Position numbers and translations under genes: made by a program
Assembly: GCF_004369205.1 (NCBI RefSeq)
Contig: NZ_QFGA01000003.1
Span: 310,001-374,000 of the forward strand
Length of the DNA: 64,000 nucleotides
Source of the DNA: Pelotomaculum schinkii
GTDB taxonomy: Bacteria > Bacillota > Desulfotomaculia > Desulfotomaculales > Pelotomaculaceae
Direction: 5' to 3'
Shown here: positions 1 through 64,000 of the stretch, in pieces
Position numbering within the stretch: position 1 is the first letter of the stretch
How the letters are laid out: every line of letters starts with the position of its first letter
Notes under the pieces: model-generated
Database searches by the model: none
What the model saw: the letters and a program-made list of their open reading frames with translations, nothing else
Told to the model about the DNA's origin: nothing

Positions 1-117
1 TGCCTCCAGCACTGTCTCCAGCCTATCTTTGTTCCAATAACTGCTCAAGCCCGTTTCCTTTGTCTTTTCATACAGGTCCAGGGCAAACTTCAGTAGGTCT
101 TTTTGATCATAGCTCAC
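1..117 (-). CDS. Hypothetical protein, N-terminal part only
   Basis: Reading frame that runs off the left edge of the window. It starts at a GTG (117-115) with a ggaggt Shine-Dalgarno six bases upstream (complement of 124-129). The visible 39 residues begin (M)SYDQKDLLKFALDLYEK and look soluble and helical. I do not recognise the family. The start is well supported; the function is unknown. Confidence 0.5.
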   Translation of the reverse strand, partial: MSYDQKDLLKFALDLYEKTKETGLSSYWNKDRLETVLEA

Positions 118-324
118 AGTTGAACCTCCAAAATCAGAAGTATAGCAGGGGCGGTCCGGAGGGCATAAGGTCCTCCCAATTGCAGCGGTATTACTAAAGG
201 ATATGTCCCTATTGACCAATACGTGCTTCCACCCGCAAGAGTAAAAATATCCTGCAGCTTAAAGTGAATAGAAAAAGGCCATGGGCCTTAGCAAAGCATT
301 ATAATCATACCTGAGCCTGCGTGA

Positions 325-705
325 TCAGTCCTTGATACGTAATCTCAGGTCTTTAGATAGCCTCATGTCTATGGCGTAGATATGAAAAAACCACTCTCCA
401 ACCACAATTACCAGGGTCAGGATTGCCAGAGTCGATATAGGCAGCAAAAGCCCCGTAATGAGTCTGGTTAAACCCCAAATCAAGGGAATTGCCAGGGCTA
501 CGTCGACCAGCACGGTGATGTTGCGGCCCAACAACAGTAGAAAGGGACGGTCCGCGGCCAGGGATGTCACCAGGGTCAGAGTCAGGGCAATCACTGTTCC
601 CCAGATTACAGTAATACCGGTTACATAAGTCAGAATAGCGGTTACCGTTAAGGCAATGATTAGCTTTGCCAGAAAGGCCCGGGCATACAAGCTCAGATGC
701 GTCAC
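325..705 (-). CDS. Small integral membrane protein, DUF2512/YndM-like
   Basis: Hydrophobic protein of about 125 residues with four predicted membrane segments (near AKLIIALTVTAILTYVTG, VIALTLTLVTSLAA, VDVALAIPLIWGLTRL and ISTLAILTLVIVVGEWFF) and a short basic C-terminus ending LRLRIKD. Segment order and length resemble the DUF2512 (YndM-type) membrane proteins of Firmicutes, whose role is unknown. The family call is from memory of that pattern. The frame stays open to an ATG at 837, but the extra N-terminus is AT-rich and poorly protein-like. I place the start near the GTG at 705; a TTG at 690 is an alternative. It is transcribed divergently from the exporter operon. Confidence 0.6.
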   Translation of the reverse strand: MTHLSLYARAFLAKLIIALTVTAILTYVTGITVIWGTVIALTLTLVTSLAADRPFLLLLGRNITVLVDVALAIPLIWGLTRLITGLLLPISTLAILTLVIVVGEWFFHIYAIDMRLSKDLRLRIKD

Positions 706-785
706 CTCCAGCTTCAAAAATAGTATTTGGAGCAAGTAAAATTTTATCCACATCAACAAAATATTCATCGACTCTGAGGAAACCC

Positions 786-814
786 TTGACATTTTCTTTC
801 TTATGGTATATCTA
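786..814 (+). promoter_or_regulatory. Possible sigma-A promoter for the exporter operon
   Basis: TTGACA at 786-791, a 17-base spacer and TATCTA at 809-814, about 170 bases upstream of the membrane-fusion gene. It is a fair consensus match in an intergenic stretch. No operator is visible. Confidence 0.35.
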
Positions 815-987
815 TCGATTAGACGCGAAGGCGGCATATGTGAAAGATATTGATAGTGGAAGATAAAACTGCTGTTGCTCTTGTGTTGCAGGCAGACACG
901 GAGTATGCTGGTTACCGCCGGTTAAAAGCCATATTTCGCCTGTGTCCGACACGTGTTGTATGATGAAAACCAGGGAGGAAAGCCAGA

Positions 988-2523
988 GTGGAAAATATGC
1001 TCAATACCGAAGAAGGTAAATTAAGTCTTTTAAAAAAATTTTGTATGCCTCCGGCATTCTTTAAAAGAAAAAAACTGCTATATGGGACCTCAATAATTGT
1101 GGCGGTTGCATTGGCGGGATATTTTTTCCTGGGCAACTCAAAAAAAGCGTCGGGAGGCTATCTTACTGAAAATGTCAAAAAAGGCTCAATAACCAACACC
1201 ATCTCGGCAAGTGGTACGGTCGAACCGGTAAGCACGGTTTCTCTGGCCTTTAAAAATGCCGAAATCATAAAAAATATCTACGTCCAAGTGGGAGATCATG
1301 TAACACCCGGTCAGGTTTTGGCCGAACAGGACAGCCAAAACCTGGAGTTGCAGTTAAAACAGGCGGAAGCCAACTTGGATCAAGCCATCGCCAGTATGGA
1401 ACTGCTGCAAAATGGCTCCACCCAGGAGGAATTGCGGCAGTCCGAGGCAAGCGTAAAGATGGCCCAGGCGGCATATGACCAGGCCAAGTCCGACCTGGAG
1501 CGTTACCAGCAGCTGGCTGAGGCGGGAGCGGTTGCCCAAACCGACCTTGAAACCGCCAAAATAAGCTATGCCAATGCCGAGGGTAATTTAATCAAAGCAC
1601 AGGAATCTTACAAGGCCCTGCAATCAGGCGCCCGGGCAGAAGATATCAAATCGGCTGCAGCTAAACTGGCAAGTAGCCAGGCGTCGCTGCAAATTGCCAG
1701 TATCGATCTGGCAGGAGCCCGGATGGTAAGTCCCATTAATGGTATCGTTAGTGAGATCAACGGCGCCGTGGGGCAGCGGGCTACGGCCAACAACAACAGC
1801 ACCAGCGGGTCCAGCGGGTTTATGGTTGTGATCTCGGAAGCTTTGCAGATCAAGGCGCAGGTTAACGAAGCCGACATCGGCAAGACGGAAGTAGGCCAAA
1901 AGGTGGAATTTACCGTTAACTCTTTTCCGGAGCAAAACTTTACAGGCCGGGTCAGCAGTATATCTCCCCAGGCATACACCCTGTCCAACGTCCAAATTTA
2001 CGATGTAATCATCGAAATTGACGCTAACCAGCAGGGGTTAAAAGCAGGTATGCCTGCCAATGTAAACATTATCGTCGACAGGAGCGAAGACACGCTCACC
2101 GTTTCTAAGGGAGCCGTAACCTATGCCTTAAGTTACCTTAACAAACTGGGCCAGAGCGGGACGGCAAGCCCTGCGGCTACTGAAAGCGGGGCCGACAGCC
2201 AGGGCCGGAATAGCGAAAGAGCGAGCGGGAACGGTACAGGCGGCAACAGCAATAATAACCCAGGTGACACTGCAAGCCGGCTGGAAAGCAGCCAGACCCG
2301 GCAAGCCACGGTCCTGGTGATGGGCAAGTCGGGAACACCGGAGCCACGCAAGGTAACTCTGGGACTGTCGGACTTGAGAAATTATGAAGTTATAAATGGC
2401 CTGAACGAAGGGGAAACAGTTGTGATTGGCTCTCTCAGCCAGACTGCCGCTGCGCCTGCCCAGGGCGGCCAGGGCGGCGGCCCGACGCCGATGGGGGGCG
2501 GAGTAAGGGTACGAACTAATTAG
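988..2523 (+). CDS. macA: MacA/HlyD-type periplasmic adaptor (membrane fusion) protein
   Basis: Adaptor subunit of a MacAB-type ABC exporter, 511 residues. A single N-terminal membrane anchor lies at about residues 30-48 (LLYGTSIIVAVALAGYFFLG). It is followed by the first half of a lipoyl domain (SGTVEPVSTVSLAF...GDHVTPGQVL), a long alpha-helical hairpin (about 115-240, rich in QAEANLDQA-type heptads), the returning lipoyl half (VSPINGIVSEINGAVGQ) and a beta-barrel region. A Ser/Gly/Asn-rich low-complexity insert (about 385-440) interrupts the C-terminal membrane-proximal domain. The start is a GTG with ggagga eight bases upstream (974-979). It is the first gene of a three-gene operon, 16 bases before the ATPase. 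In a Gram-positive cell it would act outside the membrane as a lipid-anchored or TM-anchored adaptor. The substrate cannot be read from the sequence. Confidence 0.9.
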   Translation: MENMLNTEEGKLSLLKKFCMPPAFFKRKKLLYGTSIIVAVALAGYFFLGNSKKASGGYLTENVKKGSITNTISASGTVEPVSTVSLAFKNAEIIKNIYVQVGDHVTPGQVLAEQDSQNLELQLKQAEANLDQAIASMELLQNGSTQEELRQSEASVKMAQAAYDQAKSDLERYQQLAEAGAVAQTDLETAKISYANAEGNLIKAQESYKALQSGARAEDIKSAAAKLASSQASLQIASIDLAGARMVSPINGIVSEINGAVGQRATANNNSTSGSSGFMVVISEALQIKAQVNEADIGKTEVGQKVEFTVNSFPEQNFTGRVSSISPQAYTLSNVQIYDVIIEIDANQQGLKAGMPANVNIIVDRSEDTLTVSKGAVTYALSYLNKLGQSGTASPAATESGADSQGRNSERASGNGTGGNSNNNPGDTASRLESSQTRQATVLVMGKSGTPEPRKVTLGLSDLRNYEVINGLNEGETVVIGSLSQTAAAPAQGGQGGGPTPMGGGVRVRTN

Positions 2524-2539
2524 CGAACGGGGGCGCAGC

Positions 2540-3295
2540 ATGCCTGACACAACAACGATAGAACTTAAAGACATCAGAAAAACATACACCATGGGAGAAG
2601 CGCGCATTTACGCCTTAAGGGGTATAAACTTAACCATAAAGCAGGGAGAAATGGTTGCGGTCATGGGAGCCTCCGGTTCAGGCAAAAGTACATTTTTAAA
2701 TATTGTCGGCTGTTTGGACAAACCCACCAAAGGTACCTATTACCTCGACGGAGAGAATGTGTCCGAATTGGACAAGGACCAGCTGGCCACGATCCGCAAC
2801 AAAAGGCTTGGCTTTGTCTTTCAGGGTTTTAACCTTTTGGGCAGGGCGACAGTAGAAGCCAATGTAGAGTTGCCGATGATCTATGCCGGGGTGGAAAAGA
2901 AAGAGATGGCCGTCAGGGCTAAAGACGCCCTGCAATGGGTCGGGCTCTCAAAATATCTGCATCATTACCCCAACCAGATGTCAGGCGGCCAGCAGCAAAG
3001 AGTCGCCATCGCCCGCGCTCTGGTCAACAACCCTTCCCTGATCCTGGCCGATGAACCAACCGGCGCGCTGGATTCAAGGACCAGCATCGAGATCGTGGCG
3101 GTGATTCAAAGGCTTAACCAGGAAAAAGGGATAACGGTGGTGATGGTTACCCATGAAAAAGATATTGCGCAATATTGCAAACGGTTAGTGACTATCAAGG
3201 ACGGCCACGTTATTGAGGATACTCCGGTATTAAACCAAAGGAACGCCGACGAAGACCTGGCGGCCCTGCCGGTAGAAGCGGAGGCCGGGCTATGA
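2540..3295 (+). CDS. MacB-type ABC transporter ATPase
   Basis: Cytoplasmic ATPase of the exporter, 251 residues, LolD/MacB class. Visible motifs are Walker [10 protein letters not shown] (about 43-51), a Q-loop in VFQGFNLLG, signature MSGGQQQR, Walker [13 protein letters not shown] and the switch His in VMVTHEKD. Length is that of a stand-alone MacB ATPase; in Gram-negatives the same domain is fused to the permease. Its last four bases overlap the permease start (ATGA), so the two are translationally coupled. Confidence 0.93.
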
Positions 3296-4509
3296 ATATC
3301 ACCAACAACTTCGAGGTGGCCTTTAACGGGATCAGGGCCAATAAACTGAGGTCCTCCTTGACCATGCTCGGCATCATTATCGGTGTGGCGGCAGTAATAA
3401 TCATGATTTCCATGGGGCAGGGCGTAACCAAAAGAGTACAGGACCAGATTTCTTCCATGGGCTCCAACCTGCTGATGGTATATCCCGGGGCCGGACAGGG
3501 AGCGGTCAGGGGCGCCGGGGGCAACGTCAATACCCTGACCCTGGAAGACGCCCAAGCTATAGCCGAACTGAACATGGTGGCCTATGTGGCGCCCGAGCTT
3601 AGTTCAAGCGCCACCCTCTCTTACTCCAACCAGACCTGGACCGCCGCCTTCAACGGGACCACCCCCGAGTTTCAGTTAATCAAAGACTGGTCCACCAGCG
3701 CGGGGTCGTTTTTTACCGAAGACGACGTAACAGGCGCCACCCCGGTGGCAGTCCTGGGCCAAACGGTGGTAGACAACCTTTACCCCGACGGCACGGATCC
3801 GGTAGGCACCACCATCAGGCTCAACAAACTGACCTTTACCGTGGTAGGCGTCCTGGCCGCCAAAGGCTCCTCCATGGGCGGGCAGGACCAGGACAATAAC
3901 GTCTACATACCCATAACCACGGCACAAAGGAGATTATTGGGCGTAAATAACGTCCGTCTTATCGATGTGCAGGTTGAAAATGCAGAAAGTATGAGTTTTG
4001 TCCAGAGCAGCATCGAAAGCCTTTTAAGAGAAAGGCACCGCCTGAGCGGGACCAGCTCAGATGATTTCAACGTGCGCAACCTGGCCTCAGTGCTGGAAAC
4101 AGTTGAAAGCACCACCGCCATCTTGACCCTCTTTCTGGCCGGCGTGGCCTCCATATCGCTGTTGGTGGGCGGTATCGGGATTATGAATATTATGCTGGTT
4201 TCGGTAACAGAAAGGACCAGGGAGATCGGTTTGCGCATGGCGGTGGGGGCAAAGGAAAGCGATATTCGCAACCAGTTTCTGGTGGAGGCAATGGTGCTCT
4301 GCCTGTCCGGGGGAGTGGTGGGGATTCTCCTGGGCATAGGCGTTTCTAAACTCATTGGCATGGCAGCCGGCATGACGATGTCGATCAAGCTGTACTCCGT
4401 ATTAATCTCCGCAGGGTTTGCCGCAGCCATCGGCATATTTTTCGGCTATTATCCGGCCAAAAAAGCTGCGGGGTTGGACCCCATTGAAGCGCTCCGGTAC
4501 GAGAGATAA
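3292..4509 (+). CDS. MacB/FtsX-family ABC transporter permease
   Basis: Permease of 405 residues with the MacB layout: one TM helix near residues 20-40 (LTMLGIIIGVAAVIIMISMGQG), a large extracellular MacB-type domain (about 45-265), then three C-terminal TM helices carrying the FtsX signature (GIGIMNIMLVSVTERTREIG and RMAVGAKESDIRNQFLVEA) and ending in a YYPAKKAAGLDPIEALRYE box typical of the family. It forms a tripartite exporter with the two upstream genes. Candidate substrates in this family are peptides, macrolides and other amphiphiles; nothing here decides between them. Confidence 0.93.
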   Translation: MNITNNFEVAFNGIRANKLRSSLTMLGIIIGVAAVIIMISMGQGVTKRVQDQISSMGSNLLMVYPGAGQGAVRGAGGNVNTLTLEDAQAIAELNMVAYVAPELSSSATLSYSNQTWTAAFNGTTPEFQLIKDWSTSAGSFFTEDDVTGATPVAVLGQTVVDNLYPDGTDPVGTTIRLNKLTFTVVGVLAAKGSSMGGQDQDNNVYIPITTAQRRLLGVNNVRLIDVQVENAESMSFVQSSIESLLRERHRLSGTSSDDFNVRNLASVLETVESTTAILTLFLAGVASISLLVGGIGIMNIMLVSVTERTREIGLRMAVGAKESDIRNQFLVEAMVLCLSGGVVGILLGIGVSKLIGMAAGMTMSIKLYSVLISAGFAAAIGIFFGYYPAKKAAGLDPIEALRYER

Positions 4510-4533
4510 ACTGAATAATGATACATTTTGCGA

Positions 4534-4568
4534 AGCTCGCCGGCTCCAATACCTGGCGGGCTTTCCTG
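4534..4568 (+). terminator. Weak hairpin after the exporter operon
   Basis: Inverted repeat agctcgcc / ggcgggct (4534-4541 and 4555-4562) followed by a broken T tract. It is 25 bases after the permease stop, so probably the operon terminator, but the T run is poor. Confidence 0.35.
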
Positions 4569-4783
4569 GTATAGTCAGCTAGTTTTTATTTCTTTTTCAA
4601 AGCAGTATTTTCCCTTTATTTTCCTTGGAGCGGCTGACCCTTTTGGGGCAAAATACAAGATTAAAGGAGCATACCTGTAATCATTAGAAACGGTCTTTGA
4701 AAAAAGAGACGCTCACCAATAAAATGGTATTGTGCTGATCCAGCCAAGAAAGGCACAAAACCAAATTGAGGAGGCGCCTCTAT

Positions 4784-6064
4784 ATGAAGCGTACACAAAA
4801 CGAGAAAATTTCGCAAATAAAAATTGAAACCTTGGTGGTCGGAATCGATATTGGAAAAGAAACCCATTATGCAAGAGCCTTTGATTACAGAGGGATTGAA
4901 CTGGCCAAGCTGCTGATATTTAGCAACACGGCGGAAGGATTTCAACACCTTGACCGATGGATGCGGGACATCTGCAAGCAGCAAGAAAAGACCGAAGTCA
5001 TCGCCGGTTTTGAGCCCACTGGACATTACTGGTTCTCATTGGGGGACCACCTAAAGCGCAAGGGTCATAAACTTGCAATAGTCAACCCTTTCCATGTCAA
5101 ACGAACCAAGGAACTGGATGACAACAGCCCTACCAAGAATGACCGAAAGGATCCGAAAACCATCGCCATGTTAGTAAAAGACGGGCGTTACCGGGATGTG
5201 TACATACCCGACGACATCTATCAGGAACTGCGGGAAGCGGTGGCTGAACGGGAACGGCTTCAAGAGCGGTTAAATGCTACTCACAACAGGGTTGTTCGCT
5301 GGCTGGATATCCGGTTTCCAGAGTTTGCAGGGGTTTTTAAGAAATGGACAGGAAAAACAGCACTGCTGACACTTAAAATATTCCCGACACCAGCAAAGGT
5401 TTTGGAAGCGGGCGCAGACAAAATACTGGCCACATGGAGGACAGTTGTGAAACGTTCCGTAGGCATAAAAAGAGCGCAAGCGCTGGTAAAAGCAGCGTCC
5501 AACAGCATTGGCAGAACCACCGGCCATGTAGCTTCGGATGCCAGCCTGCAGAACCTGCTTGCAGAATATGAATTGTACCATGCACAACATGAACGCTTAG
5601 AACAACTAATGTTGGAACTACTGCTTCAGGTGCCGAATGCAGCCAAACTTCTGAAAATCAAGGGAGTGGGCTTGGTTACAGCCACAACCTTTGTCGGCGA
5701 AACCGGTGATATCCACAGGTTCGAACACCCTCGCCAGATACAAAAACTGGCTGGTTGTAACCTGGTTGAGAACAGCTCCGGCAAACACAAAGGAAAGACC
5801 ACTATCAGTCACCGGGGGCGGAAGCGATTAAGGCATGGGCTGTTCATGGCCATGATTGCCATCCTGGGTAAAAACCCGGAGTTCCAGGAACTACACCAAC
5901 GCAATCTAACAAGGGAAAAAAACCCGCTAAACAAGATGCAATCCATTATCGCCCTCTGCGGCAAACTCATCCGGGTATTCTACACCATTCTGAGCAAGGG
6001 TGTTGACTACAATCCTGAGAAGATGATGGGCGATATTCAACAGCCGGTTAAAATAGCCGCATGA
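4784..6064 (+). CDS. IS110-family DEDD transposase (copy 1)
   Basis: Transposase of 426 residues. The N-terminal RuvC-like DEDD domain shows VVGIDIGKETHYARAF (first Asp), EVIAGFEPTGHYW (Glu) and NDRKDPKTIAML (Asp pair). The C-terminal Transposase_20 region shows LLKIKGVGLVTATTFVGE followed by the conserved Ser in NLVENSSGKHKG. I chose the ATG at 4784 (gaggagg nine bases upstream) over an in-frame TTG at 4766. The protein is identical to that of copy 2, so transposition is recent. In this family the enzyme works with an element-encoded guide (bridge) RNA; see the non-coding end. Confidence 0.95.
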   Translation: MKRTQNEKISQIKIETLVVGIDIGKETHYARAFDYRGIELAKLLIFSNTAEGFQHLDRWMRDICKQQEKTEVIAGFEPTGHYWFSLGDHLKRKGHKLAIVNPFHVKRTKELDDNSPTKNDRKDPKTIAMLVKDGRYRDVYIPDDIYQELREAVAERERLQERLNATHNRVVRWLDIRFPEFAGVFKKWTGKTALLTLKIFPTPAKVLEAGADKILATWRTVVKRSVGIKRAQALVKAASNSIGRTTGHVASDASLQNLLAEYELYHAQHERLEQLMLELLLQVPNAAKLLKIKGVGLVTATTFVGETGDIHRFEHPRQIQKLAGCNLVENSSGKHKGKTTISHRGRKRLRHGLFMAMIAILGKNPEFQELHQRNLTREKNPLNKMQSIIALCGKLIRVFYTILSKGVDYNPEKMMGDIQQPVKIAA

Positions 6065-6526
6065 AAACGCTGAGAACATCCTGATAAACGATACAGATTA
6101 ACGAAAGCACATCATCGTAGTGGAATTAGCCGCGGCCATTCAGACGAAGATGTGACTGCCCCCAATAGTTATCTACAGGTTTTTATCGCACTTTGAAAAC
6201 GGAGAGCCCGGGACAGTCAGGTTGAATTATTCCATTAGGGCATAGACCCGGTCTAGGAGCATGACTGACGTTCCACCTCTTGGATAGGCAGGACGAAGGT
6301 ATTTAGGGCGAAGACCCAGGAAGATGTGGGAGGTTTGCTGCCAGGAGACGATGTGGAATCCCACTGGCCTTGATACAAAAAAACATGCGGCCTTGGTGAA
6401 AGTTAAACATCATCATCCATAATTACACATTGATGTAAATAACAAGAGATAGGCTATCCGAATAAAAAGTGAAAATCTAAGAAAAGCGGAGATATTTAAA
6501 GATAACCGAAGACTATTAAGGGAGGA
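6065..6526 (+). ncRNA. Candidate bridge-RNA (seekRNA) region of IS110 copy 1
   Basis: 462 bases between the transposase stop and the right end, with no credible ORF and the same length in both copies. IS1111-group members of the IS110 family are known to encode their guide RNA in this position. I infer the function from position and conservation only; loop assignments were not attempted. Confidence 0.4.
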
Positions 6527-6532
6527 TTGAAC

Positions 6533-7204
6533 ATGTCTGAAAAAAATTATTTTCACCGGCCGGCAGGGTCGCCCCAACCCCGTGAACGTGAATCCCAAAA
6601 GGCACAGCTGGAAAGCCTATCGCATGGCGAAAGCAAAGATGTTAAGCGCAAAATAGCTTATCAAACAGGCGAGGAAGACTGGGAAGAAAAAGCCCGGTCA
6701 GCTCACGGAAAAGAAGGGCATGGAGAACTCCAGAGCCGTTTCCAGGATGTTTTGGATAGCGACAAAGACCTCAAGGGCTATGGTTTAAACGTCAGGGGCG
6801 GTGGTGGAGAGGTTGAAATAAGCGGGATAGTCGATACTTTAAGCGAAAGTAAAAGGGCGGAAGAACTTGCCGCCAGTTTCCCCGGCGTGCAAAAGGTTGT
6901 GAACGACCTTACCATCAGCACCGATGGGAATATTACTGATGCCGACGTTACCAAGGAAGTCCGGGAAGAGCTTAATGCCGATCCGCGAGTAGATTTATCT
7001 CATATCGGCGCGGAAGCCCACGGAGGCGCCGTAATATTAATGGGCAGCACGGAAAACCCGGATGAAATCGAGGCTGCCAAACAAACAGCCGCCAAGGCGC
7101 GGGGTGTGCGCAAAGTTGTCAGCCAGGTCAAGCTAAAAGACGACTTTGACATGAGTCTGGAGGGAATTTTCCACAGCCAGGTTCGAAATGACGAAGAAGA
7201 TTAG
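6533..7204 (+). CDS. Two-BON-domain protein (OsmY-like)
   Basis: Protein of 223 residues. A charged, low-complexity N-terminus (about 1-80) precedes two BON domains: about 82-132 (GYGLNVRGGGGEVEISGIV...VVNDLTI) and about 140-205 (VTKEVREELNADPRVDL...VRKVVSQVKL). BON domains bind membranes or other envelope components and occur in OsmY-type stress proteins. There is no signal peptide, so it is probably cytoplasmic or membrane-associated. I chose the ATG at 6533 (seven bases after ggagg at 6521-6525) rather than the TTG at 6527. The IS110 element ends at 6526, so the original promoter has been displaced. Confidence 0.8.
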   Translation: MSEKNYFHRPAGSPQPRERESQKAQLESLSHGESKDVKRKIAYQTGEEDWEEKARSAHGKEGHGELQSRFQDVLDSDKDLKGYGLNVRGGGGEVEISGIVDTLSESKRAEELAASFPGVQKVVNDLTISTDGNITDADVTKEVREELNADPRVDLSHIGAEAHGGAVILMGSTENPDEIEAAKQTAAKARGVRKVVSQVKLKDDFDMSLEGIFHSQVRNDEED

Positions 7205-7289
7205 ATAATAGAAGGCTTTTCAATCTGCCAGGAAACGGTTGGGAATACTATGTAATCTCCAAACATGGGTGTGAAAAAACCTATCGTGA

Positions 7290-7315
7290 AAGCCGGCTGA
7301 CTTTAGCCGGCTTTT
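7290..7315 (+). terminator. Rho-independent terminator of the BON gene
   Basis: agccggct (7291-7298), six-base loop, agccggct (7305-7312), then TTT. The self-complementary arms make a strong hairpin 85 bases after the stop. Confidence 0.85.
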
Positions 7316-7409
7316 GTAATCATTGCAGGAAATAGAGGTCATTTGGCAGGATAAGTTTCTAATGTGCAGAATATCTTATTACCATTTATTGCATTTGGGG
7401 GAGTTGTTT

Positions 7410-7604
7410 ATGAATTGCAACAAAGAAAAAAATATTAAAAAATGCACCTGCACTTATGAACCTTGCTCAAGGAAGGGCATTTGTTGCGAATGCATCCTTT
7501 ATCACCGAAAGTATAATGAAGCTCCGGCTTGTCTGTTTCCATCCGAGGTGGAAAGTACATATGACCGCTCATTGGAAAGACTGGCACGTTGCTATAACAA
7601 ATAG
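7410..7604 (+). CDS. Small Cys-rich protein, DUF6485-like
   Basis: Protein of 64 residues starting MNCNKEKNIKKCTCTYEP with CxC...CSRKGxCCEC, then RKYNEAPACLFP and a helical tail TYDRSLERLARCYNK. The spacing of seven to eight cysteines fits the DUF6485 family, presumed metal-binding and of unknown role. The frame is open from 7323, but the ATG at 7410 follows a G-rich gggggag Shine-Dalgarno and gives the family's usual length. Confidence 0.75.
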   Translation: MNCNKEKNIKKCTCTYEPCSRKGICCECILYHRKYNEAPACLFPSEVESTYDRSLERLARCYNK

Positions 7605-7685
7605 AGAAAACCATCTTCCCGAAAATGATGAATCCTTGTAAAGTCGTCACTTACTTGATTGGGGATGACGGAAGCACAACACTTT

Positions 7686-7988
7686 TTACATGCCCGGTTG
7701 TTCATATACCAGCCCTGTTACATACAGTCTTCTAAACACCATCCGATCAACTGCCAGTGATATTTTAATACCATCCGGTTTGCTTACAGCGCCTTTAAAC
7801 ATATAGACCTTAATCCCGTTCGCATCCACTAAATCGTAACTTTCAGGTAAAGGCGGTTTGCCTGCTGACACGGCAGGTTCCTTGAATTGGCCTCCACACC
7901 CGCCATACAACATCATATCCACGGTAATGGAGTCGCCTTTTTGGAGGATATAATCCCTGGCGTCATCGGTAAATTCTACCTTTAGCAT
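7686..7988 (-). CDS. CC/Se-motif family protein (HesB-like), single-Cys version
   Basis: Protein of 100 residues resembling the CC/Se-motif (seleno)protein family, small HesB/IscA-like proteins. It has an N-terminal FTDDARDYILQKGDSITV stretch, then YGGCGGQ, AVSAGKPP, and a C-terminal GIKVYMFKGAV...LYVTGLVYEQ. Family members usually carry GGCC (or Cys-Sec); here only one Cys remains. I chose the ATG at 7988 (aaggaagg upstream); the frame is open further but the extra residues are not family-like. The family assignment is from memory of the pattern. Confidence 0.65.
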   Translation of the reverse strand: MLKVEFTDDARDYILQKGDSITVDMMLYGGCGGQFKEPAVSAGKPPLPESYDLVDANGIKVYMFKGAVSKPDGIKISLAVDRMVFRRLYVTGLVYEQPGM

Positions 7989-8230
7989 TTTGTCATCCTT
8001 CCTTCCTCCATACATTTTTTCCATTTTACCATGTTTACAATTATTAAAACAACACCTTGCCATTATTGGTAGGGTGTTTTTCATTAAGGTAAAAGGAACC
8101 CCTTTGTTACTACCAGAGTGAAGGACCTGGAACCTCCCAGGCTTCATGGCTATTTTTTCAAGTAAGAAACTTGGTTTATTGCATACTATCAAACTGTTAA
8201 AATAAATTTTATGGAATATTTGAACAGTTG

Positions 8231-8317
8231 TATCAGCTGCGGAACGTACAATTCACCCTGGACTTTCTGTCTAAGGTTGCCCGCTCTCTTGGGAAAGGGG
8301 TACAGGTTACATTATTC
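8231..8317 (+). pseudogene. Fragment of a HigA-type XRE antitoxin gene
   Basis: DNA closely matching the 3' end of higA at 35133-35417: the shared stretch includes ctggactttctgtc, gttgcccgctc and caggtta. The copy has an internal gap and a shifted frame, and has lost its first two thirds. It is a relic of a second HigBA locus. Confidence 0.7.
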
Positions 8318-8344
8318 TATGTCTGGACAAAGAAAAAATAGAAA

Positions 8345-8462
8345 GACGATTCCGAATCTTAGCCACTTTGGCCGGATAGAATCGGGGCATGTCGGTCATG
8401 CGCGAAGCGCTCAGCACCAACTTGGTGTTCATTTCAATGGGCTTGCCATCTAATATCGACAT
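8345..8462 (-). pseudogene. N-terminal fragment resembling DUF1848 proteins
   Basis: Starts at ATG 8462 with an aggaag Shine-Dalgarno and encodes MSILDGKPIEMNTKLVLSAS followed by RMTDMPRFYPAKVAKIRNRL before homology stops. The (V/I)LSASRxTDxPxFY pattern is the N-terminal signature of DUF1848 proteins (about 300 residues), so only about 13 percent of the gene is left. It abuts the HigA fragment at about 8320-8345, showing where two scraps were joined. Moderate confidence. Confidence 0.45.
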
Positions 8463-8463
8463 A

Positions 8464-8923
8464 AACTCTTCCTGTATAATTTAAAAAATCAGGTTGCTTT
8501 ATGAGATTAAATTGTACCATATTATATTGTGTATTTAAAAGAAGAGGCTTATCATAAACTACGAAATAGAACTGGAGATTAAACTGGAAGAGAAATTGAA
8601 TATCAGAGTATTAAATACTCTTTCATGATTTAATTTTTACATTTCGATATGCTTTTGGTATTATATTATTTTTATGTAATTAAAAGGTTTTAGTTAAATA
8701 TTAATCGAAATAACCAAGAATTGCATTTTAGTGCGACCGCCCCAATCAGGGTGGTCGTTGTGGTTTTAGCGGATTCCAACAAGAAATGACAAGATTCGCA
8801 TATCGGCGACCGGGGTAACATTGAAATTGCCGGCGGCCCAACCGTAAAACGTAGTTATAACGGATAGTGGGTTGATCTTAAATAGTGGCTAATCAATTTT
8901 AGGTTAAAAAGGAGAAGGATAAA
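8464..8923. other. AT-rich gap with one hairpin
   Basis: No credible ORF. The only structure seen is an inverted repeat gcgaccgccc / gggtggtcgt at 8733-8758 followed by a few T residues, which could be a terminator. Tandem-looking AT-rich text around 8640-8700 could hold a promoter, but I cannot support one. Confidence 0.4.
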
Positions 8924-9262
8924 ATGTTTCAGTGTCTGAAGAGGGTGGTTTACCAGGTTTCAGATCTTGAAAAAGCCAATGCAGCCCGTCCTGACAGGTC
9001 CAATTTCCAGGCGCTTTCTCTCTTGATGAAAAGAGTTGCAAAAGGTTGTCTGACTGAGTTGGTAGCTGAGATATATGCGACCGAAGGTGAATTGCTAACG
9101 GCCGGATCCAAAAAACTAGAGCCCATAATCAACGGCTATAAAGAGCTTTTGCATAAAGCGGGCCGGGAAAGAGAGTTGATTTTTACACTCGTTGCATTCG
9201 TTATATACTGGAGGAGGATTCTTATATGGATAAGAAGAGAGCCAGCTTCACTGCAATGTTAA
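8924..9262 (+). pseudogene. Chimeric ORF with a VOC/glyoxalase-like N-terminus
   Basis: 112 codons after a good aaggagaagg site. The first 18 residues, MFQCLKRVVYQVSDLEKA, look like the first strand of a VOC/glyoxalase domain, but the metal-binding remainder is missing. It is followed by unrelated helical sequence (ALSLLMKRVAKGCLTELV...ELLHKAGRERELIF). The last 12 codons run into the start region of the methyltransferase. Most likely a fusion of gene remnants in this scrap-rich stretch; a small genuine protein is possible. Confidence 0.35.
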
Positions 9263-10149
9263 TGGCTTACTATCGCGCGTACCATGCCATGCATGAAACC
9301 CCAAAGATATTTGATGATTTTCTGGCCTGTCATTTGTTTACGGAGGATGAACACTCGTTTTTCGAAAACGCCTGTTCGCAGGCTCCCAGGCTGGATGATC
9401 CCGAACGCGCAGCATCGCTTCCTGACCGGGCGGCTGCGATAGCGTGGGCGTTGCAAACCATAACACCGGGCCCATCCATGACTCTCAGCCGTTCACGGTA
9501 CACGGAAGAAATTCTCGACAAGGCTGTTGGGCAGGGAGTGCGGCAGTACGTGATCCTTGGGGCGGGTTTTGATACCTTTGCGTTTCGCCGACCGGAGATG
9601 TTGGAGAAGCTTCAGGTGTTCGAGGTCGACCATCCCGTCACGCAGGCCTTTAAACGCCAACGCCTCGCTGAGGCGGGCTGGAAACTGCCGGCACAGCTTC
9701 ACTTTGTTCCGGTGGATTTTGAGCAGGAGAGCCTGGCAGAGGTACTAACACGCTCATCGTATAACCCGCAGGCACTTAGCTTCTTTAGCTGGCTGGGTGT
9801 CACCTATTACCTAACCCGCGATGCTATATTTACCACACTGCATGATATCGCCAATATTGTCCCCGCGGGCAGCGCAATCATTTTCGATTACCTTGATACA
9901 GACGCGTTTGTTCCCGAAAAAGCGGCTAAACGCGTGAAAAATACGATAAGGGACGCGCAGCAGAACGCGGGTGAGCCGATGATAACGGGGTTTGACCCGT
10001 CTTCGCTCGCCGCCGACCTTGCAAGTCTGGGCTTTTATCTCCAAGAGAATTTAAGCCCAACCGACATCGAAGAACGCTATTTCAAGGGACGCACGGACGA
10101 CTACCACGCGTGCGAGCATTTACACTTTGCCAAGGTAGTAGTCGAATAG
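9226..10149 (+). CDS. Class I SAM-dependent methyltransferase, LCM family
   Basis: Enzyme of 307 residues related to leucine carboxyl methyltransferases (Pfam LCM; TIGR00027-type). Seen features are FTAMLMAYYRAYH near the N-terminus, the SAM-binding loop YVILGAGFDTFAFRRPE (about 107-123), the acidic strand end VFEVDHPVTQAFKRQRL, and a motif SFFSWLGVTYYLT. The substrate of these bacterial homologues is mostly unknown. The start ATG follows ggaggatt. A frameshifted, truncated second copy begins 50 bases downstream, so the 5' end was duplicated in tandem. Confidence 0.85.
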   Translation: MDKKRASFTAMLMAYYRAYHAMHETPKIFDDFLACHLFTEDEHSFFENACSQAPRLDDPERAASLPDRAAAIAWALQTITPGPSMTLSRSRYTEEILDKAVGQGVRQYVILGAGFDTFAFRRPEMLEKLQVFEVDHPVTQAFKRQRLAEAGWKLPAQLHFVPVDFEQESLAEVLTRSSYNPQALSFFSWLGVTYYLTRDAIFTTLHDIANIVPAGSAIIFDYLDTDAFVPEKAAKRVKNTIRDAQQNAGEPMITGFDPSSLAADLASLGFYLQENLSPTDIEERYFKGRTDDYHACEHLHFAKVVVE

Positions 10150-10199
10150 CATATACTAGTTAATCAAACAAACAAATAAAAGGAAAGAAGAGATACTAT

Positions 10200-10505
10200 A
10201 TGGAAGAGAAAGAGCCAGCTTTACCGCAACGTTAATGGCTTACTATCGTGCGTACCATGTTATGCATGAAACCCCAAAGATATTTGATGACTTTTTGGCC
10301 CATCGTTTGGTTATGGAAGAGGAGTGGGCAAGTATCGAATATCAGATAGCGGAAAGCCTCAAGTTATTCGACTCTGCACGCGCCGCTTCATGTCCTGACC
10401 GGGCGACGGCCCTGAGGTGGATGATGCGGGAGGCATTGGCGGCTCCCTCCCTCATTCTCGCCCGCTCACGGTATGCCGAAGACAGCCTTGAGTACCACAA
10501 GAACC
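10200..10505 (+). pseudogene. Truncated duplicate of the LCM methyltransferase
   Basis: Starts at ATG 10200 but lacks two bases near codon 5, so the first frame stops after 11 codons; the correct frame is open from 10235. It matches the upstream gene over MAYYRAYHxMHETPKIFDDF...PSLILARSRYAEDSLE, then homology ends at about 10505, before the SAM-binding loop. Non-functional. Confidence 0.8.
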
Positions 10506-10507
10506 AG

Positions 10508-10715
10508 CCCTTTAACGACAACCATTTGCGTCCCTGCCCTCTTCTAGACAATCCGGGCAGGCTAACGGCGATGGTGGAGGCATCCGGTGCAACCTCGACG
10601 GAGTTCGTCAAACAGGAGGACGTACACAGCTTGAGCGGTAAGTGTGTGGTACGGCTGAAAAATGGGCTGTGACTGCGGAAAGGCTGTGGGGTGAATCACA
10701 CAACTGCGCCGGTTG
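10508..10715 (+). pseudogene. C-terminal scrap of a radical-SAM-type protein
   Basis: Joined in frame to the truncated methyltransferase. It encodes NDNHLRPCPLLDNPGRL, then MVEASGATSTEF, and after a frameshift near 10660 EKWAVTAERLWGES. This is the Cys-containing tail seen in one group of radical SAM proteins (SPASM-like PCPLLDNP motif). The catalytic CxxxCxxC domain is absent. Family assignment is from memory. Confidence 0.5.
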
Positions 10716-10914
10716 CGCACAATGCGATGATGATGCTCAAAAGGATGCTGGTTGAAATAAACCGGCGCTTTCCTCCAACCTCGGACACTCATTCTGGCTT
10801 GTGCTTGCCGCAAAAGCGGCTGCCGTGGTGCAGGAGCTTACCTAGTTTATGCCTTAGGGATTATATTTTCTATCTCGCCAAAAGGTTTGAAGTCAAGCAT
10901 TTTTTCCTGACCCG

Positions 10915-10975
10915 GACGGTATACGTTGACTACATCATGGATTGCAGGCAGGATTATGGTTGGCTGGTACGGTAG
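10915..10975 (+). pseudogene. C-terminal scrap of a RelE-type toxin gene
   Basis: 61 bases identical, except for one base, to the end of the relE-like gene at 32992-33052 (encoding TVYVDYIMDCRQDYGWLVR and stop). Similarity ends right after the stop codon. It shows that another RelBE module of the same type once stood here, or that this end was copied. Confidence 0.85.
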
Positions 10976-11013
10976 ACTTAAAGGTGATTTCCCATTTTCT
11001 CCATAAAAACCTA

Positions 11014-11044
11014 TTGACTATCACCTTGGGTGTTAGCTTATGAT
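11014..11044 (+). promoter_or_regulatory. MerR-type promoter with 19-base spacer
   Basis: TTGACT (11014-11019), exactly 19 bases, TATGAT (11039-11044). The spacer contains the imperfect palindrome cta.cacc...ggtg.tag. Long-spacer promoters with a dyad in the spacer are the hallmark of MerR activation, so the downstream merR gene is probably autoregulated. The transcription start would fall at or just before the Shine-Dalgarno, giving a very short leader. Confidence 0.75.
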
Positions 11045-11061
11045 TGGTTCGAGGTGATAAG

Positions 11062-11937
11062 ATGTTAATTAACGAGGTAAGCAAAGCAACCAATTTAACC
11101 AAAAAAGCGATTGAATACTATACAAATCAAGGATTGGTTTTCCCTGAAATTTTGGAAAACGGATACAAATATTTCAGTGAAAAGGATGTGGAGCTTTTAA
11201 AGAAAATTTCTGTCTTTCGTAAAATCGGAATTGGTATAGATGATATTAAAGCTATACTTGCGGATGAAAAAGGAAATGTTTTACAAAAAATATCTGTACA
11301 AAAAGAATTGAGAGTGCAAAGGGAAAAAGCCAAACAAGCAATCCTTGACCAACTTAGTATCGGTAAGAGTTTTGCAGAAATAGAAACAGCTTTGAATGCC
11401 ATTGAACAGAACGAAACGGTTACGGATAAGCTGTTAGAGGCGTTTCCCGGATATTACGGTCGCTTTATTTGTTTGCACTTTGCGCAATTTTTGAATGGGC
11501 CGATTTCGACACCCCAACAACAAGCTGCTTATAAAGAAATCACAGAGTTTCTGGATGAGGCCCCTGCACTGACCTTTCCAAAAGAGTTGCAGGATTTTCT
11601 GGTTGAAAGCACTCAGCACATCAGCGCAGAGAATATTCGGGAGATGAATGAACAAACAAAGAGGTCTATTGAAAATCTTGAACAGTTTTTATCGGAAAAC
11701 AAGGAAATGCTGACATGGTATCTTGAATATAAAAAGTCTGATGAGTATAAAAATTCTCCTGCTTTCAAAATTCAAGAGATGCTTAAAGAGTTTAATAATA
11801 CAAGTGGATACTATGATGTTTTTATCCCTGCAATGAAGAAGTTAAGTGATTCTTATGGAAAGTATTGTCAACAACTTGAAATTGCTAATGAAAAATTATT
11901 ATCAGAGTATCCTGAGATTACAAAATTGAATAACTAA
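11062..11937 (+). CDS. MerR-family transcriptional regulator
   Basis: 291 residues. N-terminal winged helix (MLINEVSKATNLTKKAIEYY, then NGYKYFSEKDVELLKKI) with the MerR arginine/tyrosine pattern, a coiled-coil linker (about 85-125) and a long helical C-terminal domain of about 165 residues with no recognised ligand motif (no Cys pair for metal, no GyrI fold). I chose the ATG at 11062 with gaggtg six bases upstream; a TTG at 11044 lies inside the promoter -10. It is probably a drug or stress sensor controlling itself. Confidence 0.85.
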   Translation: MLINEVSKATNLTKKAIEYYTNQGLVFPEILENGYKYFSEKDVELLKKISVFRKIGIGIDDIKAILADEKGNVLQKISVQKELRVQREKAKQAILDQLSIGKSFAEIETALNAIEQNETVTDKLLEAFPGYYGRFICLHFAQFLNGPISTPQQQAAYKEITEFLDEAPALTFPKELQDFLVESTQHISAENIREMNEQTKRSIENLEQFLSENKEMLTWYLEYKKSDEYKNSPAFKIQEMLKEFNNTSGYYDVFIPAMKKLSDSYGKYCQQLEIANEKLLSEYPEITKLNN

Positions 11938-11982
11938 GGCTAATCTGATTATCCGGAAGCTGAAGAACCCTTTATAAACTGA

Positions 11983-12017
11983 AAGGCAGGGTGATTTTGA
12001 GATTCGCCCTGCCTTCC
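11983..12017. terminator. Bidirectional terminator between the two MerR genes
   Basis: aaggcaggg / ccctgcctt arms (11983-11991 and 12007-12015) around a T-rich loop, placed between convergent stops. Confidence 0.75.
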
Positions 12018-12032
12018 ATACTACCCGTACAG

Positions 12033-12830
12033 TTACTTTTTGATGGGAAAATAAATTTCGGTTACATATTCACCGGACGAAATGTTGTCATTATAGCCTT
12101 TGATGTACAACTCAAAGGGTGGCCCGGAAACGGTATATCCCTCCTTTTCAATCCATTCTATCAGGGCCGTATAGCACGAAGTAAAATCATCATACGGCCC
12201 GATATGGGTTGCAAAGCAGCAAAGCCCCGGAGCAAGTGTCCGCACATGCTCACCGCTGCCGCCCGATAGCTCCACTCCGACTTCAATATCTGTGCAGTCG
12301 CGATTGAATTCCTCATCATGGTAGATGGACAGGAACGGCCCGGCAGGTTTTAGCCGGCTCTTTTCCAACCCGGCGCATAAGGTGCCGAAGGCTTCAGCAA
12401 GATCTCGAATACTCATTTTCCGTCTGAGGGAATAGATGGTTTTGGGTTGCATCTCTACGGTTTTAACCAAATAATTCGCTTGCATAATATTCTCACGCCT
12501 TTCTATTTTCTCAATGTCCTGCTCTATTTGCAGCAGGATGTGCTGCTGGTCGTTAATCTGTCGCAAGAACTCCTCTTTTTTAGCTTGCAGGAGTTTAGCC
12601 AAATGGCCGTTATCCCTTCTGGCAAGAACAGCGGAAATCTCAGGCAAAGAAAACCGATATCGCTTCAGCCTCGAAATCAGCAGCATGTCCCGAAGCTGAG
12701 AAACCTCGTAATAGCGGTAGCCGGAGTCCTTGCTGACAAATCCGGGCTTGAGCAGCCCAATCTGATCGTAATAGCGGAGCGTCTTGGCAGATACTCTGCT
12801 GATTCTGGAGAATTGTCCGATTGTGAGCAT
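12033..12830 (-). CDS. MerR-family regulator with GyrI-like effector-binding domain (BmrR type)
   Basis: 265 residues. N-terminal MerR winged helix (MLTIGQFSRISRVSAKTLRY, DQIGLLKP, SGYRYYEVSQL), coiled-coil dimer helix (about 75-115), then a GyrI-like/AraC-effector domain (about 120-265) containing GPFLSIYHDEEFN, DIEVGVEL, and the C-terminal PPFELYIKGYN...YVTEIYFPI strand pair. This is the BmrR/TipA-like architecture that senses multiple hydrophobic drugs. The start is ATG 12830 with a GGTGGTGAT site; longer starts would run into the promoter. Confidence 0.88.
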   Translation of the reverse strand: MLTIGQFSRISRVSAKTLRYYDQIGLLKPGFVSKDSGYRYYEVSQLRDMLLISRLKRYRFSLPEISAVLARRDNGHLAKLLQAKKEEFLRQINDQQHILLQIEQDIEKIERRENIMQANYLVKTVEMQPKTIYSLRRKMSIRDLAEAFGTLCAGLEKSRLKPAGPFLSIYHDEEFNRDCTDIEVGVELSGGSGEHVRTLAPGLCCFATHIGPYDDFTSCYTALIEWIEKEGYTVSGPPFELYIKGYNDNISSGEYVTEIYFPIKK

Positions 12831-12871
12831 ATAAATCACCACCCGATGGCATTTGAACATGTTCTGATTGG

Positions 12872-12902
12872 AGTATACGGCTTCCAGTTAGGGCAAAGTC
12901 AA
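12872..12902 (-). promoter_or_regulatory. MerR-type promoter with 19-base spacer for the BmrR-like gene
   Basis: On the minus strand: TTGACT (complement of 12897-12902), 19 bases, TATACT (complement of 12872-12877). The spacer reads like the BmrR-class operator core (CCCTAACTGG). It is the second long-spacer promoter in 2 kb and supports autoregulation. Confidence 0.75.
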
Positions 12903-13104
12903 GCGGTCTTTCTTTTTTTATAAAATTATTTATAAAATTATATAGATGCAACGAAAAGGATCGAAACAGGAATACCGTGAATGATCTTTTTTTGCCTCCT
13001 ATGAAACCAGAAGCGGCTGATATAAGCGTGACAGAAGGAATAGCTCGTATTATAATGGCTACATATAGTTATACTGCAAATGGTTGAAACCGGAGACATG
13101 GGGC

Positions 13105-13518
13105 ATGCAGATAAAAATAAGCCAAAAGCATAATTGGATATGCCTGTTCTTATGCGGCCTGTTGTTAATAGGCTATATCAGCATGGCAAGCCCCCACAAT
13201 ATTTTCTCTGTAGATGCGTATGCACTCGACCGTTCTTCCATCAGTGGCGGACCACCACACTCGTCCATGGACGGCGGTATAAATCTCTGGTATATCGATT
13301 ATTCAGCCATTACCAACACCCGGGCCGGCTTTTTCTTATCCTCCGTTAAACCGTTTCTATGGCTGCATACTAAAAACATTTTTTATCTATTAACCTCACT
13401 CATCACCGCTCAAATCATCTCTTTCCTCTATTCTTCCCGGCTGGCGGGCAGACTCGGTGCACAGTTCCGTTCTATCGGAATAACCATCTTCCTCCATAAA
13501 AAAGACGGAATGAAATGA
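13105..13518 (+). CDS. Hypothetical exported or membrane protein
   Basis: 137 residues: hydrophobic N-terminus (NWICLFLCGLLLIGYISM, signal peptide or anchor), a Ser/Gly-rich middle (SSISGGPPHSSMDGGINLWY), and a second hydrophobic stretch (NIFYLLTSLITAQIISFLY). I chose ATG 13105 with ggag upstream; the frame opens at TTG 13084. No family recognised. It sits before the secDF leader but no operon link is evident. Confidence 0.5.
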   Translation: MQIKISQKHNWICLFLCGLLLIGYISMASPHNIFSVDAYALDRSSISGGPPHSSMDGGINLWYIDYSAITNTRAGFFLSSVKPFLWLHTKNIFYLLTSLITAQIISFLYSSRLAGRLGAQFRSIGITIFLHKKDGMK

Positions 13519-13524
13519 CCGGAA

Positions 13525-13650
13525 GCTTTGTGGCGGGACCATGAAACGTCCCGTAAGGGCGAAGTGCGCTTAAAATGCGCCTATTCGTGACATTTCATCC
13601 GTCCAGGCCGCGTCATGGTCAGAGGACCGGTGCGTGCATGACGGGCATAA
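13525..13650 (+). promoter_or_regulatory. Structured leader upstream of secD
   Basis: About 125 bases rich in short inverted repeats: gggac/gtccc (13538-13556 region), gcgc ttaaaat gcgc (13567-13581), and the longer pairs ccatga/tcatgg and atgaaa/tttcat. I do not recognise a known riboswitch class. It may be a regulatory leader of secDF or the end of the upstream transcript. Confidence 0.3.
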
Positions 13651-13664
13651 TTGGAGGAAAAATT

Positions 13665-14924
13665 ATGAATTCTAAACGCGTGTTTTTTATCACCGTTTTA
13701 TTAACGGCTGCTTTGTTCTGCCTTTCTATATTTGGCCTCAAGATCGGAAATTTTTGGATTAAAGGCGCAGACCAGATGCGCTACGGCATAGATATCCGCG
13801 GCGGCGTGGAGGCCACCTATGAGCCCAAGGACCTGGGGCGGGCGCCAACGGAAAACGAGCTGGAAGCGATACGGACGATCATCGAAACGCGTATGGACGC
13901 CAAAAATATTACGGACCGGGATGTTACTGTAGACAAGGGCAATGGTAAAGTGATCGTCCGCTTTCCCTGGAAATCCGATGAAACCAATTTCGACCCCCAG
14001 AAGGCCGTATCCGAGCTGGGGGAGACCGCCAAATTAACCTTCAGGGATCCGGACGGCAATGTTATCATGGAAGGTACCGACGTGACCAAAAGCTCGGCCC
14101 AATTAAGCCAGTCTGATTCCCAACCCGCTGTCGCACTTACTTTGTCCGCCCGGGGTGCGGACAAGTTTGCCCAGGCTACCGGCCGGCTGATCGGGCAAAA
14201 TATCGATATTTATATGGATGAAGCCTTAATTTCTACGGCCATTGTGCAAACCCAGATTACGGGCGGCAACGCGGAAATCACTCACCTGGAAAGCCTGCAA
14301 GCGGCGACATTACTTGCCAATCGCATCAATTCTGGATCTTTGCCCTATTCCCTGATAGTGAAAAACTGCAACATTATCAGTCCAACCCTGGGCAGCAACG
14401 CTCTGGCGGTCATGGTTATGGCGGGCAAGGTTGCCTTTGCGCTGGTTTGCCTGTTTATGCTTATTTATTATCGTCTGCCCGGCCTGGTGGCCTGCATCGC
14501 TTTGACCTTACAGGTTACCGGTCAGCTGCTGGCACTGTCCGTTCCCCAGTTTACCCTGACTCTGCCCGGTATTGCCGGTTTGATCTTATCCATTGGTATG
14601 GGCGTAGATGCCAATATCATAATATCCGAGCGAATCAAAGAAGAACTGAATGGGGGCAAAACTGTGCTGAGAGCCATTGAAACCGGCTTTAAACGAGCTT
14701 TTTCAGCAGTTTTTGACGGCAATGTTACCGTGGTCATCGTAGCCATCATCTTGATCATTTTCGGCTCCGGTTCCATGCTCTCATTCGGGTATACGCTTTT
14801 GTGCGGAGTTATTATGAATTTTGTGGCCGGTGTCACGGCGTCGCGCCTCATGATACGCTCGCTCAGCAATTTTAAGGCCTTACGCCAACCGCAATACTTT
14901 GGAGCTAAGGGGGTGGTGCAATGA
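13665..14924 (+). CDS. secD: Protein translocase subunit SecD
   Basis: 419 residues. TM1 at about 6-26, then the first extracytoplasmic domain beginning MRYGIDIRGGVEATYEP, with the SecD feature LSARGADKFAQATGRLIGQ and a short P1 domain typical of Clostridia, followed by five C-terminal TM helices carrying LPGIAGLILSIGMGVDANII and SERIKEELNGGKTVLRAIETG. SecDF uses the proton motive force to assist SecA-driven export. The start ATG has ggagg six to ten bases upstream; the frame opens earlier but without a site. It overlaps secF by four bases. Confidence 0.95.
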   Translation: MNSKRVFFITVLLTAALFCLSIFGLKIGNFWIKGADQMRYGIDIRGGVEATYEPKDLGRAPTENELEAIRTIIETRMDAKNITDRDVTVDKGNGKVIVRFPWKSDETNFDPQKAVSELGETAKLTFRDPDGNVIMEGTDVTKSSAQLSQSDSQPAVALTLSARGADKFAQATGRLIGQNIDIYMDEALISTAIVQTQITGGNAEITHLESLQAATLLANRINSGSLPYSLIVKNCNIISPTLGSNALAVMVMAGKVAFALVCLFMLIYYRLPGLVACIALTLQVTGQLLALSVPQFTLTLPGIAGLILSIGMGVDANIIISERIKEELNGGKTVLRAIETGFKRAFSAVFDGNVTVVIVAIILIIFGSGSMLSFGYTLLCGVIMNFVAGVTASRLMIRSLSNFKALRQPQYFGAKGVVQ

Positions 14925-15856
14925 TTCGGTTCTATAAACACAGATATATCTATTTTGCCATTTCGCTTTGCCTTATTTTGTTGGGCGTTGGGGCCGCCTT
15001 CATAAACGGCATTCAGCTTGATATTCAGTTTAAGGGCGGCACCATACTCAAATACACCTATTCCTCCGACATCAACGCCGAGCAGGCCGAAAAAATCGTT
15101 GAACAGGCGGTGGGAAGGACGGTCAACTGTCAACTGCAGTCTAACATGGCCCAGGATCATAAAATACTTATGGTCAGTCTGGCCAGTAACGAAGCGCTTT
15201 CCTCCCGGGAACAGGAAGCAGTCACTTCCGCCCTCACCCGGGCCTATCCCGATGCAAGTCTCGCCTTATCCGAGTCGCTAACGGTGGAGCCCTTCATCGG
15301 CAAGCATTTTTTTACCAATGGCATGATTGCCATTGCGCTATCCTTTCTGCTGATTCTCGTGTATGTGGGATGGCGGTTTAAAAACATCGGCGGGCTTTCT
15401 GCCGGTTCCATGGCCATTATCGCCTTGTTCCACGATGTGTTTATCGTCACCGCGGTCTTTATCATCTTCAAAATCCCCTTAAACGACTCGTTTATTGCCG
15501 CCATCCTGACCATCATTGGTTTTTCCATCAATGATACCATTGTTATCTATGACCGCATCCGGGAAAATGAGCGTCTTTTGGGAAGAAAGACCCCGGCAGA
15601 GGAGCTGGTTGACATCAGTATCAATCAATCCATGAGCCGCTCCATCAATACCAATATTGCCGTTTTTATGAGCATTGCCGTTATCTATGTCTTCGCGCAG
15701 GTTTATGATATCGGATCGATCAGAGCATTTGCGCTGCCCATGATGTTTGGCACGATTTCCGGCTGTTACTCCACTATCTGTATTGCCGGGCCGCTATGGA
15801 CCATGTGGCAGCATCATAAAAAAACAAAAATAAGGGTGAAATCTGCTGAAGCATAA
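14921..15856 (+). CDS. secF: Protein translocase subunit SecF
   Basis: 311 residues with TM1 near 11-29, the DIQFKGGTILKYTY domain entry, and five TM helices with the SecF signature IIGFSINDTIVIYDRIREN and SMSRSINTNIAVF. It is translationally coupled to secD (ATGA overlap) and followed by a clear terminator, so secDF is a two-gene unit. Confidence 0.95.
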   Translation: MIRFYKHRYIYFAISLCLILLGVGAAFINGIQLDIQFKGGTILKYTYSSDINAEQAEKIVEQAVGRTVNCQLQSNMAQDHKILMVSLASNEALSSREQEAVTSALTRAYPDASLALSESLTVEPFIGKHFFTNGMIAIALSFLLILVYVGWRFKNIGGLSAGSMAIIALFHDVFIVTAVFIIFKIPLNDSFIAAILTIIGFSINDTIVIYDRIRENERLLGRKTPAEELVDISINQSMSRSINTNIAVFMSIAVIYVFAQVYDIGSIRAFALPMMFGTISGCYSTICIAGPLWTMWQHHKKTKIRVKSAEA

Positions 15857-15931
15857 ATATAGCCTCCCAAGGTCTAAAAAAGAATGATATGCTCCCCCTA
15901 AAGCAGATGGATAAACAAGCACCGACCGGGG

Positions 15932-15965
15932 CAAGGGACACAGGGAGGTCCCTTGTCCTCTTATT
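15932..15965 (+). terminator. Terminator of secDF
   Basis: Perfect 8-bp stem caagggac (15932-15939) / gtcccttg (15948-15955) with an 8-base loop, then tcctcttattt. Confidence 0.75.
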
Positions 15966-16048
15966 TATAGGCCTCCTGAAGTGCCCGCTATACGATACCG
16001 GCAGTTTAGGCTGGGCAACCGGGGCTTGTTAGGACTGCTCCCTGCAAG

Positions 16049-16070
16049 CCCTCGCCTTTAGGCGTGGGTG
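16049..16070. repeat. Possible solo right end of an IS200/IS605 element
   Basis: Short hairpin ccc.cgcc ttta ggcg.ggg followed by tggttgac. This form (cgcctttaggcgtggg) is common at the right end of IS200/IS605-type elements. No transposase is attached. Low confidence. Confidence 0.3.
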
Positions 16071-16182
16071 GTTGACAAAATAGAATAAGAGGATTTAAAC
16101 AAAAAAACATGGTAAAATATAATAAAAGTGTTATCGGGTGTTAAGTACGGGTTCACCTGAGGAATCCCAAAGGAGTGGGACA

Positions 16183-16914
16183 GATGAGAGTATTACTGGT
16201 GTATCCAAAGTATCCGGACAGCTTCTGGAGCTTCAAATCTTTGTCGGCATCGAGACCCCCAGCGAGGAGAGCCTCAAGGAGTGCAACAAGTTCAACAATA
16301 TCAACCGCAACCTGATTGCTTCAGTGAAGACTATCCAGAACAACGGGATGGAGGTCAGCGCTGGCTTCATCGTCGGATTTGACAGCGACACCCCATCCAT
16401 TTTTGAGCGACAAATCAACTTCATCAAACAGAGCGGCATCATCAACGCCATGGTGGGGTTACTGAGCGCTCCCAGTGGGACGCGGCTATTTGAGCGCCTG
16501 AAACAGGAGAATCGGCTGCTGTCCGGTTTTACAGGTAACAACACCGACTTTTCTTCTTTGAACTTCATCCCAAAAATGAACCCCCAGAAGCTGCTGGAGG
16601 GCTACAAGAGTATCATCACCTCTATCTACGATCCGGCTGCCTTCTACGAGCGGATATACAAATTTTTCAGGGAATTCAAGCCGATTAAGCGGAAACGTGC
16701 CGAACGCTTCCAACTGATTTACATCAAGGCCCTGCTGCAGGCGATGTTCTACCTGGGCATACTGGAGAAGGGCCGGCGTCACTACTGGAAGCTCCTGATC
16801 AAAACCACCTTCCGTTACCCGCGCTTCCTACCGGAAGCGGTGAGCTTTTCCATCAAAGGCTTCCACTACCGCAAGATGTTCAGGCAGATGGCGCGTCTGG
16901 AGGGAGAGGTCTAA
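16183..16914 (+). pseudogene. B12-binding radical SAM protein (DUF4070 type), internally deleted
   Basis: ATG 16183 (after ggagtggg) begins MRVLLVYPKYPDSFWSFK, the start of a B12-binding-domain radical SAM protein. Right after SFK the sequence jumps, in another frame, to FVGIETPSEESLKECNKFNN, followed by SAGFIVGFDSDTPSIFERQ, SAPSGTRLFERLK and the DUF4070 tail to 16914. The rest of the B12 domain and the CxxxCxxC iron-sulfur motif are missing. Intact homologues are about 480-500 residues, so roughly half the gene is gone and the halves are out of frame. Confidence 0.85.
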
Positions 16915-17092
16915 GATGGACCCTGCGGTAGGATCTGCCCCTCCAGTTATGAATTCGCCTGTCCGTTTGCGAAGGGCATCCTGGGTGGCAGCCGGTTTAT
17001 GGGGGACGTAAGCGGCAGCGACAAGCACTTCTCCTTCTCCATTCCGGCAAGGGAAAAGTCCGCAAAGATGCACTTGTTTGAAAGCGTTATCA

Positions 17093-17332
17093 CTATAAGT
17101 ACTTGTCAATATATTCCTTCATCTCCAGTACAGTATTGAATTTTAAGGAAGTAGCTATTATTTTAGCGGTACCTGTGGCTACAGGATCTTTGTCTTTGTG
17201 GTAGTCAAACTTACAAGTACGCCAAATACCGTCTCTACCTATTCCCCAATATATAGTTGAGCTCCTTTCCGGTTTCATATTGAAATGCGAAAGAAGTTTA
17301 CGTATATCTCCCTGACAGAATCGTATAGGCAT
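17093..17332 (-). CDS. Small protein paired with a HicB-like antitoxin (candidate toxin)
   Basis: 79 residues, MPIRFCQGDIRKLLSHFNMK then SSTIYWGIGRDGIWRTCKFDYHKDKDPVATGTAKIIA and a helical end. It begins two bases after the stop of the HicB-like gene, the antitoxin-first order of many TA pairs. It has a small basic alpha/beta look but lacks the GSHxxF His motif of HicA, so it is not a standard HicA. The toxin role is inferred from context only. Confidence 0.5.
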   Translation of the reverse strand: MPIRFCQGDIRKLLSHFNMKPERSSTIYWGIGRDGIWRTCKFDYHKDKDPVATGTAKIIATSLKFNTVLEMKEYIDKYL

Positions 17333-17334
17333 TT

Positions 17335-17769
17335 TTATAAACCCAACACTTTCTTAATTGAATCCCTATCTCCATGGTATCTTAGAAGTTTAAGCAAAAA
17401 CAATTGTTTTTGCTCTGACTCAACTTTTGAAAACATATCTATTTTATCAACATAAATAGTAAGAAATTCTAGAACGCTATCAAGTAGATTATTAATAGCA
17501 GCTTCTAATGTAGGACCTTCACCATAAAGGTCAATTTCCGGAAGAGAAACAGTATGAATTTCAATTTCTTCATCAAATTCTATTTCTGGTTTAAAAATTA
17601 AATTAGACATAAGTTTGTCGAGGTAGGAAGTTTTAATGTGTGATACCATTTCGTTCTCATTATTTGCATTGAATGTTATTACTTCAATTCCTTTTAGAGC
17701 GATATTGTTAAGTTCGGAATAGCGCTTCTTTGTATCTCGAATATTGAACTTGGGTATTGCTAATGACAT
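17335..17769 (-). CDS. HicB-like antitoxin
   Basis: 144 residues. The N-terminal half is IPKFNIRDTKKRYSELNNIALKG, and the centre and end carry a HicB-like strand-helix unit: VSLPEIDLYGEGPTLEAAIN then LLDSVLEFL. HicB antitoxins have a partial RNase-H fold that caps the toxin. The start ATG 17769 has gagggtg eight bases upstream. Upstream (17835-17875) a ccgtggtca motif is repeated, which may be an operator. Confidence moderate. Confidence 0.55.
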   Translation of the reverse strand: MSLAIPKFNIRDTKKRYSELNNIALKGIEVITFNANNENEMVSHIKTSYLDKLMSNLIFKPEIEFDEEIEIHTVSLPEIDLYGEGPTLEAAINNLLDSVLEFLTIYVDKIDMFSKVESEQKQLFLLKLLRYHGDRDSIKKVLGL

Positions 17770-18031
17770 TTTATTTACACCCTCTCTAGACTCCATCATA
17801 ATATCCTCACTTTCAAGTTTATAACATGTAGCCATCGTGGTCAAGGGGGCTACCGTGGTCATGGTGACCTGTTATAGTATACGTTGAGAAGTAAAGGATA
17901 ATTCAAGAAAGTTTTAAAAGTTGGGGAACATCCCTAACCAAGCATACTGCTACGGGTACGAGTAGATCTTCAACCACTGAAAAAGAAAATGGCGTCTTAC
18001 AGTATTAAATGTCAGGAAGGAGCGATAGGTT

Positions 18032-18628
18032 ATGAACATAAAAAAAGAACTGGAAAGCCTGCCATTTGAAAAGAGCAACATGCAATTTTGCAATGTGGAT
18101 GTTGACCTGGAAAAGGTTCGGGCAATTATGGTTAACGAGGTGGTTCCCGCAGATCCAAAGCAGGATTTTTACGGTGATGACAATGCGGCATATTTAGAAA
18201 CCACCATCCCCCTGTTTCAGAAAGCGGGTATCCATGTAAATTCCATATCTGATATTCTGAATTTAGGAGTCTATATCACCAATGCCGTCAAGGTTCCCAA
18301 AACGGAATATACAATCAGCAAAGCGCTGATTGAAGAAAGTTTGCCGTTTCTCGAAAAAGAGCTGTCGCTGTTTCCTGATGTTAAAGTGATCATGCTCATG
18401 GGAGATGTGGCAAAAAAGGCATTTAACATGATTAGTAAAAAGGTAACAAGAAAGAATGCCGTTCCCGGGGTGTCCACATACAAACTGCGGAACAGTGAAA
18501 TCTACCATGAAGGTATCCGTATCATGCCGTCCTACATTATGACGGGACAAAACATTTTGATTGAGAAGTCAAAATTTGAAATGGTCGCCGAAGATATTTT
18601 TGTTATGGTAAAAATGATTCAGCAATAG
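18032..18628 (+). CDS. Uracil-DNA-glycosylase-like protein
   Basis: 198 residues with the layout of the UDG superfamily (family-4-like): an IMVNEVVPADP strand and turn early (in place of the usual GxxPG), the NAVKVPKTE segment matching the nucleotide-pocket region, and VKVIMLMGDVAKKAFN in place of the (L/I)GxxA helix. The C-terminal PSYIMTGQN may correspond to the H(P/S)S loop, but the canonical His is not evident. It may be a DNA repair enzyme or a catalytically altered homologue. The start has ggaagga. Confidence 0.65.
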   Translation: MNIKKELESLPFEKSNMQFCNVDVDLEKVRAIMVNEVVPADPKQDFYGDDNAAYLETTIPLFQKAGIHVNSISDILNLGVYITNAVKVPKTEYTISKALIEESLPFLEKELSLFPDVKVIMLMGDVAKKAFNMISKKVTRKNAVPGVSTYKLRNSEIYHEGIRIMPSYIMTGQNILIEKSKFEMVAEDIFVMVKMIQQ

Positions 18629-18644
18629 TGAAGCAAACTCCCTG

Positions 18645-18673
18645 GAAAGCTTGACATATGTTGTCAGGCTTTC
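18645..18673 (+). terminator. Terminator hairpin 1 after the UDG-like gene
   Basis: gaaagc.tgaca / tgtca.gctttc stem around a short loop, followed by tattg. Confidence 0.6.
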
Positions 18674-18706
18674 TATTGTATAGTGGGTATATACGGGGAT
18701 CTGCTG

Positions 18707-18734
18707 GCGCTTCATTAAAGAAGCGCTATTTTTT
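18707..18734 (+). terminator. Terminator hairpin 2
   Basis: gcgcttc (18707-18713) / gaagcgc (18720-18726), six-base loop, then a run of T residues. A classic Rho-independent terminator. Confidence 0.75.
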
Positions 18735-18927
18735 GTGGAGTGATTGAATTTTGGAAGTGGCCGTCGGCATCTACTTCGGCCGTCGGAGCAGTTTCGCTGG
18801 ATGTATATCAAGTCGGAATTTCTTCTGCCCCAAGCGCCTGACCTTTCACCCTGCCAACATCTGTTACAAAACCCTAAAACCCGCCCTGGCGCTGGACAAA
18901 AGCCTCGATCGACTATTCTTTTTTGGG
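18735..18927 (+). other. Unrecognised coding-like fragment
   Basis: One open frame (from about 18751) encodes CPKRLTFHPANICYKTLKP followed by ALALDKSLDRLFFFGS before entering the TetR operator. The text is protein-like but has no start or family I know; probably the tail of a lost gene. Confidence 0.3.
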
Positions 18928-18985
18928 TCATATGACAATATTGTCATATGACACCCTTGTCACATGAGAGATCTTATGCTATTTT
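18928..18985 (+). promoter_or_regulatory. TetR operator and promoter
   Basis: A perfect 24-base palindrome (18928-18951, arms tcatatgacaa / ttgtcatatga) is followed at 18957-18967 by a further half-site ttgtcacatga. The last half-site contains the -35 (TTGTCA, 18957-18962), spaced 17 bases from TATTTT (18980-18985). Binding of the downstream TetR protein here would block its own operon. Confidence 0.8.
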
Positions 18986-19007
18986 AGTGTCAATGGGGGA
19001 TGATAGC

Positions 19008-19595
19008 ATGCCAAAGGATACTTTTAATAATTTAAACGAAGACAAGAAACAAAAAATCTTTGATGCAGCCGTGAAAGAGTTTTCCACCAAGCGTTTCAGT
19101 GAGGCGTCGATTAACCAGATTGTCAAGACGGCGGGAATACCGCGGGGAAGTTATTATCAATATTTTGAAAACAAAGAGGATATTTATCTCTATATGTTTG
19201 AGCGGATTAGTAAGGAAAAAAGAGAGATTACCCTGCATTCGGAAAACATCGATACGGATGCGGACTTTTTTGAAATTTGCCTTGAGTCAACAAAAGCCAC
19301 ATTGGAATGGGCTCAGCATCACCCTGAGTACCTGAGGATAAGCATATATATGGAAATTGATGACAGTGAATTCGTTACCAAACTGCGGGCGTCTTTCATT
19401 GAAAAAATTGTGGAATTTATCGAACGGGATAAGGAACGAGGCCTGATAAAGCAGGAAACAGATTCCTATCTGGCTGCGGAAATGGTTTACGCACTTATTT
19501 GGAAACAGAGCTGCATGTTCATATCAAATAAAGAGAAATTTATAAAAAGGCTGAGCGATGGGATTAAGATAATCAGGGAAGGTATCGGGAAATGA
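19008..19595 (+). CDS. TetR/AcrR-family regulator
   Basis: 195 residues. N-terminal TetR HTH: KKQKIFDAAVKEFSTKRFSE, then ASINQIVKTAGIPRGSYYQY and FENKEDIYLYMFE. The C-terminal domain is all-helical and not family-diagnostic. The ATG at 19008 has ggggga nine bases upstream; in-frame starts before it lie within the promoter. First gene of an operon with the Rph-like enzyme (16 bases downstream) and the MFS pump, behind a palindromic operator. Confidence 0.9.
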   Translation: MPKDTFNNLNEDKKQKIFDAAVKEFSTKRFSEASINQIVKTAGIPRGSYYQYFENKEDIYLYMFERISKEKREITLHSENIDTDADFFEICLESTKATLEWAQHHPEYLRISIYMEIDDSEFVTKLRASFIEKIVEFIERDKERGLIKQETDSYLAAEMVYALIWKQSCMFISNKEKFIKRLSDGIKIIREGIGK

Positions 19596-19611
19596 CGAGG
19601 AGGAAAAACAG

Positions 19612-22233
19612 ATGAATGCTTACGTACTTGATTTTAAGGATATAGATAAAACAAAGCTGATTGCGGTCGGGGGTAAAGGCGCTAATTTGGGTGAATTGTC
19701 AAGAATAAGCGGGATACAGGTGCCGGAAGGATTCTGTGTTACCACTGAAGCCTATAAACAAATCATCGTGCCTAACCGGGAGTTTAACGCATGGCTTGAT
19801 CAATTAGCCGGTCTAAAAGTGGATGATCAGAAAAGAATCAGCGAAATTAGCGCAAAGATCCGCAAAGTTATTGAAGAAACAACCATCCCTGGTGATATAG
19901 AGGAAGAAATAACCCGTCGCCTCACAAAGCTGGGCGAAAAAAATGCCTATGCCGTGCGTTCCAGCGCCACAGCCGAGGATTTGCCCACCGCTTCCTTCGC
20001 AGGTCAGCAGGATACTTATTTGAATATCATTGGGGAAGCGGCCATACTGGAGCATATCCGCAAGTGCTGGGCTTCTTTATTTACAGACCGGGCAGTCGTC
20101 TACCGCATGCAAAACGCGTACGGCCACAGCAAGGTTTACTTGTCTGTCGTCATCCAGAGAATGGTCTTTCCGGAGGCGGCGGGCATTATGTTTACCGCCG
20201 ATCCGGTTACCGCCAACAGGAAAGTGTTGTCTATAGATGCCAGCTTTGGGCTTGGCGAAGCGCTGGTCTCCGGTTTGGTCAATGCAGATATCTATAAGGT
20301 GCGGGAAGGAAAGATCATCGATAAAAAAATTTCTACCAAGAAACTGGCCATCTATGCCTTGAAAGAAGGGGGGACGGAGGAAAAGAAGATAGAAACCGAA
20401 CGTCAGAACAAGCAGACGTTGACAGACGACCGGATTTTGCAGCTGGAAAAAATGGGCAGGACAATTGAAGCCTATTTTGGCCGCCCGCAGGACATAGAAT
20501 GGTGCCTCTCTGAAGATAAAATCTATATTGTTCAAAGCCGCCCCATTACCACCCTGTATCCTGCGCCGGAAAATAAAGATGGGAAAAATCATGTTTATTT
20601 TTCCTTCGCTCACCGGCAGATGATGACTGAGGCGATGCGGCCGTTGGGTTACAGTTTCTTTCAGGATTTTTTCAAATTGATTTCCGGATCGGCGATGATT
20701 GAGATTGGGGGAAGATTGTATATCGATATATCCCGCGAGCTTAGATCGCCCCTGGTAAGCAAGTCTTTTGTCAAAGGTTTGGCAGCCGTCGATGTGCTGA
20801 TGCAGAAGGCCTTTATTAATTTAATGAAACGCCGGGATTATGTCAAAACACTATACCGGGGAAAATCAGCGATGATAGGGGCTTCGGTATGGTTGAGATG
20901 GGGTATTGAAACCATCAAAGCCTACCGCAAAAACGATCATGCCATCGTCAAAGATTTGATGGCCCGACATGAGGCGCTAATGCGTCAGAGAGAACAAAAA
21001 ATTGCAGGTTTATCCGGAGAGGAGCTTTTTACTTTTATACGCAAAGACTACGGGAACTTAAAGGATGCCGTCTTTGCAGGTTACGGCGTAGTTTTTGCAG
21101 GCGCCTACGCCTCTTCCTGGCTCAATAAAAACATCAAAAAATGGCTGGGCGAAAAAAATGCGGCCGATACGCTTGCCCAATCGGTCCCCGATAATGTCAC
21201 TTCCGAAATGGGACTTGCGCTTTTGGACGTAGCGGACGTCGTCAGAAAGTATCCAGCCGTGACGGCGTATTTTGAACAGGCCGGTGATGAAACCTTTTTT
21301 GAAGATCTGGCCAAACTGGAAGGCGGTCAAGCGGTAAGTGACGCGATACGGGCCTATCTGAAAAAGTACGGCATGCGTTGTTCCGCCGAAATCGATATAA
21401 CCAGCCCCCGCTGGAACGAGAAGCCAACCATACTCATCCCAATGATCCTATCGAACATCAAAGCTTTTGAGCCGGGCGCCCATACCAGGAAATTCGAACA
21501 GGGACTGCAGGAAGCCAGGAAGAAGGAACAGGACATTTTGCGGCGCCTGGAGCAGCTGCCCGGCGGAAAGCGCAAAGCGAAAAAGACCAGGAAAGTTATC
21601 AGCGTTTTGCGCAATTACGCGGGGTTCAGAGAATACAACAAGTATATCATGGTCTGGTATCTTTGGACGATTAAAGAAGCCCTGCTGAAGGAAGCCGACA
21701 GGCTGGCGCAAAAGGGAGTAATAAAAGACCGGGAGGATATCTATTATCTGACTTTTGACGAACTCAGGGAAGCCGTTAAATCCAATAAGGTGGATTACCA
21801 AATCATCATAAAGAGAAAAGAAGAATATGCGATTTTTGCCAAGCTGACGCCGCCGCGGGTGATAACCTCGGACGGTGAGGTGATATCCGGCGAATATGAC
21901 ACAGGAAGCATCCCCCGGGGGGCTTTGGCCGGAGTGGCTGTTTCTTCCGGCGTCGTAGAGGGCAGGGCCCGGGTTATATTGAAAATGGAGGATGCCAATG
22001 TAGAAGAGGGAGATATTTTGGTTACATCATTCACCGACCCAAGCTGGACTCCGGTGTTTGTATCCATTAAGGGGCTGGTTACGGAGGTTGGCGGGATGAT
22101 GACCCATGGCGCCGTTGTGGCAAGGGAATACGGTTTACCCGCGGTAGTCAGCGTGGAAAATGCCACCAAGCTGATCAAGGATGGACAGAGAATAAGGATC
22201 AACGGAACAGAAGGCTATGTGGAAATTCTGTAG
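19612..22233 (+). CDS. PEP-synthase-like phosphotransferase, rifampicin phosphotransferase type
   Basis: 873 residues. N-terminal ATP-grasp/PPDK domain: VGGKGANLGELSRISGIQVP, AVRSSATAEDLPTASFAGQQ and VYLSVVIQRM up to about 315. A large middle region (about 330-750) has no PEP-synthase counterpart. The C-terminal swivelling domain carries the phospho-carrier His in GGMMTHGAVVAREYGLPAVV (about 830-850) and ends the protein. PpsA (about 790 residues) has a C-terminal PEP-binding barrel after the His domain; this protein does not. That order and length match rifampicin phosphotransferases (Rph), which inactivate rifamycins with ATP. I infer Rph-like function; a different antibiotic substrate is possible. 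Confidence 0.8.
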   Translation: MNAYVLDFKDIDKTKLIAVGGKGANLGELSRISGIQVPEGFCVTTEAYKQIIVPNREFNAWLDQLAGLKVDDQKRISEISAKIRKVIEETTIPGDIEEEITRRLTKLGEKNAYAVRSSATAEDLPTASFAGQQDTYLNIIGEAAILEHIRKCWASLFTDRAVVYRMQNAYGHSKVYLSVVIQRMVFPEAAGIMFTADPVTANRKVLSIDASFGLGEALVSGLVNADIYKVREGKIIDKKISTKKLAIYALKEGGTEEKKIETERQNKQTLTDDRILQLEKMGRTIEAYFGRPQDIEWCLSEDKIYIVQSRPITTLYPAPENKDGKNHVYFSFAHRQMMTEAMRPLGYSFFQDFFKLISGSAMIEIGGRLYIDISRELRSPLVSKSFVKGLAAVDVLMQKAFINLMKRRDYVKTLYRGKSAMIGASVWLRWGIETIKAYRKNDHAIVKDLMARHEALMRQREQKIAGLSGEELFTFIRKDYGNLKDAVFAGYGVVFAGAYASSWLNKNIKKWLGEKNAADTLAQSVPDNVTSEMGLALLDVADVVRKYPAVTAYFEQAGDETFFEDLAKLEGGQAVSDAIRAYLKKYGMRCSAEIDITSPRWNEKPTILIPMILSNIKAFEPGAHTRKFEQGLQEARKKEQDILRRLEQLPGGKRKAKKTRKVISVLRNYAGFREYNKYIMVWYLWTIKEALLKEADRLAQKGVIKDREDIYYLTFDELREAVKSNKVDYQIIIKRKEEYAIFAKLTPPRVITSDGEVISGEYDTGSIPRGALAGVAVSSGVVEGRARVILKMEDANVEEGDILVTSFTDPSWTPVFVSIKGLVTEVGGMMTHGAVVAREYGLPAVVSVENATKLIKDGQRIRINGTEGYVEIL

Positions 22234-22238
22234 GTGCG

Positions 22239-23510
22239 ATGATGAAAAAAGACCGGAAAAGGATCAATACAAATCTTCTGCTGTTGCTCTTCGGCAGAAT
22301 GGTTTCCGATACAGGGACAGGTATCCAAATGGTGATCATGCCGCTGTATATTATCGACGCAGGCGGCTCCGCGGCAACCGTGGGGCTGTTTTCCTTCCTG
22401 TCTTTAATGCCGACCCTTCTGGCATATCCGTTTGCCGGAGTATGGGGAGACAGGCTGAATCGTAAAATGATCATGGCGGCAACAGACATTGCCAGCGCAA
22501 TTGTCATACTGGGGTTGGCCTTTGCTTCCTATGGTGGCAGGATGAATTTGATTCTGCTGCTCGCTGTTCAGGTCATTGTAGCCCTCTTGTACGGTTTTTT
22601 TGATCCGGCGACGAAAGGGATGCTGCCGCGGCTGGTATCCGAGGAAGAGCTGACCCGGGCCAACGCCATCTTAGCTTCGCTGCGGACCTTGTCCGGCGTG
22701 CTGAGCCCTGTAATCGGCGCCGCGCTGTACACGGGCCTGGGGGTTGCTGCAGTGTTCCTGATCAACGGTATTTCATTCCTGATCTCGGGAAGCTGCTCTG
22801 TGCTGATTCGGTATCAGCATACCCGGCGGGAGTTCAAGCTGCAGGAAAAGGGGTTTTGGACCGATTTGGCGGAGGGCGCCAGGTTTATTCTTGGCAACCG
22901 GGCGATCCGCAGGTTTTGTACCTTTTTCCTGGTCATCTATGCGTTGATCCAGCCTGTGTTTACCGTTGTACTGCCCTTGTTTTTCCGAAGCCGCCTGCAT
23001 TACACCGACACCTGGTATGGTTATCTGCAAATGGCAATTTTATTGGGGGCGCTGCTTGGAAGTGTTTTGGTCGGCGTGGTGTTTGGTAAAGAGAAGAAGG
23101 CAACAACCTCTCTTTTTATCGGCTGCTTCCTGCAGATAGTCACGACGACAGCATTTGCAATTTTACTGTTTCCCCGTAGCCTGTCGCTGCTTGGAAACGA
23201 TACGGTTTTATACTTTGTCCTGCTGGCGGCGGTGCTCAGTTTTTTAGGCGCCGCGCTCATGTTTGTCAATGTACCGGTACAGACTTTCGTCCAAAAAGCA
23301 ACGCCCAACGAATACATGTCCAGGGTTTTTTCCATTGTCGGGATGATTTCCAAAGGCGGTATGCCCTTCGGCGCCTTAATTTATGGGTTTGCTCTTAATA
23401 AAATTGAAGTGCATTGGACAGTATTGGCAGCAGATTTACTGATGGTGTTCATTTCAGTTATATTTCTGGCCCCGCTTCTGAAAGCGCGAGACAATACGGC
23501 ACGACAATGA
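22239..23510 (+). CDS. MFS transporter (drug-efflux type)
   Basis: 423 residues with 12 hydrophobic segments. The loop-2 motif is present as GVWGDRLNRKMIM (A-motif GxxxDRxxR). TM1 contains LLLFGRMVSDTGTGIQMV as in MFS_3/enterobactin-exporter-like macrolide and tetracycline pumps. It starts five bases after the Rph-like gene, so it is the third gene of the TetR operon and most likely exports the same class of compound. A terminator follows. Confidence 0.88.
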   Translation: MMKKDRKRINTNLLLLLFGRMVSDTGTGIQMVIMPLYIIDAGGSAATVGLFSFLSLMPTLLAYPFAGVWGDRLNRKMIMAATDIASAIVILGLAFASYGGRMNLILLLAVQVIVALLYGFFDPATKGMLPRLVSEEELTRANAILASLRTLSGVLSPVIGAALYTGLGVAAVFLINGISFLISGSCSVLIRYQHTRREFKLQEKGFWTDLAEGARFILGNRAIRRFCTFFLVIYALIQPVFTVVLPLFFRSRLHYTDTWYGYLQMAILLGALLGSVLVGVVFGKEKKATTSLFIGCFLQIVTTTAFAILLFPRSLSLLGNDTVLYFVLLAAVLSFLGAALMFVNVPVQTFVQKATPNEYMSRVFSIVGMISKGGMPFGALIYGFALNKIEVHWTVLAADLLMVFISVIFLAPLLKARDNTARQ

Positions 23511-23573
23511 TTTGCAATATCCTGGATGAAAGTCTGCCGATGCCATGAATCCCGCTCCGCTTGAATTAATATC

Positions 23574-23605
23574 ACCGTGGATAGTATCCACTGGGATTTT
23601 TTTGT
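23574..23605 (+). terminator. Terminator of the TetR-Rph-MFS operon
   Basis: gtggat agt atccac stem with flanking partly paired bases, then a run of seven T residues. Confidence 0.75.
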
Positions 23606-23613
23606 ATAACGAA

Positions 23614-23855
23614 AACCACCTGCTATGCAGGTGGTTCCAAAAAGCTTTAGCTATGAGTAGAAAAATCTACCTCTCTTTGGTAAAATAGTGCAGGTTTAGC
23701 CAGCCGCACTAACAAAGGAGGTAGATATCCAAATGGATACAGAAAGTTTAGCACACACGCAATGGAATTGTAAATACCACATAGTGTTTGCACCAAAATA
23801 TAGGAGGCAGGTGATATATCACAAAATCAAAAGTGATATAGGGAAAATATTAAGT
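23614..23855 (+). mobile_element. Truncated IS200/IS605-family element
   Basis: A left-end hairpin (aaccacctgc tat gcaggtggtt, 23614-23636) lies 95 bases before a TnpA start. This matches the subterminal hairpin plus Y1 transposase layout of IS200. Only the first third of the transposase remains and no right end follows. Confidence 0.75.
23733..23855 (+). pseudogene. IS200-type Y1 transposase (TnpA), 5' fragment
   Basis: Starts with ggaggt and encodes MDTESLAHTQWNCKYHIVFA then PKYRRQVIYHKIKSDIGKIL, the conserved N-terminus of TnpA. The HUH motif and the catalytic Tyr that should follow are missing; the frame continues into unrelated AT-rich sequence. Confidence 0.85.
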
Positions 23856-23953
23856 CTAAGAATACATAGATATGTGTCTCCTTTACAATACAATTTTCGG
23901 TTTATTATAGCATCTTAATGTCAGGATTTCAAATTGTAAACATAAAGTGTCCC

Positions 23954-23982
23954 TTGACTTAATATCATAATTATGATAAAGT
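23954..23982 (+). promoter_or_regulatory. Promoter and operator of the YefM/RelE-type pair
   Basis: TTGACT (23954-23959), 17 bases, TAAAGT. The spacer holds the perfect 14-base palindrome atcataattatgat (23964-23977), a likely binding site for the antitoxin. Confidence 0.6.
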
Positions 23983-24007
23983 TTTGATAATGAAGGGAGG
24001 TATTACC

Positions 24008-24295
24008 ATGCCTCAGATCAGGCCAATCTCCGATCTTCGGAATAACTTTACCGAAATTTCCCGCATCGTCCATGAAGGCAAGGAGCCGGTTTTCCTGACG
24101 AAGAACGGCTACGGCGACATGGTGGTTATGAGCATTGAGCAGTACGAAGCCCTCCAGACGGCAAAGCGCATTGATTCCGCGTTATTGGAGGCGCAGCAGC
24201 AGGCCGAGTCCGACCCTACCCGCCTGGAATTTGACGAGGTTTCCGCCTCGCTGCGCAACAGGCTTGCGGAAAAGGTGGGCCAAACCAATACGTAA
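24008..24295 (+). CDS. Phd/YefM-family antitoxin
   Basis: 95 residues. The N-terminal Phd/YefM fold is clear: IRPISDLRNNFTEISRIVHE, then GKEPVFLTKNGYGDMVVMSI and EQYEAL. The charged C-terminal tail would wrap the toxin. Start ATG 24008 after gggaggt. The toxin gene follows at once. Confidence 0.88.
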   Translation: MPQIRPISDLRNNFTEISRIVHEGKEPVFLTKNGYGDMVVMSIEQYEALQTAKRIDSALLEAQQQAESDPTRLEFDEVSASLRNRLAEKVGQTNT

Positions 24296-24296
24296 G

Positions 24297-24593
24297 GTGG
24301 TCATGCTGCCCGTCGCAGCACAAGACCTTGCGGACTTTGTGGAATATCTTGCGCAGTTTTACGAAAGCACCGCGCTGCGTCAATATGACCGTATTGTTGA
24401 AAAGATCAAGGAGTTGCCCCGTTTTCCCGAAAAGTACGAGGCTTATAGTGCGGGGCAATACCGGCTGGCATACCGCAGAATGCCGGTGGCCAGCTATCTT
24501 GTCTTCTATGTCGTGCTGGAGGATACGATTGAAATCCACCGTGTTCTGCACGGCAGCCGGGACATCAAGCGGCACCTGGATACCGGCATATAG
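24297..24593 (+). CDS. RelE/ParE-family toxin
   Basis: About 98 residues: VAAQDLADFVEYLAQFYEST, KIKELPRFPEKYE, YRLAYRRMPVASYLVFYVV, HRVLHGSRDIKRHL. This is the ParE/RelE fold with the conserved Arg and the final HRVLHGxRD box. The frame is open upstream inside the antitoxin; I placed the start at GTG 24297, but ATG 24303 or an upstream non-ATG start is possible. Expected to be an mRNA interferase or a gyrase poison; the subfamily is not decided. Confidence 0.82.
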   Translation: MVMLPVAAQDLADFVEYLAQFYESTALRQYDRIVEKIKELPRFPEKYEAYSAGQYRLAYRRMPVASYLVFYVVLEDTIEIHRVLHGSRDIKRHLDTGI

Positions 24594-24652
24594 GCGATCT
24601 TATCTGATTGATGACCACCAAGACGGGGCGAGGTGGCGAGTGTGTAAAAAAG

Positions 24653-24680
24653 AGCGGCTGTTCAACTTTGGACAGCCGCT
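24653..24680. terminator. Hairpin after the toxin gene
   Basis: agcggctgt / acagccgct, 9-bp perfect stem. The A tract lies on the left, so it would terminate best on the minus strand. Confidence 0.5.
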
Positions 24681-24720
24681 ATCTATATTAAGCTAATTAT
24701 TTACATCTGATTAAAACTTG

Positions 24721-24786
24721 AAAAATGTAAAGGAACCTTGACAAATCTATTTCTATGCGCTACAATAAAAATGTAAAGGAACCTTG
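24721..24786 (+). promoter_or_regulatory. Promoter flanked by two identical 20-base repeats
   Basis: aaaaatgtaaaggaaccttg occurs at 24721-24740 and 24767-24786, 46 bases apart. TTGACA (24738-24743) overlaps the end of the first copy and TACAAT (24761-24766) abuts the second, with a 17-base spacer: a near-consensus sigma-A promoter bracketed by operator-like repeats, just before an XRE regulator gene. Confidence 0.8.
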
Positions 24787-24812
24787 TCATAATGTTGGGG
24801 GGGGGTGCTTTC

Positions 24813-25028
24813 TTGGAAAACAAGGTCGAACAGTTGAGAAAGGAGCGAGGGCTGAATCAAGAAGATTTTGCAAAAGCAATTCGCGTTTCAAGGCAAACTG
24901 TCAGTTCTATTGAGAATGGAAAATATAATCCGTCTTTGCAACTGGCGTTCATCATATCGGATTTTTTTGAAAAGCCCATAGAAGAGATTTTTATATATGA
25001 AAGGAGTAAAACGAATGAAGAAAAATAA
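24813..25028 (+). CDS. Small XRE-family HTH regulator
   Basis: 71 residues. A single Cro/C1 HTH: ENKVEQLRKERGLNQEDFAK then AIRVSRQTVSSIENGKYNPS and LQLAFIISDFFEKPIEEIF. This form (YozG/YgzD-like) is often followed by a small membrane protein, as here. The TTG at 24813 is eight bases after a G-rich site; the ATG at 24792 would place an odd MLGGGAF leader ahead of the domain. A run of nine G residues forms the ribosome binding site. It probably binds the repeats around its own promoter. Confidence 0.85.
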   Translation: MENKVEQLRKERGLNQEDFAKAIRVSRQTVSSIENGKYNPSLQLAFIISDFFEKPIEEIFIYERSKTNEEK

Positions 25029-25445
25029 CCTTTTAGTAGGCATACTGTATATATTATGTGGTGCCATTTTCCTCATTATAGCGTTGCTGTTTGATATAAG
25101 ATTGAATAGCTTATTATTTGGATTTTCAGGTGCCTTTATTGGGCCTGGGATTATAATGATAAGCAAATATTTTTATTGGACTGCACCCAAAAACAGAAAC
25201 AGATATGCTGAGCGATTAGAAAATGAAAACATAGAGTTACATGACGAACGAAAAGAAAAATTAAGGGATAAATCGGGAAGATATGCTTATGTACTAGGCT
25301 TAGCGATTACTGGTTTTTCTATAGTGCTTTTTTCAATATTAGGAAAGTTGGAAGTAATTACAAACTCTAAACTAATGATTTTGTATTTAGGAGGGTATTT
25401 TGTTTTTCAGTATATTGTGAATATGCCGGGTCAAACTGAACAGTT
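25015..25445 (+). pseudogene. Membrane protein gene, 5' part, interrupted by IS21
   Basis: Starts at ATG 25015 (aaggagt seven bases upstream), overlapping the regulator stop. It encodes TM helices LVGILYILCGAIFLIIALLF, SLLFGFSGAFIGPGIIMIS, GLAITGFSIVLFSILG and LMILYLGGYFVFQYIV, with a charged loop ERLENENIELHDERKEKLRD. The sequence then enters the IS21 end. The missing C-terminus is at 30018-30128. It resembles DUF2178-type membrane proteins that accompany XRE regulators. Confidence 0.75.
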
Positions 25446-25583
25446 TGACCGCTGAGATTGAACAGTGTCTCCGTTTGAAACTGGACACCCTTTCCGGCAA
25501 AGTTGAACACCGGATATGACCTTTCTGCTAAATTGAATTTATGCATCTGAAAGGTGCAAATAAATTCAAGGAGGGTCATAGAG

Positions 25584-27056
25584 ATGACCAGTTACAAAGA
25601 GATTCTGCGGCTACATAGCCTCGGAATCAACAACAGCCGCATTGCGTCTGGATGCGGATGCTCTCGAACCACGGTTATTAACGTGCTTCAAAGAGCAAAG
25701 GATCAAGGGCTAAGTTGGCAGACAGTGGCCGAAATGTCCGACAAGGAGTTGTCACAGCGCCTTTTTTCTTCGGAGAGCGCTAAGCCCGCGTACAAAATGC
25801 CGAATTACGACTACATCCATCGTGAGATGGCGAAAAGCGGTGTGACCTTAACTCTGTTATGGCTTGAATACTGCGACCAGTGTCGCGAATCCGGGCAAGT
25901 ACCGTACAAGTCGACCCAGTTCAACAAATATTACGCTGACTATGTGAAAAGCACCAAGGCAACCATGCACATTCACCGTAAGCCTGGGGAAATCATGGAG
26001 GTAGACTGGGCGGGACAAACCGCCAGGATCATCGACACAGACACGGGAGAGATTATCCAAGCCTATGTGTTTGTGGCTGCCCTGCCATACAGCGGCTATG
26101 CCTATGTGGAAGCCTTCCTTTCACAAAATCAGGAGAGCTGGATTACCGCCCATATCAACGCCTATCGCTTCTTCGGTGGAATCACTCGCATTATGGTACC
26201 GGACAACTTAAAAACCGGCGTGGAGAAGGTGACGAAAGGCGAAGCAGTTATTAACAAGACCTATCAGGAGATGGCTGAACATTATGGTACAGCGGTTATT
26301 CCATGCAGAGTTAGGGCTCCCAAAGATAAACCCACGGTAGAAGGATCGGTCGGCATCATCTCAACATGGATACTCGCTGCTCTGCGTAATCAGCAGTTTT
26401 TATCGTTACGAGAGCTGAATGCTGCCATTCGGGAAAAGCTAATGGTTTTTCTAGAGAAACCTTTTCAGAAGAAGAACGGGAGCAGAGCCACCTTGTTCGA
26501 TGAGGAAAAACCCTTCTTGCTGCCGTTGCCCTTAAAGCCATTTGAATTGGCGACCTGGAAGATTGCCACTGTTCAATACAATTACCATATCAGTGTGGAG
26601 ACCCAGAAGTATTCGGTGCCGTTTGAATACATCAAGCAGAAAGTTGATGTCAGGATTACCCGCAATGTGATTGAGGTCTTCTTCCAAGGCAATCGCATTT
26701 GTTCTCATCCCCGGCTCTATGGTAGGAGCAATCAATACAGCACCCTGGAAGCCCATATGCCACCAGATCATCAAAAATATGTGTCTTGGAACGGCGACCG
26801 CTTTAAATCCTGGGCAGCCAAAATCGGTGAGAATACAAGCGCTGTCATTAACCTGTTTTTAGGAAGTCACAAAGTCGAGCAGCAGGGCTACAAGGCTTGT
26901 ATGGCTCTTTTGAAACTGGCCGACAAATATTCGGTGGAGCGCCTTGAATCGGCCTGCACCAAAGCATTGTCCTACACTGTACAGCCTAGCTTGAAGAGCG
27001 TTCAGGCCATCTTAAAATCCGGTCAGGACAAGCTGCCGAAAGAAACCCCGGGCCAT
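25584..27056 (+). pseudogene. istA: IS21 transposase IstA, interrupted
   Basis: 491 codons before the insertion. N-terminal HTH (YKEILRLHSLGINNSRIA), the rve/DDE catalytic core with EVDWAG (Asp), VPDNLK (Asp) and KPTVEGSV (Glu), then the C-terminal Mu-type domain (LALFDEE-like RATLFDEEKPFLLPLP). The start ATG has aaggaggg. The frame is broken after codon His at 27056 by IS110; the natural tail (ending GADYY, a usual IstA terminus) resumes at 28919-28977. Only a hybrid 3' end read from IS110 would be made. Confidence 0.9.
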
Positions 27057-27518
27057 TCCTCCCTTAATAGTCTTCGGTTATCTTTAAATATCTCCGCTTT
27101 TCTTAGATTTTCACTTTTTATTCGGATAGCCTATCTCTTGTTATTTACATCAATGTGTAATTATGGATGATGATGTTTAACTTTCACCAAGGCCGCATGT
27201 TTTTTTGTATCAAGGCCAGTGGGATTCCACATCGTCTCCTGGCAGCAAACCTCCCACATCTTCCTGGGTCTTCGCCCTAAATACCTTCGTCCTGCCTATC
27301 CAAGAGGTGGAACGTCAGTCATGCTCCTAGACCGGGTCTATGCCCTAATGGAATAATTCAACCTGACTGTCCCGGGCTCTCCGTTTTCAAAGTGCGATAA
27401 AAACCTGTAGATAACTATTGGGGGCAGTCACATCTTCGTCTGAATGGCCGCGGCTAATTCCACTACGATGATGTGCTTTCGTTAATCTGTATCGTTTATC
27501 AGGATGTTCTCAGCGTTT
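27057..27518 (-). ncRNA. Candidate bridge-RNA region of IS110 copy 2
   Basis: The 462-base non-coding end downstream of the transposase, the same length as in copy 1. Inferred guide-RNA locus by analogy with IS1111-group elements. Confidence 0.4.
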
Positions 27519-28799
27519 TCATGCGGCTATTTTAACCGGCTGTTGAATATCGCCCATCATCTTCTCAGGATTGTAGTCAACACCCTTGCTCAGAATGGTG
27601 TAGAATACCCGGATGAGTTTGCCGCAGAGGGCGATAATGGATTGCATCTTGTTTAGCGGGTTTTTTTCCCTTGTTAGATTGCGTTGGTGTAGTTCCTGGA
27701 ACTCCGGGTTTTTACCCAGGATGGCAATCATGGCCATGAACAGCCCATGCCTTAATCGCTTCCGCCCCCGGTGACTGATAGTGGTCTTTCCTTTGTGTTT
27801 GCCGGAGCTGTTCTCAACCAGGTTACAACCAGCCAGTTTTTGTATCTGGCGAGGGTGTTCGAACCTGTGGATATCACCGGTTTCGCCGACAAAGGTTGTG
27901 GCTGTAACCAAGCCCACTCCCTTGATTTTCAGAAGTTTGGCTGCATTCGGCACCTGAAGCAGTAGTTCCAACATTAGTTGTTCTAAGCGTTCATGTTGTG
28001 CATGGTACAATTCATATTCTGCAAGCAGGTTCTGCAGGCTGGCATCCGAAGCTACATGGCCGGTGGTTCTGCCAATGCTGTTGGACGCTGCTTTTACCAG
28101 CGCTTGCGCTCTTTTTATGCCTACGGAACGTTTCACAACTGTCCTCCATGTGGCCAGTATTTTGTCTGCGCCCGCTTCCAAAACCTTTGCTGGTGTCGGG
28201 AATATTTTAAGTGTCAGCAGTGCTGTTTTTCCTGTCCATTTCTTAAAAACCCCTGCAAACTCTGGAAACCGGATATCCAGCCAGCGAACAACCCTGTTGT
28301 GAGTAGCATTTAACCGCTCTTGAAGCCGTTCCCGTTCAGCCACCGCTTCCCGCAGTTCCTGATAGATGTCGTCGGGTATGTACACATCCCGGTAACGCCC
28401 GTCTTTTACTAACATGGCGATGGTTTTCGGATCCTTTCGGTCATTCTTGGTAGGGCTGTTGTCATCCAGTTCCTTGGTTCGTTTGACATGGAAAGGGTTG
28501 ACTATTGCAAGTTTATGACCCTTGCGCTTTAGGTGGTCCCCCAATGAGAACCAGTAATGTCCAGTGGGCTCAAAACCGGCGATGACTTCGGTCTTTTCTT
28601 GCTGCTTGCAGATGTCCCGCATCCATCGGTCAAGGTGTTGAAATCCTTCCGCCGTGTTGCTAAATATCAGCAGCTTGGCCAGTTCAATCCCTCTGTAATC
28701 AAAGGCTCTTGCATAATGGGTTTCTTTTCCAATATCGATTCCGACCACCAAGGTTTCAATTTTTATTTGCGAAATTTTCTCGTTTTGTGTACGCTTCAT
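27519..28799 (-). CDS. IS110-family DEDD transposase (copy 2)
   Basis: Identical protein to copy 1 (426 residues from ATG 28799): DEDD domain with GIDIGKETHYA, FEPTGHYW and NDRKDPKT, and the C-terminal Ser in NSSGKHKG. Complete and presumably active. Confidence 0.95.
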   Translation of the reverse strand: MKRTQNEKISQIKIETLVVGIDIGKETHYARAFDYRGIELAKLLIFSNTAEGFQHLDRWMRDICKQQEKTEVIAGFEPTGHYWFSLGDHLKRKGHKLAIVNPFHVKRTKELDDNSPTKNDRKDPKTIAMLVKDGRYRDVYIPDDIYQELREAVAERERLQERLNATHNRVVRWLDIRFPEFAGVFKKWTGKTALLTLKIFPTPAKVLEAGADKILATWRTVVKRSVGIKRAQALVKAASNSIGRTTGHVASDASLQNLLAEYELYHAQHERLEQLMLELLLQVPNAAKLLKIKGVGLVTATTFVGETGDIHRFEHPRQIQKLAGCNLVENSSGKHKGKTTISHRGRKRLRHGLFMAMIAILGKNPEFQELHQRNLTREKNPLNKMQSIIALCGKLIRVFYTILSKGVDYNPEKMMGDIQQPVKIAA

Positions 28800-28918
28800 A
28801 TAGAGGCGCCTCCTCAATTTGGTTTTGTGCCTTTCTTGGCTGGATCAGCACAATACCATTTTATTGGTGAGCGTCTCTTTTTTCAAAGACCGTTTCTAAT
28901 GATTACAGGTATGCTCCT

Positions 28919-28977
28919 CTGAGTTTGGACTCACACGAGGAGCCGATTACTACAGCAGGAGGGATGGAAAATGCTAA
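28919..28977 (+). pseudogene. istA: 3' tail of istA beyond the IS110 insertion
   Basis: The frame EFGLTRGADYYSRRDGKC then stop carries the conserved GADYY end of IstA. It overlaps the istB start by seven bases (ATGCTAA), the usual istA/istB arrangement. Confidence 0.8.
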
Positions 28978-29717
28978 ACGATTCAACCGTAGCCAAGCTT
29001 CACGAAATGAAGCTTAGTGTCATGGCTGCAGCATTCCGGGAACAGCTCAAAAACGCAAACTTGTCTGACATGGCTTTTGAAGAACGCTTCGGTCTGCTGA
29101 TCGATGCCGAATGGGCAGCCCGTAAAAACAATCGGCTGTCGCGCTTGATCAAAAACGCGGGTTTTGCCTTCAATGACGCTTGTATTGAGAACATTGAGTA
29201 TCATGACGATCGCAAACTCGACAAAGCTCAAATCATCCGCTTGGCTAGCTGTAACTACATCCAAGAAGCCCATAACATCATAATCCTTGGAGCCACGGGT
29301 AGCGGAAAAACCTACCTCTCAAATGCTTTTGGCATGGCTGCCAGCCGAAACTTTTACACGGTTAAATATGTACGGCTTCCCGATCTGCTGGGTGAATTGG
29401 CCATTGCACGCGGTGAGGGGACATACCGCAAGGTCATCAAAGCTTACAAACAGGTAAAGCTGCTCATTTTGGATGAATGGCTTCTGTTTCCGCTCAAGGA
29501 AAGCGAAGCCCGCGATCTGCTTGAGATCGTAGAATCTCGTTACAAAAAAGCTTCTACCATATTCTGTTCCCAGTTTGAGATCGGCGGTTGGTATCATAAA
29601 ATTGGCGAACCGACACTGGCCGATGCCATTTCAGATCGCATTGTGCATGATTCCTACACCATTTTTATCGACGGTAAAAACTCTATGCGGGAGCGCAAGG
29701 GTATTGCCAACAGATAA
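28971..29717 (+). CDS. istB: IS21 helper ATPase IstB
   Basis: 248 residues. AAA+ helper of the IS21 transposase: Walker A LGATGSGKTYLSNAFG (about 103-118), Walker B LLILDEWLLFPL, sensor region STIFCSQFEIGGWYHKIGEP and the end RIVHDSYTIFIDGKNSMRE. It starts after aggaggg and is intact, but its partner IstA is disrupted, so this copy cannot transpose by itself. Confidence 0.95.
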   Translation: MLNDSTVAKLHEMKLSVMAAAFREQLKNANLSDMAFEERFGLLIDAEWAARKNNRLSRLIKNAGFAFNDACIENIEYHDDRKLDKAQIIRLASCNYIQEAHNIIILGATGSGKTYLSNAFGMAASRNFYTVKYVRLPDLLGELAIARGEGTYRKVIKAYKQVKLLILDEWLLFPLKESEARDLLEIVESRYKKASTIFCSQFEIGGWYHKIGEPTLADAISDRIVHDSYTIFIDGKNSMRERKGIANR

Positions 29718-30011
29718 TTCAAAACAGCCTTACGGCTATTGAGGGCTCTGCCCTCAAACTCCCGAGGTTTATCGCTTAGTTTTCCAAAGAGAGTGATGTT
29801 ATGTTGCTTTTAACAAAAAAAGAGCGACGCTCACCGGCATCACTCTCCCCGCAAAACTCTTAAGCCGCTCGGGTCACTCCTCAGTGTTGCCCTATCCTGC
29901 TTAAAAGTAAAAGCAGTTTGAGTATACCATGTGATCCTTTAGTTATCAATGTACAGCCACTACGGAATGATTGTTCAATTTAAACGGTCTTAGTGTTCAA
30001 CTTCGGCGGTC
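29718..30011. other. Right non-coding end of the IS21 element
   Basis: No gene. Contains two ttcaa-type inner repeats (near 29973 and 29996) that mirror the left end, and short GC-rich repeats near 29860-29890. Confidence 0.5.
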
Positions 30012-30017
30012 TAGGTG

Positions 30018-30128
30018 TTTTTTCTTAGCGGAATATACATATTGCTGGCGTCATTATATTTAGGCATCTTAACAATAAGTATTGAAACTATATTAAATGG
30101 ATTTCTATGCACGAAAAAGGTGGCGTGA
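30018..30128 (+). pseudogene. C-terminal part of the interrupted membrane protein
   Basis: In one frame after the IS21 end: FFLSGIYILLASLYLGILTI then SIETILNGFLCTKKVA and stop. The stop (TGA 30126-30128) overlaps the next ATG (TGATG), which shows the original operon order: XRE regulator, membrane protein, KTR protein. Confidence 0.7.
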
Positions 30129-30277
30129 TGGAGAAAATTATTTGGGTATTATGTACTGTTTGCAATAATAAAATAAGATTAAAAATCAGAAAAGACACTA
30201 TACTTGAGAATTTTCCTCTATTTTATCCAAAGTGCAAGCAGGAAACTTTAATCACTGTAAGACAATTAAATATATGA
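30128..30277 (+). CDS. Cysteine-rich KTR-domain small protein
   Basis: 49 residues: MEKIIWVLCTVCNNKIRLKI, then RKDTILENFPLFYPKCKQET and LITVRQLNI. This matches the small cysteine-rich KTR proteins found beside regulators and mobile genes in Firmicutes (WxLCPxCxxKTRLKIRxDTxLxNFPLxCPKCKxE). The second zinc knuckle usually has CPKC; here the first of those Cys is Tyr (FYPKC) and KTR is KIR. It was probably translated by coupling to the membrane protein, now cut off by IS21. Confidence 0.75.
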   Translation: MEKIIWVLCTVCNNKIRLKIRKDTILENFPLFYPKCKQETLITVRQLNI

Positions 30278-30370
30278 TACCTATGGGCAATTTATAAGTA
30301 TAACCATGTTGGAATTTATGCTCAGACGGTTACATTATGGATGCTTCATCCTCAAAAAAATATTTTCAAA

Positions 30371-30443
30371 TACTACCGCGATAGTCTTGACATGTGCAGA
30401 CTATCGCGGTAGTATTTAATTATGGGGAAACTATTGCAATAGT
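30371..30443 (+). promoter_or_regulatory. BlaI/MecI-type promoter-operator region
   Basis: A perfect 16-base inverted repeat (tactaccgcgatagtc at 30371-30386; its complement at 30399-30414) brackets TTGACA (30387-30392). The -10 TAGTAT (30410-30415) overlaps the second arm with a 17-base spacer. A further palindrome actattgcaatagt lies at 30430-30443. These three dyad sites fit autorepression by the BlaI protein encoded next. Confidence 0.85.
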
Positions 30444-30462
30444 CCACAAAGGAGATGTGCGC

Positions 30463-30822
30463 ATGGGAATAAAACTTTTCGATTCCGAACTAAAGGTGAT
30501 GGATGTCTTATGGAAGGGAGGACCTTTAACCGCCAAGCGGCTTACCGAAATCCTCAAAGAACAGGTGGGATGGAACAAGAACACCACCTACACTGTGATT
30601 AAAAAATGTATCGCCAAGGGGGCCATAGAACGGCTGGAACCCAATTTCTTGTGCCGGGCTGTCATCTCAAAAGAACAGGTGCAGGAACAGGAAACCACGG
30701 AACTGATCAACAAGGTATTTGACGGCTCTGCCGATTTACTTTTCGCTTCTCTTCTGAACACTAAAACCCTGTCTGTGGAAGAGATCGAAAGGCTGAAGCA
30801 GCTTGTCAATAATTTGAAATGA
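30463..30822 (+). CDS. blaI: BlaI/MecI/CopY-family repressor
   Basis: 119 residues. Winged helix with LFDSELKVMDVLWKGGPLTA, then RLTEILKEQVGWNKNTTYTV and IKKCIAKGAIERLEP, followed by a dimerisation helix tail (SLLNTKTLSVEEIERLKQL). Start ATG 30463 after ggagatg. It is paired with an M56 sensor-protease gene and preceded by dyad operators. Confidence 0.92.
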   Translation: MGIKLFDSELKVMDVLWKGGPLTAKRLTEILKEQVGWNKNTTYTVIKKCIAKGAIERLEPNFLCRAVISKEQVQEQETTELINKVFDGSADLLFASLLNTKTLSVEEIERLKQLVNNLK

Positions 30823-30832
30823 GGCGGCGAAT

Positions 30833-32290
30833 ATGGATATTTGGCAAATGAGCCTTTCTGGGGCTGTCCTCATTAGCGCCGTTGTTATCGTCCGTGCGCT
30901 TACCCTGCACAAACTGCCGAAAAAGACGTTTCTTGTTCTGTGGGGCGTAGTGATTTGCCGCTTGCTCATTCCCTTTTCCATTCCGTCGCGTTTCAGCTTT
31001 TACACGAGTATCGACATGCTGAAACGGGCAGTTACGGAAACGACGGCTTTCACTGCTCCTGTAAAAACGACGGGCATCCCCAATATGGGCGTTGCTCCCG
31101 ATCTGGAGCATACCATTGGGATTGGCGCGCCAGTCGTATCCGTTTTGCCCGTTACGGTCATTTGGCTGGCTGGCATGTGCGCCTGTGCCTTGTTTCTCAT
31201 CGTGGCCTATATCAAATGCCGCCGGGAATTTCAAACCGCCCTGCCAGTCACGAATAACTTTGCAGCCCATTGGCTGCGGGAACATCTGATGCGGCGGACT
31301 GTCCAGATAAAGCAATCCGATAAAATCAAAGCGCCGCTGACCTATGGGATCTTCCGACCCGTGGTGTTATTGCCCAAAACAACAGACTGGACGGACGAAA
31401 CAAGGCTGCGGCATATCCTTACCCATGAATTTGTGCATATCAAGCGGTTTGACGCGCTGACCAAGCTATTGCTGGCATCCGCTTTATGCATCCACTGGTT
31501 CAACCCTCTGGTGTGGCTAATGTATGTGCTGGCAAACCGTGACCTTGAGCTGTCCTGCGATGAAACCGTGGTGCAGACGTTCGGGGAAACCATGAAATCA
31601 GCTTACGCTATGACGCTCATCGGCCTGGAGGAAAGGAAGAACAGGCTACCCCCCTTGTGCAACAATTTCAGCCAAAACGTTATGGAAGAAAGGATTGTGT
31701 CGATTATGAAAATGAAGAAAACTTCCCTGATCGGAATGATACTGACCCTTGCTTTGATTATTGGCGTGCCCGCTGTATTTGCTACCTCTGCCAATACGGC
31801 AGGACAAACGGATGACCAGGACCCTTCCGTTCGTCGGCTTGTGCTCCTTAGAGCTGCTAATATAGATGACCAAACTGCCAGGGCCATGTCTGGTCAAGCC
31901 ACAATGTCAATATTTGATCAAGCAACTGGGAAAGACAGGATCAGCTGGGACGAAGGGAAAACTTGGATGACCGTGGAGTGGTATAGCTATGACGAATACA
32001 AAACATGGCTGGAACAGGAAAAGGAAAACCTGCAAGCGGTTGTAGATTACGAACAGTCTTTGACTGGCGAAAAGGGCCGGCCGGTCTCTGGCGACCGGTT
32101 TGTGTGGAACCAGGGATTAATGGATGAGGTCGTCCGTGAATACGAACGGGTTTTGCGGGATATTAAAAACGGGGCGCTGGTCACAAAGTCAATTGATGGG
32201 CGCGATGTTGATGCGAGCATGCTGGACGATGACGATGATGTTATGATGACATTTGCAATCGAAAACAGCGGTTTCAAACGCACCTGGTGA
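30833..32290 (+). CDS. BlaR1/MecR1-like M56 membrane metalloprotease
   Basis: 485 residues. Four TM helices (near 5-22, 35-55, 100-125, 285-305) enclose the M56 zinc protease with HEFVH (HExxH) in LTHEFVHIKRFDALTKL and the downstream ELSCDETV. The C-terminal extracellular part (about 310-485) is not the penicillin-binding sensor of BlaR1; it contains ISWDEGKTWMTVEWYSYDEY and an acidic DDDDD run. So it is a sensor-protease for an unknown envelope signal that would inactivate the BlaI protein. Confidence 0.88.
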   Translation: MDIWQMSLSGAVLISAVVIVRALTLHKLPKKTFLVLWGVVICRLLIPFSIPSRFSFYTSIDMLKRAVTETTAFTAPVKTTGIPNMGVAPDLEHTIGIGAPVVSVLPVTVIWLAGMCACALFLIVAYIKCRREFQTALPVTNNFAAHWLREHLMRRTVQIKQSDKIKAPLTYGIFRPVVLLPKTTDWTDETRLRHILTHEFVHIKRFDALTKLLLASALCIHWFNPLVWLMYVLANRDLELSCDETVVQTFGETMKSAYAMTLIGLEERKNRLPPLCNNFSQNVMEERIVSIMKMKKTSLIGMILTLALIIGVPAVFATSANTAGQTDDQDPSVRRLVLLRAANIDDQTARAMSGQATMSIFDQATGKDRISWDEGKTWMTVEWYSYDEYKTWLEQEKENLQAVVDYEQSLTGEKGRPVSGDRFVWNQGLMDEVVREYERVLRDIKNGALVTKSIDGRDVDASMLDDDDDVMMTFAIENSGFKRTW

Positions 32291-32404
32291 GTCATAGCTG
32301 ATATAGGCTATCTGTTTGTGTGGATGGTTTATTTCCTGAACTATTTGAAAATAGCATTAGGGATAAGATGGCCGCAGGAAATTGAAAGGTTCTAACCAAA
32401 GCAG

Positions 32405-32433
32405 TTGATTCCATAGCATGAGAGAACTATAAT
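32405..32433 (+). promoter_or_regulatory. Promoter of the RelB/RelE-type pair
   Basis: TTGATT (32405-32410), 17 bases, TATAAT (32428-32433), 33 bases before the antitoxin ATG. Confidence 0.7.
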
Positions 32434-32466
32434 ATGGTTAGAATTTTACTACAAGGAGTTGATACC

Positions 32467-32757
32467 ATGCAGATTAAACCGTCCGCAAGCATCCGGCAGA
32501 ACTACAATGAGATAGCGGATTTGTGCAGGTCTACAGGTGAGCCGGTGTATCTTACCAAAAACGGCGAGGGTGATCTCGTGGTGATGGATATAGAAGCGTT
32601 TACCCGCCGTGAAAAAATGTTAAAGCTGCGGGAAGAACTGCTGGCCGTCGAGGAAGACCGTCTGGCTGGACGCGCCGGAACAACGCCGGATGAACTGGAC
32701 AGCTATCTGGACAGCATTATTGATGAGGTGGAACATGGAAAAGAAGCCCCAGTATAA
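32467..32757 (+). CDS. Phd/YefM (RelB)-family antitoxin
   Basis: 96 residues. Phd/YefM fold: IKPSASIRQNYNEIADLCRS, TGEPVYLTKNGEGDLVVMDI, EAFTRREKML. It has the same type as the pair at 24.0 kb but clearly diverged. Start ATG 32467 after aaggagt. Overlaps the toxin start by 23 bases. Confidence 0.9.
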   Translation: MQIKPSASIRQNYNEIADLCRSTGEPVYLTKNGEGDLVVMDIEAFTRREKMLKLREELLAVEEDRLAGRAGTTPDELDSYLDSIIDEVEHGKEAPV

Positions 32758-33052
32758 GGTGATTGTTTCCGATCGCGCCCGCCAAATGCTGGCGGGTCAT
32801 GTCCGTTTTCTGGCGCAGAAAAGTCCCACCGCCGCCCGCAAAATCAAAAACGACCTGATGGACGCCATCCGTTCCCTGCACCAAATGCCGGAGCGTTTTC
32901 CGTTTCTGGAGGCCGAGTTTATTCCGCCAAACAAATACCACAAGATGTTCGTTGAGAAATGGTATCTCATTTTATACCAAGTTAAGGATCAGACGGTATA
33001 CGTTGACTACATCATGGATTGCAGGCAGGATTATGGCTGGCTGGTACGGTAG
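32735..33052 (+). CDS. RelE/ParE-family toxin
   Basis: 105 residues: MEKKPQYKVIVSDRARQMLA, then HVRFLAQKSPTAARKIKNDL, PERFPFLEAEF, and the end TVYVDYIMDCRQDYGWLV. The last part is the strand-Arg-Gln-Asp pattern of ParE/RelE proteins. Start ATG 32735 (gaggtgg upstream) inside the antitoxin gene. Its last 61 bases are duplicated at 10915-10975. Confidence 0.88.
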   Translation: MEKKPQYKVIVSDRARQMLAGHVRFLAQKSPTAARKIKNDLMDAIRSLHQMPERFPFLEAEFIPPNKYHKMFVEKWYLILYQVKDQTVYVDYIMDCRQDYGWLVR

Positions 33053-33119
33053 GCTTTGCTATGTAACATAAATGCAATTAATAGCCGGTAAACTTATTTC
33101 ACTTAATCTCATGTCCTAA

Positions 33120-33293
33120 GGAATTGGGCGAAAATTATTTGAAGCGGTTTTAAGAAACAGCACCTCAGAAATGATCACTGTCCATTCCTCTCCTTATGCA
33201 AGAGAGATTTATCATAAATTAGGATTTACAGATACCGATGTGGAACAAACAAAGGATGGTATACGATACATACCAATGAAGCACCAAAAATGA
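33120..33293 (+). pseudogene. C-terminal fragment of a GNAT acetyltransferase
   Basis: 57 codons: GIGRKLFEAVLRNSTSEMIT, VHSSPYAREIYHKLGFTDTD, ending IPMKHQK. GIGRKL is the pyrophosphate-binding (R/Q)xxGx(G/A) motif and YHKLGF the usual C-terminal helix. There is no start and the N-terminal half is absent. Confidence 0.8.
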
Positions 33294-33361
33294 GCATGAT
33301 GAGAAGCGTACAAATTGCAGTTTGACAGCGGGATTATGAAACCAACACAAAGGAGTAAAGA

Positions 33362-34045
33362 ATGGATTTTAATATAAACACTTGGATGAAAGGATACTTG
33401 GACGAGTTGAAAGCTCTGTTCGGTTCTCGTCTGCTGTTTGTCGGGCTTCAGGGAAGTTATGGTCGGGGTGAAGCAACAGACAGCAGCGACATTGATGCGG
33501 TTGTCATACTGGATCAGGCGACTCCGGGAGATCTGAAAGCATATGGCGCTATGCTGGACACGCTTCCGAACCGGGAGAAAGTTTGTGGATTTATCTCCGG
33601 CCGGCAGGAGCTACTAAATTGGGAACGCTCTGATCTGTTCCAGTTCTATCATGATACCACCCCGGTTTTCGGTAGTATTGATTTTCTGCTGCCACTGATC
33701 GGTAAGGAGGATATTCACCGTGCAATCCGGACCGGGGCCTGCAACATCTACCATATGTGTGGCCACAACATGGTGCATAAGAAAGATGCGGAGATATTGA
33801 AGACCCTTTATAAATCAGCCGCCTTTACCGTGCAGGCAGTCTATTACGACCAAACGAGAACCTACATAAAGCAAAAGGCCGAGCTTATCCCCGTGCTGCA
33901 ACCACAGGAACGGGAGATTTTGCAGACCGGCATTACGCTCAAGAAGCAACCGAATTTGGTGCAGGCTGAGTTTGAACGGCTTTCTGAACTGCTTTTCAAT
34001 TGGGCAGCAGGGTTGATTATTAAGTACAAGACTGAGTTAAATTGA
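33362..34045 (+). CDS. Nucleotidyltransferase-domain protein
   Basis: 227 residues. N-terminal Pol-beta-type nucleotidyltransferase motif GSYGRGEATDSSDIDAVVIL (about 30-49): GSxxRGxxxxxSDxDxxV with the two metal Asp residues. The C-terminal helical half (about 110-220) resembles kanamycin/lincosamide nucleotidyltransferase-like proteins. Substrate unknown; an antibiotic or a small metabolite is possible. Start ATG after aaaggag. Confidence 0.8.
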   Translation: MDFNINTWMKGYLDELKALFGSRLLFVGLQGSYGRGEATDSSDIDAVVILDQATPGDLKAYGAMLDTLPNREKVCGFISGRQELLNWERSDLFQFYHDTTPVFGSIDFLLPLIGKEDIHRAIRTGACNIYHMCGHNMVHKKDAEILKTLYKSAAFTVQAVYYDQTRTYIKQKAELIPVLQPQEREILQTGITLKKQPNLVQAEFERLSELLFNWAAGLIIKYKTELN

Positions 34046-34106
34046 GCAAAGGAGAAAGTTATGTTTGGAGCTGGTTGGCTGAATTTAGGAAGTCTTTTTA
34101 TTATAT

Positions 34107-34553
34107 TTAAACACCCCAATCATCGATTAACCAGTCTGATCCCTCTTTTTCTTTTATAACAAAATAATACCATGAGTAATCTCCATTGCTAAACCCAGAA
34201 CCATAACCACCTTTATAGTTTACTTCAAAATTAACTTTAAAAACCTTAACTTGAAATGGTTTAATCACACTACCTCTACCGTTAGACATGTATGCATCTT
34301 TCATTTTTTCAGATTTATCTTCTTCAATACTAATCAATTTAAAATACTCTAGTTTTTCAAATTCCCATGTTACCCCTTTTTTTGCATGTGTTACGGTTTT
34401 CTCTAGTTTTTCAGTATCTTTTTCATTGATATATTTAAAATGATTTTTTATAACGTCTTCAGCAGTTAAACTACTTACTGCTTGTTCATTTACCCTGGCA
34501 CAGCCTACCAAAGTTAGTATTATTACGATAAATACAACAATTTTGCTTTTCAT
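34107..34553 (-). CDS. Lipoprotein, DUF4829-like
   Basis: 148 residues from ATG 34553 (aaaggag upstream). Lipoprotein signal MKSKIVVFIVIILTLVGC with the lipobox LVGC, so it is anchored outside the membrane. The mature part has DVIKNHFKYINEKDTEKL followed by beta strands and ends KEGSDWLIDDWGV, a NTF2-like DUF4829 layout. Function unknown. Confidence 0.75.
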   Translation of the reverse strand: MKSKIVVFIVIILTLVGCARVNEQAVSSLTAEDVIKNHFKYINEKDTEKLEKTVTHAKKGVTWEFEKLEYFKLISIEEDKSEKMKDAYMSNGRGSVIKPFQVKVFKVNFEVNYKGGYGSGFSNGDYSWYYFVIKEKEGSDWLIDDWGV

Positions 34554-34826
34554 GATTTCTCCTTTCTGTATATCAATAGTACTCGCTAAACTGTTCAATG
34601 TATGTGAGTTACATGTTAATAATTTCTATGTGAGCTAAAGTATTCCTCTTTTATTTATATTCCGGCAGTAAAAACTGCCCAAATTGTTGCACATCACAAA
34701 GATCTAATACACAAACCAACTGGAAATTAAATCAGTCGGAGCAACACGATAATCCGAATACCCGAAAAGTAGACCGGGCTTTTTCGGTCGGTAAAGCATT
34801 GCAGCTTTGACGCAAAGGAGGTGTTT
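34554..34826. other. Gap with a small hairpin
   Basis: No gene. gaccg ggcttttt cggtc near 34773-34790 is the only structure seen; a strong aaaggaggt at 34814-34822 precedes the small ORF below. Confidence 0.4.
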
Positions 34827-34922
34827 TTGACTGATCTGAAAACGATTTTGGCCATCGCGCTTTGCCTTGTGATTATCAGCGGAGCGGCATATCTGCACAG
34901 GAGAAGCATGGACCGGAATTAA
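34827..34922 (+). CDS. Candidate 31-residue membrane peptide
   Basis: TTG start five bases after aaaggagg; encodes (M)TDLKTILAIALCLVIIS followed by GAAYLHRRSMDRN. One TM helix and a basic tail, typical of small membrane peptides or toxins. It overlaps the truncated HigB frame and may instead be the start of a lost gene. Confidence 0.35.
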   Translation: MTDLKTILAIALCLVIISGAAYLHRRSMDRN

Positions 34923-35140
34923 GGGAACCTTACGTTAAGCCGATAAAAGGCAAAGGCCTTTTTGAACTGAGAATCAAATTCGCGTCGGATATCAGCAGGA
35001 TATTTTATTTCACATATTGCCAGAAGACTTTTGTACTGCTTCATGGTTTCACCAAAAAAACCGAAAAGACGCCGCAAAGAGAAATTGAACGGGCACTGCG
35101 TTATAAAGAAGATTATGAAAGAAGGTGTAATAATGAGTAA
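34895..35140 (+). pseudogene. HigB-type toxin, 5' truncated
   Basis: Encodes only the later two thirds of a phage-derived Gp49/HigB (RelE-superfamily) toxin: EKHGPELREPYVKPIKGKGL, FELRIKFASDISRIFYFTYC, LLHGFTKKTEKTPQREIERA. The first 30-40 residues are missing and replaced by unrelated sequence. An ATG at 34862 could start a hybrid protein, but the fold would be incomplete. Its antitoxin gene follows intact. Confidence 0.75.
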
Positions 35141-35417
35141 AGCAGGAGCAAAGTTTTCCGAAGTGAAAGAGCTTTTAATGAAGGACGAAGAATTCAAGGC
35201 GGAATACGAAAAGCTGAAACCGCGCTATGATGTGATTTCGCAAATCATTGAAGCGCGAACCAGCCAAAATATTACCCAGGAAGAACTGGCTCTTCGGGTT
35301 GGGACCCAGAAATCCAATATCAGCCGCCTGGAAAGCGGAACCTACAATCCATCCCTGGACTTTCTGTCGAAAGTTGCCCGCTCCCTTGGCAAAGAGGTGC
35401 AGGTTATATTGAAATAA
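35133..35417 (+). CDS. higA: HigA-type XRE antitoxin
   Basis: 94 residues. C-terminal Cro/C1 HTH: ISQIIEARTSQNITQEELAL, RVGTQKSNISRLESGTYNPS, LDFLSKVARSLGKEVQV. The N-terminal helix KELLMKDEEFKAEYEKL is typical of HigA partners of Gp49-type toxins. Start ATG 35133 overlaps the toxin stop. A broken relative lies at 8231-8317. Confidence 0.88.
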   Translation: MSKAGAKFSEVKELLMKDEEFKAEYEKLKPRYDVISQIIEARTSQNITQEELALRVGTQKSNISRLESGTYNPSLDFLSKVARSLGKEVQVILK

Positions 35418-35681
35418 ATATTATGAAAGTCACAAAGAACCGCGTGATGGCACAGATGGCAGTAAAAAAGGCACTGAGAGATCAGCGCCTTTTTCTATGA
35501 TGATAAAAGGGAAATGTTAGTAATAAGTACTGTAATTCGTTGATTCAGAGAAAGAAGTATAATATGATTAGATTGTCATTATAAGGAAATCTTTGAGTTA
35601 TCAATATAAAGTAAAAGTAAAGGAAAATGCTAGAATAGACTCAGATTTTGTCTTTTCAATTTTATATTTGGAGGGAAAAAC
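35418..35681. other. Intergenic region before the two-component system
   Basis: No gene seen. AT-rich; contains several possible -10 hexamers (for example tataat-like text near 35560) but no pair I can defend. Confidence 0.4.
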
Positions 35682-36377
35682 ATGTTAAATAGAGTTTTAA
35701 TCATAGACGATGATAAAGAGCTGTGTGCTTTGATAAAGCAAAGCGTAGCGGCTGAAAATATAGATTCGGATCACTGCTATTCTGGCGCGGACGGGCTGTC
35801 CATGCTTGAAAAAAATGATTATCAACTCGTCCTTTTAGATGTGATGATGCCGGGGATGGACGGCTTTGAGACCATGGAGAAAATACGGAAGAAAAGCAGC
35901 GTTCCCATCCTGATGCTGACCTCCAAAAATGACAGCACATCAAAGGTTCACGGGCTACGCTCCGGCGCGGACGACTATCTGACAAAACCCTTTAATACGG
36001 AGGAACTGATCGCCCGCGTACTTTCTCTGATCCGCCGGTATACCCGTTTCAACCTGGCTGGAGATCATTCGCAGCCGCTGACTTATCAGGGGCTGACCAT
36101 AGACATGGACAGCCGGAGCGTCACCACGCAAAACGGGATATTTGAACTGCCGCCGAAGGAATTCGATCTGCTGCTGTTCTGCGCGAAAAATCAGGGGAAG
36201 ATTTTGACGAAGCAGCAGATTTACGAGGAAGTTTGGGGCGAGCCTTACGTTTACGATGACAGCAACATCATGGCGATCATCAGCCGGCTCCGCAAAAAGA
36301 TCGAACCCGATTCCGGCGCACCCTATTATATCCAGACGGTAAAGGGAATCGGCTACCGCTTCAACAAGGAGGTATAG
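35682..36377 (+). CDS. OmpR/PhoB-family response regulator
   Basis: 231 residues. Receiver domain with IIDDDKEL (acidic pair), phospho-Asp in LVLLDVMMPGMDGFE, Thr/Ser in MLTSKND and Lys in LTKPF; C-terminal winged helix with PPKEFDLLLFCAKNQGKILT and SRLRKKIEPDSGAPYYIQTV. Three bases before the histidine kinase gene. Probably binds the 11-bp repeats upstream of the ABC transporter. Confidence 0.93.
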   Translation: MLNRVLIIDDDKELCALIKQSVAAENIDSDHCYSGADGLSMLEKNDYQLVLLDVMMPGMDGFETMEKIRKKSSVPILMLTSKNDSTSKVHGLRSGADDYLTKPFNTEELIARVLSLIRRYTRFNLAGDHSQPLTYQGLTIDMDSRSVTTQNGIFELPPKEFDLLLFCAKNQGKILTKQQIYEEVWGEPYVYDDSNIMAIISRLRKKIEPDSGAPYYIQTVKGIGYRFNKEV

Positions 36378-36380
36378 GCC

Positions 36381-37304
36381 GTGATTCTCGACGTGACATT
36401 AGGCGTATTGCTTTGCCTTGCCCTTCTGTTCGGTGCGATCTGCATGGGAAAGCTTCTCGGCGTCAAGCGGCAGCTCAAAGACATGACGGATGCTCTCAAC
36501 GACATTGAAGCTGGAAACGGAAACCGGAGAATCCTTGCCACAGGCAATGAGCTGACCGCCGACCTATCCTATAAAATGAATGAAATTGTTTACCGTTACG
36601 AGGAACAGCTTTCAGGGCTCAGGGCGGCGGATGAAACCAACCGCCAACTCATGACCAGCCTCTCCCATGATGTGCGGACGCCGCTCACTACCCTGATCGG
36701 ATATCTGGAAGCGGCGCACAGAGGCGTTGTCACAGGGAAAGAGCGCGAGGACTATCTGGAAATCGCCAGACGCAAGGCCCATGACCTGAAGGACTATATC
36801 GACGTCCTGTTTGACTGGTTCAAGCTCAATTCCAGTGAATTCACCTTGTCCATCGAGCGGGTGGAGCTTGCGGAGCTGACGCGGAATATCCTGAAAGACT
36901 GGATACCCATCTTTGAAGAAAATCATCTGGACTACGAAATCGAAATTCCGGAAAAACCGCTGTATGCGAAAGTGGACCTGGACGGATATGCCCGCATCGT
37001 CAACAATCTGGTCCAGAACGTCATCGCTCACAGCAAAGCCACGCAGATCAGAATTGAAGTAACGCAAAATGAAAAGGAAATTGAAATCCGTATCGCGGAC
37101 AACGGGATCGGAATCGAGAAAGCGGATTTGCCGCACATCTTTGAGCGGCTGTATAAATGCGATAAAGGGCGCTCCGATAAGGGAAGCGGATTGGGGCTGT
37201 CAATTGTCCGGCAAATGGTTGAAAAAATGGACGGCAGGATCACCGTCCAAAGCGAACCAAATCAATATACGGTTTTTACCGTCTGTTTCCCATCAAGGAA
37301 TTGA
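36381..37304 (+). CDS. Sensor histidine kinase with one N-terminal TM helix
   Basis: 307 residues, GTG start after ggaggt. One TM helix (LDVTLGVLLCLALLFGAIC), a HAMP-like linker, the H-box SLSHDVRTPLTTLIGYLEA, N-box NLVQNVIAHSK (Asn-Asn-Val variant), G1 IADNGIGIEKADLPHIFERL and G2 GSGLGLSIV. It lacks an extracellular sensor domain, the intramembrane-sensing type that works with peptide-antibiotic ABC transporters, consistent with its neighbours. Confidence 0.9.
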   Translation: MILDVTLGVLLCLALLFGAICMGKLLGVKRQLKDMTDALNDIEAGNGNRRILATGNELTADLSYKMNEIVYRYEEQLSGLRAADETNRQLMTSLSHDVRTPLTTLIGYLEAAHRGVVTGKEREDYLEIARRKAHDLKDYIDVLFDWFKLNSSEFTLSIERVELAELTRNILKDWIPIFEENHLDYEIEIPEKPLYAKVDLDGYARIVNNLVQNVIAHSKATQIRIEVTQNEKEIEIRIADNGIGIEKADLPHIFERLYKCDKGRSDKGSGLGLSIVRQMVEKMDGRITVQSEPNQYTVFTVCFPSRN

Positions 37305-37306
37305 GA

Positions 37307-37338
37307 AAATCCCTGTCCGCGGGCAGGGATTTCTTTTT
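37307..37338 (+). terminator. Terminator of the two-component operon
   Basis: aaatccctg / cagggattt stem (37307-37315, 37324-37332) then ctttttg. Confidence 0.85.
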
Positions 37339-37347
37339 GCCAAAATT

Positions 37348-37408
37348 GCAAGGTTAATGCAAGGTTAATGCAAGGTTAATGCAAGGTTCCGGCAAGGTTA
37401 ATGCAAGC
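37348..37408 (+). repeat. Tandem 11-bp repeats: likely response-regulator operator
   Basis: Unit gcaaggttaat at 37348, 37359, 37370, a variant gcaaggttccg at 37381, again at 37392, and a partial gcaagctt at 37403. The 11-base period equals about one helical turn, so all units face the same side of the DNA. It sits 50-100 bases before the ABC transporter start, where an OmpR-type activator would bind. Confidence 0.85.
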
Positions 37409-37452
37409 TTGGCATGTTACACTGGTTTCAGCAAGAAAAGGAGGTTCTAAGT

Positions 37453-38376
37453 TTGAGTGATTTCATGATTGAAACCAAAAATCTTACCAAACAATTCGGT
37501 GAGCAAAAAAGTGTCGCGGGCCTCAATATCCATGTGAAAAGAGGCCGTATCTACGGCCTGCTTGGGCGGAATGGAGCCGGAAAAACCACGACGATGAAAA
37601 TGCTGCTGAACCTGACGCGGCCCACTTCCGGAGAGGTTTATATTTTCGGTAAGAACATTCAGGGAAACGAAAAGAAAATCCTGCCCCGCATCGGCAGTTT
37701 AATTGAAGCGCCGGGATTTTACCCGAATCTGACAGGCACGGAAAACCTAAAAATCTTTGCCCAGCTCAGAGGCGTTTCCCGGCGTGACGCCGTTCAAAGC
37801 GCGTTGGATGTTGTCGGACTGCCATACGGCGATAAGAAACTGTTTTCTCAATACTCGCTTGGCATGAAGCAACGCTTGGCTATCGCCCTTGCTATCATGC
37901 ACGACCCGGAACTGCTGATTTTGGACGAACCGATCAATGGGCTTGACCCGATTGGCATAGCCGAAGTCCGTTCTTTTATCCGGGAATTGTGCGACGCAAG
38001 AGGGAAAACCATTCTGATTTCAAGCCATATCCTTTCGGAAATTTCGCTCTTGGCCGACGACATCGGCATCATCGACCACGGCGTACTGCTGGAGGAAGAA
38101 AGCCTTGCCGAGTTGGAAGAAAAAAACGGAAAATATATTCATTTCGTCGTTTCTGACACAGCGCAGGCAGCCAGAATCTTGGAGAGGAACTTTGGAGCGA
38201 AAAACTTTACGGTGGAGAACGACCACAGTTTGCGCCTGTACGATGGCAATCTGTCGGTGGCCGCGCTGAACCGCGCTTTTATTGAAAACGGATTGGAGGT
38301 AGCCGAGGCTTATACCTCTGAGGATACCCTGGAGGATTATTTCAAGCGCATAACCGGGGGTGAGGGCATTGCGTAA
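37453..38376 (+). CDS. ABC transporter ATPase, lantibiotic-immunity/BcrA type
   Basis: 307 residues from TTG 37453 (ggaggt seven bases upstream). Walker A LLGRNGAGKTTT, signature YSLGMKQRLAIALAIM, Walker B LLILDEPINGLDP and switch ISSHILSEI. The C-terminal extension of about 80 residues (AARILERNFGAKNFTVE...EDTLEDYFKRITGGEG) is typical of BcrA/LanF ATPases. It works with the two permeases downstream in self-protection against peptide antibiotics; the inferred signal is such a peptide. Confidence 0.9.
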   Translation: MSDFMIETKNLTKQFGEQKSVAGLNIHVKRGRIYGLLGRNGAGKTTTMKMLLNLTRPTSGEVYIFGKNIQGNEKKILPRIGSLIEAPGFYPNLTGTENLKIFAQLRGVSRRDAVQSALDVVGLPYGDKKLFSQYSLGMKQRLAIALAIMHDPELLILDEPINGLDPIGIAEVRSFIRELCDARGKTILISSHILSEISLLADDIGIIDHGVLLEEESLAELEEKNGKYIHFVVSDTAQAARILERNFGAKNFTVENDHSLRLYDGNLSVAALNRAFIENGLEVAEAYTSEDTLEDYFKRITGGEGIA

Positions 38377-39151
38377 TCTGCTTCTCTGCGAATTTAAGAA
38401 ATTTAAGCGAAAGAAAAATTTTTTTCTTGCGCTGCTGGCCGCTTTTGTTTTCCCTGTCTTGGGTTCGGCTTTGGTTGCGGGGCGTCCGAGCGCGGATTTC
38501 GCCGGCATGATCAGCTTCGCTCGTGAGGAGAGCAACTTTCTACTCCTGATGCCGCTGCTGATTATCCTGGCGGCCAACCTGTTTTTTTCTGAGCATTATA
38601 ATGATACGCTCAAAAACCTGCTTTGCATCCCCGTATCGAAAAATCGGCTGGTTTTTGTGAAGCTGCTGGTACTGCTGATCTTTTCCGTCGTATTCCAGAT
38701 TGTTGGATTTGCGATCAGCACGGGAATGACTGTTTTGTATCATATTCCGCTGACAGATTTCTCTCTGCAATTTGTCTTAACGGCGGCGACGGGGATATTG
38801 ATATGGGCGGCTGCGCTTCCCTGCATTGTGCTGGTCATCTGGTTCAATAAAAGCTACATTCTTTCCGTAATCATTGTGTTCTTTTATACGCTCCTGAATT
38901 ATGCCATGCATTTCAGCGACGCGATTCTGATGCAGCCTTTGGGGTTCAATGCCGGGACGCTCATGCCGATCCCCATGATTTTCCGCTGGCTGTACCAGTT
39001 CAATATTCCGGTTGGTGAAATTCAGACGGCGTTCTACAATCGTTTTAGCCCATATTTTGCGTCTACCTCGGCATGCTTTGTCGTACTGCTGATCGAAGCG
39101 GCGGTTTGCGCTCTTTTGATGATTTGCATCTACCGGCGCAGAGAAATATGA
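38360..39151 (+). CDS. ABC transporter permease, LanE/MutE-like
   Basis: 263 residues; GTG 38360 overlaps the ATPase end (a TTG at 38369 with gggggtga is the alternative start). Six hydrophobic segments in the ABC-2 pattern, beginning LRNLLLCEFKKFKRKKNFFL (cytoplasmic basic lead-in) with ending RRREI. FSEHYNDTLKNLLCIPVSKN is the family's first-loop motif. Confidence 0.85.
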   Translation: MRALRNLLLCEFKKFKRKKNFFLALLAAFVFPVLGSALVAGRPSADFAGMISFAREESNFLLLMPLLIILAANLFFSEHYNDTLKNLLCIPVSKNRLVFVKLLVLLIFSVVFQIVGFAISTGMTVLYHIPLTDFSLQFVLTAATGILIWAAALPCIVLVIWFNKSYILSVIIVFFYTLLNYAMHFSDAILMQPLGFNAGTLMPIPMIFRWLYQFNIPVGEIQTAFYNRFSPYFASTSACFVVLLIEAAVCALLMICIYRRREI

Positions 39152-39166
39152 AGGAGAGGGGGTCCT

Positions 39167-39991
39167 ATGATGCTGCGCATTATAAAGACCGAATTTGAGA
39201 AATTAAAGCGGTTCCATATCCTGCTGGTCGGCCTGATCGGGATGGCTTTTCCCGCAATCCTGTCCGTATTTACGCAGGCGGTTGTCATGGAGGAAGCCAA
39301 AGTACAGAATTTTGATTTTGCGGCCCTGTTCAACAGTTCCATCTGGAACAGCGTTACGATTTTCATGCCCGTGATTTTTACGCTGATCGGCGGCTATCTG
39401 ATCAACAGAGAATATACGGATAATACCTTGAAAAGCATCTTGCCGGTCCCGGTGACATTTCGGCGTCTTTTGTTCGGAAAGCTGATTGCAATGGGGCTTT
39501 TAAGTGTATTGTTCGGGTTTTACAGCTTTGCGGTCACACTGATTGTCGGGCTTCTGTCGGGCGTACCGGGCTTGAGCGTTGCCGTTCTCATCAAAAGCCT
39601 TTTGCAAATGGTAGGGATTGCAGCCTGCACATATATTGCGATTCTGCCTATTATTGCATTTACAAGCAAGATGCCGGGGGCCTTTATGGGCGGAGTAATT
39701 GTATCCTTTATCCTTGGATATTGCGCCATGTTTATCAAGAACGCCCTTGGGTGCAGCCTGTACCCGATCCTGGCGGGATTTACCGTTATCAGGTTCGATA
39801 CAGGTACATTCATGAACACTTCCGAACCGGCAAATTTGATGCTGTCCTTCCTGTCATTGGCGGTGATGCTTTTGCTCGCGGTGACGATCGTGATGCTGAC
39901 AAATCCGCCGCAAGCGGCTTCAGAGAATCAAAAGCATAAAAAGCATAAAAAGTCGAATCTTTTCCTCCGGCCGGGGCAAAGGAGCCGATGA
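39167..39991 (+). CDS. ABC transporter permease, LanG/MutG-like
   Basis: 274 residues, start after gaaggagagg. Six TM segments; opens MLRIIKTEFEKLKRFHILLV and has INREYTDNTLKSILPVPVTF as its loop motif, parallel to the preceding permease. The C-terminus is strongly basic (KHKKHKKSNLF). Together with the ATPase it would make an ABC-2 exporter or immunity pump. Confidence 0.85.
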   Translation: MMLRIIKTEFEKLKRFHILLVGLIGMAFPAILSVFTQAVVMEEAKVQNFDFAALFNSSIWNSVTIFMPVIFTLIGGYLINREYTDNTLKSILPVPVTFRRLLFGKLIAMGLLSVLFGFYSFAVTLIVGLLSGVPGLSVAVLIKSLLQMVGIAACTYIAILPIIAFTSKMPGAFMGGVIVSFILGYCAMFIKNALGCSLYPILAGFTVIRFDTGTFMNTSEPANLMLSFLSLAVMLLLAVTIVMLTNPPQAASENQKHKKHKKSNLFLRPGQRSR

Positions 39992-40021
39992 TTTTTATAC
40001 AAGGAAAGGTTGGTGATTTCA

Positions 40022-40270
40022 GTGAAAAGGCTACTCTTTATGGCCGCAGCGGTTGTCCTCTTGGCTATGGGGATTCTTACGGGCTGTTCAAAAGATGAAA
40101 TTCTCGGCGCATACAATCACGCCGTCCAAGCGGCCGGTGACGCGCAATTGACCGGCAACTGGTCTTTGGAGGGAAAAAGAAAATATGGCGTGGATCACTA
40201 TACAGGCACCTATACTGCCGATTATGAGAATTTTTCAGGAACAGAGTATATGGGACTATTGCGGTCATGA
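40022..40270 (+). CDS. Lipoprotein of the ABC cluster, probably truncated
   Basis: 82 residues from GTG 40022: KRLLFMAAAVVLLAMGILTG then lipobox LTGC; mature part AYNHAVQAAGDAQLTGNWSL, KYGVDHYTGTYTADYENFSG, TEY. Lipoproteins next to such ABC clusters continue for a further 80 or so residues after FSGTEYLFGG; here the frame leaves the family after GTEY and stops. Likely a 3'-truncated gene. Confidence 0.6.
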   Translation: MKRLLFMAAAVVLLAMGILTGCSKDEILGAYNHAVQAAGDAQLTGNWSLEGKRKYGVDHYTGTYTADYENFSGTEYMGLLRS

Positions 40271-40313
40271 AGTTACCTACACACATCACACGTTAAGATA
40301 TATAAGCTCCTGC

Positions 40314-40346
40314 GCCCGATTGGTTTTTATCCAGTCGGGCTTTTTT
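40314..40346 (+). terminator. Terminator, and start of a segment repeated at 53.8 kb
   Basis: gcccga / tcgggc stem with a T-rich loop, then TTTTTT. The 110 bases from here closely match 53825-53940 in front of the Tn916-type sigma gene, so this may be a relic of another such element. Confidence 0.7.
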
Positions 40347-40555
40347 GCGTTTTCTGGAAAATTATTTTTCACTTTTTGCAGTTCACTTTGCCAAAATCGC
40401 TTTTTAGACCTGAGTAGAGAGGGGATATAAACCCCAGACATCAACTAGTTCATTTTGCAGTTGGATATTTTCCTTTCTTTGAATATCTACGATGCCACAA
40501 GAAACAGTATCCCGGTTTTCCGATGTTAATACCTGATAAAAAACTTGATGAGGAC

Positions 40556-41478
40556 CTATAAATTACTGGTATAAAAAACTGCTGAACGATAACCATAATC
40601 ATTATTATAAAGAGGCACTTCAAGTAATTTATATTTATTATTAGGGGTATTTAATGAAATACTAGTTAGTACAATTTTAGTTTCATTAGAATCTATGTAT
40701 GAAAGGAGAGCAAGGTTATTTTTGATATCATGTATGGAGACAACATGAAGGCTCTCGAAAAATGTTTCCCCCCAATAATTGGCTGTAAGATTATAAGAAA
40801 TATACTTATTATTCCGGGGAGAGCTTTTTGATTCAATACGTACACGTACAAGGAGTTGATTTTCCGTAATCCACCCTTCTGAGAATTGATCTTTACCAGA
40901 TTCTGCCTTAACTTCAGTCTTCTCTTTAGTTTTTAAATCGTATACTTCAACTCTGGCTCCCTCTGGGGTTGAAATAGTATATGAAATTTTGCTACTATCT
41001 TCATTCCAGTACGGTTTTCCAATAAGGTTTTCGGAGATTATAACTTTTTGATTCGAGGATAAATCCATATAAATTAGCTTATCATTACCAACTTTTGATT
41101 TGTAGTTAATTATTGTTAAAGCCATTTTATTCTTGTCCGGAGATAATGGGCATATCTAACATTTTGTGAGAGACAAATTGAAGAATTCCTTTCTAATATT
41201 ATTTGGTAAAGGTTTGAACTGGAGGAAGAATCTTTTTCTTTAGCTAGAACAAATACACTATCAGGCTCTATCATACCAACGATAGATTCAACTAGGATAT
41301 CACTATAAAGAGGAGAAAAATCATCCTTTGAAATTGCAATAATACCAAGATTATTGTTTTTTACGGCAAGGTATTGAGAATTAACCCAACTTTGTTTAGC
41401 CGAGCTCCCTAAATTAAATTGACAACCTGAACACAAAAAAAGGATAATGCTTAAAAATATAAAAATAGCTTTTTTCAT
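40556..41478 (-). pseudogene. Propeller-like lipoprotein, frameshifted
   Basis: The first part (41478-41116) has a lipoprotein signal KKAIFIFLSIILFLCSGC. The second frame (from about 41150 down to 40556) continues with PLSPDKNKMALTII, YWNEDSSKISYTIS and LSYIDSNETKIVLTSI, repeated strand motifs like TolB/WD40-type blades. The two frames overlap at about 41120-41160 and read as one protein if one base is added or removed there. No frameshift signal is obvious, so this is a mutation or an assembly error. Confidence 0.65.
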
Positions 41479-41562
41479 GATTGATATATCCCCCTCTTAT
41501 ATAAATATGCCCCTCTGTTACTGGCTTAGTCTTTAGCTCAGTAACAGAGGGATAATGTGAGA

Positions 41563-41920
41563 TTAATCTCCATAGCTTTTAATCTGGCTTTCCAGCTTTG
41601 CTACCATTTCCTCCCGGGCTTTTTCGTCGTACTCAGCCTGAATAGGGTTGTAGCAGATAATGTAGCGGTTGGCATCGCACCAGACTTCTTTTACTCTCAG
41701 TTTATCCCGTACCACTTTGTATTTGCCGCCGGTTTTCAGTACCTCGCCGACTTCTTTGGCTTTGCGCATGCGCATACCGACGATATATTCAATGTGGTTG
41801 CGGTCCAGTTCATCCAAGAGCTCTTTGCTCACCATACCGAGGTCTCCGACAAAGACCACCCGGCCCAAGTTGAACCGTTTGCGAAGGTCAGCAATGATAC
41901 CGAAGCCAATATCAAGTTAT
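41563..41920 (-). pseudogene. Internal fragment of an IS1634/IS4-type transposase
   Basis: Open frame without start: DIGFGIIADLRKRFNLGRVV, FVGDLGMVSKELLDELDRNH, IEYIVGMRMRKAKEVGEVL, RYIICYNPIQAEYDEKAREE. FVGDxGM is the second catalytic Asp region of IS4/IS1634-family enzymes. Both ends of the element are missing. Confidence 0.75.
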
Positions 41921-41958
41921 TTCGTTGTCTTATATATTTCATTACTATCACTCCTATA

Positions 41959-42444
41959 TCATTCCATCATATATTTTACTGCTTTATTTACTGTCACTCC
42001 AAAACGCTTTTTTGCTAAAAATACTGGCAAGCAAATTGCTTTTGCAATTTGTTGAATAGAAAAATTTTGCCAGTAAAAAAGCAGTAAAATATATCTTTCA
42101 TCAAAATTTAGACTGCCAAGCATTTGAATAAGTTCCTTTTTCTTAACATCTACCTGCTCTCCTATGTCTTCTGATGTTTTAACAAGTATCGTATAGCCAT
42201 TCCACTCAGACTTTTTTTGTATCGTTCTGCCATACTTATATAATAATTTGATACTTTGCTCTTTAAATAAATTGGCATCCGTTTTGTCTGAAATATTATT
42301 GAAAGCTGCGCAAAACGCATTAATTGAGATTTGTTCGGCTGCCTTCTTATTGCCCAAAGTATAAAGTGCTAAATTATACAGTTGCTTTGCGGTGGCATTA
42401 TATAGGAATTCAACCTGATTCTGTATTTCCTGATTGCTTTCCAA
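41959..42444 (-). CDS. Divergent RNA polymerase sigma-like (ECF) protein
   Basis: 161 residues from TTG 42444 (ggaggt seven bases upstream). Region 2-like FLYNATAKQLYNLALYTLGN then KKAAEQISINAFCAAFNNI; region 4-like LNFDERYILLLFYWQNFSIQ and QIAKAICLPVFLAKKRFGV. It is weakly conserved and has no clear promoter-recognition helix consensus, so I call it sigma-like only. It sits between transposase debris and the region of decayed secreted genes. Confidence 0.55.
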   Translation of the reverse strand: MESNQEIQNQVEFLYNATAKQLYNLALYTLGNKKAAEQISINAFCAAFNNISDKTDANLFKEQSIKLLYKYGRTIQKKSEWNGYTILVKTSEDIGEQVDVKKKELIQMLGSLNFDERYILLLFYWQNFSIQQIAKAICLPVFLAKKRFGVTVNKAVKYMME

Positions 42445-42878
42445 AACGCTGACCTCCACCGAAACATTTATACTTATACAAATAAAGACAACAAAAAAAA
42501 TAAATTGCAACAAGAAATCTAAAAATATTTTAGAAAAATTGCATTTCTTACTTAATTATAGATTTCATCAAGGCAATGAGCTGATTGTCGGTCTACAATG
42601 GATGTGGTTGATAAATGGACGATGCGAATACCGAACTGGGGCCTTATCCTGGCTCAATTAACAGTCATATTCGGAGAGAGGGTGGAAAAACAGCTATAGG
42701 TAATTTATGGGTTTATACAGAATTGTTGACAGCTCCTGTTAAAATGTTGCACCCATCGAAAATGCTAGAATAGCTACAAATAAAAACACCCCGCTCCACT
42801 TGCATGGTAGAACGAAGGTATTCTTTTACTCACTTTAATCAACTTTAATGGTGACTGGCAAAAGGATCGCTTAAGTTT
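42445..42878. other. Gap with an unsupported small ORF
   Basis: A 52-codon frame (42615-42773, MDDANTELGPYPGSINSHIR...) lacks a ribosome binding site and a recognised family. An inverted repeat region near 42790-42830 is weak. Nothing else seen. Confidence 0.35.
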
Positions 42879-43312
42879 TTAGTAGATTGATTTATCTTTA
42901 AACTTTTCCAAAACATCTTTCTTTAATTTTTGATATTGCTTGTCTGTGTCTGCGATTTCTTTTTCTTTAGTGTCAGAATTATCAATGTTGAATTTACCCT
43001 GATTTACGGAAACTATTGAATAGTTTCCGTCATCTGTTTTCTTTAAAAATAGTATATACTCATTGCAGATACATCAGTATTGAGACCGACTGCAACGTTT
43101 GAGGAAAGCCCATTCCATGCGTTAGCTCCGGCTACCATGATATTTTGTTGATAACTGGAATCTCCTCCGGAAAGAACATATCCAAGGTCAGTTACAGCAC
43201 GATAACCCCCTGTAAATAAGTGTTGCGCATCTGCAAATGCAATGCTAAAAGTTAACAACAAGCATGACAATGTACAAATCAGTATCAGTATTTTTTTGCC
43301 TTTTTTACTCAT
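42879..43312 (-). pseudogene. Secreted protein gene with a frameshift
   Basis: Signal peptide KKGKKILILICTLSCLLLTF then SIAFADA (cleavage likely after ADA) and a mature part with TGGYRAVTDLGYVLSGGDSS and SSNVAVGLNTDVSAMSIY. The frame stops at 43043, but the neighbouring frame continues FLKKTDDGNYSIVSVNQGKF, DKQYQKLKKDVLEKFKDKSI to 42879. One base missing in the T/A-rich stretch near 43045-43055 explains it. Confidence 0.6.
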
Positions 43313-43646
43313 TATAACACTCCTCGCATTATACTATTTTACAACTTAAACTTGCATGAAATATTTAATTGTATAGCAAATCATTTACTCTGATTTGCCG
43401 TTATCTTCATTTTCCCACCCCCTTTGGCCAAAGCAAGACCATTTTTACCATTAATGTCGATCTCCAAAAAACTACCCTAATGACATTAAAGTATATTGGC
43501 TTTTGATAAAACCAGCTAATTTCTATTTCTCCCACAATTTTAGCCAGCATCCTGTTTGAATGGGCTGGCAGTATGTCTCGTCCAACCAGGTGATAGTGTG
43601 ATAATTATTGTCTGATATGCAATATTCTCCTTTAAAGGTTTTATAA
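43313..43646. other. Gap left of the IS3 element
   Basis: No gene seen. AT-rich text with no ORF or strong hairpin that I can support. Confidence 0.4.
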
Positions 43647-43710
43647 TGCCCCCCGTGTCAAGAACACAGATATAAAAAATTAAGTTTTCTCCTTCCCATG
43701 TTGATATGTA

Positions 43711-44607
43711 TCAAGCAGCTTCATTGAGCTTGCTTTTGAGGTAATAGGATACTGGGCTGGCGCCACCCAGCGAAGAATGAGGCCGGCGGGTGTTGTAAGT
43801 CTTCATGTAGTCATTCAGCATAATTCTCAACTCTCGAGGTGTTTCGTACTCACTTATGTAGATTCGTTCATATTTCAAGGTGCGGAAGAATCGTTCCGTT
43901 CTGGCATTATCCAGACATTGGCCCTTGCCATCCATAGAGATCTTTACTCCATTATCTTCCAACAACTTGATGTAGTCTGGATTAGTAAAATGGCTGCCCT
44001 GGTCAGAATTGATAATTTCTGGCTTCTGGCAACTTAGAGCACGCTTTAGACATCTCAGGACAAAGGATTTATCCAATGTACTTGACAGCTCGTAATCTAC
44101 AATATAGCGGCTATACCAGTCGATGATGACAAACAGATACATGAACCCTTTCTTCATGCGCAAATACGTTATATCCACACCCCAGACCTGGTTTGGCCTG
44201 ATGATTTTAAGGTTGCGCAGCAGATAGGGGCGGATATATTGAGCATGGTAGCGTTTGCTCAGATTGGGCTTGGGATACAACGTATAAATACCCATATCAC
44301 GCATAATTCGGCGAACTCGTTTTTTGTTAATCACAAGTTTATGTTCTCTTCTGAGAATGGCCGTGATGGTACGGTAGCCCCAGGTCGGTTCATCTGTATG
44401 AATTTTATCAATCAACCGCATGATTAATAACTCCTCATCACTAATTGTCCTGACGGGAGGTTTCCTATATGCGCTACTCCGATTGAGCCCCAGCAACTCA
44501 GCCTGACGCTTTACCGTGATATTTTTATGGCTAAGCTCAACAAAGGCCTTACGGTCGTTTACGGTTGAGGATTTCGTCAGATTTTTTTTTAAGCCAGTCA
44601 ACTTCAT
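43711..44607 (-). CDS. IS3 transposase OrfB (DDE integrase domain)
   Basis: 298 codons. HTH_21 region WGYRTITAILRREHKLVINK, then the rve core with GVDITYLR (Asp), NSDQGSHFTN (Asp) and NARTERFFRTLKYE (Glu, 35 residues later). Normally made as an OrfAB fusion by -1 frameshifting on the A9 run at 44581-44591 (aaaaaaaaa on this strand). Confidence 0.93.
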   Translation of the reverse strand: MKLTGLKKNLTKSSTVNDRKAFVELSHKNITVKRQAELLGLNRSSAYRKPPVRTISDEELLIMRLIDKIHTDEPTWGYRTITAILRREHKLVINKKRVRRIMRDMGIYTLYPKPNLSKRYHAQYIRPYLLRNLKIIRPNQVWGVDITYLRMKKGFMYLFVIIDWYSRYIVDYELSSTLDKSFVLRCLKRALSCQKPEIINSDQGSHFTNPDYIKLLEDNGVKISMDGKGQCLDNARTERFFRTLKYERIYISEYETPRELRIMLNDYMKTYNTRRPHSSLGGASPVSYYLKSKLNEAA

Positions 44608-44860
44608 ATGTTAACTGACCAACTTTACGCTCCAGTTCTGCCACATGTTGTTGCTCTTTTTCAAGAGCCTTTTCGGCTTCTGAGGGGCCTTTCTTGAACA
44701 CCTCCGAAGCTCGGTCTACAAATTCCTGCTTCCAGCGATTGACCATCACAGGATGAATGCCATATTTAGACGCTATCTCATTGACAGTGGCTTCTTCCCG
44801 GAGAACTTCCAGGACTACCTTGGCTTTAAACTCGGCTGAATACTGATTACGCTTTTTCAT
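44549..44860 (-). CDS. IS3 OrfA (HTH DNA-binding protein)
   Basis: 103 residues from ATG 44860: MKKRNQYSAEFKAKVVLEVL, REEATVNEIASKYGIHPVMV, NRWKQEF, then a leucine-zipper helix (VAELERKVGQLTYEVDWLKK). Ends 59 bases inside orfB. Confidence 0.93.
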   Translation of the reverse strand: MKKRNQYSAEFKAKVVLEVLREEATVNEIASKYGIHPVMVNRWKQEFVDRASEVFKKGPSEAEKALEKEQQHVAELERKVGQLTYEVDWLKKKSDEILNRKRP

Positions 44861-45060
44861 GCTCCCATTGTAACTTATTTTTATTATCCTGTGTCTCACC
44901 TCTTGGGAGCATTATATTTTCTTATCTATAAAGACAATCTAAAAAAACTTATGCAACATTTTATCGCTAAAAAATTCTTAAAAATTATGGAGATTTATTC
45001 ATTTTTTGTCGCCAATTCTCATTTGGATGCTTGTATAATCATAACAAAGGGGTGATTTGA

Positions 45061-45636
45061 GTGATCATGACGATAATCGCCGCACTGGAAGGCGATGACG
45101 ATAAGGCCTTCATGATGAATTTATATAACGATTATTATGGTCTGGTGCGGAAGACGGTTTACAATATTACCCATGATGCGGACTATGCGGAAGACCTGAC
45201 CAACGATACTTTTAGCAAACTAATTGAAAAAATATCTTTAATTCGAACTCTGGATAGTTGCAAATTGGCCGCTTATGTTGTCTATACTTCCAAGAGCGTG
45301 GCCATCAACTTCATAAAACACCGAGATGTGCAGAAAAAACATGTGTATTTTGGAGAAGATCTTGATCTGGCGAAAAAGGTTCCCAGCCTTGAAGACAATT
45401 TAGAGGACAGGATTGTTCATCAGGAAGAAATAGAAGAGCTGGGGAATGCCATATTGAGGCTTCCGGAGATGCACAAAGATCTGTTGTATTTTAAGTACAT
45501 ATTGGGAATGGCTGATGCGGAAATAGCGGGTATTTTAAAAATAGCTCCCGACAGTGTTCGGCAGTATTTGACCAGAGCCCGCAGAAAAGCCAAGGAACTC
45601 TTGGATAAAGAGTTCATGGGTAAGGGAGGTGAATAA
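45061..45636 (+). CDS. ECF-type RNA polymerase sigma factor
   Basis: 191 residues, GTG start after aaggggtga. Sigma region 2 (YNDYYGLVRKTVYNITHDAD, YAEDLTNDTFSKLIEKI) and region 4 (LRLPEMHKDLLYFKYILGMA, DAEIAGILKIAPDSVRQYLT). Two bases before a single-TM partner that is probably its anti-sigma factor. Confidence 0.9.
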   Translation: MIMTIIAALEGDDDKAFMMNLYNDYYGLVRKTVYNITHDADYAEDLTNDTFSKLIEKISLIRTLDSCKLAAYVVYTSKSVAINFIKHRDVQKKHVYFGEDLDLAKKVPSLEDNLEDRIVHQEEIEELGNAILRLPEMHKDLLYFKYILGMADAEIAGILKIAPDSVRQYLTRARRKAKELLDKEFMGKGGE

Positions 45637-45638
45637 GC

Positions 45639-46403
45639 ATGCCGAAGAACAGCTCGGAACAAATTCGCAAAAAACTTTATGAGGAATATGAAGACAGTCT
45701 GTTCAAATTGGTCATGCACGATGCCGCGGAAAAAGAAGGCCAGCTTTTCCTGGAAGAAAAAGAAAAGCTGAAAAACGATCCGGAATTTCTGCCTTCCAAG
45801 GAGGCAGCCCAAAGATTCAGTCAACAACTGGATGCGCAGCTAAAAAAATCGAAGGCTTATGCCAGACGGCGGCGCATTTGGCAGGCTTTGAACAGAGCTG
45901 CAGTCGCCATGCTGCTCATGCTGGTGATACTGGGCACTACCGTGGCGACCGTTGAGGCAGTGCGAGTCAGGGTATTGAATTTTTTAATGGATATTCAGAA
46001 GGAATATACGTCTTTTCAACTGAAGGACAGCAGCAGCGGTTCGGAAGGGGGCAGTGCAACCATAGACTGGCGCCAAGCTTATGTCCCGACCTATATACCG
46101 GACGGATATGAAGTCAGTGCTACGTCCCAAAACGAGAATTATAAAAAAATTGAATTTACAAATCCGCGGGGCTCGTTGATCACTTATATGGAATTAAGCG
46201 CAGCTCACAAGCTCGCAGTGGATACGGAAAACGCTTCTGTCTTTGAAGCAGTCATTATCAACGGACATGAAGGAACGCTGGTAGTGAAAAACTCTCTGGT
46301 TACCATCATTTGGGCAATGCATGACCACATGTTCATAATTCGGGGACAGATAGAGAGAGACATGGCGGTAAAGATAGCCGGGGGAGTAAAATATGTAGAT
46401 TAA
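45639..46403 (+). CDS. Single-TM anti-sigma-like protein with DUF4367-type domain
   Basis: 254 residues. Cytoplasmic helical N-terminus (about 1-80), TM helix RAAVAMLLMLVILGTTVATV (about 87-106), extracellular DUF4367-like C-terminus with YVPTYIPDGYEVSATSQNEN, TNPRGSLITYMEL and the end MAVKIAGGVKYVD. Layout and position suggest it holds the ECF sigma factor at the membrane. No zinc-binding HxxxCxxC motif is seen. Confidence 0.75.
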   Translation: MPKNSSEQIRKKLYEEYEDSLFKLVMHDAAEKEGQLFLEEKEKLKNDPEFLPSKEAAQRFSQQLDAQLKKSKAYARRRRIWQALNRAAVAMLLMLVILGTTVATVEAVRVRVLNFLMDIQKEYTSFQLKDSSSGSEGGSATIDWRQAYVPTYIPDGYEVSATSQNENYKKIEFTNPRGSLITYMELSAAHKLAVDTENASVFEAVIINGHEGTLVVKNSLVTIIWAMHDHMFIIRGQIERDMAVKIAGGVKYVD

Positions 46404-46493
46404 GATAAGAGAAATTCTTGGAAAAATGTTGTTGCAATAGCCTCCTTTGATTGTCTTTCCTATTGAAAGATATTTTAAGGGAGGTTTTTATTT

Positions 46494-46661
46494 ATGGAAA
46501 AATTCGTTTGCATGGGTATTCTTGTCCTGATGACCGATGTAAGTGAGGATTATTATGTTGTCCACGGTACTTATCGGGTATGTGCTACCGCTAAAGTTTA
46601 TAACGCTTCCGGTACTCTGTTGGAAAATAAATCGTTGTATTCTGACACGGTGATATATTGA
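46494..46661 (+). CDS. Small protein of unknown function
   Basis: 55 residues, ATG after a strong aagggaggt: MEKFVCMGILVLMTDVSEDY, YVVHGTYRVCATAKVYNASG, TLLENKSLYSDTVIY. It looks like the strand-rich end of a secreted DUF6147-like protein rather than a full gene. Good ribosome site, unclear function. Confidence 0.4.
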   Translation: MEKFVCMGILVLMTDVSEDYYVVHGTYRVCATAKVYNASGTLLENKSLYSDTVIY

Positions 46662-46920
46662 ATTGGGTTGCTCTAACACCAAACGTATTGGGAAAAAAAC
46701 TGTGCTCAGAAGACAGCGTTGGAAATACAGTGGGAATTATTGAACGAAGAACTCAATTTTACAATTGTTAGGAGCGGGGTTTCCTCTTGCGGCACTACAC
46801 TGTTTCACTTTTTGAAAGCTACAAAAAACCGTTGTTTCGGTGTTATATATAAACCACAGTAACCGCTTGCTTTATTCCTTAAAGCAAGTGGCTTTTTTGC
46901 GTGAAAGGAGGAATTTCAAA

Positions 46921-47251
46921 GTGTCAAAAGTAATCGCCTTGGCAAACCAAAAGGGTGGCACCGGCAAAACAACAACGGCGGTTAATCTGGGCATCGGCCT
47001 TGCAGCACAAGGAAAAAAGGTGTTACTGGTGGACGCGGATGCTCAGGGAAACCTGACAGACTCATTGGGTTATCGGGAGCCGGACAATTTACCCGTTTCG
47101 CTGGCTACTGTTCTTACTAAGACAATGATGGAGGAAGCGTATGAACTTGATGAGGGTATCCTCCACCATTCGGAAGGCGTTGACCTCATGCCGGGAAATA
47201 TCGAGTTGTCCGCGATAGAGGTGTCACTCGTCAACACCATAGTACGGCGTT
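46921..47251 (+). pseudogene. parA: ParA-family ATPase, 3' truncated
   Basis: GTG start after aaaggagg. Deviant Walker [21 protein letters not shown], Walker A' [18 protein letters not shown], then [20 protein letters not shown]. At about 47251 the sequence jumps into parB out of frame. About 110-140 C-terminal residues, including the switch regions, are gone. Confidence 0.85.
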
Positions 47252-47959
47252 TTAGTCCCCGGCCTTGTGCGGCCCAAAGCGGACGGCGGCTATGAAATGG
47301 TGGCCGGACACCGGCGCAAAAAGGCAAGCGAGCTTGCGGGCAAGGAAACCATGCCCTGCATTGTCCGTGAAATGGATGACGATGCCGCGATAATTATCAT
47401 GGTTGACAGCAATCTGCAAAGGGAAAGCATCCTGCCGAGTGAAAAAGCTTTTGCATATAAGATGAAGCTGGAAGCCATGAAGCGCCAGGGTCAAAGGACG
47501 GATTTAACTTCCCGACCAGTGGTCGGGAAGTTGGAAAGCGCAGACGCATTAGGTGAAAACACTGGCGAAAGCGGCAGACAAATACAAAGATATATCCGAC
47601 TTACAGAGCTTAATCCTTCCATACTGCAAATGGTTGACGATAATCAAATTGCTTTTCGCCCCGCCGTGGAAATCTCCTACCTGGCCGAAAACGAACAGCA
47701 AGACCTGTACAACACCATGCAGTCAGAGGATTGCACCCCTTCCTTGGCGCAGGCGCAGCGGATGAAAAAGCTCAGTCAGGACGGCAGGCTGAATATGGAT
47801 GTCAATGTTCAATTTATTACTCGGTGTGGATTTATTAACAATAATACCCAAGCCCAATTGCTCATCGATAAAATCAATTCTGGCAAGATCTCCAGGCAGG
47901 GTAACAGGAAAACCTTTCGGCCTGATTCATTCATTATTTTTGACCATGTTTTACCTTGA
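47252..47959 (+). pseudogene. parB: ParB-family partition protein, truncated at both ends
   Basis: Starts inside the ParB/Srx domain ([20 protein letters not shown], RRKKASELAG), keeps the HTH (TGESGRQIQRYIRLTELNPS, FRPAVEISYLAENEQQDLY) and then diverges after DGRLNMD into unrelated sequence. A deletion fused parA to parB and the 3' end was also replaced. This type accompanies Tn916-like and plasmid elements. Confidence 0.85.
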
Positions 47960-48700
47960 TCGTTTGTTTTCAGTACAGTAACTGGGGTATCGCCAACATT
48001 TCCGAATATACGCTAAGACAAATAATACCAGCTAAATCGCTGGTTTATTTACCCTAAGACATTTATTACCATATGGGGCAGTGTCAGCAAATCCTTGTTA
48101 AAATACGCTAAGGTTTTTGAATTCCGGAAAACAGTTATTTTCCGCATACGCTAATGCTAATAAACCATTCCTAGCGAATTACTCTCGCTCATATTTTAAA
48201 GTAGAGTATTAAACCAAAATTGGGTTTAGCGTAATGTGCCCAGCGAAAGAGTGAGAAATTCAAAGTAACATGCAGTTTTGTGTGTCTATTTTATCGGGTA
48301 CAGCCCAGTAAGGATTGGCTGATTAAAAAGAAAGGATAACGTGAGCAGATAATTGCCATTTCAGTTCATGCGCAACGGACCATCCCGCACTTGGCGAACC
48401 GCTTCAATACACTCTTTCATTCGGCGGTTTTGAAGCATGAACCGCCGTTTTCCTTAACTTGTTGGATATCGAATTGGGAGGCGAAGCCGTTTATATGCTG
48501 ATTTAAGTCATGTGGGCATTGCTATGGGCAGAGAAAACGGAAATTTGCTGATTGTCAACTAACCTCAACTCGGAACAACGGGAAGTCTTGCAGTCCTTGC
48601 GAGCTGAGCTTCTAAGCGAGAAAAAAACCTTGAAGAAAACAGTTGCGAAAGGTAAACCGATTTATTATACAAGAAGCCTTAACATTTACCCTCCTATGGT
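47960..48700. repeat. Non-coding region with repeated tacgctaa motifs
   Basis: No gene. tacgctaa occurs at 48009, 48104 and 48149 with a variant taccctaa at 48050; a 22-base unit (48009-48030 and 48050-48071) matches at 18 positions, and inverse-type ttagcg text occurs at 48226. A terminator-like hairpin cggcggtt / aaccgccg lies at 48422-48447, followed by TTTT. A coding-like scrap (LNSEQREVLQSLRAELLSEK) ends at about 48706. Origin unknown. Confidence 0.5.
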
Positions 48701-48714
48701 AGCCTAGTACGCTG

Positions 48715-49413
48715 TTAACTCTTAAACTGTGGATAAAGCCGCTTTAATTTGGTTCTTGCATCATCGGTCGTGAATTGCCAGTCAACACCTTTTTGTTTTT
48801 TGTTTCTTGCAGTTTCCCATTCCAACAGTTCAAGGCGGAGGAAATTGATTGACGAAATTCGGCGTTCCAGACACTGTTTGGACATTACGCTCAGTTCGAT
48901 TTCGGCTATGTTAAGCCAGCTTCCATGCTTTGGCGTGTAATGGATCTCAAGGCGTTTAGCAAGGCTTCTGGAAACATCTGGCGGGAATGCTTCATAAAGT
49001 GATGCCATGGTATGAGTGTTCAGGTTATCCATCACCAGGCGGATCTTTTGTGCTTTTGGATAATGAACCTCAAGCAGTTCCCGGACCTGGTGTGCCCAGT
49101 CAACCCGAGTTCTTCTTTCACAGACCGTTACATGTCTCCAACCTGCCAATGGTTCTGTGAAGACAAAGATGCTGCAGGTTCCGTTGCGGACATACTCACC
49201 GTCTTGACACTCAGGCCTTCCGGCCTTCATCGGGATCGGGGTTCTGTTCTCACCAAGGAGCTGGTACGGCTTTTCGTCCATGCAGACGACCGGATATAGT
49301 CTGCAATATTGCTGCTGGTACAGCTCCAAAACATCTTCCATACAGGCGACGAAGGCGGCGTTCTGTTCAGGCGGAATACACCAACATTTACGGAGATGTG
49401 GGTTTAGTTCGTT
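48715..49413 (-). CDS. IS630 transposase, C-terminal DDE part
   Basis: Continues NELNPHLRKCWCIPPEQNAA and holds the DDE core: VVCMDEKPYQLLGE (Asp), LVMDNLNTHT (Asp) and NIAEIELSVMSKQCL (Glu). Joined to the N-part by a +1 shift in the A run; some IS630-family elements use programmed frameshifting, otherwise this copy is dead. Confidence 0.85.
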   Translation of the reverse strand, partial: NELNPHLRKCWCIPPEQNAAFVACMEDVLELYQQQYCRLYPVVCMDEKPYQLLGENRTPIPMKAGRPECQDGEYVRNGTCSIFVFTEPLAGWRHVTVCERRTRVDWAHQVRELLEVHYPKAQKIRLVMDNLNTHTMASLYEAFPPDVSRSLAKRLEIHYTPKHGSWLNIAEIELSVMSKQCLERRISSINFLRLELLEWETARNKKQKGVDWQFTTDDARTKLKRLYPQFKS

Positions 49414-49855
49414 TTTTTAAAAGCCGTCCAACGGCCACATAAGAGATGCTGTCAATGTACTGTAATTCAACCGCTTTATCCGCCAGCAGCCTTAGAGTCC
49501 ATCTGGATCGTCCCGACGGGGGTGAACTGCAGCTCAATGCGATGATCTTTGCTTCCACTTCACCGGTAATCTTCGGTTCAACGGGCGGCGTTTCGCGTTT
49601 CTTTCTGCCGAGCGCAGCCTGCAGCCCATGTTCCGAGTACCGACTTCGAATGGTATGAACGGTTTGCGGGTGAACATGAAACAACGCTGCTATTTCAACT
49701 TCGCTCTTTCGCCCGCCCGTGCCGTTCTCATCAGCTGCCAACAGAATATTGGCATGCATGATGGTTTTTGCCGGGGCGGAACCCCTGGAAACGATCTTGA
49801 GCAGGGTCTTCCGCTCCTCATCAGAAAGACGGACATGGTATCTTATTTTTGGCAA
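49388..49855 (-). CDS. IS630 transposase, N-terminal HTH part
   Basis: 155 codons: MPKIRYHVRLSDEERKTLLK, KSEVEIAALFHVHPQTVHTI, RSRYSEHGLQAALG, then WTLRLLADKAVELQYIDSIS and VGRLLKK. This is the two-HTH DNA-binding half. The frame changes in an A7 run at 49412-49418. Confidence 0.85.
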   Translation of the reverse strand: MPKIRYHVRLSDEERKTLLKIVSRGSAPAKTIMHANILLAADENGTGGRKSEVEIAALFHVHPQTVHTIRSRYSEHGLQAALGRKKRETPPVEPKITGEVEAKIIALSCSSPPSGRSRWTLRLLADKAVELQYIDSISYVAVGRLLKKRTKPTSP

Positions 49856-50003
49856 GGCATACCCCTCCCTCCTGAGAAGAGTATACCACGAAAATGAGTT
49901 TCATTATGGTTTAAGATTTAACAAACTACTAGCTAGGCTTTACCGGTTAGTTTCCTGCTGTGATTCATAAGCGTATAAATGGGCGGTTACCAGAGTTACT
50001 TGG

Positions 50004-51965
50004 TCACCACTCCCAGGATAGCGCCTCGTCAAGTGTTTTCGGGACCTCTTGCATGACGATATCTTCCACCGCATTTTGAGCAACATTGTAGACTAAGTAA
50101 GCAACAATATGGTTGCCATTAATCGCAGGATAACAGGAAAGAAGCAGTTTTTTACCGTCCGGCGACCATTGGATGCGAGGACGAAGGTAGATTCCGCTGA
50201 CTTCTTGATCAAATATACCGCGTTCGTTGAACGCCGCCAGAACTGTCTTCGGGTTTACCAGCCTATAAAACTGATGGTTTTGGGAATCGTACAGATAAGC
50301 ACAATAGTCCCTTCCCGACTTTCCATCCAAAGTCTTCATATTGATAAACGCCCCGTAAACGCTGTCGGGTGACCAGCAGACCCGTCCGAATAAACCGCTT
50401 TCATCCAGAGTATAGATCCGGCCCTCATCGAAAACCCTTAAGCTTGCCGCCGCTTGTTTTGCCTCATCATACTCTATCTCGGCAACCTTTTTAGCATCAA
50501 AACTCGCATAGGCTTTTAAAGAATATTGGTCCCCTTGAGCGCAGGCCATCAGAAATCGTTCCAGTGATTCCGCCCGACAGGGAAAAAATATGTAATTTGA
50601 TCCACTGTGGCTGAGCGAGGCGGTATATCGATCAGGCAAGTTTTTTTCCTGGATATAGTGCAAATCAAAGCGCAAACCGTTATCCAGGGTGTAACGCCAT
50701 GCCGTATAGTGATAGGTCTCATCTTTTACCACTTCATCGGCCTTATAGCCGTTGATTATATCGCTAAAAGTTAATTCTCCATTTGCCAGCAGGCGCAGTG
50801 ACTCTATATCCAAGGTGCGTTGGCTACCGGCTTCGTTTAACATAGGGGAAGCACCTGCCTTATCGGACAAGGTTAGCCCCCCGTCACCCACCACTTGTAT
50901 GGTTGCTCCCTGGTTTTGCTGATCATCAGCCTTGGCGCTCGTTAAAGTCATCACGCCCAGTAAAATAACCAGCCCTGCGGCCAGAACCGAAATAGTCTTT
51001 AATGTCTTGGGGCGATTGATAATCATGCTAATTCTTGTCTTAATTCTGCTTTTCCCGTTTGCCATTGCTGTAGCCGTATTAAGAATGGCAACTTTCTTGT
51101 GACAGGCGTTAAACAAGATAAGGAGTGTATGACCATATTCAAGGCTTTCCTTTTCATCCAGGTAACGCAACACCCGGTCATCGCAGCTTAATTCGGAATC
51201 ATCGCGGGAAGCCAGAGCCGCCATCCATACCAGGGGATTAAACCAGTAAATAATACAACAAATATTCCGAAGCAGAGAGAAAAGATTGTCTTTCTGTTTG
51301 AAGTGGCAAAGCTCATGCAGCAATACATGTCTTAGTATTGTCCTGTCTGTTTTGGCCTCCGGCGTGATGGCAATGTAAGAGCGAAACAGGCCGACCAGGC
51401 AAGGGGAAGTCAAGTGATGGGAAATAACAACCGGCAATGGAGTTTTTATCCCGACCTGCCGGCATAGGTCACGGTAGAAGGGGATCTGGTCAAATGATAG
51501 CTCTATAGCCGACTGGCGCAACCTGCGTAGGAATACCCTGTTCAGGATTAGCATGTATACAAACACAGCCAAAGCACCGATTACCCATAAGATAAACAGC
51601 ATTTGGAACAAGTCGATTTTTTCTATATAACTAGTATTTTTTTCAGTTCTAACCTGTACCGCTGTGTTGCTTTGCGGCTCGGAATATGTCAGTGGCTCAA
51701 TAAAAGGAGAAGAAAATGTTTGCAGATCCGATCCATGGGTTTCAACCGTTGTAATAGGCGGAGGTTGGATAATGTTCATAACACTGAATGGGCTGGAGAT
51801 ATTCAACGGGATCAGAAGCCGTATGAGTACCAAAATCCAAACCGCATATTGCCAGGTGGGTCGTAGTTTTCCCCTAAACACCATGCGCAATACCAGCAGT
51901 ACGGCAATCAACAGGGATGAGGTCAAAGTAATTTGCAGTAAAAGGCGTAAAATATTCTCTATCAT
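50004..51965 (-). CDS. BlaR1-like M56 metalloprotease with propeller-like C-terminus
   Basis: 653 residues. The N-terminal membrane part has four TM helices (about 8-28, 37-55, 107-127, 310-330) and the zinc site HELCH in ILRHVLLHELCHFKQKDNLF with SELSCDDRVLRYL. The extracellular C-terminal half (about 340-653) is not penicillin-binding: it has WSPDSVYGAFINMK and WSPDGKKLLLSCYP, the blade signature of TolB/DPP-like beta-propellers. Last gene of an LCP-BlaI-M56 operon, overlapping blaI by four bases. The signal is presumably an envelope state. Confidence 0.88.
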   Translation of the reverse strand: MIENILRLLLQITLTSSLLIAVLLVLRMVFRGKLRPTWQYAVWILVLIRLLIPLNISSPFSVMNIIQPPPITTVETHGSDLQTFSSPFIEPLTYSEPQSNTAVQVRTEKNTSYIEKIDLFQMLFILWVIGALAVFVYMLILNRVFLRRLRQSAIELSFDQIPFYRDLCRQVGIKTPLPVVISHHLTSPCLVGLFRSYIAITPEAKTDRTILRHVLLHELCHFKQKDNLFSLLRNICCIIYWFNPLVWMAALASRDDSELSCDDRVLRYLDEKESLEYGHTLLILFNACHKKVAILNTATAMANGKSRIKTRISMIINRPKTLKTISVLAAGLVILLGVMTLTSAKADDQQNQGATIQVVGDGGLTLSDKAGASPMLNEAGSQRTLDIESLRLLANGELTFSDIINGYKADEVVKDETYHYTAWRYTLDNGLRFDLHYIQEKNLPDRYTASLSHSGSNYIFFPCRAESLERFLMACAQGDQYSLKAYASFDAKKVAEIEYDEAKQAAASLRVFDEGRIYTLDESGLFGRVCWSPDSVYGAFINMKTLDGKSGRDYCAYLYDSQNHQFYRLVNPKTVLAAFNERGIFDQEVSGIYLRPRIQWSPDGKKLLLSCYPAINGNHIVAYLVYNVAQNAVEDIVMQEVPKTLDEALSWEW

Positions 51966-52357
51966 ACTTGGCCGCCTTCCTTTGATTGTTTTGCTTCTTG
52001 AAGTGCTTTCATCAGTTCATCGATTTCTTCCTCGTCCAACTGCTCATTTTTTATCATGGTGGATACCATCAGGCCCAAGTTTCCGTTCCACAGTTTTCCT
52101 ACAAAAGAACGGGTTTCCCCGGTCACGGCTTCATTGTAGTCCAGCAAAGGATAATAAAGCTGCGGATTGGCATCCTCCCTTCGCAATGCGTCCTTGGCTT
52201 CCATGCGCTTGAGAAAGGAAAAGATGTCATGTCTGGTCCAGCCGGTTTCCTCCTTAAGCGCATCTTCAATTTGGCGGCAGGAAAGGGGTGAGCTTTCCCA
52301 AAGGAGCCTCATAATCTTCCATTCCGCGTCTGAAAGGGTAACCTTCTTGCTTATCAT
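51962..52357 (-). CDS. BlaI/MecI-family repressor
   Basis: 131 residues. Winged helix: VTLSDAEWKIMRLLWESSPL, SCRQIEDALKEETGWTRHDI, FSFLKRMEAKDALRREDAN; dimer tail NEQLDEEEIDELMKALQEA. It lies between the LCP gene (four bases upstream) and the M56 gene (ATGA overlap). The usual cleavage point for an M56 partner is in the tail region. Confidence 0.9.
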   Translation of the reverse strand: MISKKVTLSDAEWKIMRLLWESSPLSCRQIEDALKEETGWTRHDIFSFLKRMEAKDALRREDANPQLYYPLLDYNEAVTGETRSFVGKLWNGNLGLMVSTMIKNEQLDEEEIDELMKALQEAKQSKEGGQV

Positions 52358-52361
52358 GACC

Positions 52362-53402
52362 TCAGTCCTCCATTCTTATAATCTTTATATCTTCCTTGGT
52401 AATGGCACGGATATAGGGATTAATTGTCCGGTTTACCAAGCTGATTACCTCTTTTGCCGACAGATATACATAATTATGTCCTTGGTAGTCCCCAAAACTG
52501 CTGTAAGGCAGGGTTTGCACCGTAAAATCTTTTTCCGGGTCAAGCTGCATAACCTGGCGGGCGAACCATTGCATATCTCGCAGCGACAAATCGGTTTCCA
52601 CATGCTGTTGAAAGATATCGGCAAATTCAGGAATTTTAGAAATGTTGGAACCGGTTAACAATTCATCAACCAAGGCCATAAGAAAATGCTGTTGTATTTC
52701 TATACGGCCTATGTCGGCGTTTATGTAATTCCTGTATCTCACCAACTGCAAAGCCTTGTTCCCATCCAAAATTTGCAAGCCCTTTTTAAGATGAATGTGC
52801 AAGTCCTGGGCCGGGTCATCCCAATTCATGTCTTGGGGAACAGAGAATTTCACTCCCCCTATGGCATCGACCAACTCTTTAAAAGCTTCAAGGTCTACCA
52901 CAATATAGTAATGGGGTGAAAAACCCAATATGGATTTAATTTCTTCTTTTAATTGCTCCACGCCACCAACAGCATAGGCATCATTGATCTTTTTGGGATT
53001 TCGCGGCACATCCACCTGCGTGTCTCTTGGCACTGAGACAATATTGATCTTATGGCCGACAGTATCCAAGGAAACAACCATAATGGTGTCAGTGTGATAG
53101 CCGTCTTTGTCAGTTCCTATCACCAGAAATGTATAAAAGCCATCCTTGTAACCTTTGTCTGGCATAACCGGCCCGTCTCCGTTCTCCAAACTGGTCATAC
53201 CATAGCCTTGGTTAAGTCCCGGTGGACGGTTGAAGTACGTCCCTATAACAAAACCAAGTGTAAAAAAAATTGCCAGTACAGATAAACCTATTATTAACAA
53301 CAAGCGCAACTTCTTCCTGAATGAGCGATCTGGGAGATGGGGTGCGTTATGATTTTCCGAAGCTAAAACTGTTTTATTGCTAGAATGACCGAATCGACTC
53401 AT
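52362..53402 (-). CDS. LytR-CpsA-Psr (LCP) family cell-wall ligase
   Basis: 346 residues. Cytoplasmic basic N-terminus, TM helix LRLLLIIGLSVLAIFFTLGF (about 32-51), extracellular LCP domain with FLVIGTDKDGYHTDTIMVVS, INIVSVPRDTQVDVP, KKINDAYAVGG, then the Arg/Asp-rich LQLVRYRNYINADIGRIEIQ. LCP enzymes attach teichoic acids and other glycopolymers to peptidoglycan. Start ATG after aaagga. Head of the operon with BlaI and the M56 protease. Confidence 0.93.
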   Translation of the reverse strand: MSRFGHSSNKTVLASENHNAPHLPDRSFRKKLRLLLIIGLSVLAIFFTLGFVIGTYFNRPPGLNQGYGMTSLENGDGPVMPDKGYKDGFYTFLVIGTDKDGYHTDTIMVVSLDTVGHKINIVSVPRDTQVDVPRNPKKINDAYAVGGVEQLKEEIKSILGFSPHYYIVVDLEAFKELVDAIGGVKFSVPQDMNWDDPAQDLHIHLKKGLQILDGNKALQLVRYRNYINADIGRIEIQQHFLMALVDELLTGSNISKIPEFADIFQQHVETDLSLRDMQWFARQVMQLDPEKDFTVQTLPYSSFGDYQGHNYVYLSAKEVISLVNRTINPYIRAITKEDIKIIRMED

Positions 53403-53481
53403 GATAATAATCCTTTCAAATCAAATAAATGCAGATAATCAGCGTTTTTTGATTCTTTGTTATAAAAAATACACGCTCCAT

Positions 53482-53525
53482 GGAGTAAAATAGCAGTAGG
53501 CAGATGCCTACTGCTATTTTACTCC
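53482..53525. repeat. 44-base perfect palindrome upstream of the LCP operon
   Basis: Two 21-base arms (beginning ggagtaaaatagcag and ending ctgctattttactcc) separated by ga. It lies 80 bases before the LCP start. It could be a terminator of something lost, a strong cruciform, or the operator of the operon's BlaI protein. Confidence 0.85.
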
Positions 53526-53982
53526 TCTGTTTCCGTTTCTGTCAATGAATTTTGTAAGATGCAATAATAGTTTGTCGATGACAGGTACTGCCTATAGATA
53601 AAAGAAAAATCAACGCCGCCGTTTTCCTTTTCAAAAAATAGGATAGTGGAGGGTGTATTAAGTTTTAGAATGCGGCGGTATCAGGAGGTTGCCGCCGTGT
53701 TAAATCTGCATCGACATTATTCACCATTATGTGACCAATTAAAAAAAGCCTAAAGTGTATATGGAATAATTACAGCCTGCTGTGTGCTCACACACATTAC
53801 ACAATAGGAAATATATTCCTTTATGCTCGATTGGTTTTTATCCAGCCGGGCTTTTTTGCGTTTTATGGCAAATTATTTTTCGCATTTTGCCGTCTGCTTT
53901 GCCAAAATTTGGTTACCTGCCGTAGTAGTGGCGAAAGGGGAAGCAATCACCCGCCTTTGCGGACGCGAAGGGAGGTGAGAAC
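53526..53982. other. Gap before the Tn916-type tail
   Basis: No gene. Holds a hairpin ggcggta...ttgccgcc near 53672-53697, a terminator (gctcg...cgggc then TTTTTT, 53825-53857), and the segment 53825-53940 that is repeated at 40314-40425. The gaagcaatcacccgcc stretch before 53983 is the usual leader of this ICE sigma gene. Confidence 0.5.
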
Positions 53983-54408
53983 ATGAAGCCTCATTCCCAC
54001 GAAGAACACAAGCGGCACACCTTTGACAGCTTTTGCAAAAAGATACTCAAGCATGAAGCCCGCGACTATTACGACGAGTTGAAAAGACGCAGAAAACATG
54101 AAATATCTTTGGACGAGCTGTCCGAAAAGGATTGGGAGCAGTTGGCCGTCATGGACGAGTATTTCAAGGATACATACAGCTTTCGCGTGTTGGGCCACGA
54201 CATCACCGTGTCAGATGAACGCATAGGCGAAGCTCTGAAAGTCTTGCCAACGAACAAGCGCGACATTATCCTGCTGTCTTATTTCCTTGACATGACGGAC
54301 AGGGAAATCGGGGAACTCTTGAACCTTGTCCGGCGTACCGTTGCCTATCGTCGGACAAGCACTTTGCGGGAATTAAAAAAATTCATGGAGGGAAAAGCGG
54401 ATGAATAG
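53983..54408 (+). CDS. Tn916-type sigma-70-like regulator
   Basis: 141 residues: HTFDSFCKKILKHEARDYYD, ELKRRRKHEISLDELSEKD, then region-4-like VLPTNKRDIILLSYFLDMTD, REIGELLNLVRRTVAYRRTS. Corresponds to the small sigma factor upstream of the HTH gene, xis and int in Tn916-like elements. Start after gggaggt. Overlaps the next gene by eight bases. Confidence 0.9.
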   Translation: MKPHSHEEHKRHTFDSFCKKILKHEARDYYDELKRRRKHEISLDELSEKDWEQLAVMDEYFKDTYSFRVLGHDITVSDERIGEALKVLPTNKRDIILLSYFLDMTDREIGELLNLVRRTVAYRRTSTLRELKKFMEGKADE

Positions 54409-54653
54409 CACACGAAACGCTAAAACCGGTAATACCGGCTTGCTTCCCTTTCCCCGTCATTGCGGCTGCGGCTGGCGGCGACATCAACGCAATCAACACC
54501 GTTCTAAAACACTACGAGGGGTATATTGCTGCATTGTCCACAAGGCAGCTTTACGACGAAAACGGCAATCCCCATCTGTGCGTAGACCCTGAAATGCGAC
54601 GCAGACTGGGAACCAAACTCATAACCAAAATCCTGACGTTCAGGGTAGCTTAA
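54401..54653 (+). pseudogene. Tn916-type HTH gene (Orf8-like), frameshifted
   Basis: Starts MNSTRNAKTGNTGLLPFP; after the CCCC run at about 54457-54461 the family sequence continues in the next frame as AAGGDINAINTVLKHYEGYI, AALSTRQLYDENGNPHLCVD, LITKILTFRVA and stop at 54653. Length 250 bases between start and stop confirms one extra base. The protein made would stop early (about 63 residues of unrelated tail). Confidence 0.8.
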
Positions 54654-54656
54654 CCA

Positions 54657-54709
54657 AAGCCTGCTATGGGAGCGCGTTCCCCTTTCCACGCTCCCTGTGG
54701 CAGGCTTTT
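54657..54709 (+). terminator. Long hairpin after the HTH gene
   Basis: aagcctgc / gcaggctt arms with an inner gggagcg / cgctccc pair, then TTTT. Confidence 0.75.
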
Positions 54710-55206
54710 CATGCTTGCCATTCTACAAAAGTACATTCAACCTAATATGCTTTTGCAGGCTGACAAACGCCTTGCGTTCTTTGACAAAGAAAGCGCGGCA
54801 AAACATCGCGCAGCATAGGGCAAATCGGATACTTTCGGTCCATGCCGAGCCGGACGGCGGGTACGCCACGACTTCCCCAAGGGAACGAGCGATCACCACC
54901 CAGGCCGCAAAATGAGCGTGGCAGCTTGTGGGGCGACGACGCATGGGCCGGTACAATGATACTTCCGTCCAGCCACAGTCCGAGCGTTAAAAGCGTCGCA
55001 GGCAATGGGGATGGCCCGTCAGTATGGGGGGAGGTGAAATTCCTATGAGGGCGGTCAGCCGCCGTCCATCCGATAAGCCGTATAACGATGGAACCGTAAA
55101 CAAAAACGCAGGTCAGGGGTGCGCTCGTTTGTGTGAGCACACGTCTCCAATCATGGTGCGCCCCTGTTGCCTGCATTGTAATTTTTGAGTAGAAGGAGCT
55201 GATGCG
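54710..55206. other. GC-rich non-coding region between HTH gene and xis
   Basis: About 500 bases with no convincing ORF on either strand, rich in short inverted repeats (for example gtgtgagcacac near 55131-55143). Same place as the long intergenic region of related elements, where regulatory RNA or Xis/Int binding sites would be expected. Function not shown. Confidence 0.45.
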
Positions 55207-55428
55207 TTGCTGAAAAGCAATGAAGCATATAAGCTGATTTTTCAGGAATACCCGGATGTGGTCAATGTGGAGCAAATGTGTGAAATGCTTGGCGGTATCA
55301 GCACAAAAACCGCATACCGCCTTTTGCGGCAAAATCAGATTAAGCATTTCAAAATAGGGAGAACGTATAAAATCCCCAAGCTCCATATTTTTGAATACCT
55401 GGCGGTCGTGCAGGAATCCGATGCGTAA
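55207..55428 (+). CDS. Excisionase-like HTH protein (Xis)
   Basis: 73 residues, TTG start with aaggag eight bases upstream. MerR-like excisionase fold: YPDVVNVEQMCEMLGGISTK, TAYRLLRQNQIKHFKIGRTY, KIPKLHIFEYL. Adjacent to the integrase, as in Tn916-type elements. Confidence 0.88.
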   Translation: MLKSNEAYKLIFQEYPDVVNVEQMCEMLGGISTKTAYRLLRQNQIKHFKIGRTYKIPKLHIFEYLAVVQESDA

Positions 55429-55530
55429 AACATCGCTCGCACCTTTGCAAGATATTTTGGAGCCTGCTACACTAAACCCGTCAATGGTAGGTGAATATGG
55501 ACTGTTACTGATTTAAGGAGGCAAGAATTC

Positions 55531-57006
55531 ATGGTAACAGGACACCTGCGAGAAAAAAATGGCTATTTCCAGATGATCCTCACCTATAAGGATATGAACG
55601 GAAAGCGCCAAACCAAGTCTGTCAGCACGGGACTTCCCGTCAAGGGGAATAAAAAGCGCGCCGAAGCGCTGCTTTGGAAAACCAGGCAAGAGTTTAATCC
55701 CGACACGGGAATGAGTGACAAAAACGCTTTGTTTGCCGACTTCCTAAAAAAATGGCTGCAGGAGGTTATCAACAGAGTGGACGCCGACACCTACGCCCTC
55801 TATGCGTACGATGCCAAAACCTTCATCATCCCTTACTTTAAGGATACCGCCGTTACGGTGGTGAAAATAAAGCCGGGGGACATCGAAGGCTACTATCAGT
55901 ACGAGAGAACAGAAAAAAACGCTTTAAACACCGCCCTGCTCCAATATCACGAGGTCATCAAGGAAGCCTTGGCCTATGCCGTGGAGCTTGAATTAATTAG
56001 GGATAATCCGGCCGACAAGGTAAACCCGATTTCCGGCGAGGTGCGGATGCTGTTTACCGACTTCCTGCTGGAATGGCTGGAGATGATCAAGCACAATGTG
56101 GAAATGACCACCTACGCCTCTTACGCTGTTTGCATCAAGAGCTGTATTATTCCTTACTTTGAGGGCTTCAAGCTTACGTTGAAAGATGTAACGCCGAAGC
56201 ACATCCAGGACTATTATCAGTACGAGCTGAACGAGAAAGGCTTAAGCGCCTGCACGGTGATCCACCGCCATGCCAACATTCGCAAGGCATTGCAGTACGC
56301 TTTCAAGGTGGGCCTGATCGCCTTTAACCCCGCCGACCGGATTGAGCGGCCCAAACCCGGGAAATTCGTAGCCAGTATTTATGATTCCAACGAATTGGAA
56401 GCCTTGTTCGCCGTCGTGAAAAACAAGCCGATAGAGCTGGCCGTTATCTTGGGCGCGTTTTACGGACTGCGCCGCAGTGAAATCGTCGGGCTGAAATGGG
56501 ACGCGATTGACTTTGGAAAAAAGACGCTGACCATCAAGCACACCGTAACCGAGGTAAGGGTGGACGGAAAAGCCATCATCGTGGAAAAGGACCGGACCAA
56601 AACCAAGTCCAGCCACCGTACCCTGCCGCTGGTAGAGCCCTTTGAAAAGCTTCTCCGGCGGCTGAAGGAAGAGCAGGAGCGCAATCAAAAAGTATGTGGA
56701 AAAACCTATTGCCGTGAGTATATCGGCTACATCTACGTGAACGAGTTGGGAGAACGGATCAAGCCGGGCTATATCACCCAGAATTTCGCGCTCACGCTGA
56801 AAAACCACGGCCTCAAAAAAATCCGCTTTCACGACCTGCGCCATAGCTGCGCCAGTTTGTTGTACGCCAACGGAGTCAGTCTGAAAGAGATCCAGGAGTG
56901 GCTGGGGCACAGTGATATTTCCACCACCTCGAACATCTACACCCACCTGGATTTCAGTTCCAAGGTCGCTTCGGCCAACGCCATCATCGGCATATATCCC
57001 TCCTGA
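55531..57006 (+). CDS. int: Tyrosine recombinase (Tn916-type integrase) with duplicated core-binding domain
   Basis: 491 residues, start after aaggaggc. N-terminal arm-binding domain (GHLREKNGYFQMILTYKDMN). Then two successive core-binding domains: about 70-170 (LFADFLKKWLQEVINRVDAD, FIIPYFKD, GYYQYERTEKNAL, DNPADK) and about 175-280 (LFTDFLLEWLEMIKHNVEMT, IIPYFEGF, DYYQYELNEKGLS, FNPADR). Catalytic domain with GLRRSEIVGLKWDAIDF (Arg), HDLRHSCASLL (HxxR) and WLGHSDISTTSNIYTH (His...Tyr). Usual length is about 380-410 residues; the extra 100 is the duplication. It ends 170 bases from the 3' end of a tRNA-Leu gene. Confidence 0.95.
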   Translation: MVTGHLREKNGYFQMILTYKDMNGKRQTKSVSTGLPVKGNKKRAEALLWKTRQEFNPDTGMSDKNALFADFLKKWLQEVINRVDADTYALYAYDAKTFIIPYFKDTAVTVVKIKPGDIEGYYQYERTEKNALNTALLQYHEVIKEALAYAVELELIRDNPADKVNPISGEVRMLFTDFLLEWLEMIKHNVEMTTYASYAVCIKSCIIPYFEGFKLTLKDVTPKHIQDYYQYELNEKGLSACTVIHRHANIRKALQYAFKVGLIAFNPADRIERPKPGKFVASIYDSNELEALFAVVKNKPIELAVILGAFYGLRRSEIVGLKWDAIDFGKKTLTIKHTVTEVRVDGKAIIVEKDRTKTKSSHRTLPLVEPFEKLLRRLKEEQERNQKVCGKTYCREYIGYIYVNELGERIKPGYITQNFALTLKNHGLKKIRFHDLRHSCASLLYANGVSLKEIQEWLGHSDISTTSNIYTHLDFSSKVASANAIIGIYPS

Positions 57007-57176
57007 CATCCCTCCAAAGCGGGCGGAATGCCAGGTAAAAAGGGAGATGAGAGCACTGCGAATATGCTCTAAAATGTATTATGTAACGGTATGCGGGACG
57101 GCAAACAGAAGGTATCGCCAGAAAAGAAAAAAGCCCTCAAATCCGCTTGTGTCGCGGCTTTAAGAGCGATTGTTTC

Positions 57177-57262
57177 TGGTGCCGATGGCCGGAGTCGAAC
57201 CGGCATGGAGGTTATCCAACGGTTTTTGAGACCGCCGCGTCTGCCAATTCCGCCACATCGGC
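57177..57262 (-). tRNA. tRNA-Leu, anticodon CAA
   Basis: 86 bases on the minus strand with CCA encoded. Acceptor gccgatg / catcggc, discriminator A; D arm gcg...cgc with ggc loop; anticodon loop ctCAAaa; long variable arm (ggataacctcc), T arm gccgg ttcgact ccggc. The 3' end faces the integrase gene, so it is the likely attachment site of the element. Confidence 0.95.
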
Positions 57263-57435
57263 ATATATAAGCAATGACTATTTTAGCAGAAATCAGTTCC
57301 CCAGTCAATGGGCCTGGTGAGGTGGATGCTGTCAAGTTAAAGTGGGTCGTATCCGATAATTTCCAATGCAACTCAACCAGGTTATAAATTTGACACGATA
57401 TAGATTGCAAAAAATTTAAAACACGGTGGCGGCGG

Positions 57436-57565
57436 CCTTGACTGCCACCCCCACGCATGGTCTGATAAAACATGCCGACGGGGTGGCTCCGGGAACATGT
57501 CTACAAAGATAGCGAACCCGTCGTTTCTCCCATTATACCATGCGTGTGGCCCCCGGCAGTCAAGG
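57436..57565. repeat. Nested inverted-repeat structure
   Basis: Three nested arms: ccttgactgcc (57436-57446) with ggcagtcaagg (57555-57565); cacgcatggt (57452-57461) with accatgcgtg (57537-57546); cgacggg (57476-57482) with cccgtcg (57517-57523). Together they make a 130-base imperfect hairpin, like a MITE or a structured RNA, just outside the ISLre2 gene. Confidence 0.8.
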
Positions 57566-57618
57566 CTACCCTGACGGCGCCGCCCAAAAAAAGCCTCAGG
57601 GATTCACCAAAAACATGT

Positions 57619-59118
57619 CTAAAAAATCCAATCTAAAGTGAGACGGCTAATTAGTAATGCCAGTTCCCGGCTTTTCTGATTGGGTCCATAAGCTGCCGGC
57701 AAGGATGCCCGTACCCAATCCCCAGGATCTTTTGCAGCCAGGCCATCTGTTTGTCTTCTGGCCCAATAGCCGTCCTGAACTCGTACCGGCTCACTCTCTG
57801 GAGTAGGCGGCCCTGGCAGGCGAAGAATATCTATAAGATTACCGTTTCTTTTTGCACAACGAACATGGGCGAGATTGTCAGATCCGTTTACCGACCAGGA
57901 AGCCCCCTGATGTTTAAACCGACGGGCAATGGTATGCCCCACATTGGGTTCGATAACTCCCAATCCCCGGGCCGGGGAAGGGCAGGGACGGTTTCTTTCC
58001 CGCCAGTCGGTAATCCCTTCCCAAACGCTATTGATTAGGCTTTGGAAAGCTCTTAGTTTTTCTTTTCTGGTTTCGTTTGGTTCTTCAATGATCAACGTCC
58101 TTAAAAACATATTGAAAGCGGCCCGGCTGTTCGTGTCGTTCGTATAGAGGATTTTCTCGAGTTTTTTTCTGTGCTGGGGGTTAAACAGGCTAATAAGATC
58201 CCTTTTTAAGTGGAACCGGCAGTATTGATATTCGGCCCCTAAAAGATCGGCTCCTTCCCGGATCCAGTCGGCTCCGTCCCCGGCAATAATTTTTCTTGGG
58301 CAGCCGTCAAGATCGTAGAGCCGGCTTAAACGCCGTTCTAAGGCGCCCCAAAATTCTTCTCCTTTTCCGTGGTAAATGAAGTAAGTGGGGTTGATCAGTT
58401 TTGCTCTGCCATTCGGACCTTCTTCCCACCCTTCATAAACTACCGCTGTTTTTAACTCAAAGCGTCTCTGCTCACTTCTTTTGTGCCGGCGCTGTTGTTT
58501 GATCATCGCTCCGTCTACTTCGACAACCAATAAAGGGACAACACGGATACCGGTACCGTCTAAGCCAGTTTCCCCATCCCATTTCTTGAGGTGTTCACCG
58601 GCTACTTGGACATCCCGATGGATGGTCTCGTGGCTGATGCTCACCCCCAAAGTGGTCTTTAAGGTTTCTTTTGCCTTCCTGTAGGTTTGTTCGGCGGCAA
58701 GCATTACGGCTATTTCGCTCAACCGGGCAGAGACATGCGCTCTTGCTGGTATACCCAGCAGTTCGTCCAGCAAAAAGGTGTAAGCGTAAGCTCCGCTTAA
58801 AGTGCGCTTTTTGTAGTAGCGTCTTGGGTAGCTGAGCACCCCCAGGGTGGTTTCGAGGCTTCGCTCCCTTATTTCAACTACTTCCCAACCCTCCCGTTCG
58901 GCCGAGTAAAGTATGAGCCGATCAAGGTGTTCTAAAAATGCAGTCAGCATCTGAATCAAGTAGTCTCTGGCAATGGTAAATAGTTCTTTTTCTAAAGTAT
59001 TGAAATTTGTCTTTCCGGCAAGTACACTGTTAAGTAAAGTACTCACTCTTTTCTCTTGCAGCCAGGAACTTTCTTTCAGATAGTCTTGGGCTGCTTGGAT
59101 TTGGGGTGATGTATTCAC
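57619..59118 (-). CDS. ISLre2-family transposase (UPF0236)
   Basis: 499 residues: GVLSYPRRYYKKRTLSGAYA, AEQTYRKAKETLKTTLGVSI, LLVVEVDGAMIKQQRR (likely first Asp), KIIAGDGADWIREGADLLGA (second Asp), YCRFHLKRDLISLF, then RNGNLIDILRLPG. Whole-length match to the ISLre2 type. Start ATG near 59118 after a gaggtttctt leader. Element ends not resolved; inverted gaagaaacctcc/ggaggttttcttc pairs occur at 59122-59170. Confidence 0.9.
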   Translation of the reverse strand: MNTSPQIQAAQDYLKESSWLQEKRVSTLLNSVLAGKTNFNTLEKELFTIARDYLIQMLTAFLEHLDRLILYSAEREGWEVVEIRERSLETTLGVLSYPRRYYKKRTLSGAYAYTFLLDELLGIPARAHVSARLSEIAVMLAAEQTYRKAKETLKTTLGVSISHETIHRDVQVAGEHLKKWDGETGLDGTGIRVVPLLVVEVDGAMIKQQRRHKRSEQRRFELKTAVVYEGWEEGPNGRAKLINPTYFIYHGKGEEFWGALERRLSRLYDLDGCPRKIIAGDGADWIREGADLLGAEYQYCRFHLKRDLISLFNPQHRKKLEKILYTNDTNSRAAFNMFLRTLIIEEPNETRKEKLRAFQSLINSVWEGITDWRERNRPCPSPARGLGVIEPNVGHTIARRFKHQGASWSVNGSDNLAHVRCAKRNGNLIDILRLPGPPTPESEPVRVQDGYWARRQTDGLAAKDPGDWVRASLPAAYGPNQKSRELALLISRLTLDWIF

Positions 59119-59320
59119 TAGAAGAAACCTCCTTTGTCGGTTTGGCTTACTTGCATTGGAGGTTTTCTTCTTTTCTCCGTGGAAAAACTCCTTGTCTTTT
59201 CGCCTGGAGATTACTGGTGATCACCCACAGTTATTTTACAGCTACGGTGAGGTGGTGTGTTTGTTCTGTGATAATGTCACCCTGAAATATTTCTGAGAAA
59301 ATGTCACCCCCCTGTCTATT
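59119..59320. other. Right flank of the ISLre2 gene
   Basis: Contains two inverted gaaacctcc-like segments (59122-59135 and 59155-59170) that may be the element's leader, and the repeated text ataatgtcaccctgaaatatt / aaatgtcacccc. No gene. Confidence 0.35.
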
Positions 59321-59413
59321 CGTGAATGGGACTGTCCTTGCTGTGGAGCGCATCATGACCGTGACGTTAATGCTGCTGTCAACCTGAAGAAGTATGCAAG
59401 AAGTGTTGCTTGA
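59321..59413 (+). pseudogene. C-terminal fragment of a TnpB-type nuclease
   Basis: 30 codons to a stop: [20 protein letters not shown] then [10 protein letters not shown]. This is the zinc-ribbon CPxCG plus third RuvC Asp ([10 protein letters not shown]) of IS200/IS605 TnpB. All earlier parts are missing. The bases that follow (59414-59530, hairpin-rich) may be the old right end. Confidence 0.88.
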
Positions 59414-59645
59414 AAATTGAGTACCGGAATTTCTCCGGGAATTTACGCCTGTAGAGATCCCTCTGGCAGGGATGGAAAACCATCAGTCACGGGTCGATGA
59501 TGCAGGAATTTCGTAGTAGAAATATTTTTCTATGAAGAAAGGAACGGCGAAGCAAAAAGGAAGCAAAAGAACCGTCCCCCTGCTTCCCTTGCTGCCTTAT
59601 TAAATTATCTTATAGTTGTCCGCAGTAGTGACTATATTTATTTTC

Positions 59646-59674
59646 TTGTCATAGACTGTGGTAGCCTGTAAAAT
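59646..59674 (+). promoter_or_regulatory. Promoter of the NifU-C gene
   Basis: TTGTCA (59646-59651), 17 bases, TAAAAT (59669-59674); 78 bases before the ATG, with a gccgg/ccggc hairpin in the leader (59700-59722). Confidence 0.6.
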
Positions 59675-59751
59675 GAGGTTTGGACAAAAGTCACAGGGCC
59701 GGCTGGTTCAATTACCGGCTTGTAAGGTAGACCAAAAGGGGGTGCGGGAAT

Positions 59752-59973
59752 ATGAAAGAAAAAGTACAGGAGGCTCTAAATAAGGTGCGTCCTTATTTGC
59801 AAAGAGACGGCGGAGACGTTGAACTTATTGATGTCACGGAGGACGGGGAAGTCAAGGTGCGCTTGAAAGGCGCCTGTGGCGGCTGTCCTGGCGCGCAGAT
59901 TACCCTCAAGCAGGGCATTGAGCGGGTGCTTAAGCAGGAAATTCCTGAAGTAAAACGAGTAACTCCCGTTTGA
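59752..59973 (+). CDS. NifU C-terminal-domain iron-sulfur scaffold protein
   Basis: 73 residues: [57 protein letters not shown]. The CGGC (CxxC) pair binds a transferable Fe-S cluster. Start after gggggtg. A terminator follows, then a close paralogue. Confidence 0.95.
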
Positions 59974-59987
59974 GTTTAACAAGGAAG

Positions 59988-60028
59988 AAAAACCCTTGCT
60001 CTACCAGTGCAGGGGTTTTATTTTTTTC
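59988..60028 (+). terminator. Terminator between the NifU-C paralogues
   Basis: aaaacccttgc / gcaggggtttt stem (59988-59999, 60009-60019) followed by attttttt. Confidence 0.85.
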
Positions 60029-60190
60029 GACAGCTTATAATTAAAAATACTTATGCTTAATGTTGAGAATATAAGGTTTTCTTCTTGTCTTAAATCATTT
60101 CAGCAGGTAAAATAGGGTTATTGGCAGACAGGCTACATAAAAAGAGGTTTAGACAATAATAATATCTCTATGTGGAAAGGAGGTTTAACC

Positions 60191-60412
60191 ATGAAGGAGA
60201 AGGTTGAAGCAGTCTTAAACAAAGTTCGCCCTTACCTGCAAAGGGATGGCGGTGATGTCGAACTTGTTGATGTAGATGCAAATGGCCTGGTCAAGGTACG
60301 CCTGAAAGGAGCCTGCGGTGGCTGACCGGGCGCGACAATCACCCTCAAGCAGGGGATTGAGCGGGTGCTCAAGCAGGAGATTCCCGAGGTTAAAAGCGTG
60401 ATTGGGGTTTAA
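60191..60412 (+). CDS. NifU-C paralogue with in-frame TGA at the second CxxC cysteine
   Basis: 74 codons from ATG 60191 (aaaggaggt upstream) to TAA 60412, the same length as the neighbour. Reads [31 protein letters not shown], then TGA (60323-60325) where the paralogue has Cys, then [28 protein letters not shown]. The only damage is one TGT/TGC to TGA change; codons after it differ from the paralogue mainly at silent positions. Either a UGA-decoded selenocysteine (CxxU) or a very young pseudogene. A hairpin at 60340-60367 with loop gcagggga lies in the range expected for a bacterial SECIS. Its own terminator follows. Confidence 0.75.
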
Positions 60413-60420
60413 ATAGTTAC

Positions 60421-60448
60421 AGCCCCCTGTTGGACAAGCAGGGGGCTT
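60421..60448. terminator. Terminator of the UGA-containing NifU paralogue
   Basis: agccccctg / cagggggct stem, loop ttggacaag-type, then tct. Lies between convergent genes. Confidence 0.8.
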
Positions 60449-60464
60449 CTCATATCTTCAAGAG

Positions 60465-61289
60465 CTATTTTATCTGGTACAGGTCCGGTCTCCGGTGTTT
60501 TAATAAAGGCAGCTCTCGCCTTATTTTGGCCACCAGGTCAAAATCAATATCTGCATAGATAATGGTTTCCTCACCGCCGGCACGCGCGGTTATGCGCCCC
60601 CAGGGGTCGACTACCGCTGAATGGCCATAGCAGATGTAGCAAGCTTGTTCATTTGGGGCCTGCCCAGCGCCTACAACGTAAGCCTGGTTGTCAACCGCCC
60701 GTGCCTTGAGCAAAAGCTCCCAGTGGGCCGGGCCGGTGGTCATATTGAAGGCGGCCGGGATAATGATCAACTCGGCTCCCCTTAAAACCATCGAGCGGCT
60801 GAGTTCCGGAAAGCGGATGTCGTAGCAGACGCATACGCCGATCGTACCCAGCGGGGTTTCGACAACAGTGGCTTTGCTGCCGGCGCCGAGTGCTTTTGAT
60901 TCCTGGAAACATGGGCCGTCTTCAATGTCCGCATCGAAAAGATGGATCTTTTGGTGCTTGCCCAGCAGTTCGCCGCCGGGGCCAAAAATAAAGCTGGTAT
61001 TGTAAATGACGCCGTCTTCCAACTCGGGAATTGAGCCACCGACCAGGTAAATTTGTTCTTGCCGCGCAACCTCCGATAGCATGGCTATGGTTTTACCGCC
61101 CGGGTACTGCTCGGCGAACTTTTGGAAAACAGAAGTTTTGTAAGGGCAGTTAAACATTTCCGGCAGGATTACGAGTTGGCTTCCCTGTTCAGCCGCCTCC
61201 CTGAGCATGGAGCGCGCTTTGGCATTATTGATATCCTTATCCTCTGTCACCGGCATCTGGCAGATGCCGATTTTTAAAGGAGCCCTCAA
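60465..61289 (-). CDS. Carbon-nitrogen hydrolase (omega-amidase/NIT2-like)
   Basis: About 274 residues. Catalytic triad of the nitrilase superfamily: Glu in LVILPEMFNCPY, Lys in LGKHQKIHLFDADIEDG, Cys in IGVCVCYDIRFPELSR. Closest in pattern to omega-amidase/NIT2 (deaminated glutamine and asparagine products) rather than nitrilases. I place the start at TTG 61289 (gggtgatgaa upstream); an ATG at 61337 would add an unlikely N-terminus. Confidence 0.85.
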   Translation of the reverse strand: MRAPLKIGICQMPVTEDKDINNAKARSMLREAAEQGSQLVILPEMFNCPYKTSVFQKFAEQYPGGKTIAMLSEVARQEQIYLVGGSIPELEDGVIYNTSFIFGPGGELLGKHQKIHLFDADIEDGPCFQESKALGAGSKATVVETPLGTIGVCVCYDIRFPELSRSMVLRGAELIIIPAAFNMTTGPAHWELLLKARAVDNQAYVVGAGQAPNEQACYICYGHSAVVDPWGRITARAGGEETIIYADIDFDLVAKIRRELPLLKHRRPDLYQIK

Positions 61290-61394
61290 TTCATCACCCA
61301 CTTTGTATTTAAAACATCTTATAAAAAATATCCTCAATAATTCAAAAAGTCAATCCCATTCCCCTGTTAATTATTGCAGACTATTTCCTTATGT

Positions 61395-61640
61395 TTGCAT
61401 CTTATCAACATTAATATTACGGGCATACTCTATTTCAGGGTAGTCACACATACCGCCAGCGGCACCACAAATCATGAAAATATATTTACCAATGTAGATG
61501 CGATTACAATCGCACACGGTGCATTCGCGCCGAACTTGTTGGAGTAACGCTCTAATTTGTACGAAGCCGTGTAAGCGACTTTACCGACACTGTTCTGCAT
61601 TTCTATGGGGTCAATGTGCGAATAGCTCGTACCTGCATTT
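61395..61640 (-). other. Decayed coding region, unrecognised
   Basis: On the minus strand one frame reads SYSHIDPIEMQNSVGKVAYT, ASYKLERYSNKFGANAPC; the next frame continues CDCNRIYIGKYIFMICGAAG, GMCDYPEIEYARNINVDKMQ and stop at about 61383. Both pieces are protein-like and meet near 61510, so a single-base frameshift in an unknown gene is likely. Note the CxC and GGMC cysteines. No start found. Confidence 0.4.
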
Positions 61641-61770
61641 TTTGGGGAAGTGATATGTGATTTTCATGGTGGTTCCACATGTCGCTGTCGGCGCCAGCAG
61701 AGAATGAATTGACTCCCACGTTTTATTGGTCAGCCCAATGTACACATAAATAACCCGGAGGTCGGCTCTT

Positions 61771-63021
61771 TTGAGCAGTTTTCTATTGCCCTATGGAAGT
61801 ACCTTTGAGAAGATCAGCCTGCCGCCCGGCTGTAAAGCCCGCTTGTTTACCCCCAACCTGGTTGAGCCGGTGGAAAATCCAGCCAGCGAAATCAAACGGG
61901 TTCTCGACGAACCCATTGGCAGTGTGCGCCTGTCTGAACTTGCCGGCGCCAAAAAAAATGCTGTTATTATTGTCAGTGATCACACCCGCCTGGCCCCAAC
62001 CCAAATTTTTTTGCCTTACCTGGTTGAGGAAATAGTCAGGGGCGGTATCAGCACAGATGACATAGCCGTGGTGGTTGCCACCGGCGCCCACCGGCCTGCT
62101 GCCGGCGCTGAGGTGAGGGAGATAGTGGGGGCGGAAATCTATAACACTCTGGAGTGTTTGAACAGTTCGCAAGAGCCGCAGGATTGTGTGGAAGTGGGAA
62201 GGACCTCGCGGGGGACTCCTGTGCAGGTATTTCACCGGGTGGCAAAGGCTGATATGAAGGTTGCCACCGGAAACATAGAACCCCACTGGATGGCTTCTTT
62301 CTCTGGAGGAGCGAAGGCGCTCGTGCCCGGAACTGCCTCCCGGGTTACTATTGAAAAAAACCATGCTCTCAGCGTAGTAGGGCATATTTCACGGGACCCC
62401 GGCCAAAACACGGTCAGGGCCGACCTTGAAGAGGCCGCGGCTTTAGCCGGGCTGGAATTTGTCTTCAATGTTGTGGTCGACCACCATGGCCGTCTGCTCA
62501 AGGCTTTTGCCGGTCACCCGGTGCAGGCGCACCGGGCCGGCTGCCGGCTTGCGGGCCGGGTTTATTATGCCGATCCGGGCCCGCCTGCCGATATAGTAGT
62601 CGCCTCAGCGGGAGGCGTGCCCAAGGACCAGAACCTTTACCAGGCTATCAAGGCTCTGCAAAATGCCGCCGCAGTGGTTAAGCCAGGCGGCACGGTGGCT
62701 CTGGCTGCCCGTTGCCGGGAAGGCTACGGCAACCATGTCTTCCGTGGCTGGGTGGAGGCGGGGCGGAGCGAGGCTGAGACCCTGGAGCGTTTTTCCCGCG
62801 GCTTTGTCCTGGGCGGGCATAAGGCGGCAGCGGCTGCCAGAGTAACTCAGAAGTGCCGCGTTCACCTGGTGTCCGGTCTGCCGGGCCAGGTGGCGGAGAT
62901 GCTGCATTGCCGGCCTTACAGGTCCTTGCAGCAGGCCGTGGAGGGGGCCTTGGGGCGGGTGAAAACAGATAACCCGGACGTGGTGATAATGCCCTACGCC
63001 GGGTTGACTTTTTGTTGGTAG
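61771..63021 (+). CDS. larA: LarA-family nickel-dependent lactate racemase-like protein
   Basis: 416 residues, TTG start after ggaggt. LarA motifs: VSDHTRLAP, VVVATGAHRPAAGAEV (His), GNIEPHWMASFSGGAKALVP (His and the pincer-linked Lys in SGGxK), IEKNHALSVVG. The C-terminal domain has PADIVVASAGGVPKDQNLYQ. Family members racemise lactate or other 2-hydroxy acids using a nickel-pincer cofactor made by LarBCE; those genes are not in view. The substrate here is unproven. Confidence 0.88.
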   Translation: MSSFLLPYGSTFEKISLPPGCKARLFTPNLVEPVENPASEIKRVLDEPIGSVRLSELAGAKKNAVIIVSDHTRLAPTQIFLPYLVEEIVRGGISTDDIAVVVATGAHRPAAGAEVREIVGAEIYNTLECLNSSQEPQDCVEVGRTSRGTPVQVFHRVAKADMKVATGNIEPHWMASFSGGAKALVPGTASRVTIEKNHALSVVGHISRDPGQNTVRADLEEAAALAGLEFVFNVVVDHHGRLLKAFAGHPVQAHRAGCRLAGRVYYADPGPPADIVVASAGGVPKDQNLYQAIKALQNAAAVVKPGGTVALAARCREGYGNHVFRGWVEAGRSEAETLERFSRGFVLGGHKAAAAARVTQKCRVHLVSGLPGQVAEMLHCRPYRSLQQAVEGALGRVKTDNPDVVIMPYAGLTFCW

Positions 63022-63117
63022 ATTTTCAGGTTGGCAACTCACGCACGATGCGCTATTTAAGTGGTCAGGGCGCTTGTGTGTATTTTCATGTTATTAACAG
63101 GCTCGCCTGATTCACGA

Positions 63118-64000
63118 TCAGTTTACCGTATTCAAAAGGTCATTGATTACGGCGCGATCTGCCAGGGTAGTGGTGTCACCAAGTTGGTCAATGTCGCCGG
63201 AGGCGATTTTCCTCAGAATTCTCCTTAAGATCTTGCCGCTCCTGGTCTTGGGCATGGCGCTGGTAAAATGAATTACGTCAGGTGACGCGATGGGACCGAT
63301 TTCTTGACGAACATGCATGGTAAGTTCGTACCTGAGCTCTTCTGTTAGTTCTACAGAGTCTTTAAGAGTTATATAGGCGTAGATGCCCTCACCCTTGATG
63401 TCATGAGGATAACCTACTACCGCCGCTTCCGCTACCTTGGGGTGCGCTGCCAGTGCGCTTTCTACCTCAGCGGTACTCAACCGGTGCCCTGAAACGTTGA
63501 TTACGTCGTCCACACGGCCCATCAGCCAGATGTAGCCGTCCTCGTCCCGCCGGGCCCCGTCGCCTGTGAAATAAACGCCGGGATACTGGACAAAGTAAGT
63601 ATTTTTAAACCTCTCCGGATCGCCGTAGACCCCGCGCATAATTCCCGGCCAGGGCTTGGTGATGACCAGGTAGCCGCCCTCGTTTACCCCAGCCTCGCTG
63701 CCGTCCTGGCGGATAACTTTCGGGTTGACTCCAAAAAACGGCAGGGTTGCGGAACCTGGTTTGGTGGAGATGCATCCGGGCAGGGGTGTGATTAATATTC
63801 CTCCGGTTTCAGTCTGCCACCAGGTGTCGACAATAGGCGCTTTTTCACGGCCTATGACATAATGGTACCACATCCAGGCCTCGGGATTTATGGGCTCACC
63901 CACTGAGCCTAGAAGGCGCAGGCTGCTCAGGTCACGTCCCAGCGGCCAGTGGTCTCCGGATTTAATCATGGAGCGCAGAGCGGTGGGAGCTGTATATAAT
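63118..64000 (-). CDS. acsA: Acetyl-CoA synthetase, C-terminal part
   Basis: Continues beyond the right edge; the visible 294 residues start at [12 protein letters not shown]. Motifs: [74 protein letters not shown], and [14 protein letters not shown] with the acetylation-regulated Lys. Converts acetate, ATP and CoA to acetyl-CoA. The full protein should be about 650 residues. Confidence 0.95.

Follow-up and report, generated by a model that had tools for sequence, protein, structure and literature searches.

A six-unit array of 11-bp direct repeats, a probable regulator operator, upstream of a CprABC/LanFEG-like transporter operon in Pelotomaculum schinkii

Organization of the locus and the repeat array

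The window, a 64,000-nucleotide stretch of the Pelotomaculum schinkii genome, contains on its forward strand a two-component system and, directly downstream, an ABC transporter operon. The first gene of the pair (35682 to 36377) encodes an OmpR/PhoB-family response regulator, the proposed activator, with the receiver and winged-helix domains (PF00072 and PF00486, Trans_reg_C, both above cut-off) that characterize the operator class discussed below; its presumed recognition helix spans approximately residues 195 to 207. The second gene (36381 to 37304) encodes a histidine kinase in which hydropathy shows a single hydrophobic segment, at the N-terminus, and an intrinsic terminator of the regulator-kinase operon follows at 37307 to 37332. 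The top-scoring models for the two proteins are VanR and VanS, though far under their cut-offs (209 bits against 350 for the best VanR model, and 177 against 400 for VanS). A search of solved structures returned distant regulators only.

The proposed regulated operon opens with a gene (37453 to 38376) that has an AAGGAGG Shine-Dalgarno sequence followed by a TTG start at 37453, and encodes a LanF/CprA-like ABC ATPase of 307 aa. The best of 185 families for this protein is the lantibiotic-protection subfamily TIGR03740 (NCBIfam), with 243 bits against a cut-off of 309.75. It is followed by two genes for ABC2_membrane_4 permeases, identified by Pfam, of 263 aa (38360 to 39151) and 274 aa (39167 to 39991); the second has a weak MutE/EpiE match (TIGR03732, 30.6 bits, below the cut-off of 145.2) and the first has none. 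Next lies a small lipoprotein-like gene of 86 aa (40010 to 40270), shorter than related open frames of 133 codons in the nearest relative seen (G075) and 162 codons at locus L149, with related sequence in at least 11 of 80 loci described below. A terminator-like hairpin located by a terminator search (40314 to 40340, forward strand) may mark the operon end. Elsewhere in the window are a Phd/YefM-ParE toxin-antitoxin pair identified by Pfam and a second possible pair made up of a short open frame and an HTH_3 protein, in which the toxin is a guess (32434 to 33052 and 34862 to 35417), and two genes for BlaR1-type M56 peptidases (30833 to 32290 and 50004 to 51965).

A preliminary description of this DNA had called the transporter lantibiotic-immunity-type. 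The resemblance to TIGR03740 bears this out in part, but the score falls short of the cut-off and no lantibiotic-synthesis Pfam family was found among the 28 window proteins scanned. The operon has one ATPase, two different permeases of similar size and a two-component system, here located upstream, and because this gene set matches the CprABC type though the family cut-offs are missed, we refer to the operon as CprABC/LanFEG-like. The Clostridium difficile CprABC system, as described in the available part of PMC5786555, likewise has one ATPase, two similar-size permeases, a two-component system and an adjacent lipoprotein, a likeness in gene content. The single permease of BceRS-BceAB systems, with its large extracellular domain, is approximately 630 to 650 aa long (same source, available part), whereas the window has two of 263 and 274 aa. 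The window differs from the Cpr system in that its regulator and kinase genes lie together directly upstream, whereas CprK and CprR are unlinked in C. difficile, and in that its kinase has one hydrophobic segment.

Between the terminator of the two-component operon and the ABC start, as previously described, lies a series of tandem repeats, the first of which begins 15 nt after the terminator stem. Units 1 to 5 (37348 to 37402, forward strand) read GCAAGGTTAAT three times, then GCAAGGTTCCG, then GCAAGGTTAAT again; these are putative operator units of the form GCAAGGTTNNN with trailing triplets AAT, AAT, AAT, CCG and AAT. The exact 11-base period with one variant unit is evident from the sequence itself and from Tandem Repeats Finder, which places the array at 37347 to 37407 with period 11 and 5.5 copies, its score of 101 being the top one among the 23 rows reported for the window. 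The earlier count of five units is correct as far as it goes, but it overlooked a sixth, promoter-proximal unit, GCAAGCTTGGC, at 37403 to 37413 on the same strand, which is in register and matches seven of eight core bases, such that the array comprises six units from 37348 to 37413. In G075 and many relatives with four units the promoter-proximal unit reads GCAAGGTTGGC. The idea that all sites share one face of the DNA holds approximately: with 10.5 bp to a helical turn, an 11-bp period shifts each unit by about 17 degrees, which adds up to about 86 degrees over six.

A chance repeat is ruled out by comparison with shuffled sequences and expected counts. Single units with at most one mismatch are present eight times in the window against 1.73 expected, a number reached in none of 100 shuffles, and two-unit matches with at most three mismatches are present five times, every one inside the array, against 0.22 expected. 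The genome-wide search suggested in the preliminary description, run with a two-unit pattern, found five places with at most one mismatch, all of them within this array. A further 37 places have exactly two mismatches, compared to 24 with a reversed control pattern; at one of these (C1:2262547) the spacer matches too, and it lies inside a 576-codon open frame. A genome-wide repeat family was thus rejected, with no place outside the array having one mismatch or fewer to two units and the best-looking weaker match residing in an open frame. An autoregulatory copy in front of the regulator gene was also rejected, since the region 35380 to 35760 contains neither a unit with at most one mismatch nor a two-unit match with at most three.

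Association of the array with the regulator and the promoter

Regulator orthologs were collected at E≤1e-70 irrespective of the presence of an array and with the window excluded, from 113 class-level and 398 phylum-level genomes and from three further sets, each centered on one hit (21, 26 and 246 genomes); the sets overlap, and among the last three only that of 246 added orthologs. Arrays were scored as matching bases in three consecutive 11-bp units, with at least 20 of 24 required. Eleven of the 14 orthologs have an array between the kinase and the ABC gene, whereas none was found with 29 less related regulators (36 to 41% identity, one from each of 29 relatives), for which the best score anywhere was 17 of 24 (Fisher test, 6e-8). 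This comparison supports the earlier proposal that the array is the site of the neighboring response regulator. The three orthologs without an array in the 3.7 kb examined (L211, L213 and L214) are 50 to 53% identical to the window regulator, and yet an array is present in L212, at 52%. In L213 the ABC gene is present without such a repeat, and L211 and L214 have no ABC gene within the approximately 580 nt examined behind the kinase.

Among the 113 class genomes, ortholog and multi-unit array coincide in just two, G000 and G075. Two-unit matches with one mismatch are found at 18 single places in 15 other class genomes, compared to three with the reversed control; G099, G100 and G102 are among these 15, and some of the places are alike within one genus. 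Perfect two-unit matches are present in three of the 398 phylum-sample genomes: G000, G427, where the match is at the ortholog locus, and G294, which has one such match and no related genes within the 3 kb examined.

A second collection came from a contig scan that required three perfect units, and comprises the 80 loci listed out of 119 matching stretches. Conservation of three units and much of the absence of a -35 are built into this set, but the remaining unit, the -10 and the neighboring genes are not, and the 11 protein-seeded loci are free of this effect; many of the scanned loci are closely related, and counts from them represent non-independent events. Of the 80 listed loci, 74 have a matching operon context. 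The other six (L084, L090, L097, L105, L111 and L141) look like chance and were dropped before counting, five of them without a match to the window's five proteins and L084 with weak ABC matches only. In 68 of the 74 listed loci no more than 254 bp lie between the starts of the array and the ABC gene; in five the ABC gene is second, behind a permease-like gene (at +927), and in L098 it is cut off. A kinase match lies just upstream of the array in 68 of the 74, and five begin too near the array to tell. In L155 (array at 1644) a permease pair lies upstream with no regulator within 1.6 kb upstream, and this array may be a second target, in tandem, of a single regulator. Some genomes carry arrays at two separate operons, such as L080 and L094 in AP018536.1, and L087 and L107 in Flintibacter muris; two same-unit arrays in one genome raise the question of cross-talk between the copies.

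Downstream of the sixth unit is a -10 hexamer, TACACT (37418 to 37423, forward strand), with an extended TG (TGtTACACT). No -35 is present, the best match being two of six bases, and with no sigma-70 site listed there a constitutive promoter was rejected. Among the protein-seeded orthologs, each of the 11 that carry an array shows a TA....T hexamer whose start lies exactly 15 nt beyond that of the last unit, and in all 11 the best -35 match at a spacing of 16 to 18 nt is two of six or fewer; a TG precedes the -10 in five of the 11 and is thus not general. The larger set, among the matches listed, has the hexamer at +15 in 77 of 78 loci (L098 was too short to include) and the TG in 62 of 78, and has a -35 match of two of six or fewer in 78 of 78, partly by construction. 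The last two units thus lie in the place that a -35 and spacer would take, and both sets show a trait of PhoB/OmpR-type operators, a site that supplants the -35 with constant spacing to the -10.

The number of units differs modestly among loci. Counting a unit at five or more of eight core bases, 53 of 79 loci among the matches listed have four units and 25 have three (including L093, which is clipped by the locus start), with six in the window alone; of the 11 seeded orthologs, four of which are also among the 79, seven have four units and four have three. The regulator of G075 is 90% identical to that of the window, and its array has the triplets AAT, CCG, AAT and GGC. Alignment of the two reveals a 22-bp gap corresponding to two additional AAT units in the window, together with substitutions from GGTT in G075 to GCTT in the last unit and from TAGACT to TACACT in the -10; one base of the terminator stem-loop also differs. 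Two 11-bp slippage steps fit this better than a single 22-bp duplication, because the latter would have copied the CCG unit, and past slippage is the likely source of the extra units. The earlier suggestion that unit number varies by slippage is thus consistent with the 22-bp difference from G075, but 78 of the 79 listed loci hold three or four units. A role of the extra units in offsetting or tuning the altered core promoter is speculation.

Loci were divided according to their regulators into class A, with at least 62% identity (40 regulators, including the window's own), and class B, with 19 regulators below 62%. The class A consensus from 50 loci, with the window left out and L081, L091 and L152 omitted from the logo only, is GCAAGGTTAAT GCAAGGTTgcg GCAAGGTTaAT GCAAGGTTGGc GTGATAGAAT. 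The triplet is mostly AAT after units 1 and 3, variable after unit 2 and mostly GGC after unit 4, and because of this alternation the sequence suggests that the units work in pairs, with one dimer per 22 bp. Class B loci have three clear units, with a fourth position that is degenerate yet conserved. Identity to the window regulator is higher in the presumed recognition helix than in the rest of the DNA-binding domain, both in class A (94% against 76%) and in class B (76% against 53%).

A candidate activator operator and its known relatives

The array, its register to the -10, the absence of a -35 and its co-inheritance with a regulator clade are observed here. We propose, with a probability of roughly 0.88, that the array is a pho-box-type activator operator at which tandem dimers of the adjacent OmpR/PhoB-family regulator would drive transcription of the CprABC/LanFEG-like transporter; the tandem-dimer activator assignment is made because the geometry of CAAGGTT-N4 is that of PHO boxes and PhoP sites. 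Each 11-bp unit, a 7-bp CAAGGTT and a 4-bp spacer, would bind one DNA-binding domain of the regulator encoded upstream. The kinase is presumed to sense an envelope-active peptide and to phosphorylate the regulator, which would then line up in head-to-tail orientation, with one tandem dimer for every 22 bp. In place of the missing -35, the units nearest the promoter, at a constant spacing from the -10, would recruit RNA polymerase for transcription of the ABC transporter operon. There would be room for three dimers on the window array and for about two elsewhere. We infer the binding itself, its dependence on phosphorylation, activation over repression, and the peptide ligand, and cooperative binding of the regulator to the array, which had been expected at the outset, rests on analogy.

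Operators of this general kind are known. At PhoB-dependent promoters the box replaces the -35, and NisR and SpaR, the OmpR-type regulators of lantibiotic systems, have boxes for which, in the case of the spa-box, the spacing is likewise an 11-bp period. The PHO box consists of two 11-nt units, in each of which seven bases are conserved and four less so (PMC4415409, available part), and M. tuberculosis PhoP binds cooperatively, as a tandem dimer, to 7-bp motifs set strictly 4 bp apart, with greater affinity for three or four repeats (PMC4832192, from the portion available). The array has the same 7 + 4 arrangement in 11-bp direct repeats, with a head-to-tail motif of about 7 bp repeated in all six units, but differs from PHO boxes in its CAAGGTT motif, in having six near-perfect units, and in the one local target found as against a phosphate regulon. 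The NisR/SpaR box, TCT-N8-TCT, has an 11-bp period and overlaps the -35 (excerpted text of PMC9958725). The array shares that period and the adjacent OmpR-type regulator, whereas NisR and SpaR have one or two half-site pairs of an unrelated motif in place of a run of four to six units, and no TCT is present in 37348 to 37413. The sites of the C. difficile OmpR-family regulator RR_1586 are 11-nt direct repeats with the consensus unit DRTTAAGNWWW (PMC6222199, available part); these resemble the array in period and in having a clostridial OmpR-family regulator, but have a different consensus unit and different targets.

The regulator could act with the opposite sign, covering the -35 and spacer region to block RNA polymerase until freed on activation. 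The last unit is indeed close to the -10, and RR_1586 repressed two reporters (in the available part of PMC6222199). However, the absence of a -35 in all 11 seeded orthologs with an array, at two of six matches or fewer, suits an activator-dependent promoter, and the functionally analogous CprR exerts positive control over its transporter (PMC10601699, in the text available), making repression unlikely. It is somewhat less probable still that the array serves some other DNA-binding protein, with the adjacent regulator acting at targets elsewhere; 42 matches to the regulator, itself counted, are present in the genome and could also bind, but the array tracks this regulator clade over distant genomes and not the less related regulators, and it is the sole one found in the genome. 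A neutral slippage repeat without function, to which the difference of exactly two units from G075 might point, is very improbable, and is contradicted for the array as a whole by its presence in 11 of 14 seeded orthologs, all at an equal distance from the -10.

An 11-bp direct-repeat operator of an OmpR/PhoB regulator in front of a peptide-resistance transporter is a known kind. The CAAGGTT motif and the six-unit version look to be newly described with respect to the literature searched, in which that on Cpr was covered partly. Searches with GCAAGGTTAAT returned no paper on bacterial regulation, as judged by title, and those with GCAAGGTT and 'response regulator' returned, among the papers listed, none on this system, as judged by title or the beginning of the abstract. 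A description of the operator was not found in the literature searched on HexRK/hexSDF, CprK, ruminococcin A, SpaR/NisR and the PHO box, nor in that on Lachnospiraceae lantibiotic transporters, and the operator sequence is absent from the available parts of a nisin O paper (PMC11811420) and a subtilin paper (PMC8991943).

Probable permease exchange behind a conserved control region

Comparison of the window with G075 (locus L077) reveals marked differences in conservation along the operon. Regulator, kinase and ATPase are 89 to 90% identical, whereas the two permeases are 46% and 39% identical. DNA similarity ends about 15 to 16 codons into the first permease gene, at 38409, and resumes in the lipoprotein gene (40076 to 40247), with one 161-bp piece at 70% in between. 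Among the matches listed, 35 loci have all four genes, and 126 of their 595 pairs are at least 85% identical in both regulator and ATPase; in 81 of these 126 listed pairs the first permeases are 50% identical or less. For L149 and L125 the identities are 99.1, 99.7, 32 and 35%. Four clusters of three or more loci have ATPases at least 98% identical, of which two (five and six loci) are not split by permease, one of 12 loci falls into two permease groups, and one of three loci into three. The 12-locus split is not an artefact of metagenome assembly, because it holds in the eight isolate genomes of the 12. Apparent exchange of the permease pair behind a conserved cassette, with a sharp join after the N-terminus of permease 1, is likewise seen at L144, L110, L104 and L108.

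The converse is also seen, with six of 234 listed pairs whose regulators are 60% identical or less having first permeases at least 70% identical. Because different rates of change alone cannot yield both patterns, recombination is likely, and these sequence comparisons suggest that the control cassette is constant and the permeases are exchanged. We somewhat favor a reading in which the regulator-kinase-array-ATPase block, some 2.9 kb long, serves as a portable induction cassette, passing from one bacterial family to another and recombining with interchangeable permease pairs, so that a fixed sensor and operator would be re-used for transporters of different specificity. The join would lie about 15 codons into permease 1, the array may be the other join in some cases, and the window operator would have been enlarged by one dimer site.

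It is a more doubtful proposition that the array, besides being an operator, is a recombination joint at which two-component systems are swapped in front of one transporter operon. In two of four pairs compared as DNA (L094 with L123, and L114 with L095) the regulators are 53 to 55% identical and the first permeases 89 to 91%, and DNA similarity of 82 to 84% begins within the array (+9) and continues across the transporter. However, similarity between L094 and L139 begins past the array (+63), and that between L154 and L122 is in two pieces; moreover, the alignment ends are soft, few loci are involved, and just six of the 234 listed pairs fit.

Genes of mobile elements lie around the operon at 25554 to 29717, 43711 to 44607, 48715 to 49341 and 55531 to 57006, and include an IS21-type pair, an IS110 element, rve/HTH_21 and DDE_3 transposases and a phage-type integrase; their presence fits horizontal acquisition of the operon. 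No ortholog of the regulator was found in two genus mates, G001 and G002, the latter 77% complete.

These comparisons define a searchable operator for a two-component/ABC system recurrent in many Clostridia and their relatives: GCAAGGTTNNN repeats, the last of which begins 15 nt ahead of a -10. Simple and modular in build, this operator has natural variants of three, four and six units with which the dependence of promoter output on dimer number can be tested. The exchange of permeases suggests that specificity changes by recombination while the control region is kept, which would matter for the acquisition of bacteriocin resistance in gut bacteria.

Follow-up and report, generated by a model that had tools for sequence, protein, structure and literature searches.

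The window (the whole stretch of DNA analysed, 64,000 nucleotides of Pelotomaculum schinkii) carries three contiguous genes on its minus strand. They encode, in order of reading, a 346-aa LCP protein (53402..52362; PF03816, 135 bits), a 131-aa BlaI-family repressor (52357..51962; PF03965, 83 bits) and a 653-aa M56 protease (51965..50004; PF05569 over aa 9-315, 181 bits). The LCP stop codon lies 4 bp from the BlaI ATG, and the BlaI stop and M56 start share the four bases of ATGA. ORF coordinates and Pfam matches thus agree with a preliminary description of the locus, which had reported these genes as 4 bp apart or overlapping. Its proposal that they are expressed together is supported by the gene order, the spacing and a single strong promoter. 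The operator-like palindrome and the mobile-element setting given below are additions to it.

Related loci are designated L027 (Desulfotomaculum gibsoniae copy, in genome G022), L023 (Syntrophomonas BM5_bin.8), L022 (Syntrophomonas UBA4911) and L034 (genome G447). G022 matches the published genome of D. gibsoniae (PMC4148979).

The sole promoter of the region matching 11 of 12 consensus positions, TTGACA-18-TAAAAT, is located at 53545-53516 (minus strand). Its -10 box lies inside a perfect inverted repeat of 44 bp (53482..53525; 21-bp arms, 2-bp centre) with the core AGTAGGC-N4-GCCTACT, which is the putative BlaI operator. The centre of the dyad is found exactly 36 bp past TTGACA in the window, L027, L023 and L034. 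In L023, two positions are altered symmetrically in both arms (GC to CG), and symmetry is kept. The palindrome occurs once in the host genome; a conserved dyad on this promoter and nowhere else supports the earlier suggestion that the operon is self-regulated. The predicted start site lies about 7 nt past the -10 box, i.e. about 5 nt before the dyad centre; the mRNA would therefore include one arm only, which argues for a DNA operator rather than an RNA hairpin.

The repressor matches MecI/BlaI structures (MecI, 1sd6: 2.6e-12), and its recognition helix (WTRHDIFSFLKRM) is divergent. This helix reads W-x3-T in all 32 other BlaI sequences that could be aligned and WTRHD (Thr to Asp) in the BlaI of the window, L023 and L034, a change specific to this clade. 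The site TAC-N4-GTA was sought within 120 bp upstream of 33 other BlaI genes and was found at 23 of these promoters (1.3 expected in shuffled sequences), in agreement with the published operator consensus of the CopY/BlaI family, TACANNTGTA (PMC7253601). No such site was found at the promoters of the window clade, and a classical BlaI box at the window promoter was rejected on this ground. Recognition helix and operator have diverged together in this clade; the relation is a correlation. Beyond the close relatives, the next BlaI is 46% identical (about 600 genomes).

The M56 protein aligns with the cryo-EM structure of BlaR1 (8exs: 9.4e-9 over aa 8-325). Its zinc motif HELCH (H217-E218-H221) and a distal E258 are invariant in four homologues. 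The HExxH site with distal Glu, the homology to BlaR1 and the adjoining BlaI gene are the traits of a BlaR1/BlaI-type pair. The last membrane helix, read from the sequence, spans about aa 325-342, which places aa 345-653 outside the cell. No penicillin-binding domain was found by Pfam in this part, and the NCBIfam model blaR1_generic reaches 164.9 bits (cut-off 400) over aa 13-349 only; the protein is thus BlaR1-like, not a BlaR1. Matching by eye of the residues predicted for cleavage, in BlaI and in the loop of M56, gave an ambiguous result and is kept out of the argument.

The C-terminal sensor domain (aa 383-653; 50007..50819, minus strand) carries WSPDS/WSPDGK motifs at about aa 531 and 600 and scores 22.3 bits on the Pfam 6-bladed propeller DUF5128, just below the cut-off of 22.9. 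AlphaFold (AF2), run twice on an alignment of three sequences, returned predominantly beta structures with modest confidence (pLDDT 62 and 63), which did not rise when the sensor was trimmed before folding. In Foldseek, nearly all of the best hits to these models are propellers (TolB, WD40 and cd1; E 2e-6 to 1e-4), with TM-scores of only 0.2-0.4, which indicates that the propeller ring is poorly modelled. The sensor is best read, with moderate support from these models, as propeller-like. Of the earlier reading, a beta-propeller instead of a penicillin-binding domain, the second half holds and the first is supported short of proof. Elsewhere in the window (40556-41478), two adjacent ORFs look like pieces of one TolB-like propeller lipoprotein separated by a frameshift; they have no Pfam match.

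BlaI/M56 pairs are common, and nearly all work on them concerns beta-lactam resistance. Besides this operon, the host genome contains four intact BlaI-M56 pairs and one BlaI interrupted by a stop (window 30394-32290; L008, L009, L010), each locus with its own type of promoter repeat. The similarity of M56 to other loci stops before the sensor. Given these other pairs and this limit of similarity, the statement that such pairs normally control beta-lactamase or PBP2a was too strong.

LCP enzymes make phosphodiester links to peptidoglycan. The LCP protein of the operon scores 129 bits on TIGR00350 (cut-off 62), and its nearest relatives of solved structure (phmmer) are MsrR (6uex, 1.6e-30) and TagV (6uf3, 1.4e-26). 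It has the features of an LCP ligase: the PF03816 domain, one N-terminal transmembrane helix (about aa 32-54) and the catalytic residues R126, R222/R224, D230, R233 and Q237, matched by eye against PMC7831098. The motifs HTDTI, PRDT, KINDAYA, VRYR and ADIGRIEIQQ are present. Between the window and L022, dN/dS is 0.17 for LCP, 0.30 for BlaI and 0.21 for M56; the window LCP is thus under purifying selection. Two other LCP loci, one intact and one with a stop, are found in the host genome, and LCP homologues in 264 of 300 genomes, which makes the operon LCP an extra, dedicated copy. Only the window and L023 have a BlaI near LCP among the 30 best LCP loci of these 300 genomes, and only the same two have LCP next to BlaI among the BlaI loci examined. 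No report of an LCP under BlaI/M56 control was found in the open-access library searched.

Searches with the sensor and BlaI covered about 600 genomes; of these, G022, G447 and the two from Syntrophomonas alone yielded close relatives. The window and G022 share 99.06% DNA identity over 3,512 bp (window 50385-53896); the operon in the two Syntrophomonas MAGs is 84-90% identical. A strain-unique gene order produced by IS shuffling is rejected, as the order LCP-BlaI-M56 recurs in other families (D. gibsoniae and Syntrophomonas). None of 24 further genomes from the host's family, two of which belong to the same genus, carries the operon; this absence and the 99.06% match in another family show recent horizontal transfer. 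Carriage by viruses was rejected, since searching viral contigs with BlaI turned up no relative. Carriage by plasmids was rejected as well: only distant M56/BlaI matches were found (identity of at most 40%), none covering 80% of M56.

The relatives differ in gene content. In D. gibsoniae, LCP (99.7%) and BlaI are intact and the M56 match ends after aa 527 (L027:9964), followed by DUF3848-like and NikA/MobC-type genes; the circuit there may thus be uninducible. M56 identity between the window and this copy dips to 90% in nt 1321-1440. In L023, an internal deletion breaks LCP; BlaI, M56 and the operator are kept. L034 has the operator, a BlaI (69%) and a full-length M56 (53%) and no LCP; its divergent neighbour encodes a phosphodiester glycosidase (NAGPA, PF09992) whose start lies 52 bp from the dyad. 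Of the operon's parts, LCP is the least firmly kept: the most distant relative has none, and one MAG has a broken copy. Between L022 and L023, the identity of the M56 genes is about 77-91% over the first 1,200 nt and 100% over the other 762 nt, which indicates that Syntrophomonas lineages have exchanged the sensor-coding end by recombination (identical third: L022:2256-3008 and L023:7201-7953). A complete Wadjet (JetABCD) anti-plasmid system (L034:10566-17268) is found beside the LCP-less BlaI-M56 pair, and a RecQ/DpdF-like helicase at 605-3082 of the same locus.

The operon sits in the cargo slot of an integrative element associated with tRNA-Leu, next to its sigma/xis/int end. On the plus strand, this end includes a small sigma-70 region-4 ORF (53983..54408; PF08281), an excisionase-like HTH_17 protein (55207..55428; PF12728) and a tyrosine integrase (55531..57006; PF00589, 100.8 bits); a tRNA-Leu (CAA) gene on the minus strand (57177..57262) is the probable attachment gene. 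Near the D. gibsoniae copy, too, a remnant of this tRNA/int end is present. The slot holds other cargo elsewhere: a non-coding end of about 293 bp (53600..53893) recurs in family loci next to sigma ORFs with different cargo (L104, L105). In sister genomes, this sequence lies upstream of sigma-like ORFs with other cargo, or alone after transporter genes; a partial copy is present in the window at 40279-40382. No conjugation genes were recognised nearby by eye, and no second att copy was found within the window; the element may be degraded or may extend further. An IS630-type transposase lies just downstream of the operon (48715-49855), with fragmentary ParA/ParB nearby.

The reading preferred here, to which we give a probability of roughly two in three, is that the operon is a mobile, self-regulated BlaI/M56 circuit with the LCP ligase as its output. 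BlaI dimers on the 44-bp palindrome would cover the -10 box and the start site and so silence the single promoter of LCP, BlaI and M56. An envelope signal would trigger the extracytoplasmic propeller-like sensor of M56, whose cytoplasmic zinc protease would then cut BlaI and open the promoter. Induced LCP would attach more glycopolymer to peptidoglycan, and newly made BlaI would reset the circuit. Binding of BlaI to the dyad, its cleavage by M56 and the role of LCP as output are proposed from sequence. Cleavage and binding have counterparts in other species: BlaR1 of Staphylococcus aureus cleaves BlaI directly (PMC9834060), and in Clostridium thermocellum the operons of BlaIs carry inverted repeats to which these repressors bind (PMC8457756).

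LCP may instead be a passenger, as it is absent in L034 and broken in L023 while BlaI, M56 and the operator are kept. It would then have landed between the operator and blaI; the functional unit would be BlaI-M56 and its real target would lie elsewhere, e.g. the divergent NAGPA gene of L034, which starts close to the dyad. The two other LCP loci of the host also fit this explanation. It is judged unlikely: LCP is intact in D. gibsoniae, it is under purifying selection against L022, only 4 bp separate it from BlaI, and no second dyad is present in the host genome as an alternative target. Another explanation is that the operon is cargo in decay on an integrative element that is itself degraded, and that the circuit does not work in the host. 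The IS630-type transposase and the ParA/ParB fragments, the truncation of M56 in D. gibsoniae, the deletion in the LCP of L023 and the absence of the operon from the 24 family genomes are consistent with it; the intactness of the three window ORFs, the promoter and the palindrome and a dN/dS of about 0.2 across orthologues make it improbable.

Instead of an operator, the palindrome could also be a repeat element or form a hairpin in RNA, as an attenuator or a terminator, given that its stem is perfect and that the L034 copy is followed by T6, as in a terminator. This was rejected on the position of the predicted start site, inside the palindrome, and on the single occurrence of the sequence in the genome. 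The distance of 36 bp from the -35 box is fixed in diverged loci, the L034 palindrome lies between divergent genes (a poor place for a terminator), and the Rfam matches are sub-threshold, spurious miRNA hairpins; the probability left to a hairpin or repeat is very small.

With LCP in the window operon and NAGPA beside the L034 copy of its regulator, there is a hint of a common theme of wall polymers. The earlier idea that the sensor reads the state of the wall or of a glycopolymer gained no support and is a conjecture. A broader and tentative extension, more doubtful than the circuit itself, is an inducible wall-modification switch borne by a mobile element. An M56/BlaI pair that senses through a propeller and uses an operator code of its own would turn on LCP, and so alter the glycopolymers coating syntrophic and sulfate-reducing bacteria, in response to an outside agent (an antibiotic, a phage, a competing element or a shortage of polymer); recombination between lineages would swap the sensor half. 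The locus joins one BlaI/M56 pair, as proposed, to a cell-wall polymer ligase, a non-antibiotic sensor and a matched change in repressor helix and operator, and it has clearly moved between genera in recent times. How a BlaI/M56 switch acquires a new target and a new tuning can be tested on it, and it gives a way into the study of wall regulation in syntrophic anaerobes.

Several known systems resemble parts of this locus. Like TagT/U/V, MsrR and LcpA, the operon LCP has a transmembrane anchor and a catalytic LCP domain with conserved Arg/Asp; unlike it, none of 28 other LCP loci checked adjoins BlaI/M56. Tn916/Tn1549-like elements likewise have a sigma-like ORF, xis and a tyrosine integrase next to a cargo slot, and features of this type (DUF3848, sub-threshold; NikA/MobC) lie beside the D. 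gibsoniae copy. The window differs from them in that no conjugation module is recognised beside the operon and in that the cargo is a wall-enzyme operon. CopY/BlaI-family operators share with it a dyad on the repressor's own promoter; they differ from the window core, from its arms with TAAAAT and in the recognition-helix Thr, which is Asp here. The BlaI_1845 operon of C. thermocellum (PMC8457756) is also a self-regulated BlaI-BlaR1 system, with a reported peptidoglycan-synthesis-like gene; it has no LCP, and its operator is a GACTAT repeat. The closest parallels in design, BlaR1-BlaI and MecR1-MecI of staphylococci and Bacillus, likewise combine a BlaI-type repressor, an adjacent M56 membrane protease with an HExxH zinc site, an extracytoplasmic C-terminal sensor and autoregulation. 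In the window, the sensor is not penicillin-binding and is probably propeller-like, the proposed output is LCP and not beta-lactamase or PBP2a, the operator is not TAC-N4-GTA, and the divergon is replaced by a co-directional three-gene operon headed by the target. Because a penicillin sensor and a TAC-N4-GTA operator were both looked for and neither was found, the window circuit most likely works, by analogy, like BlaR1-BlaI, yet strictly speaking it does not count as a BlaR1 system.
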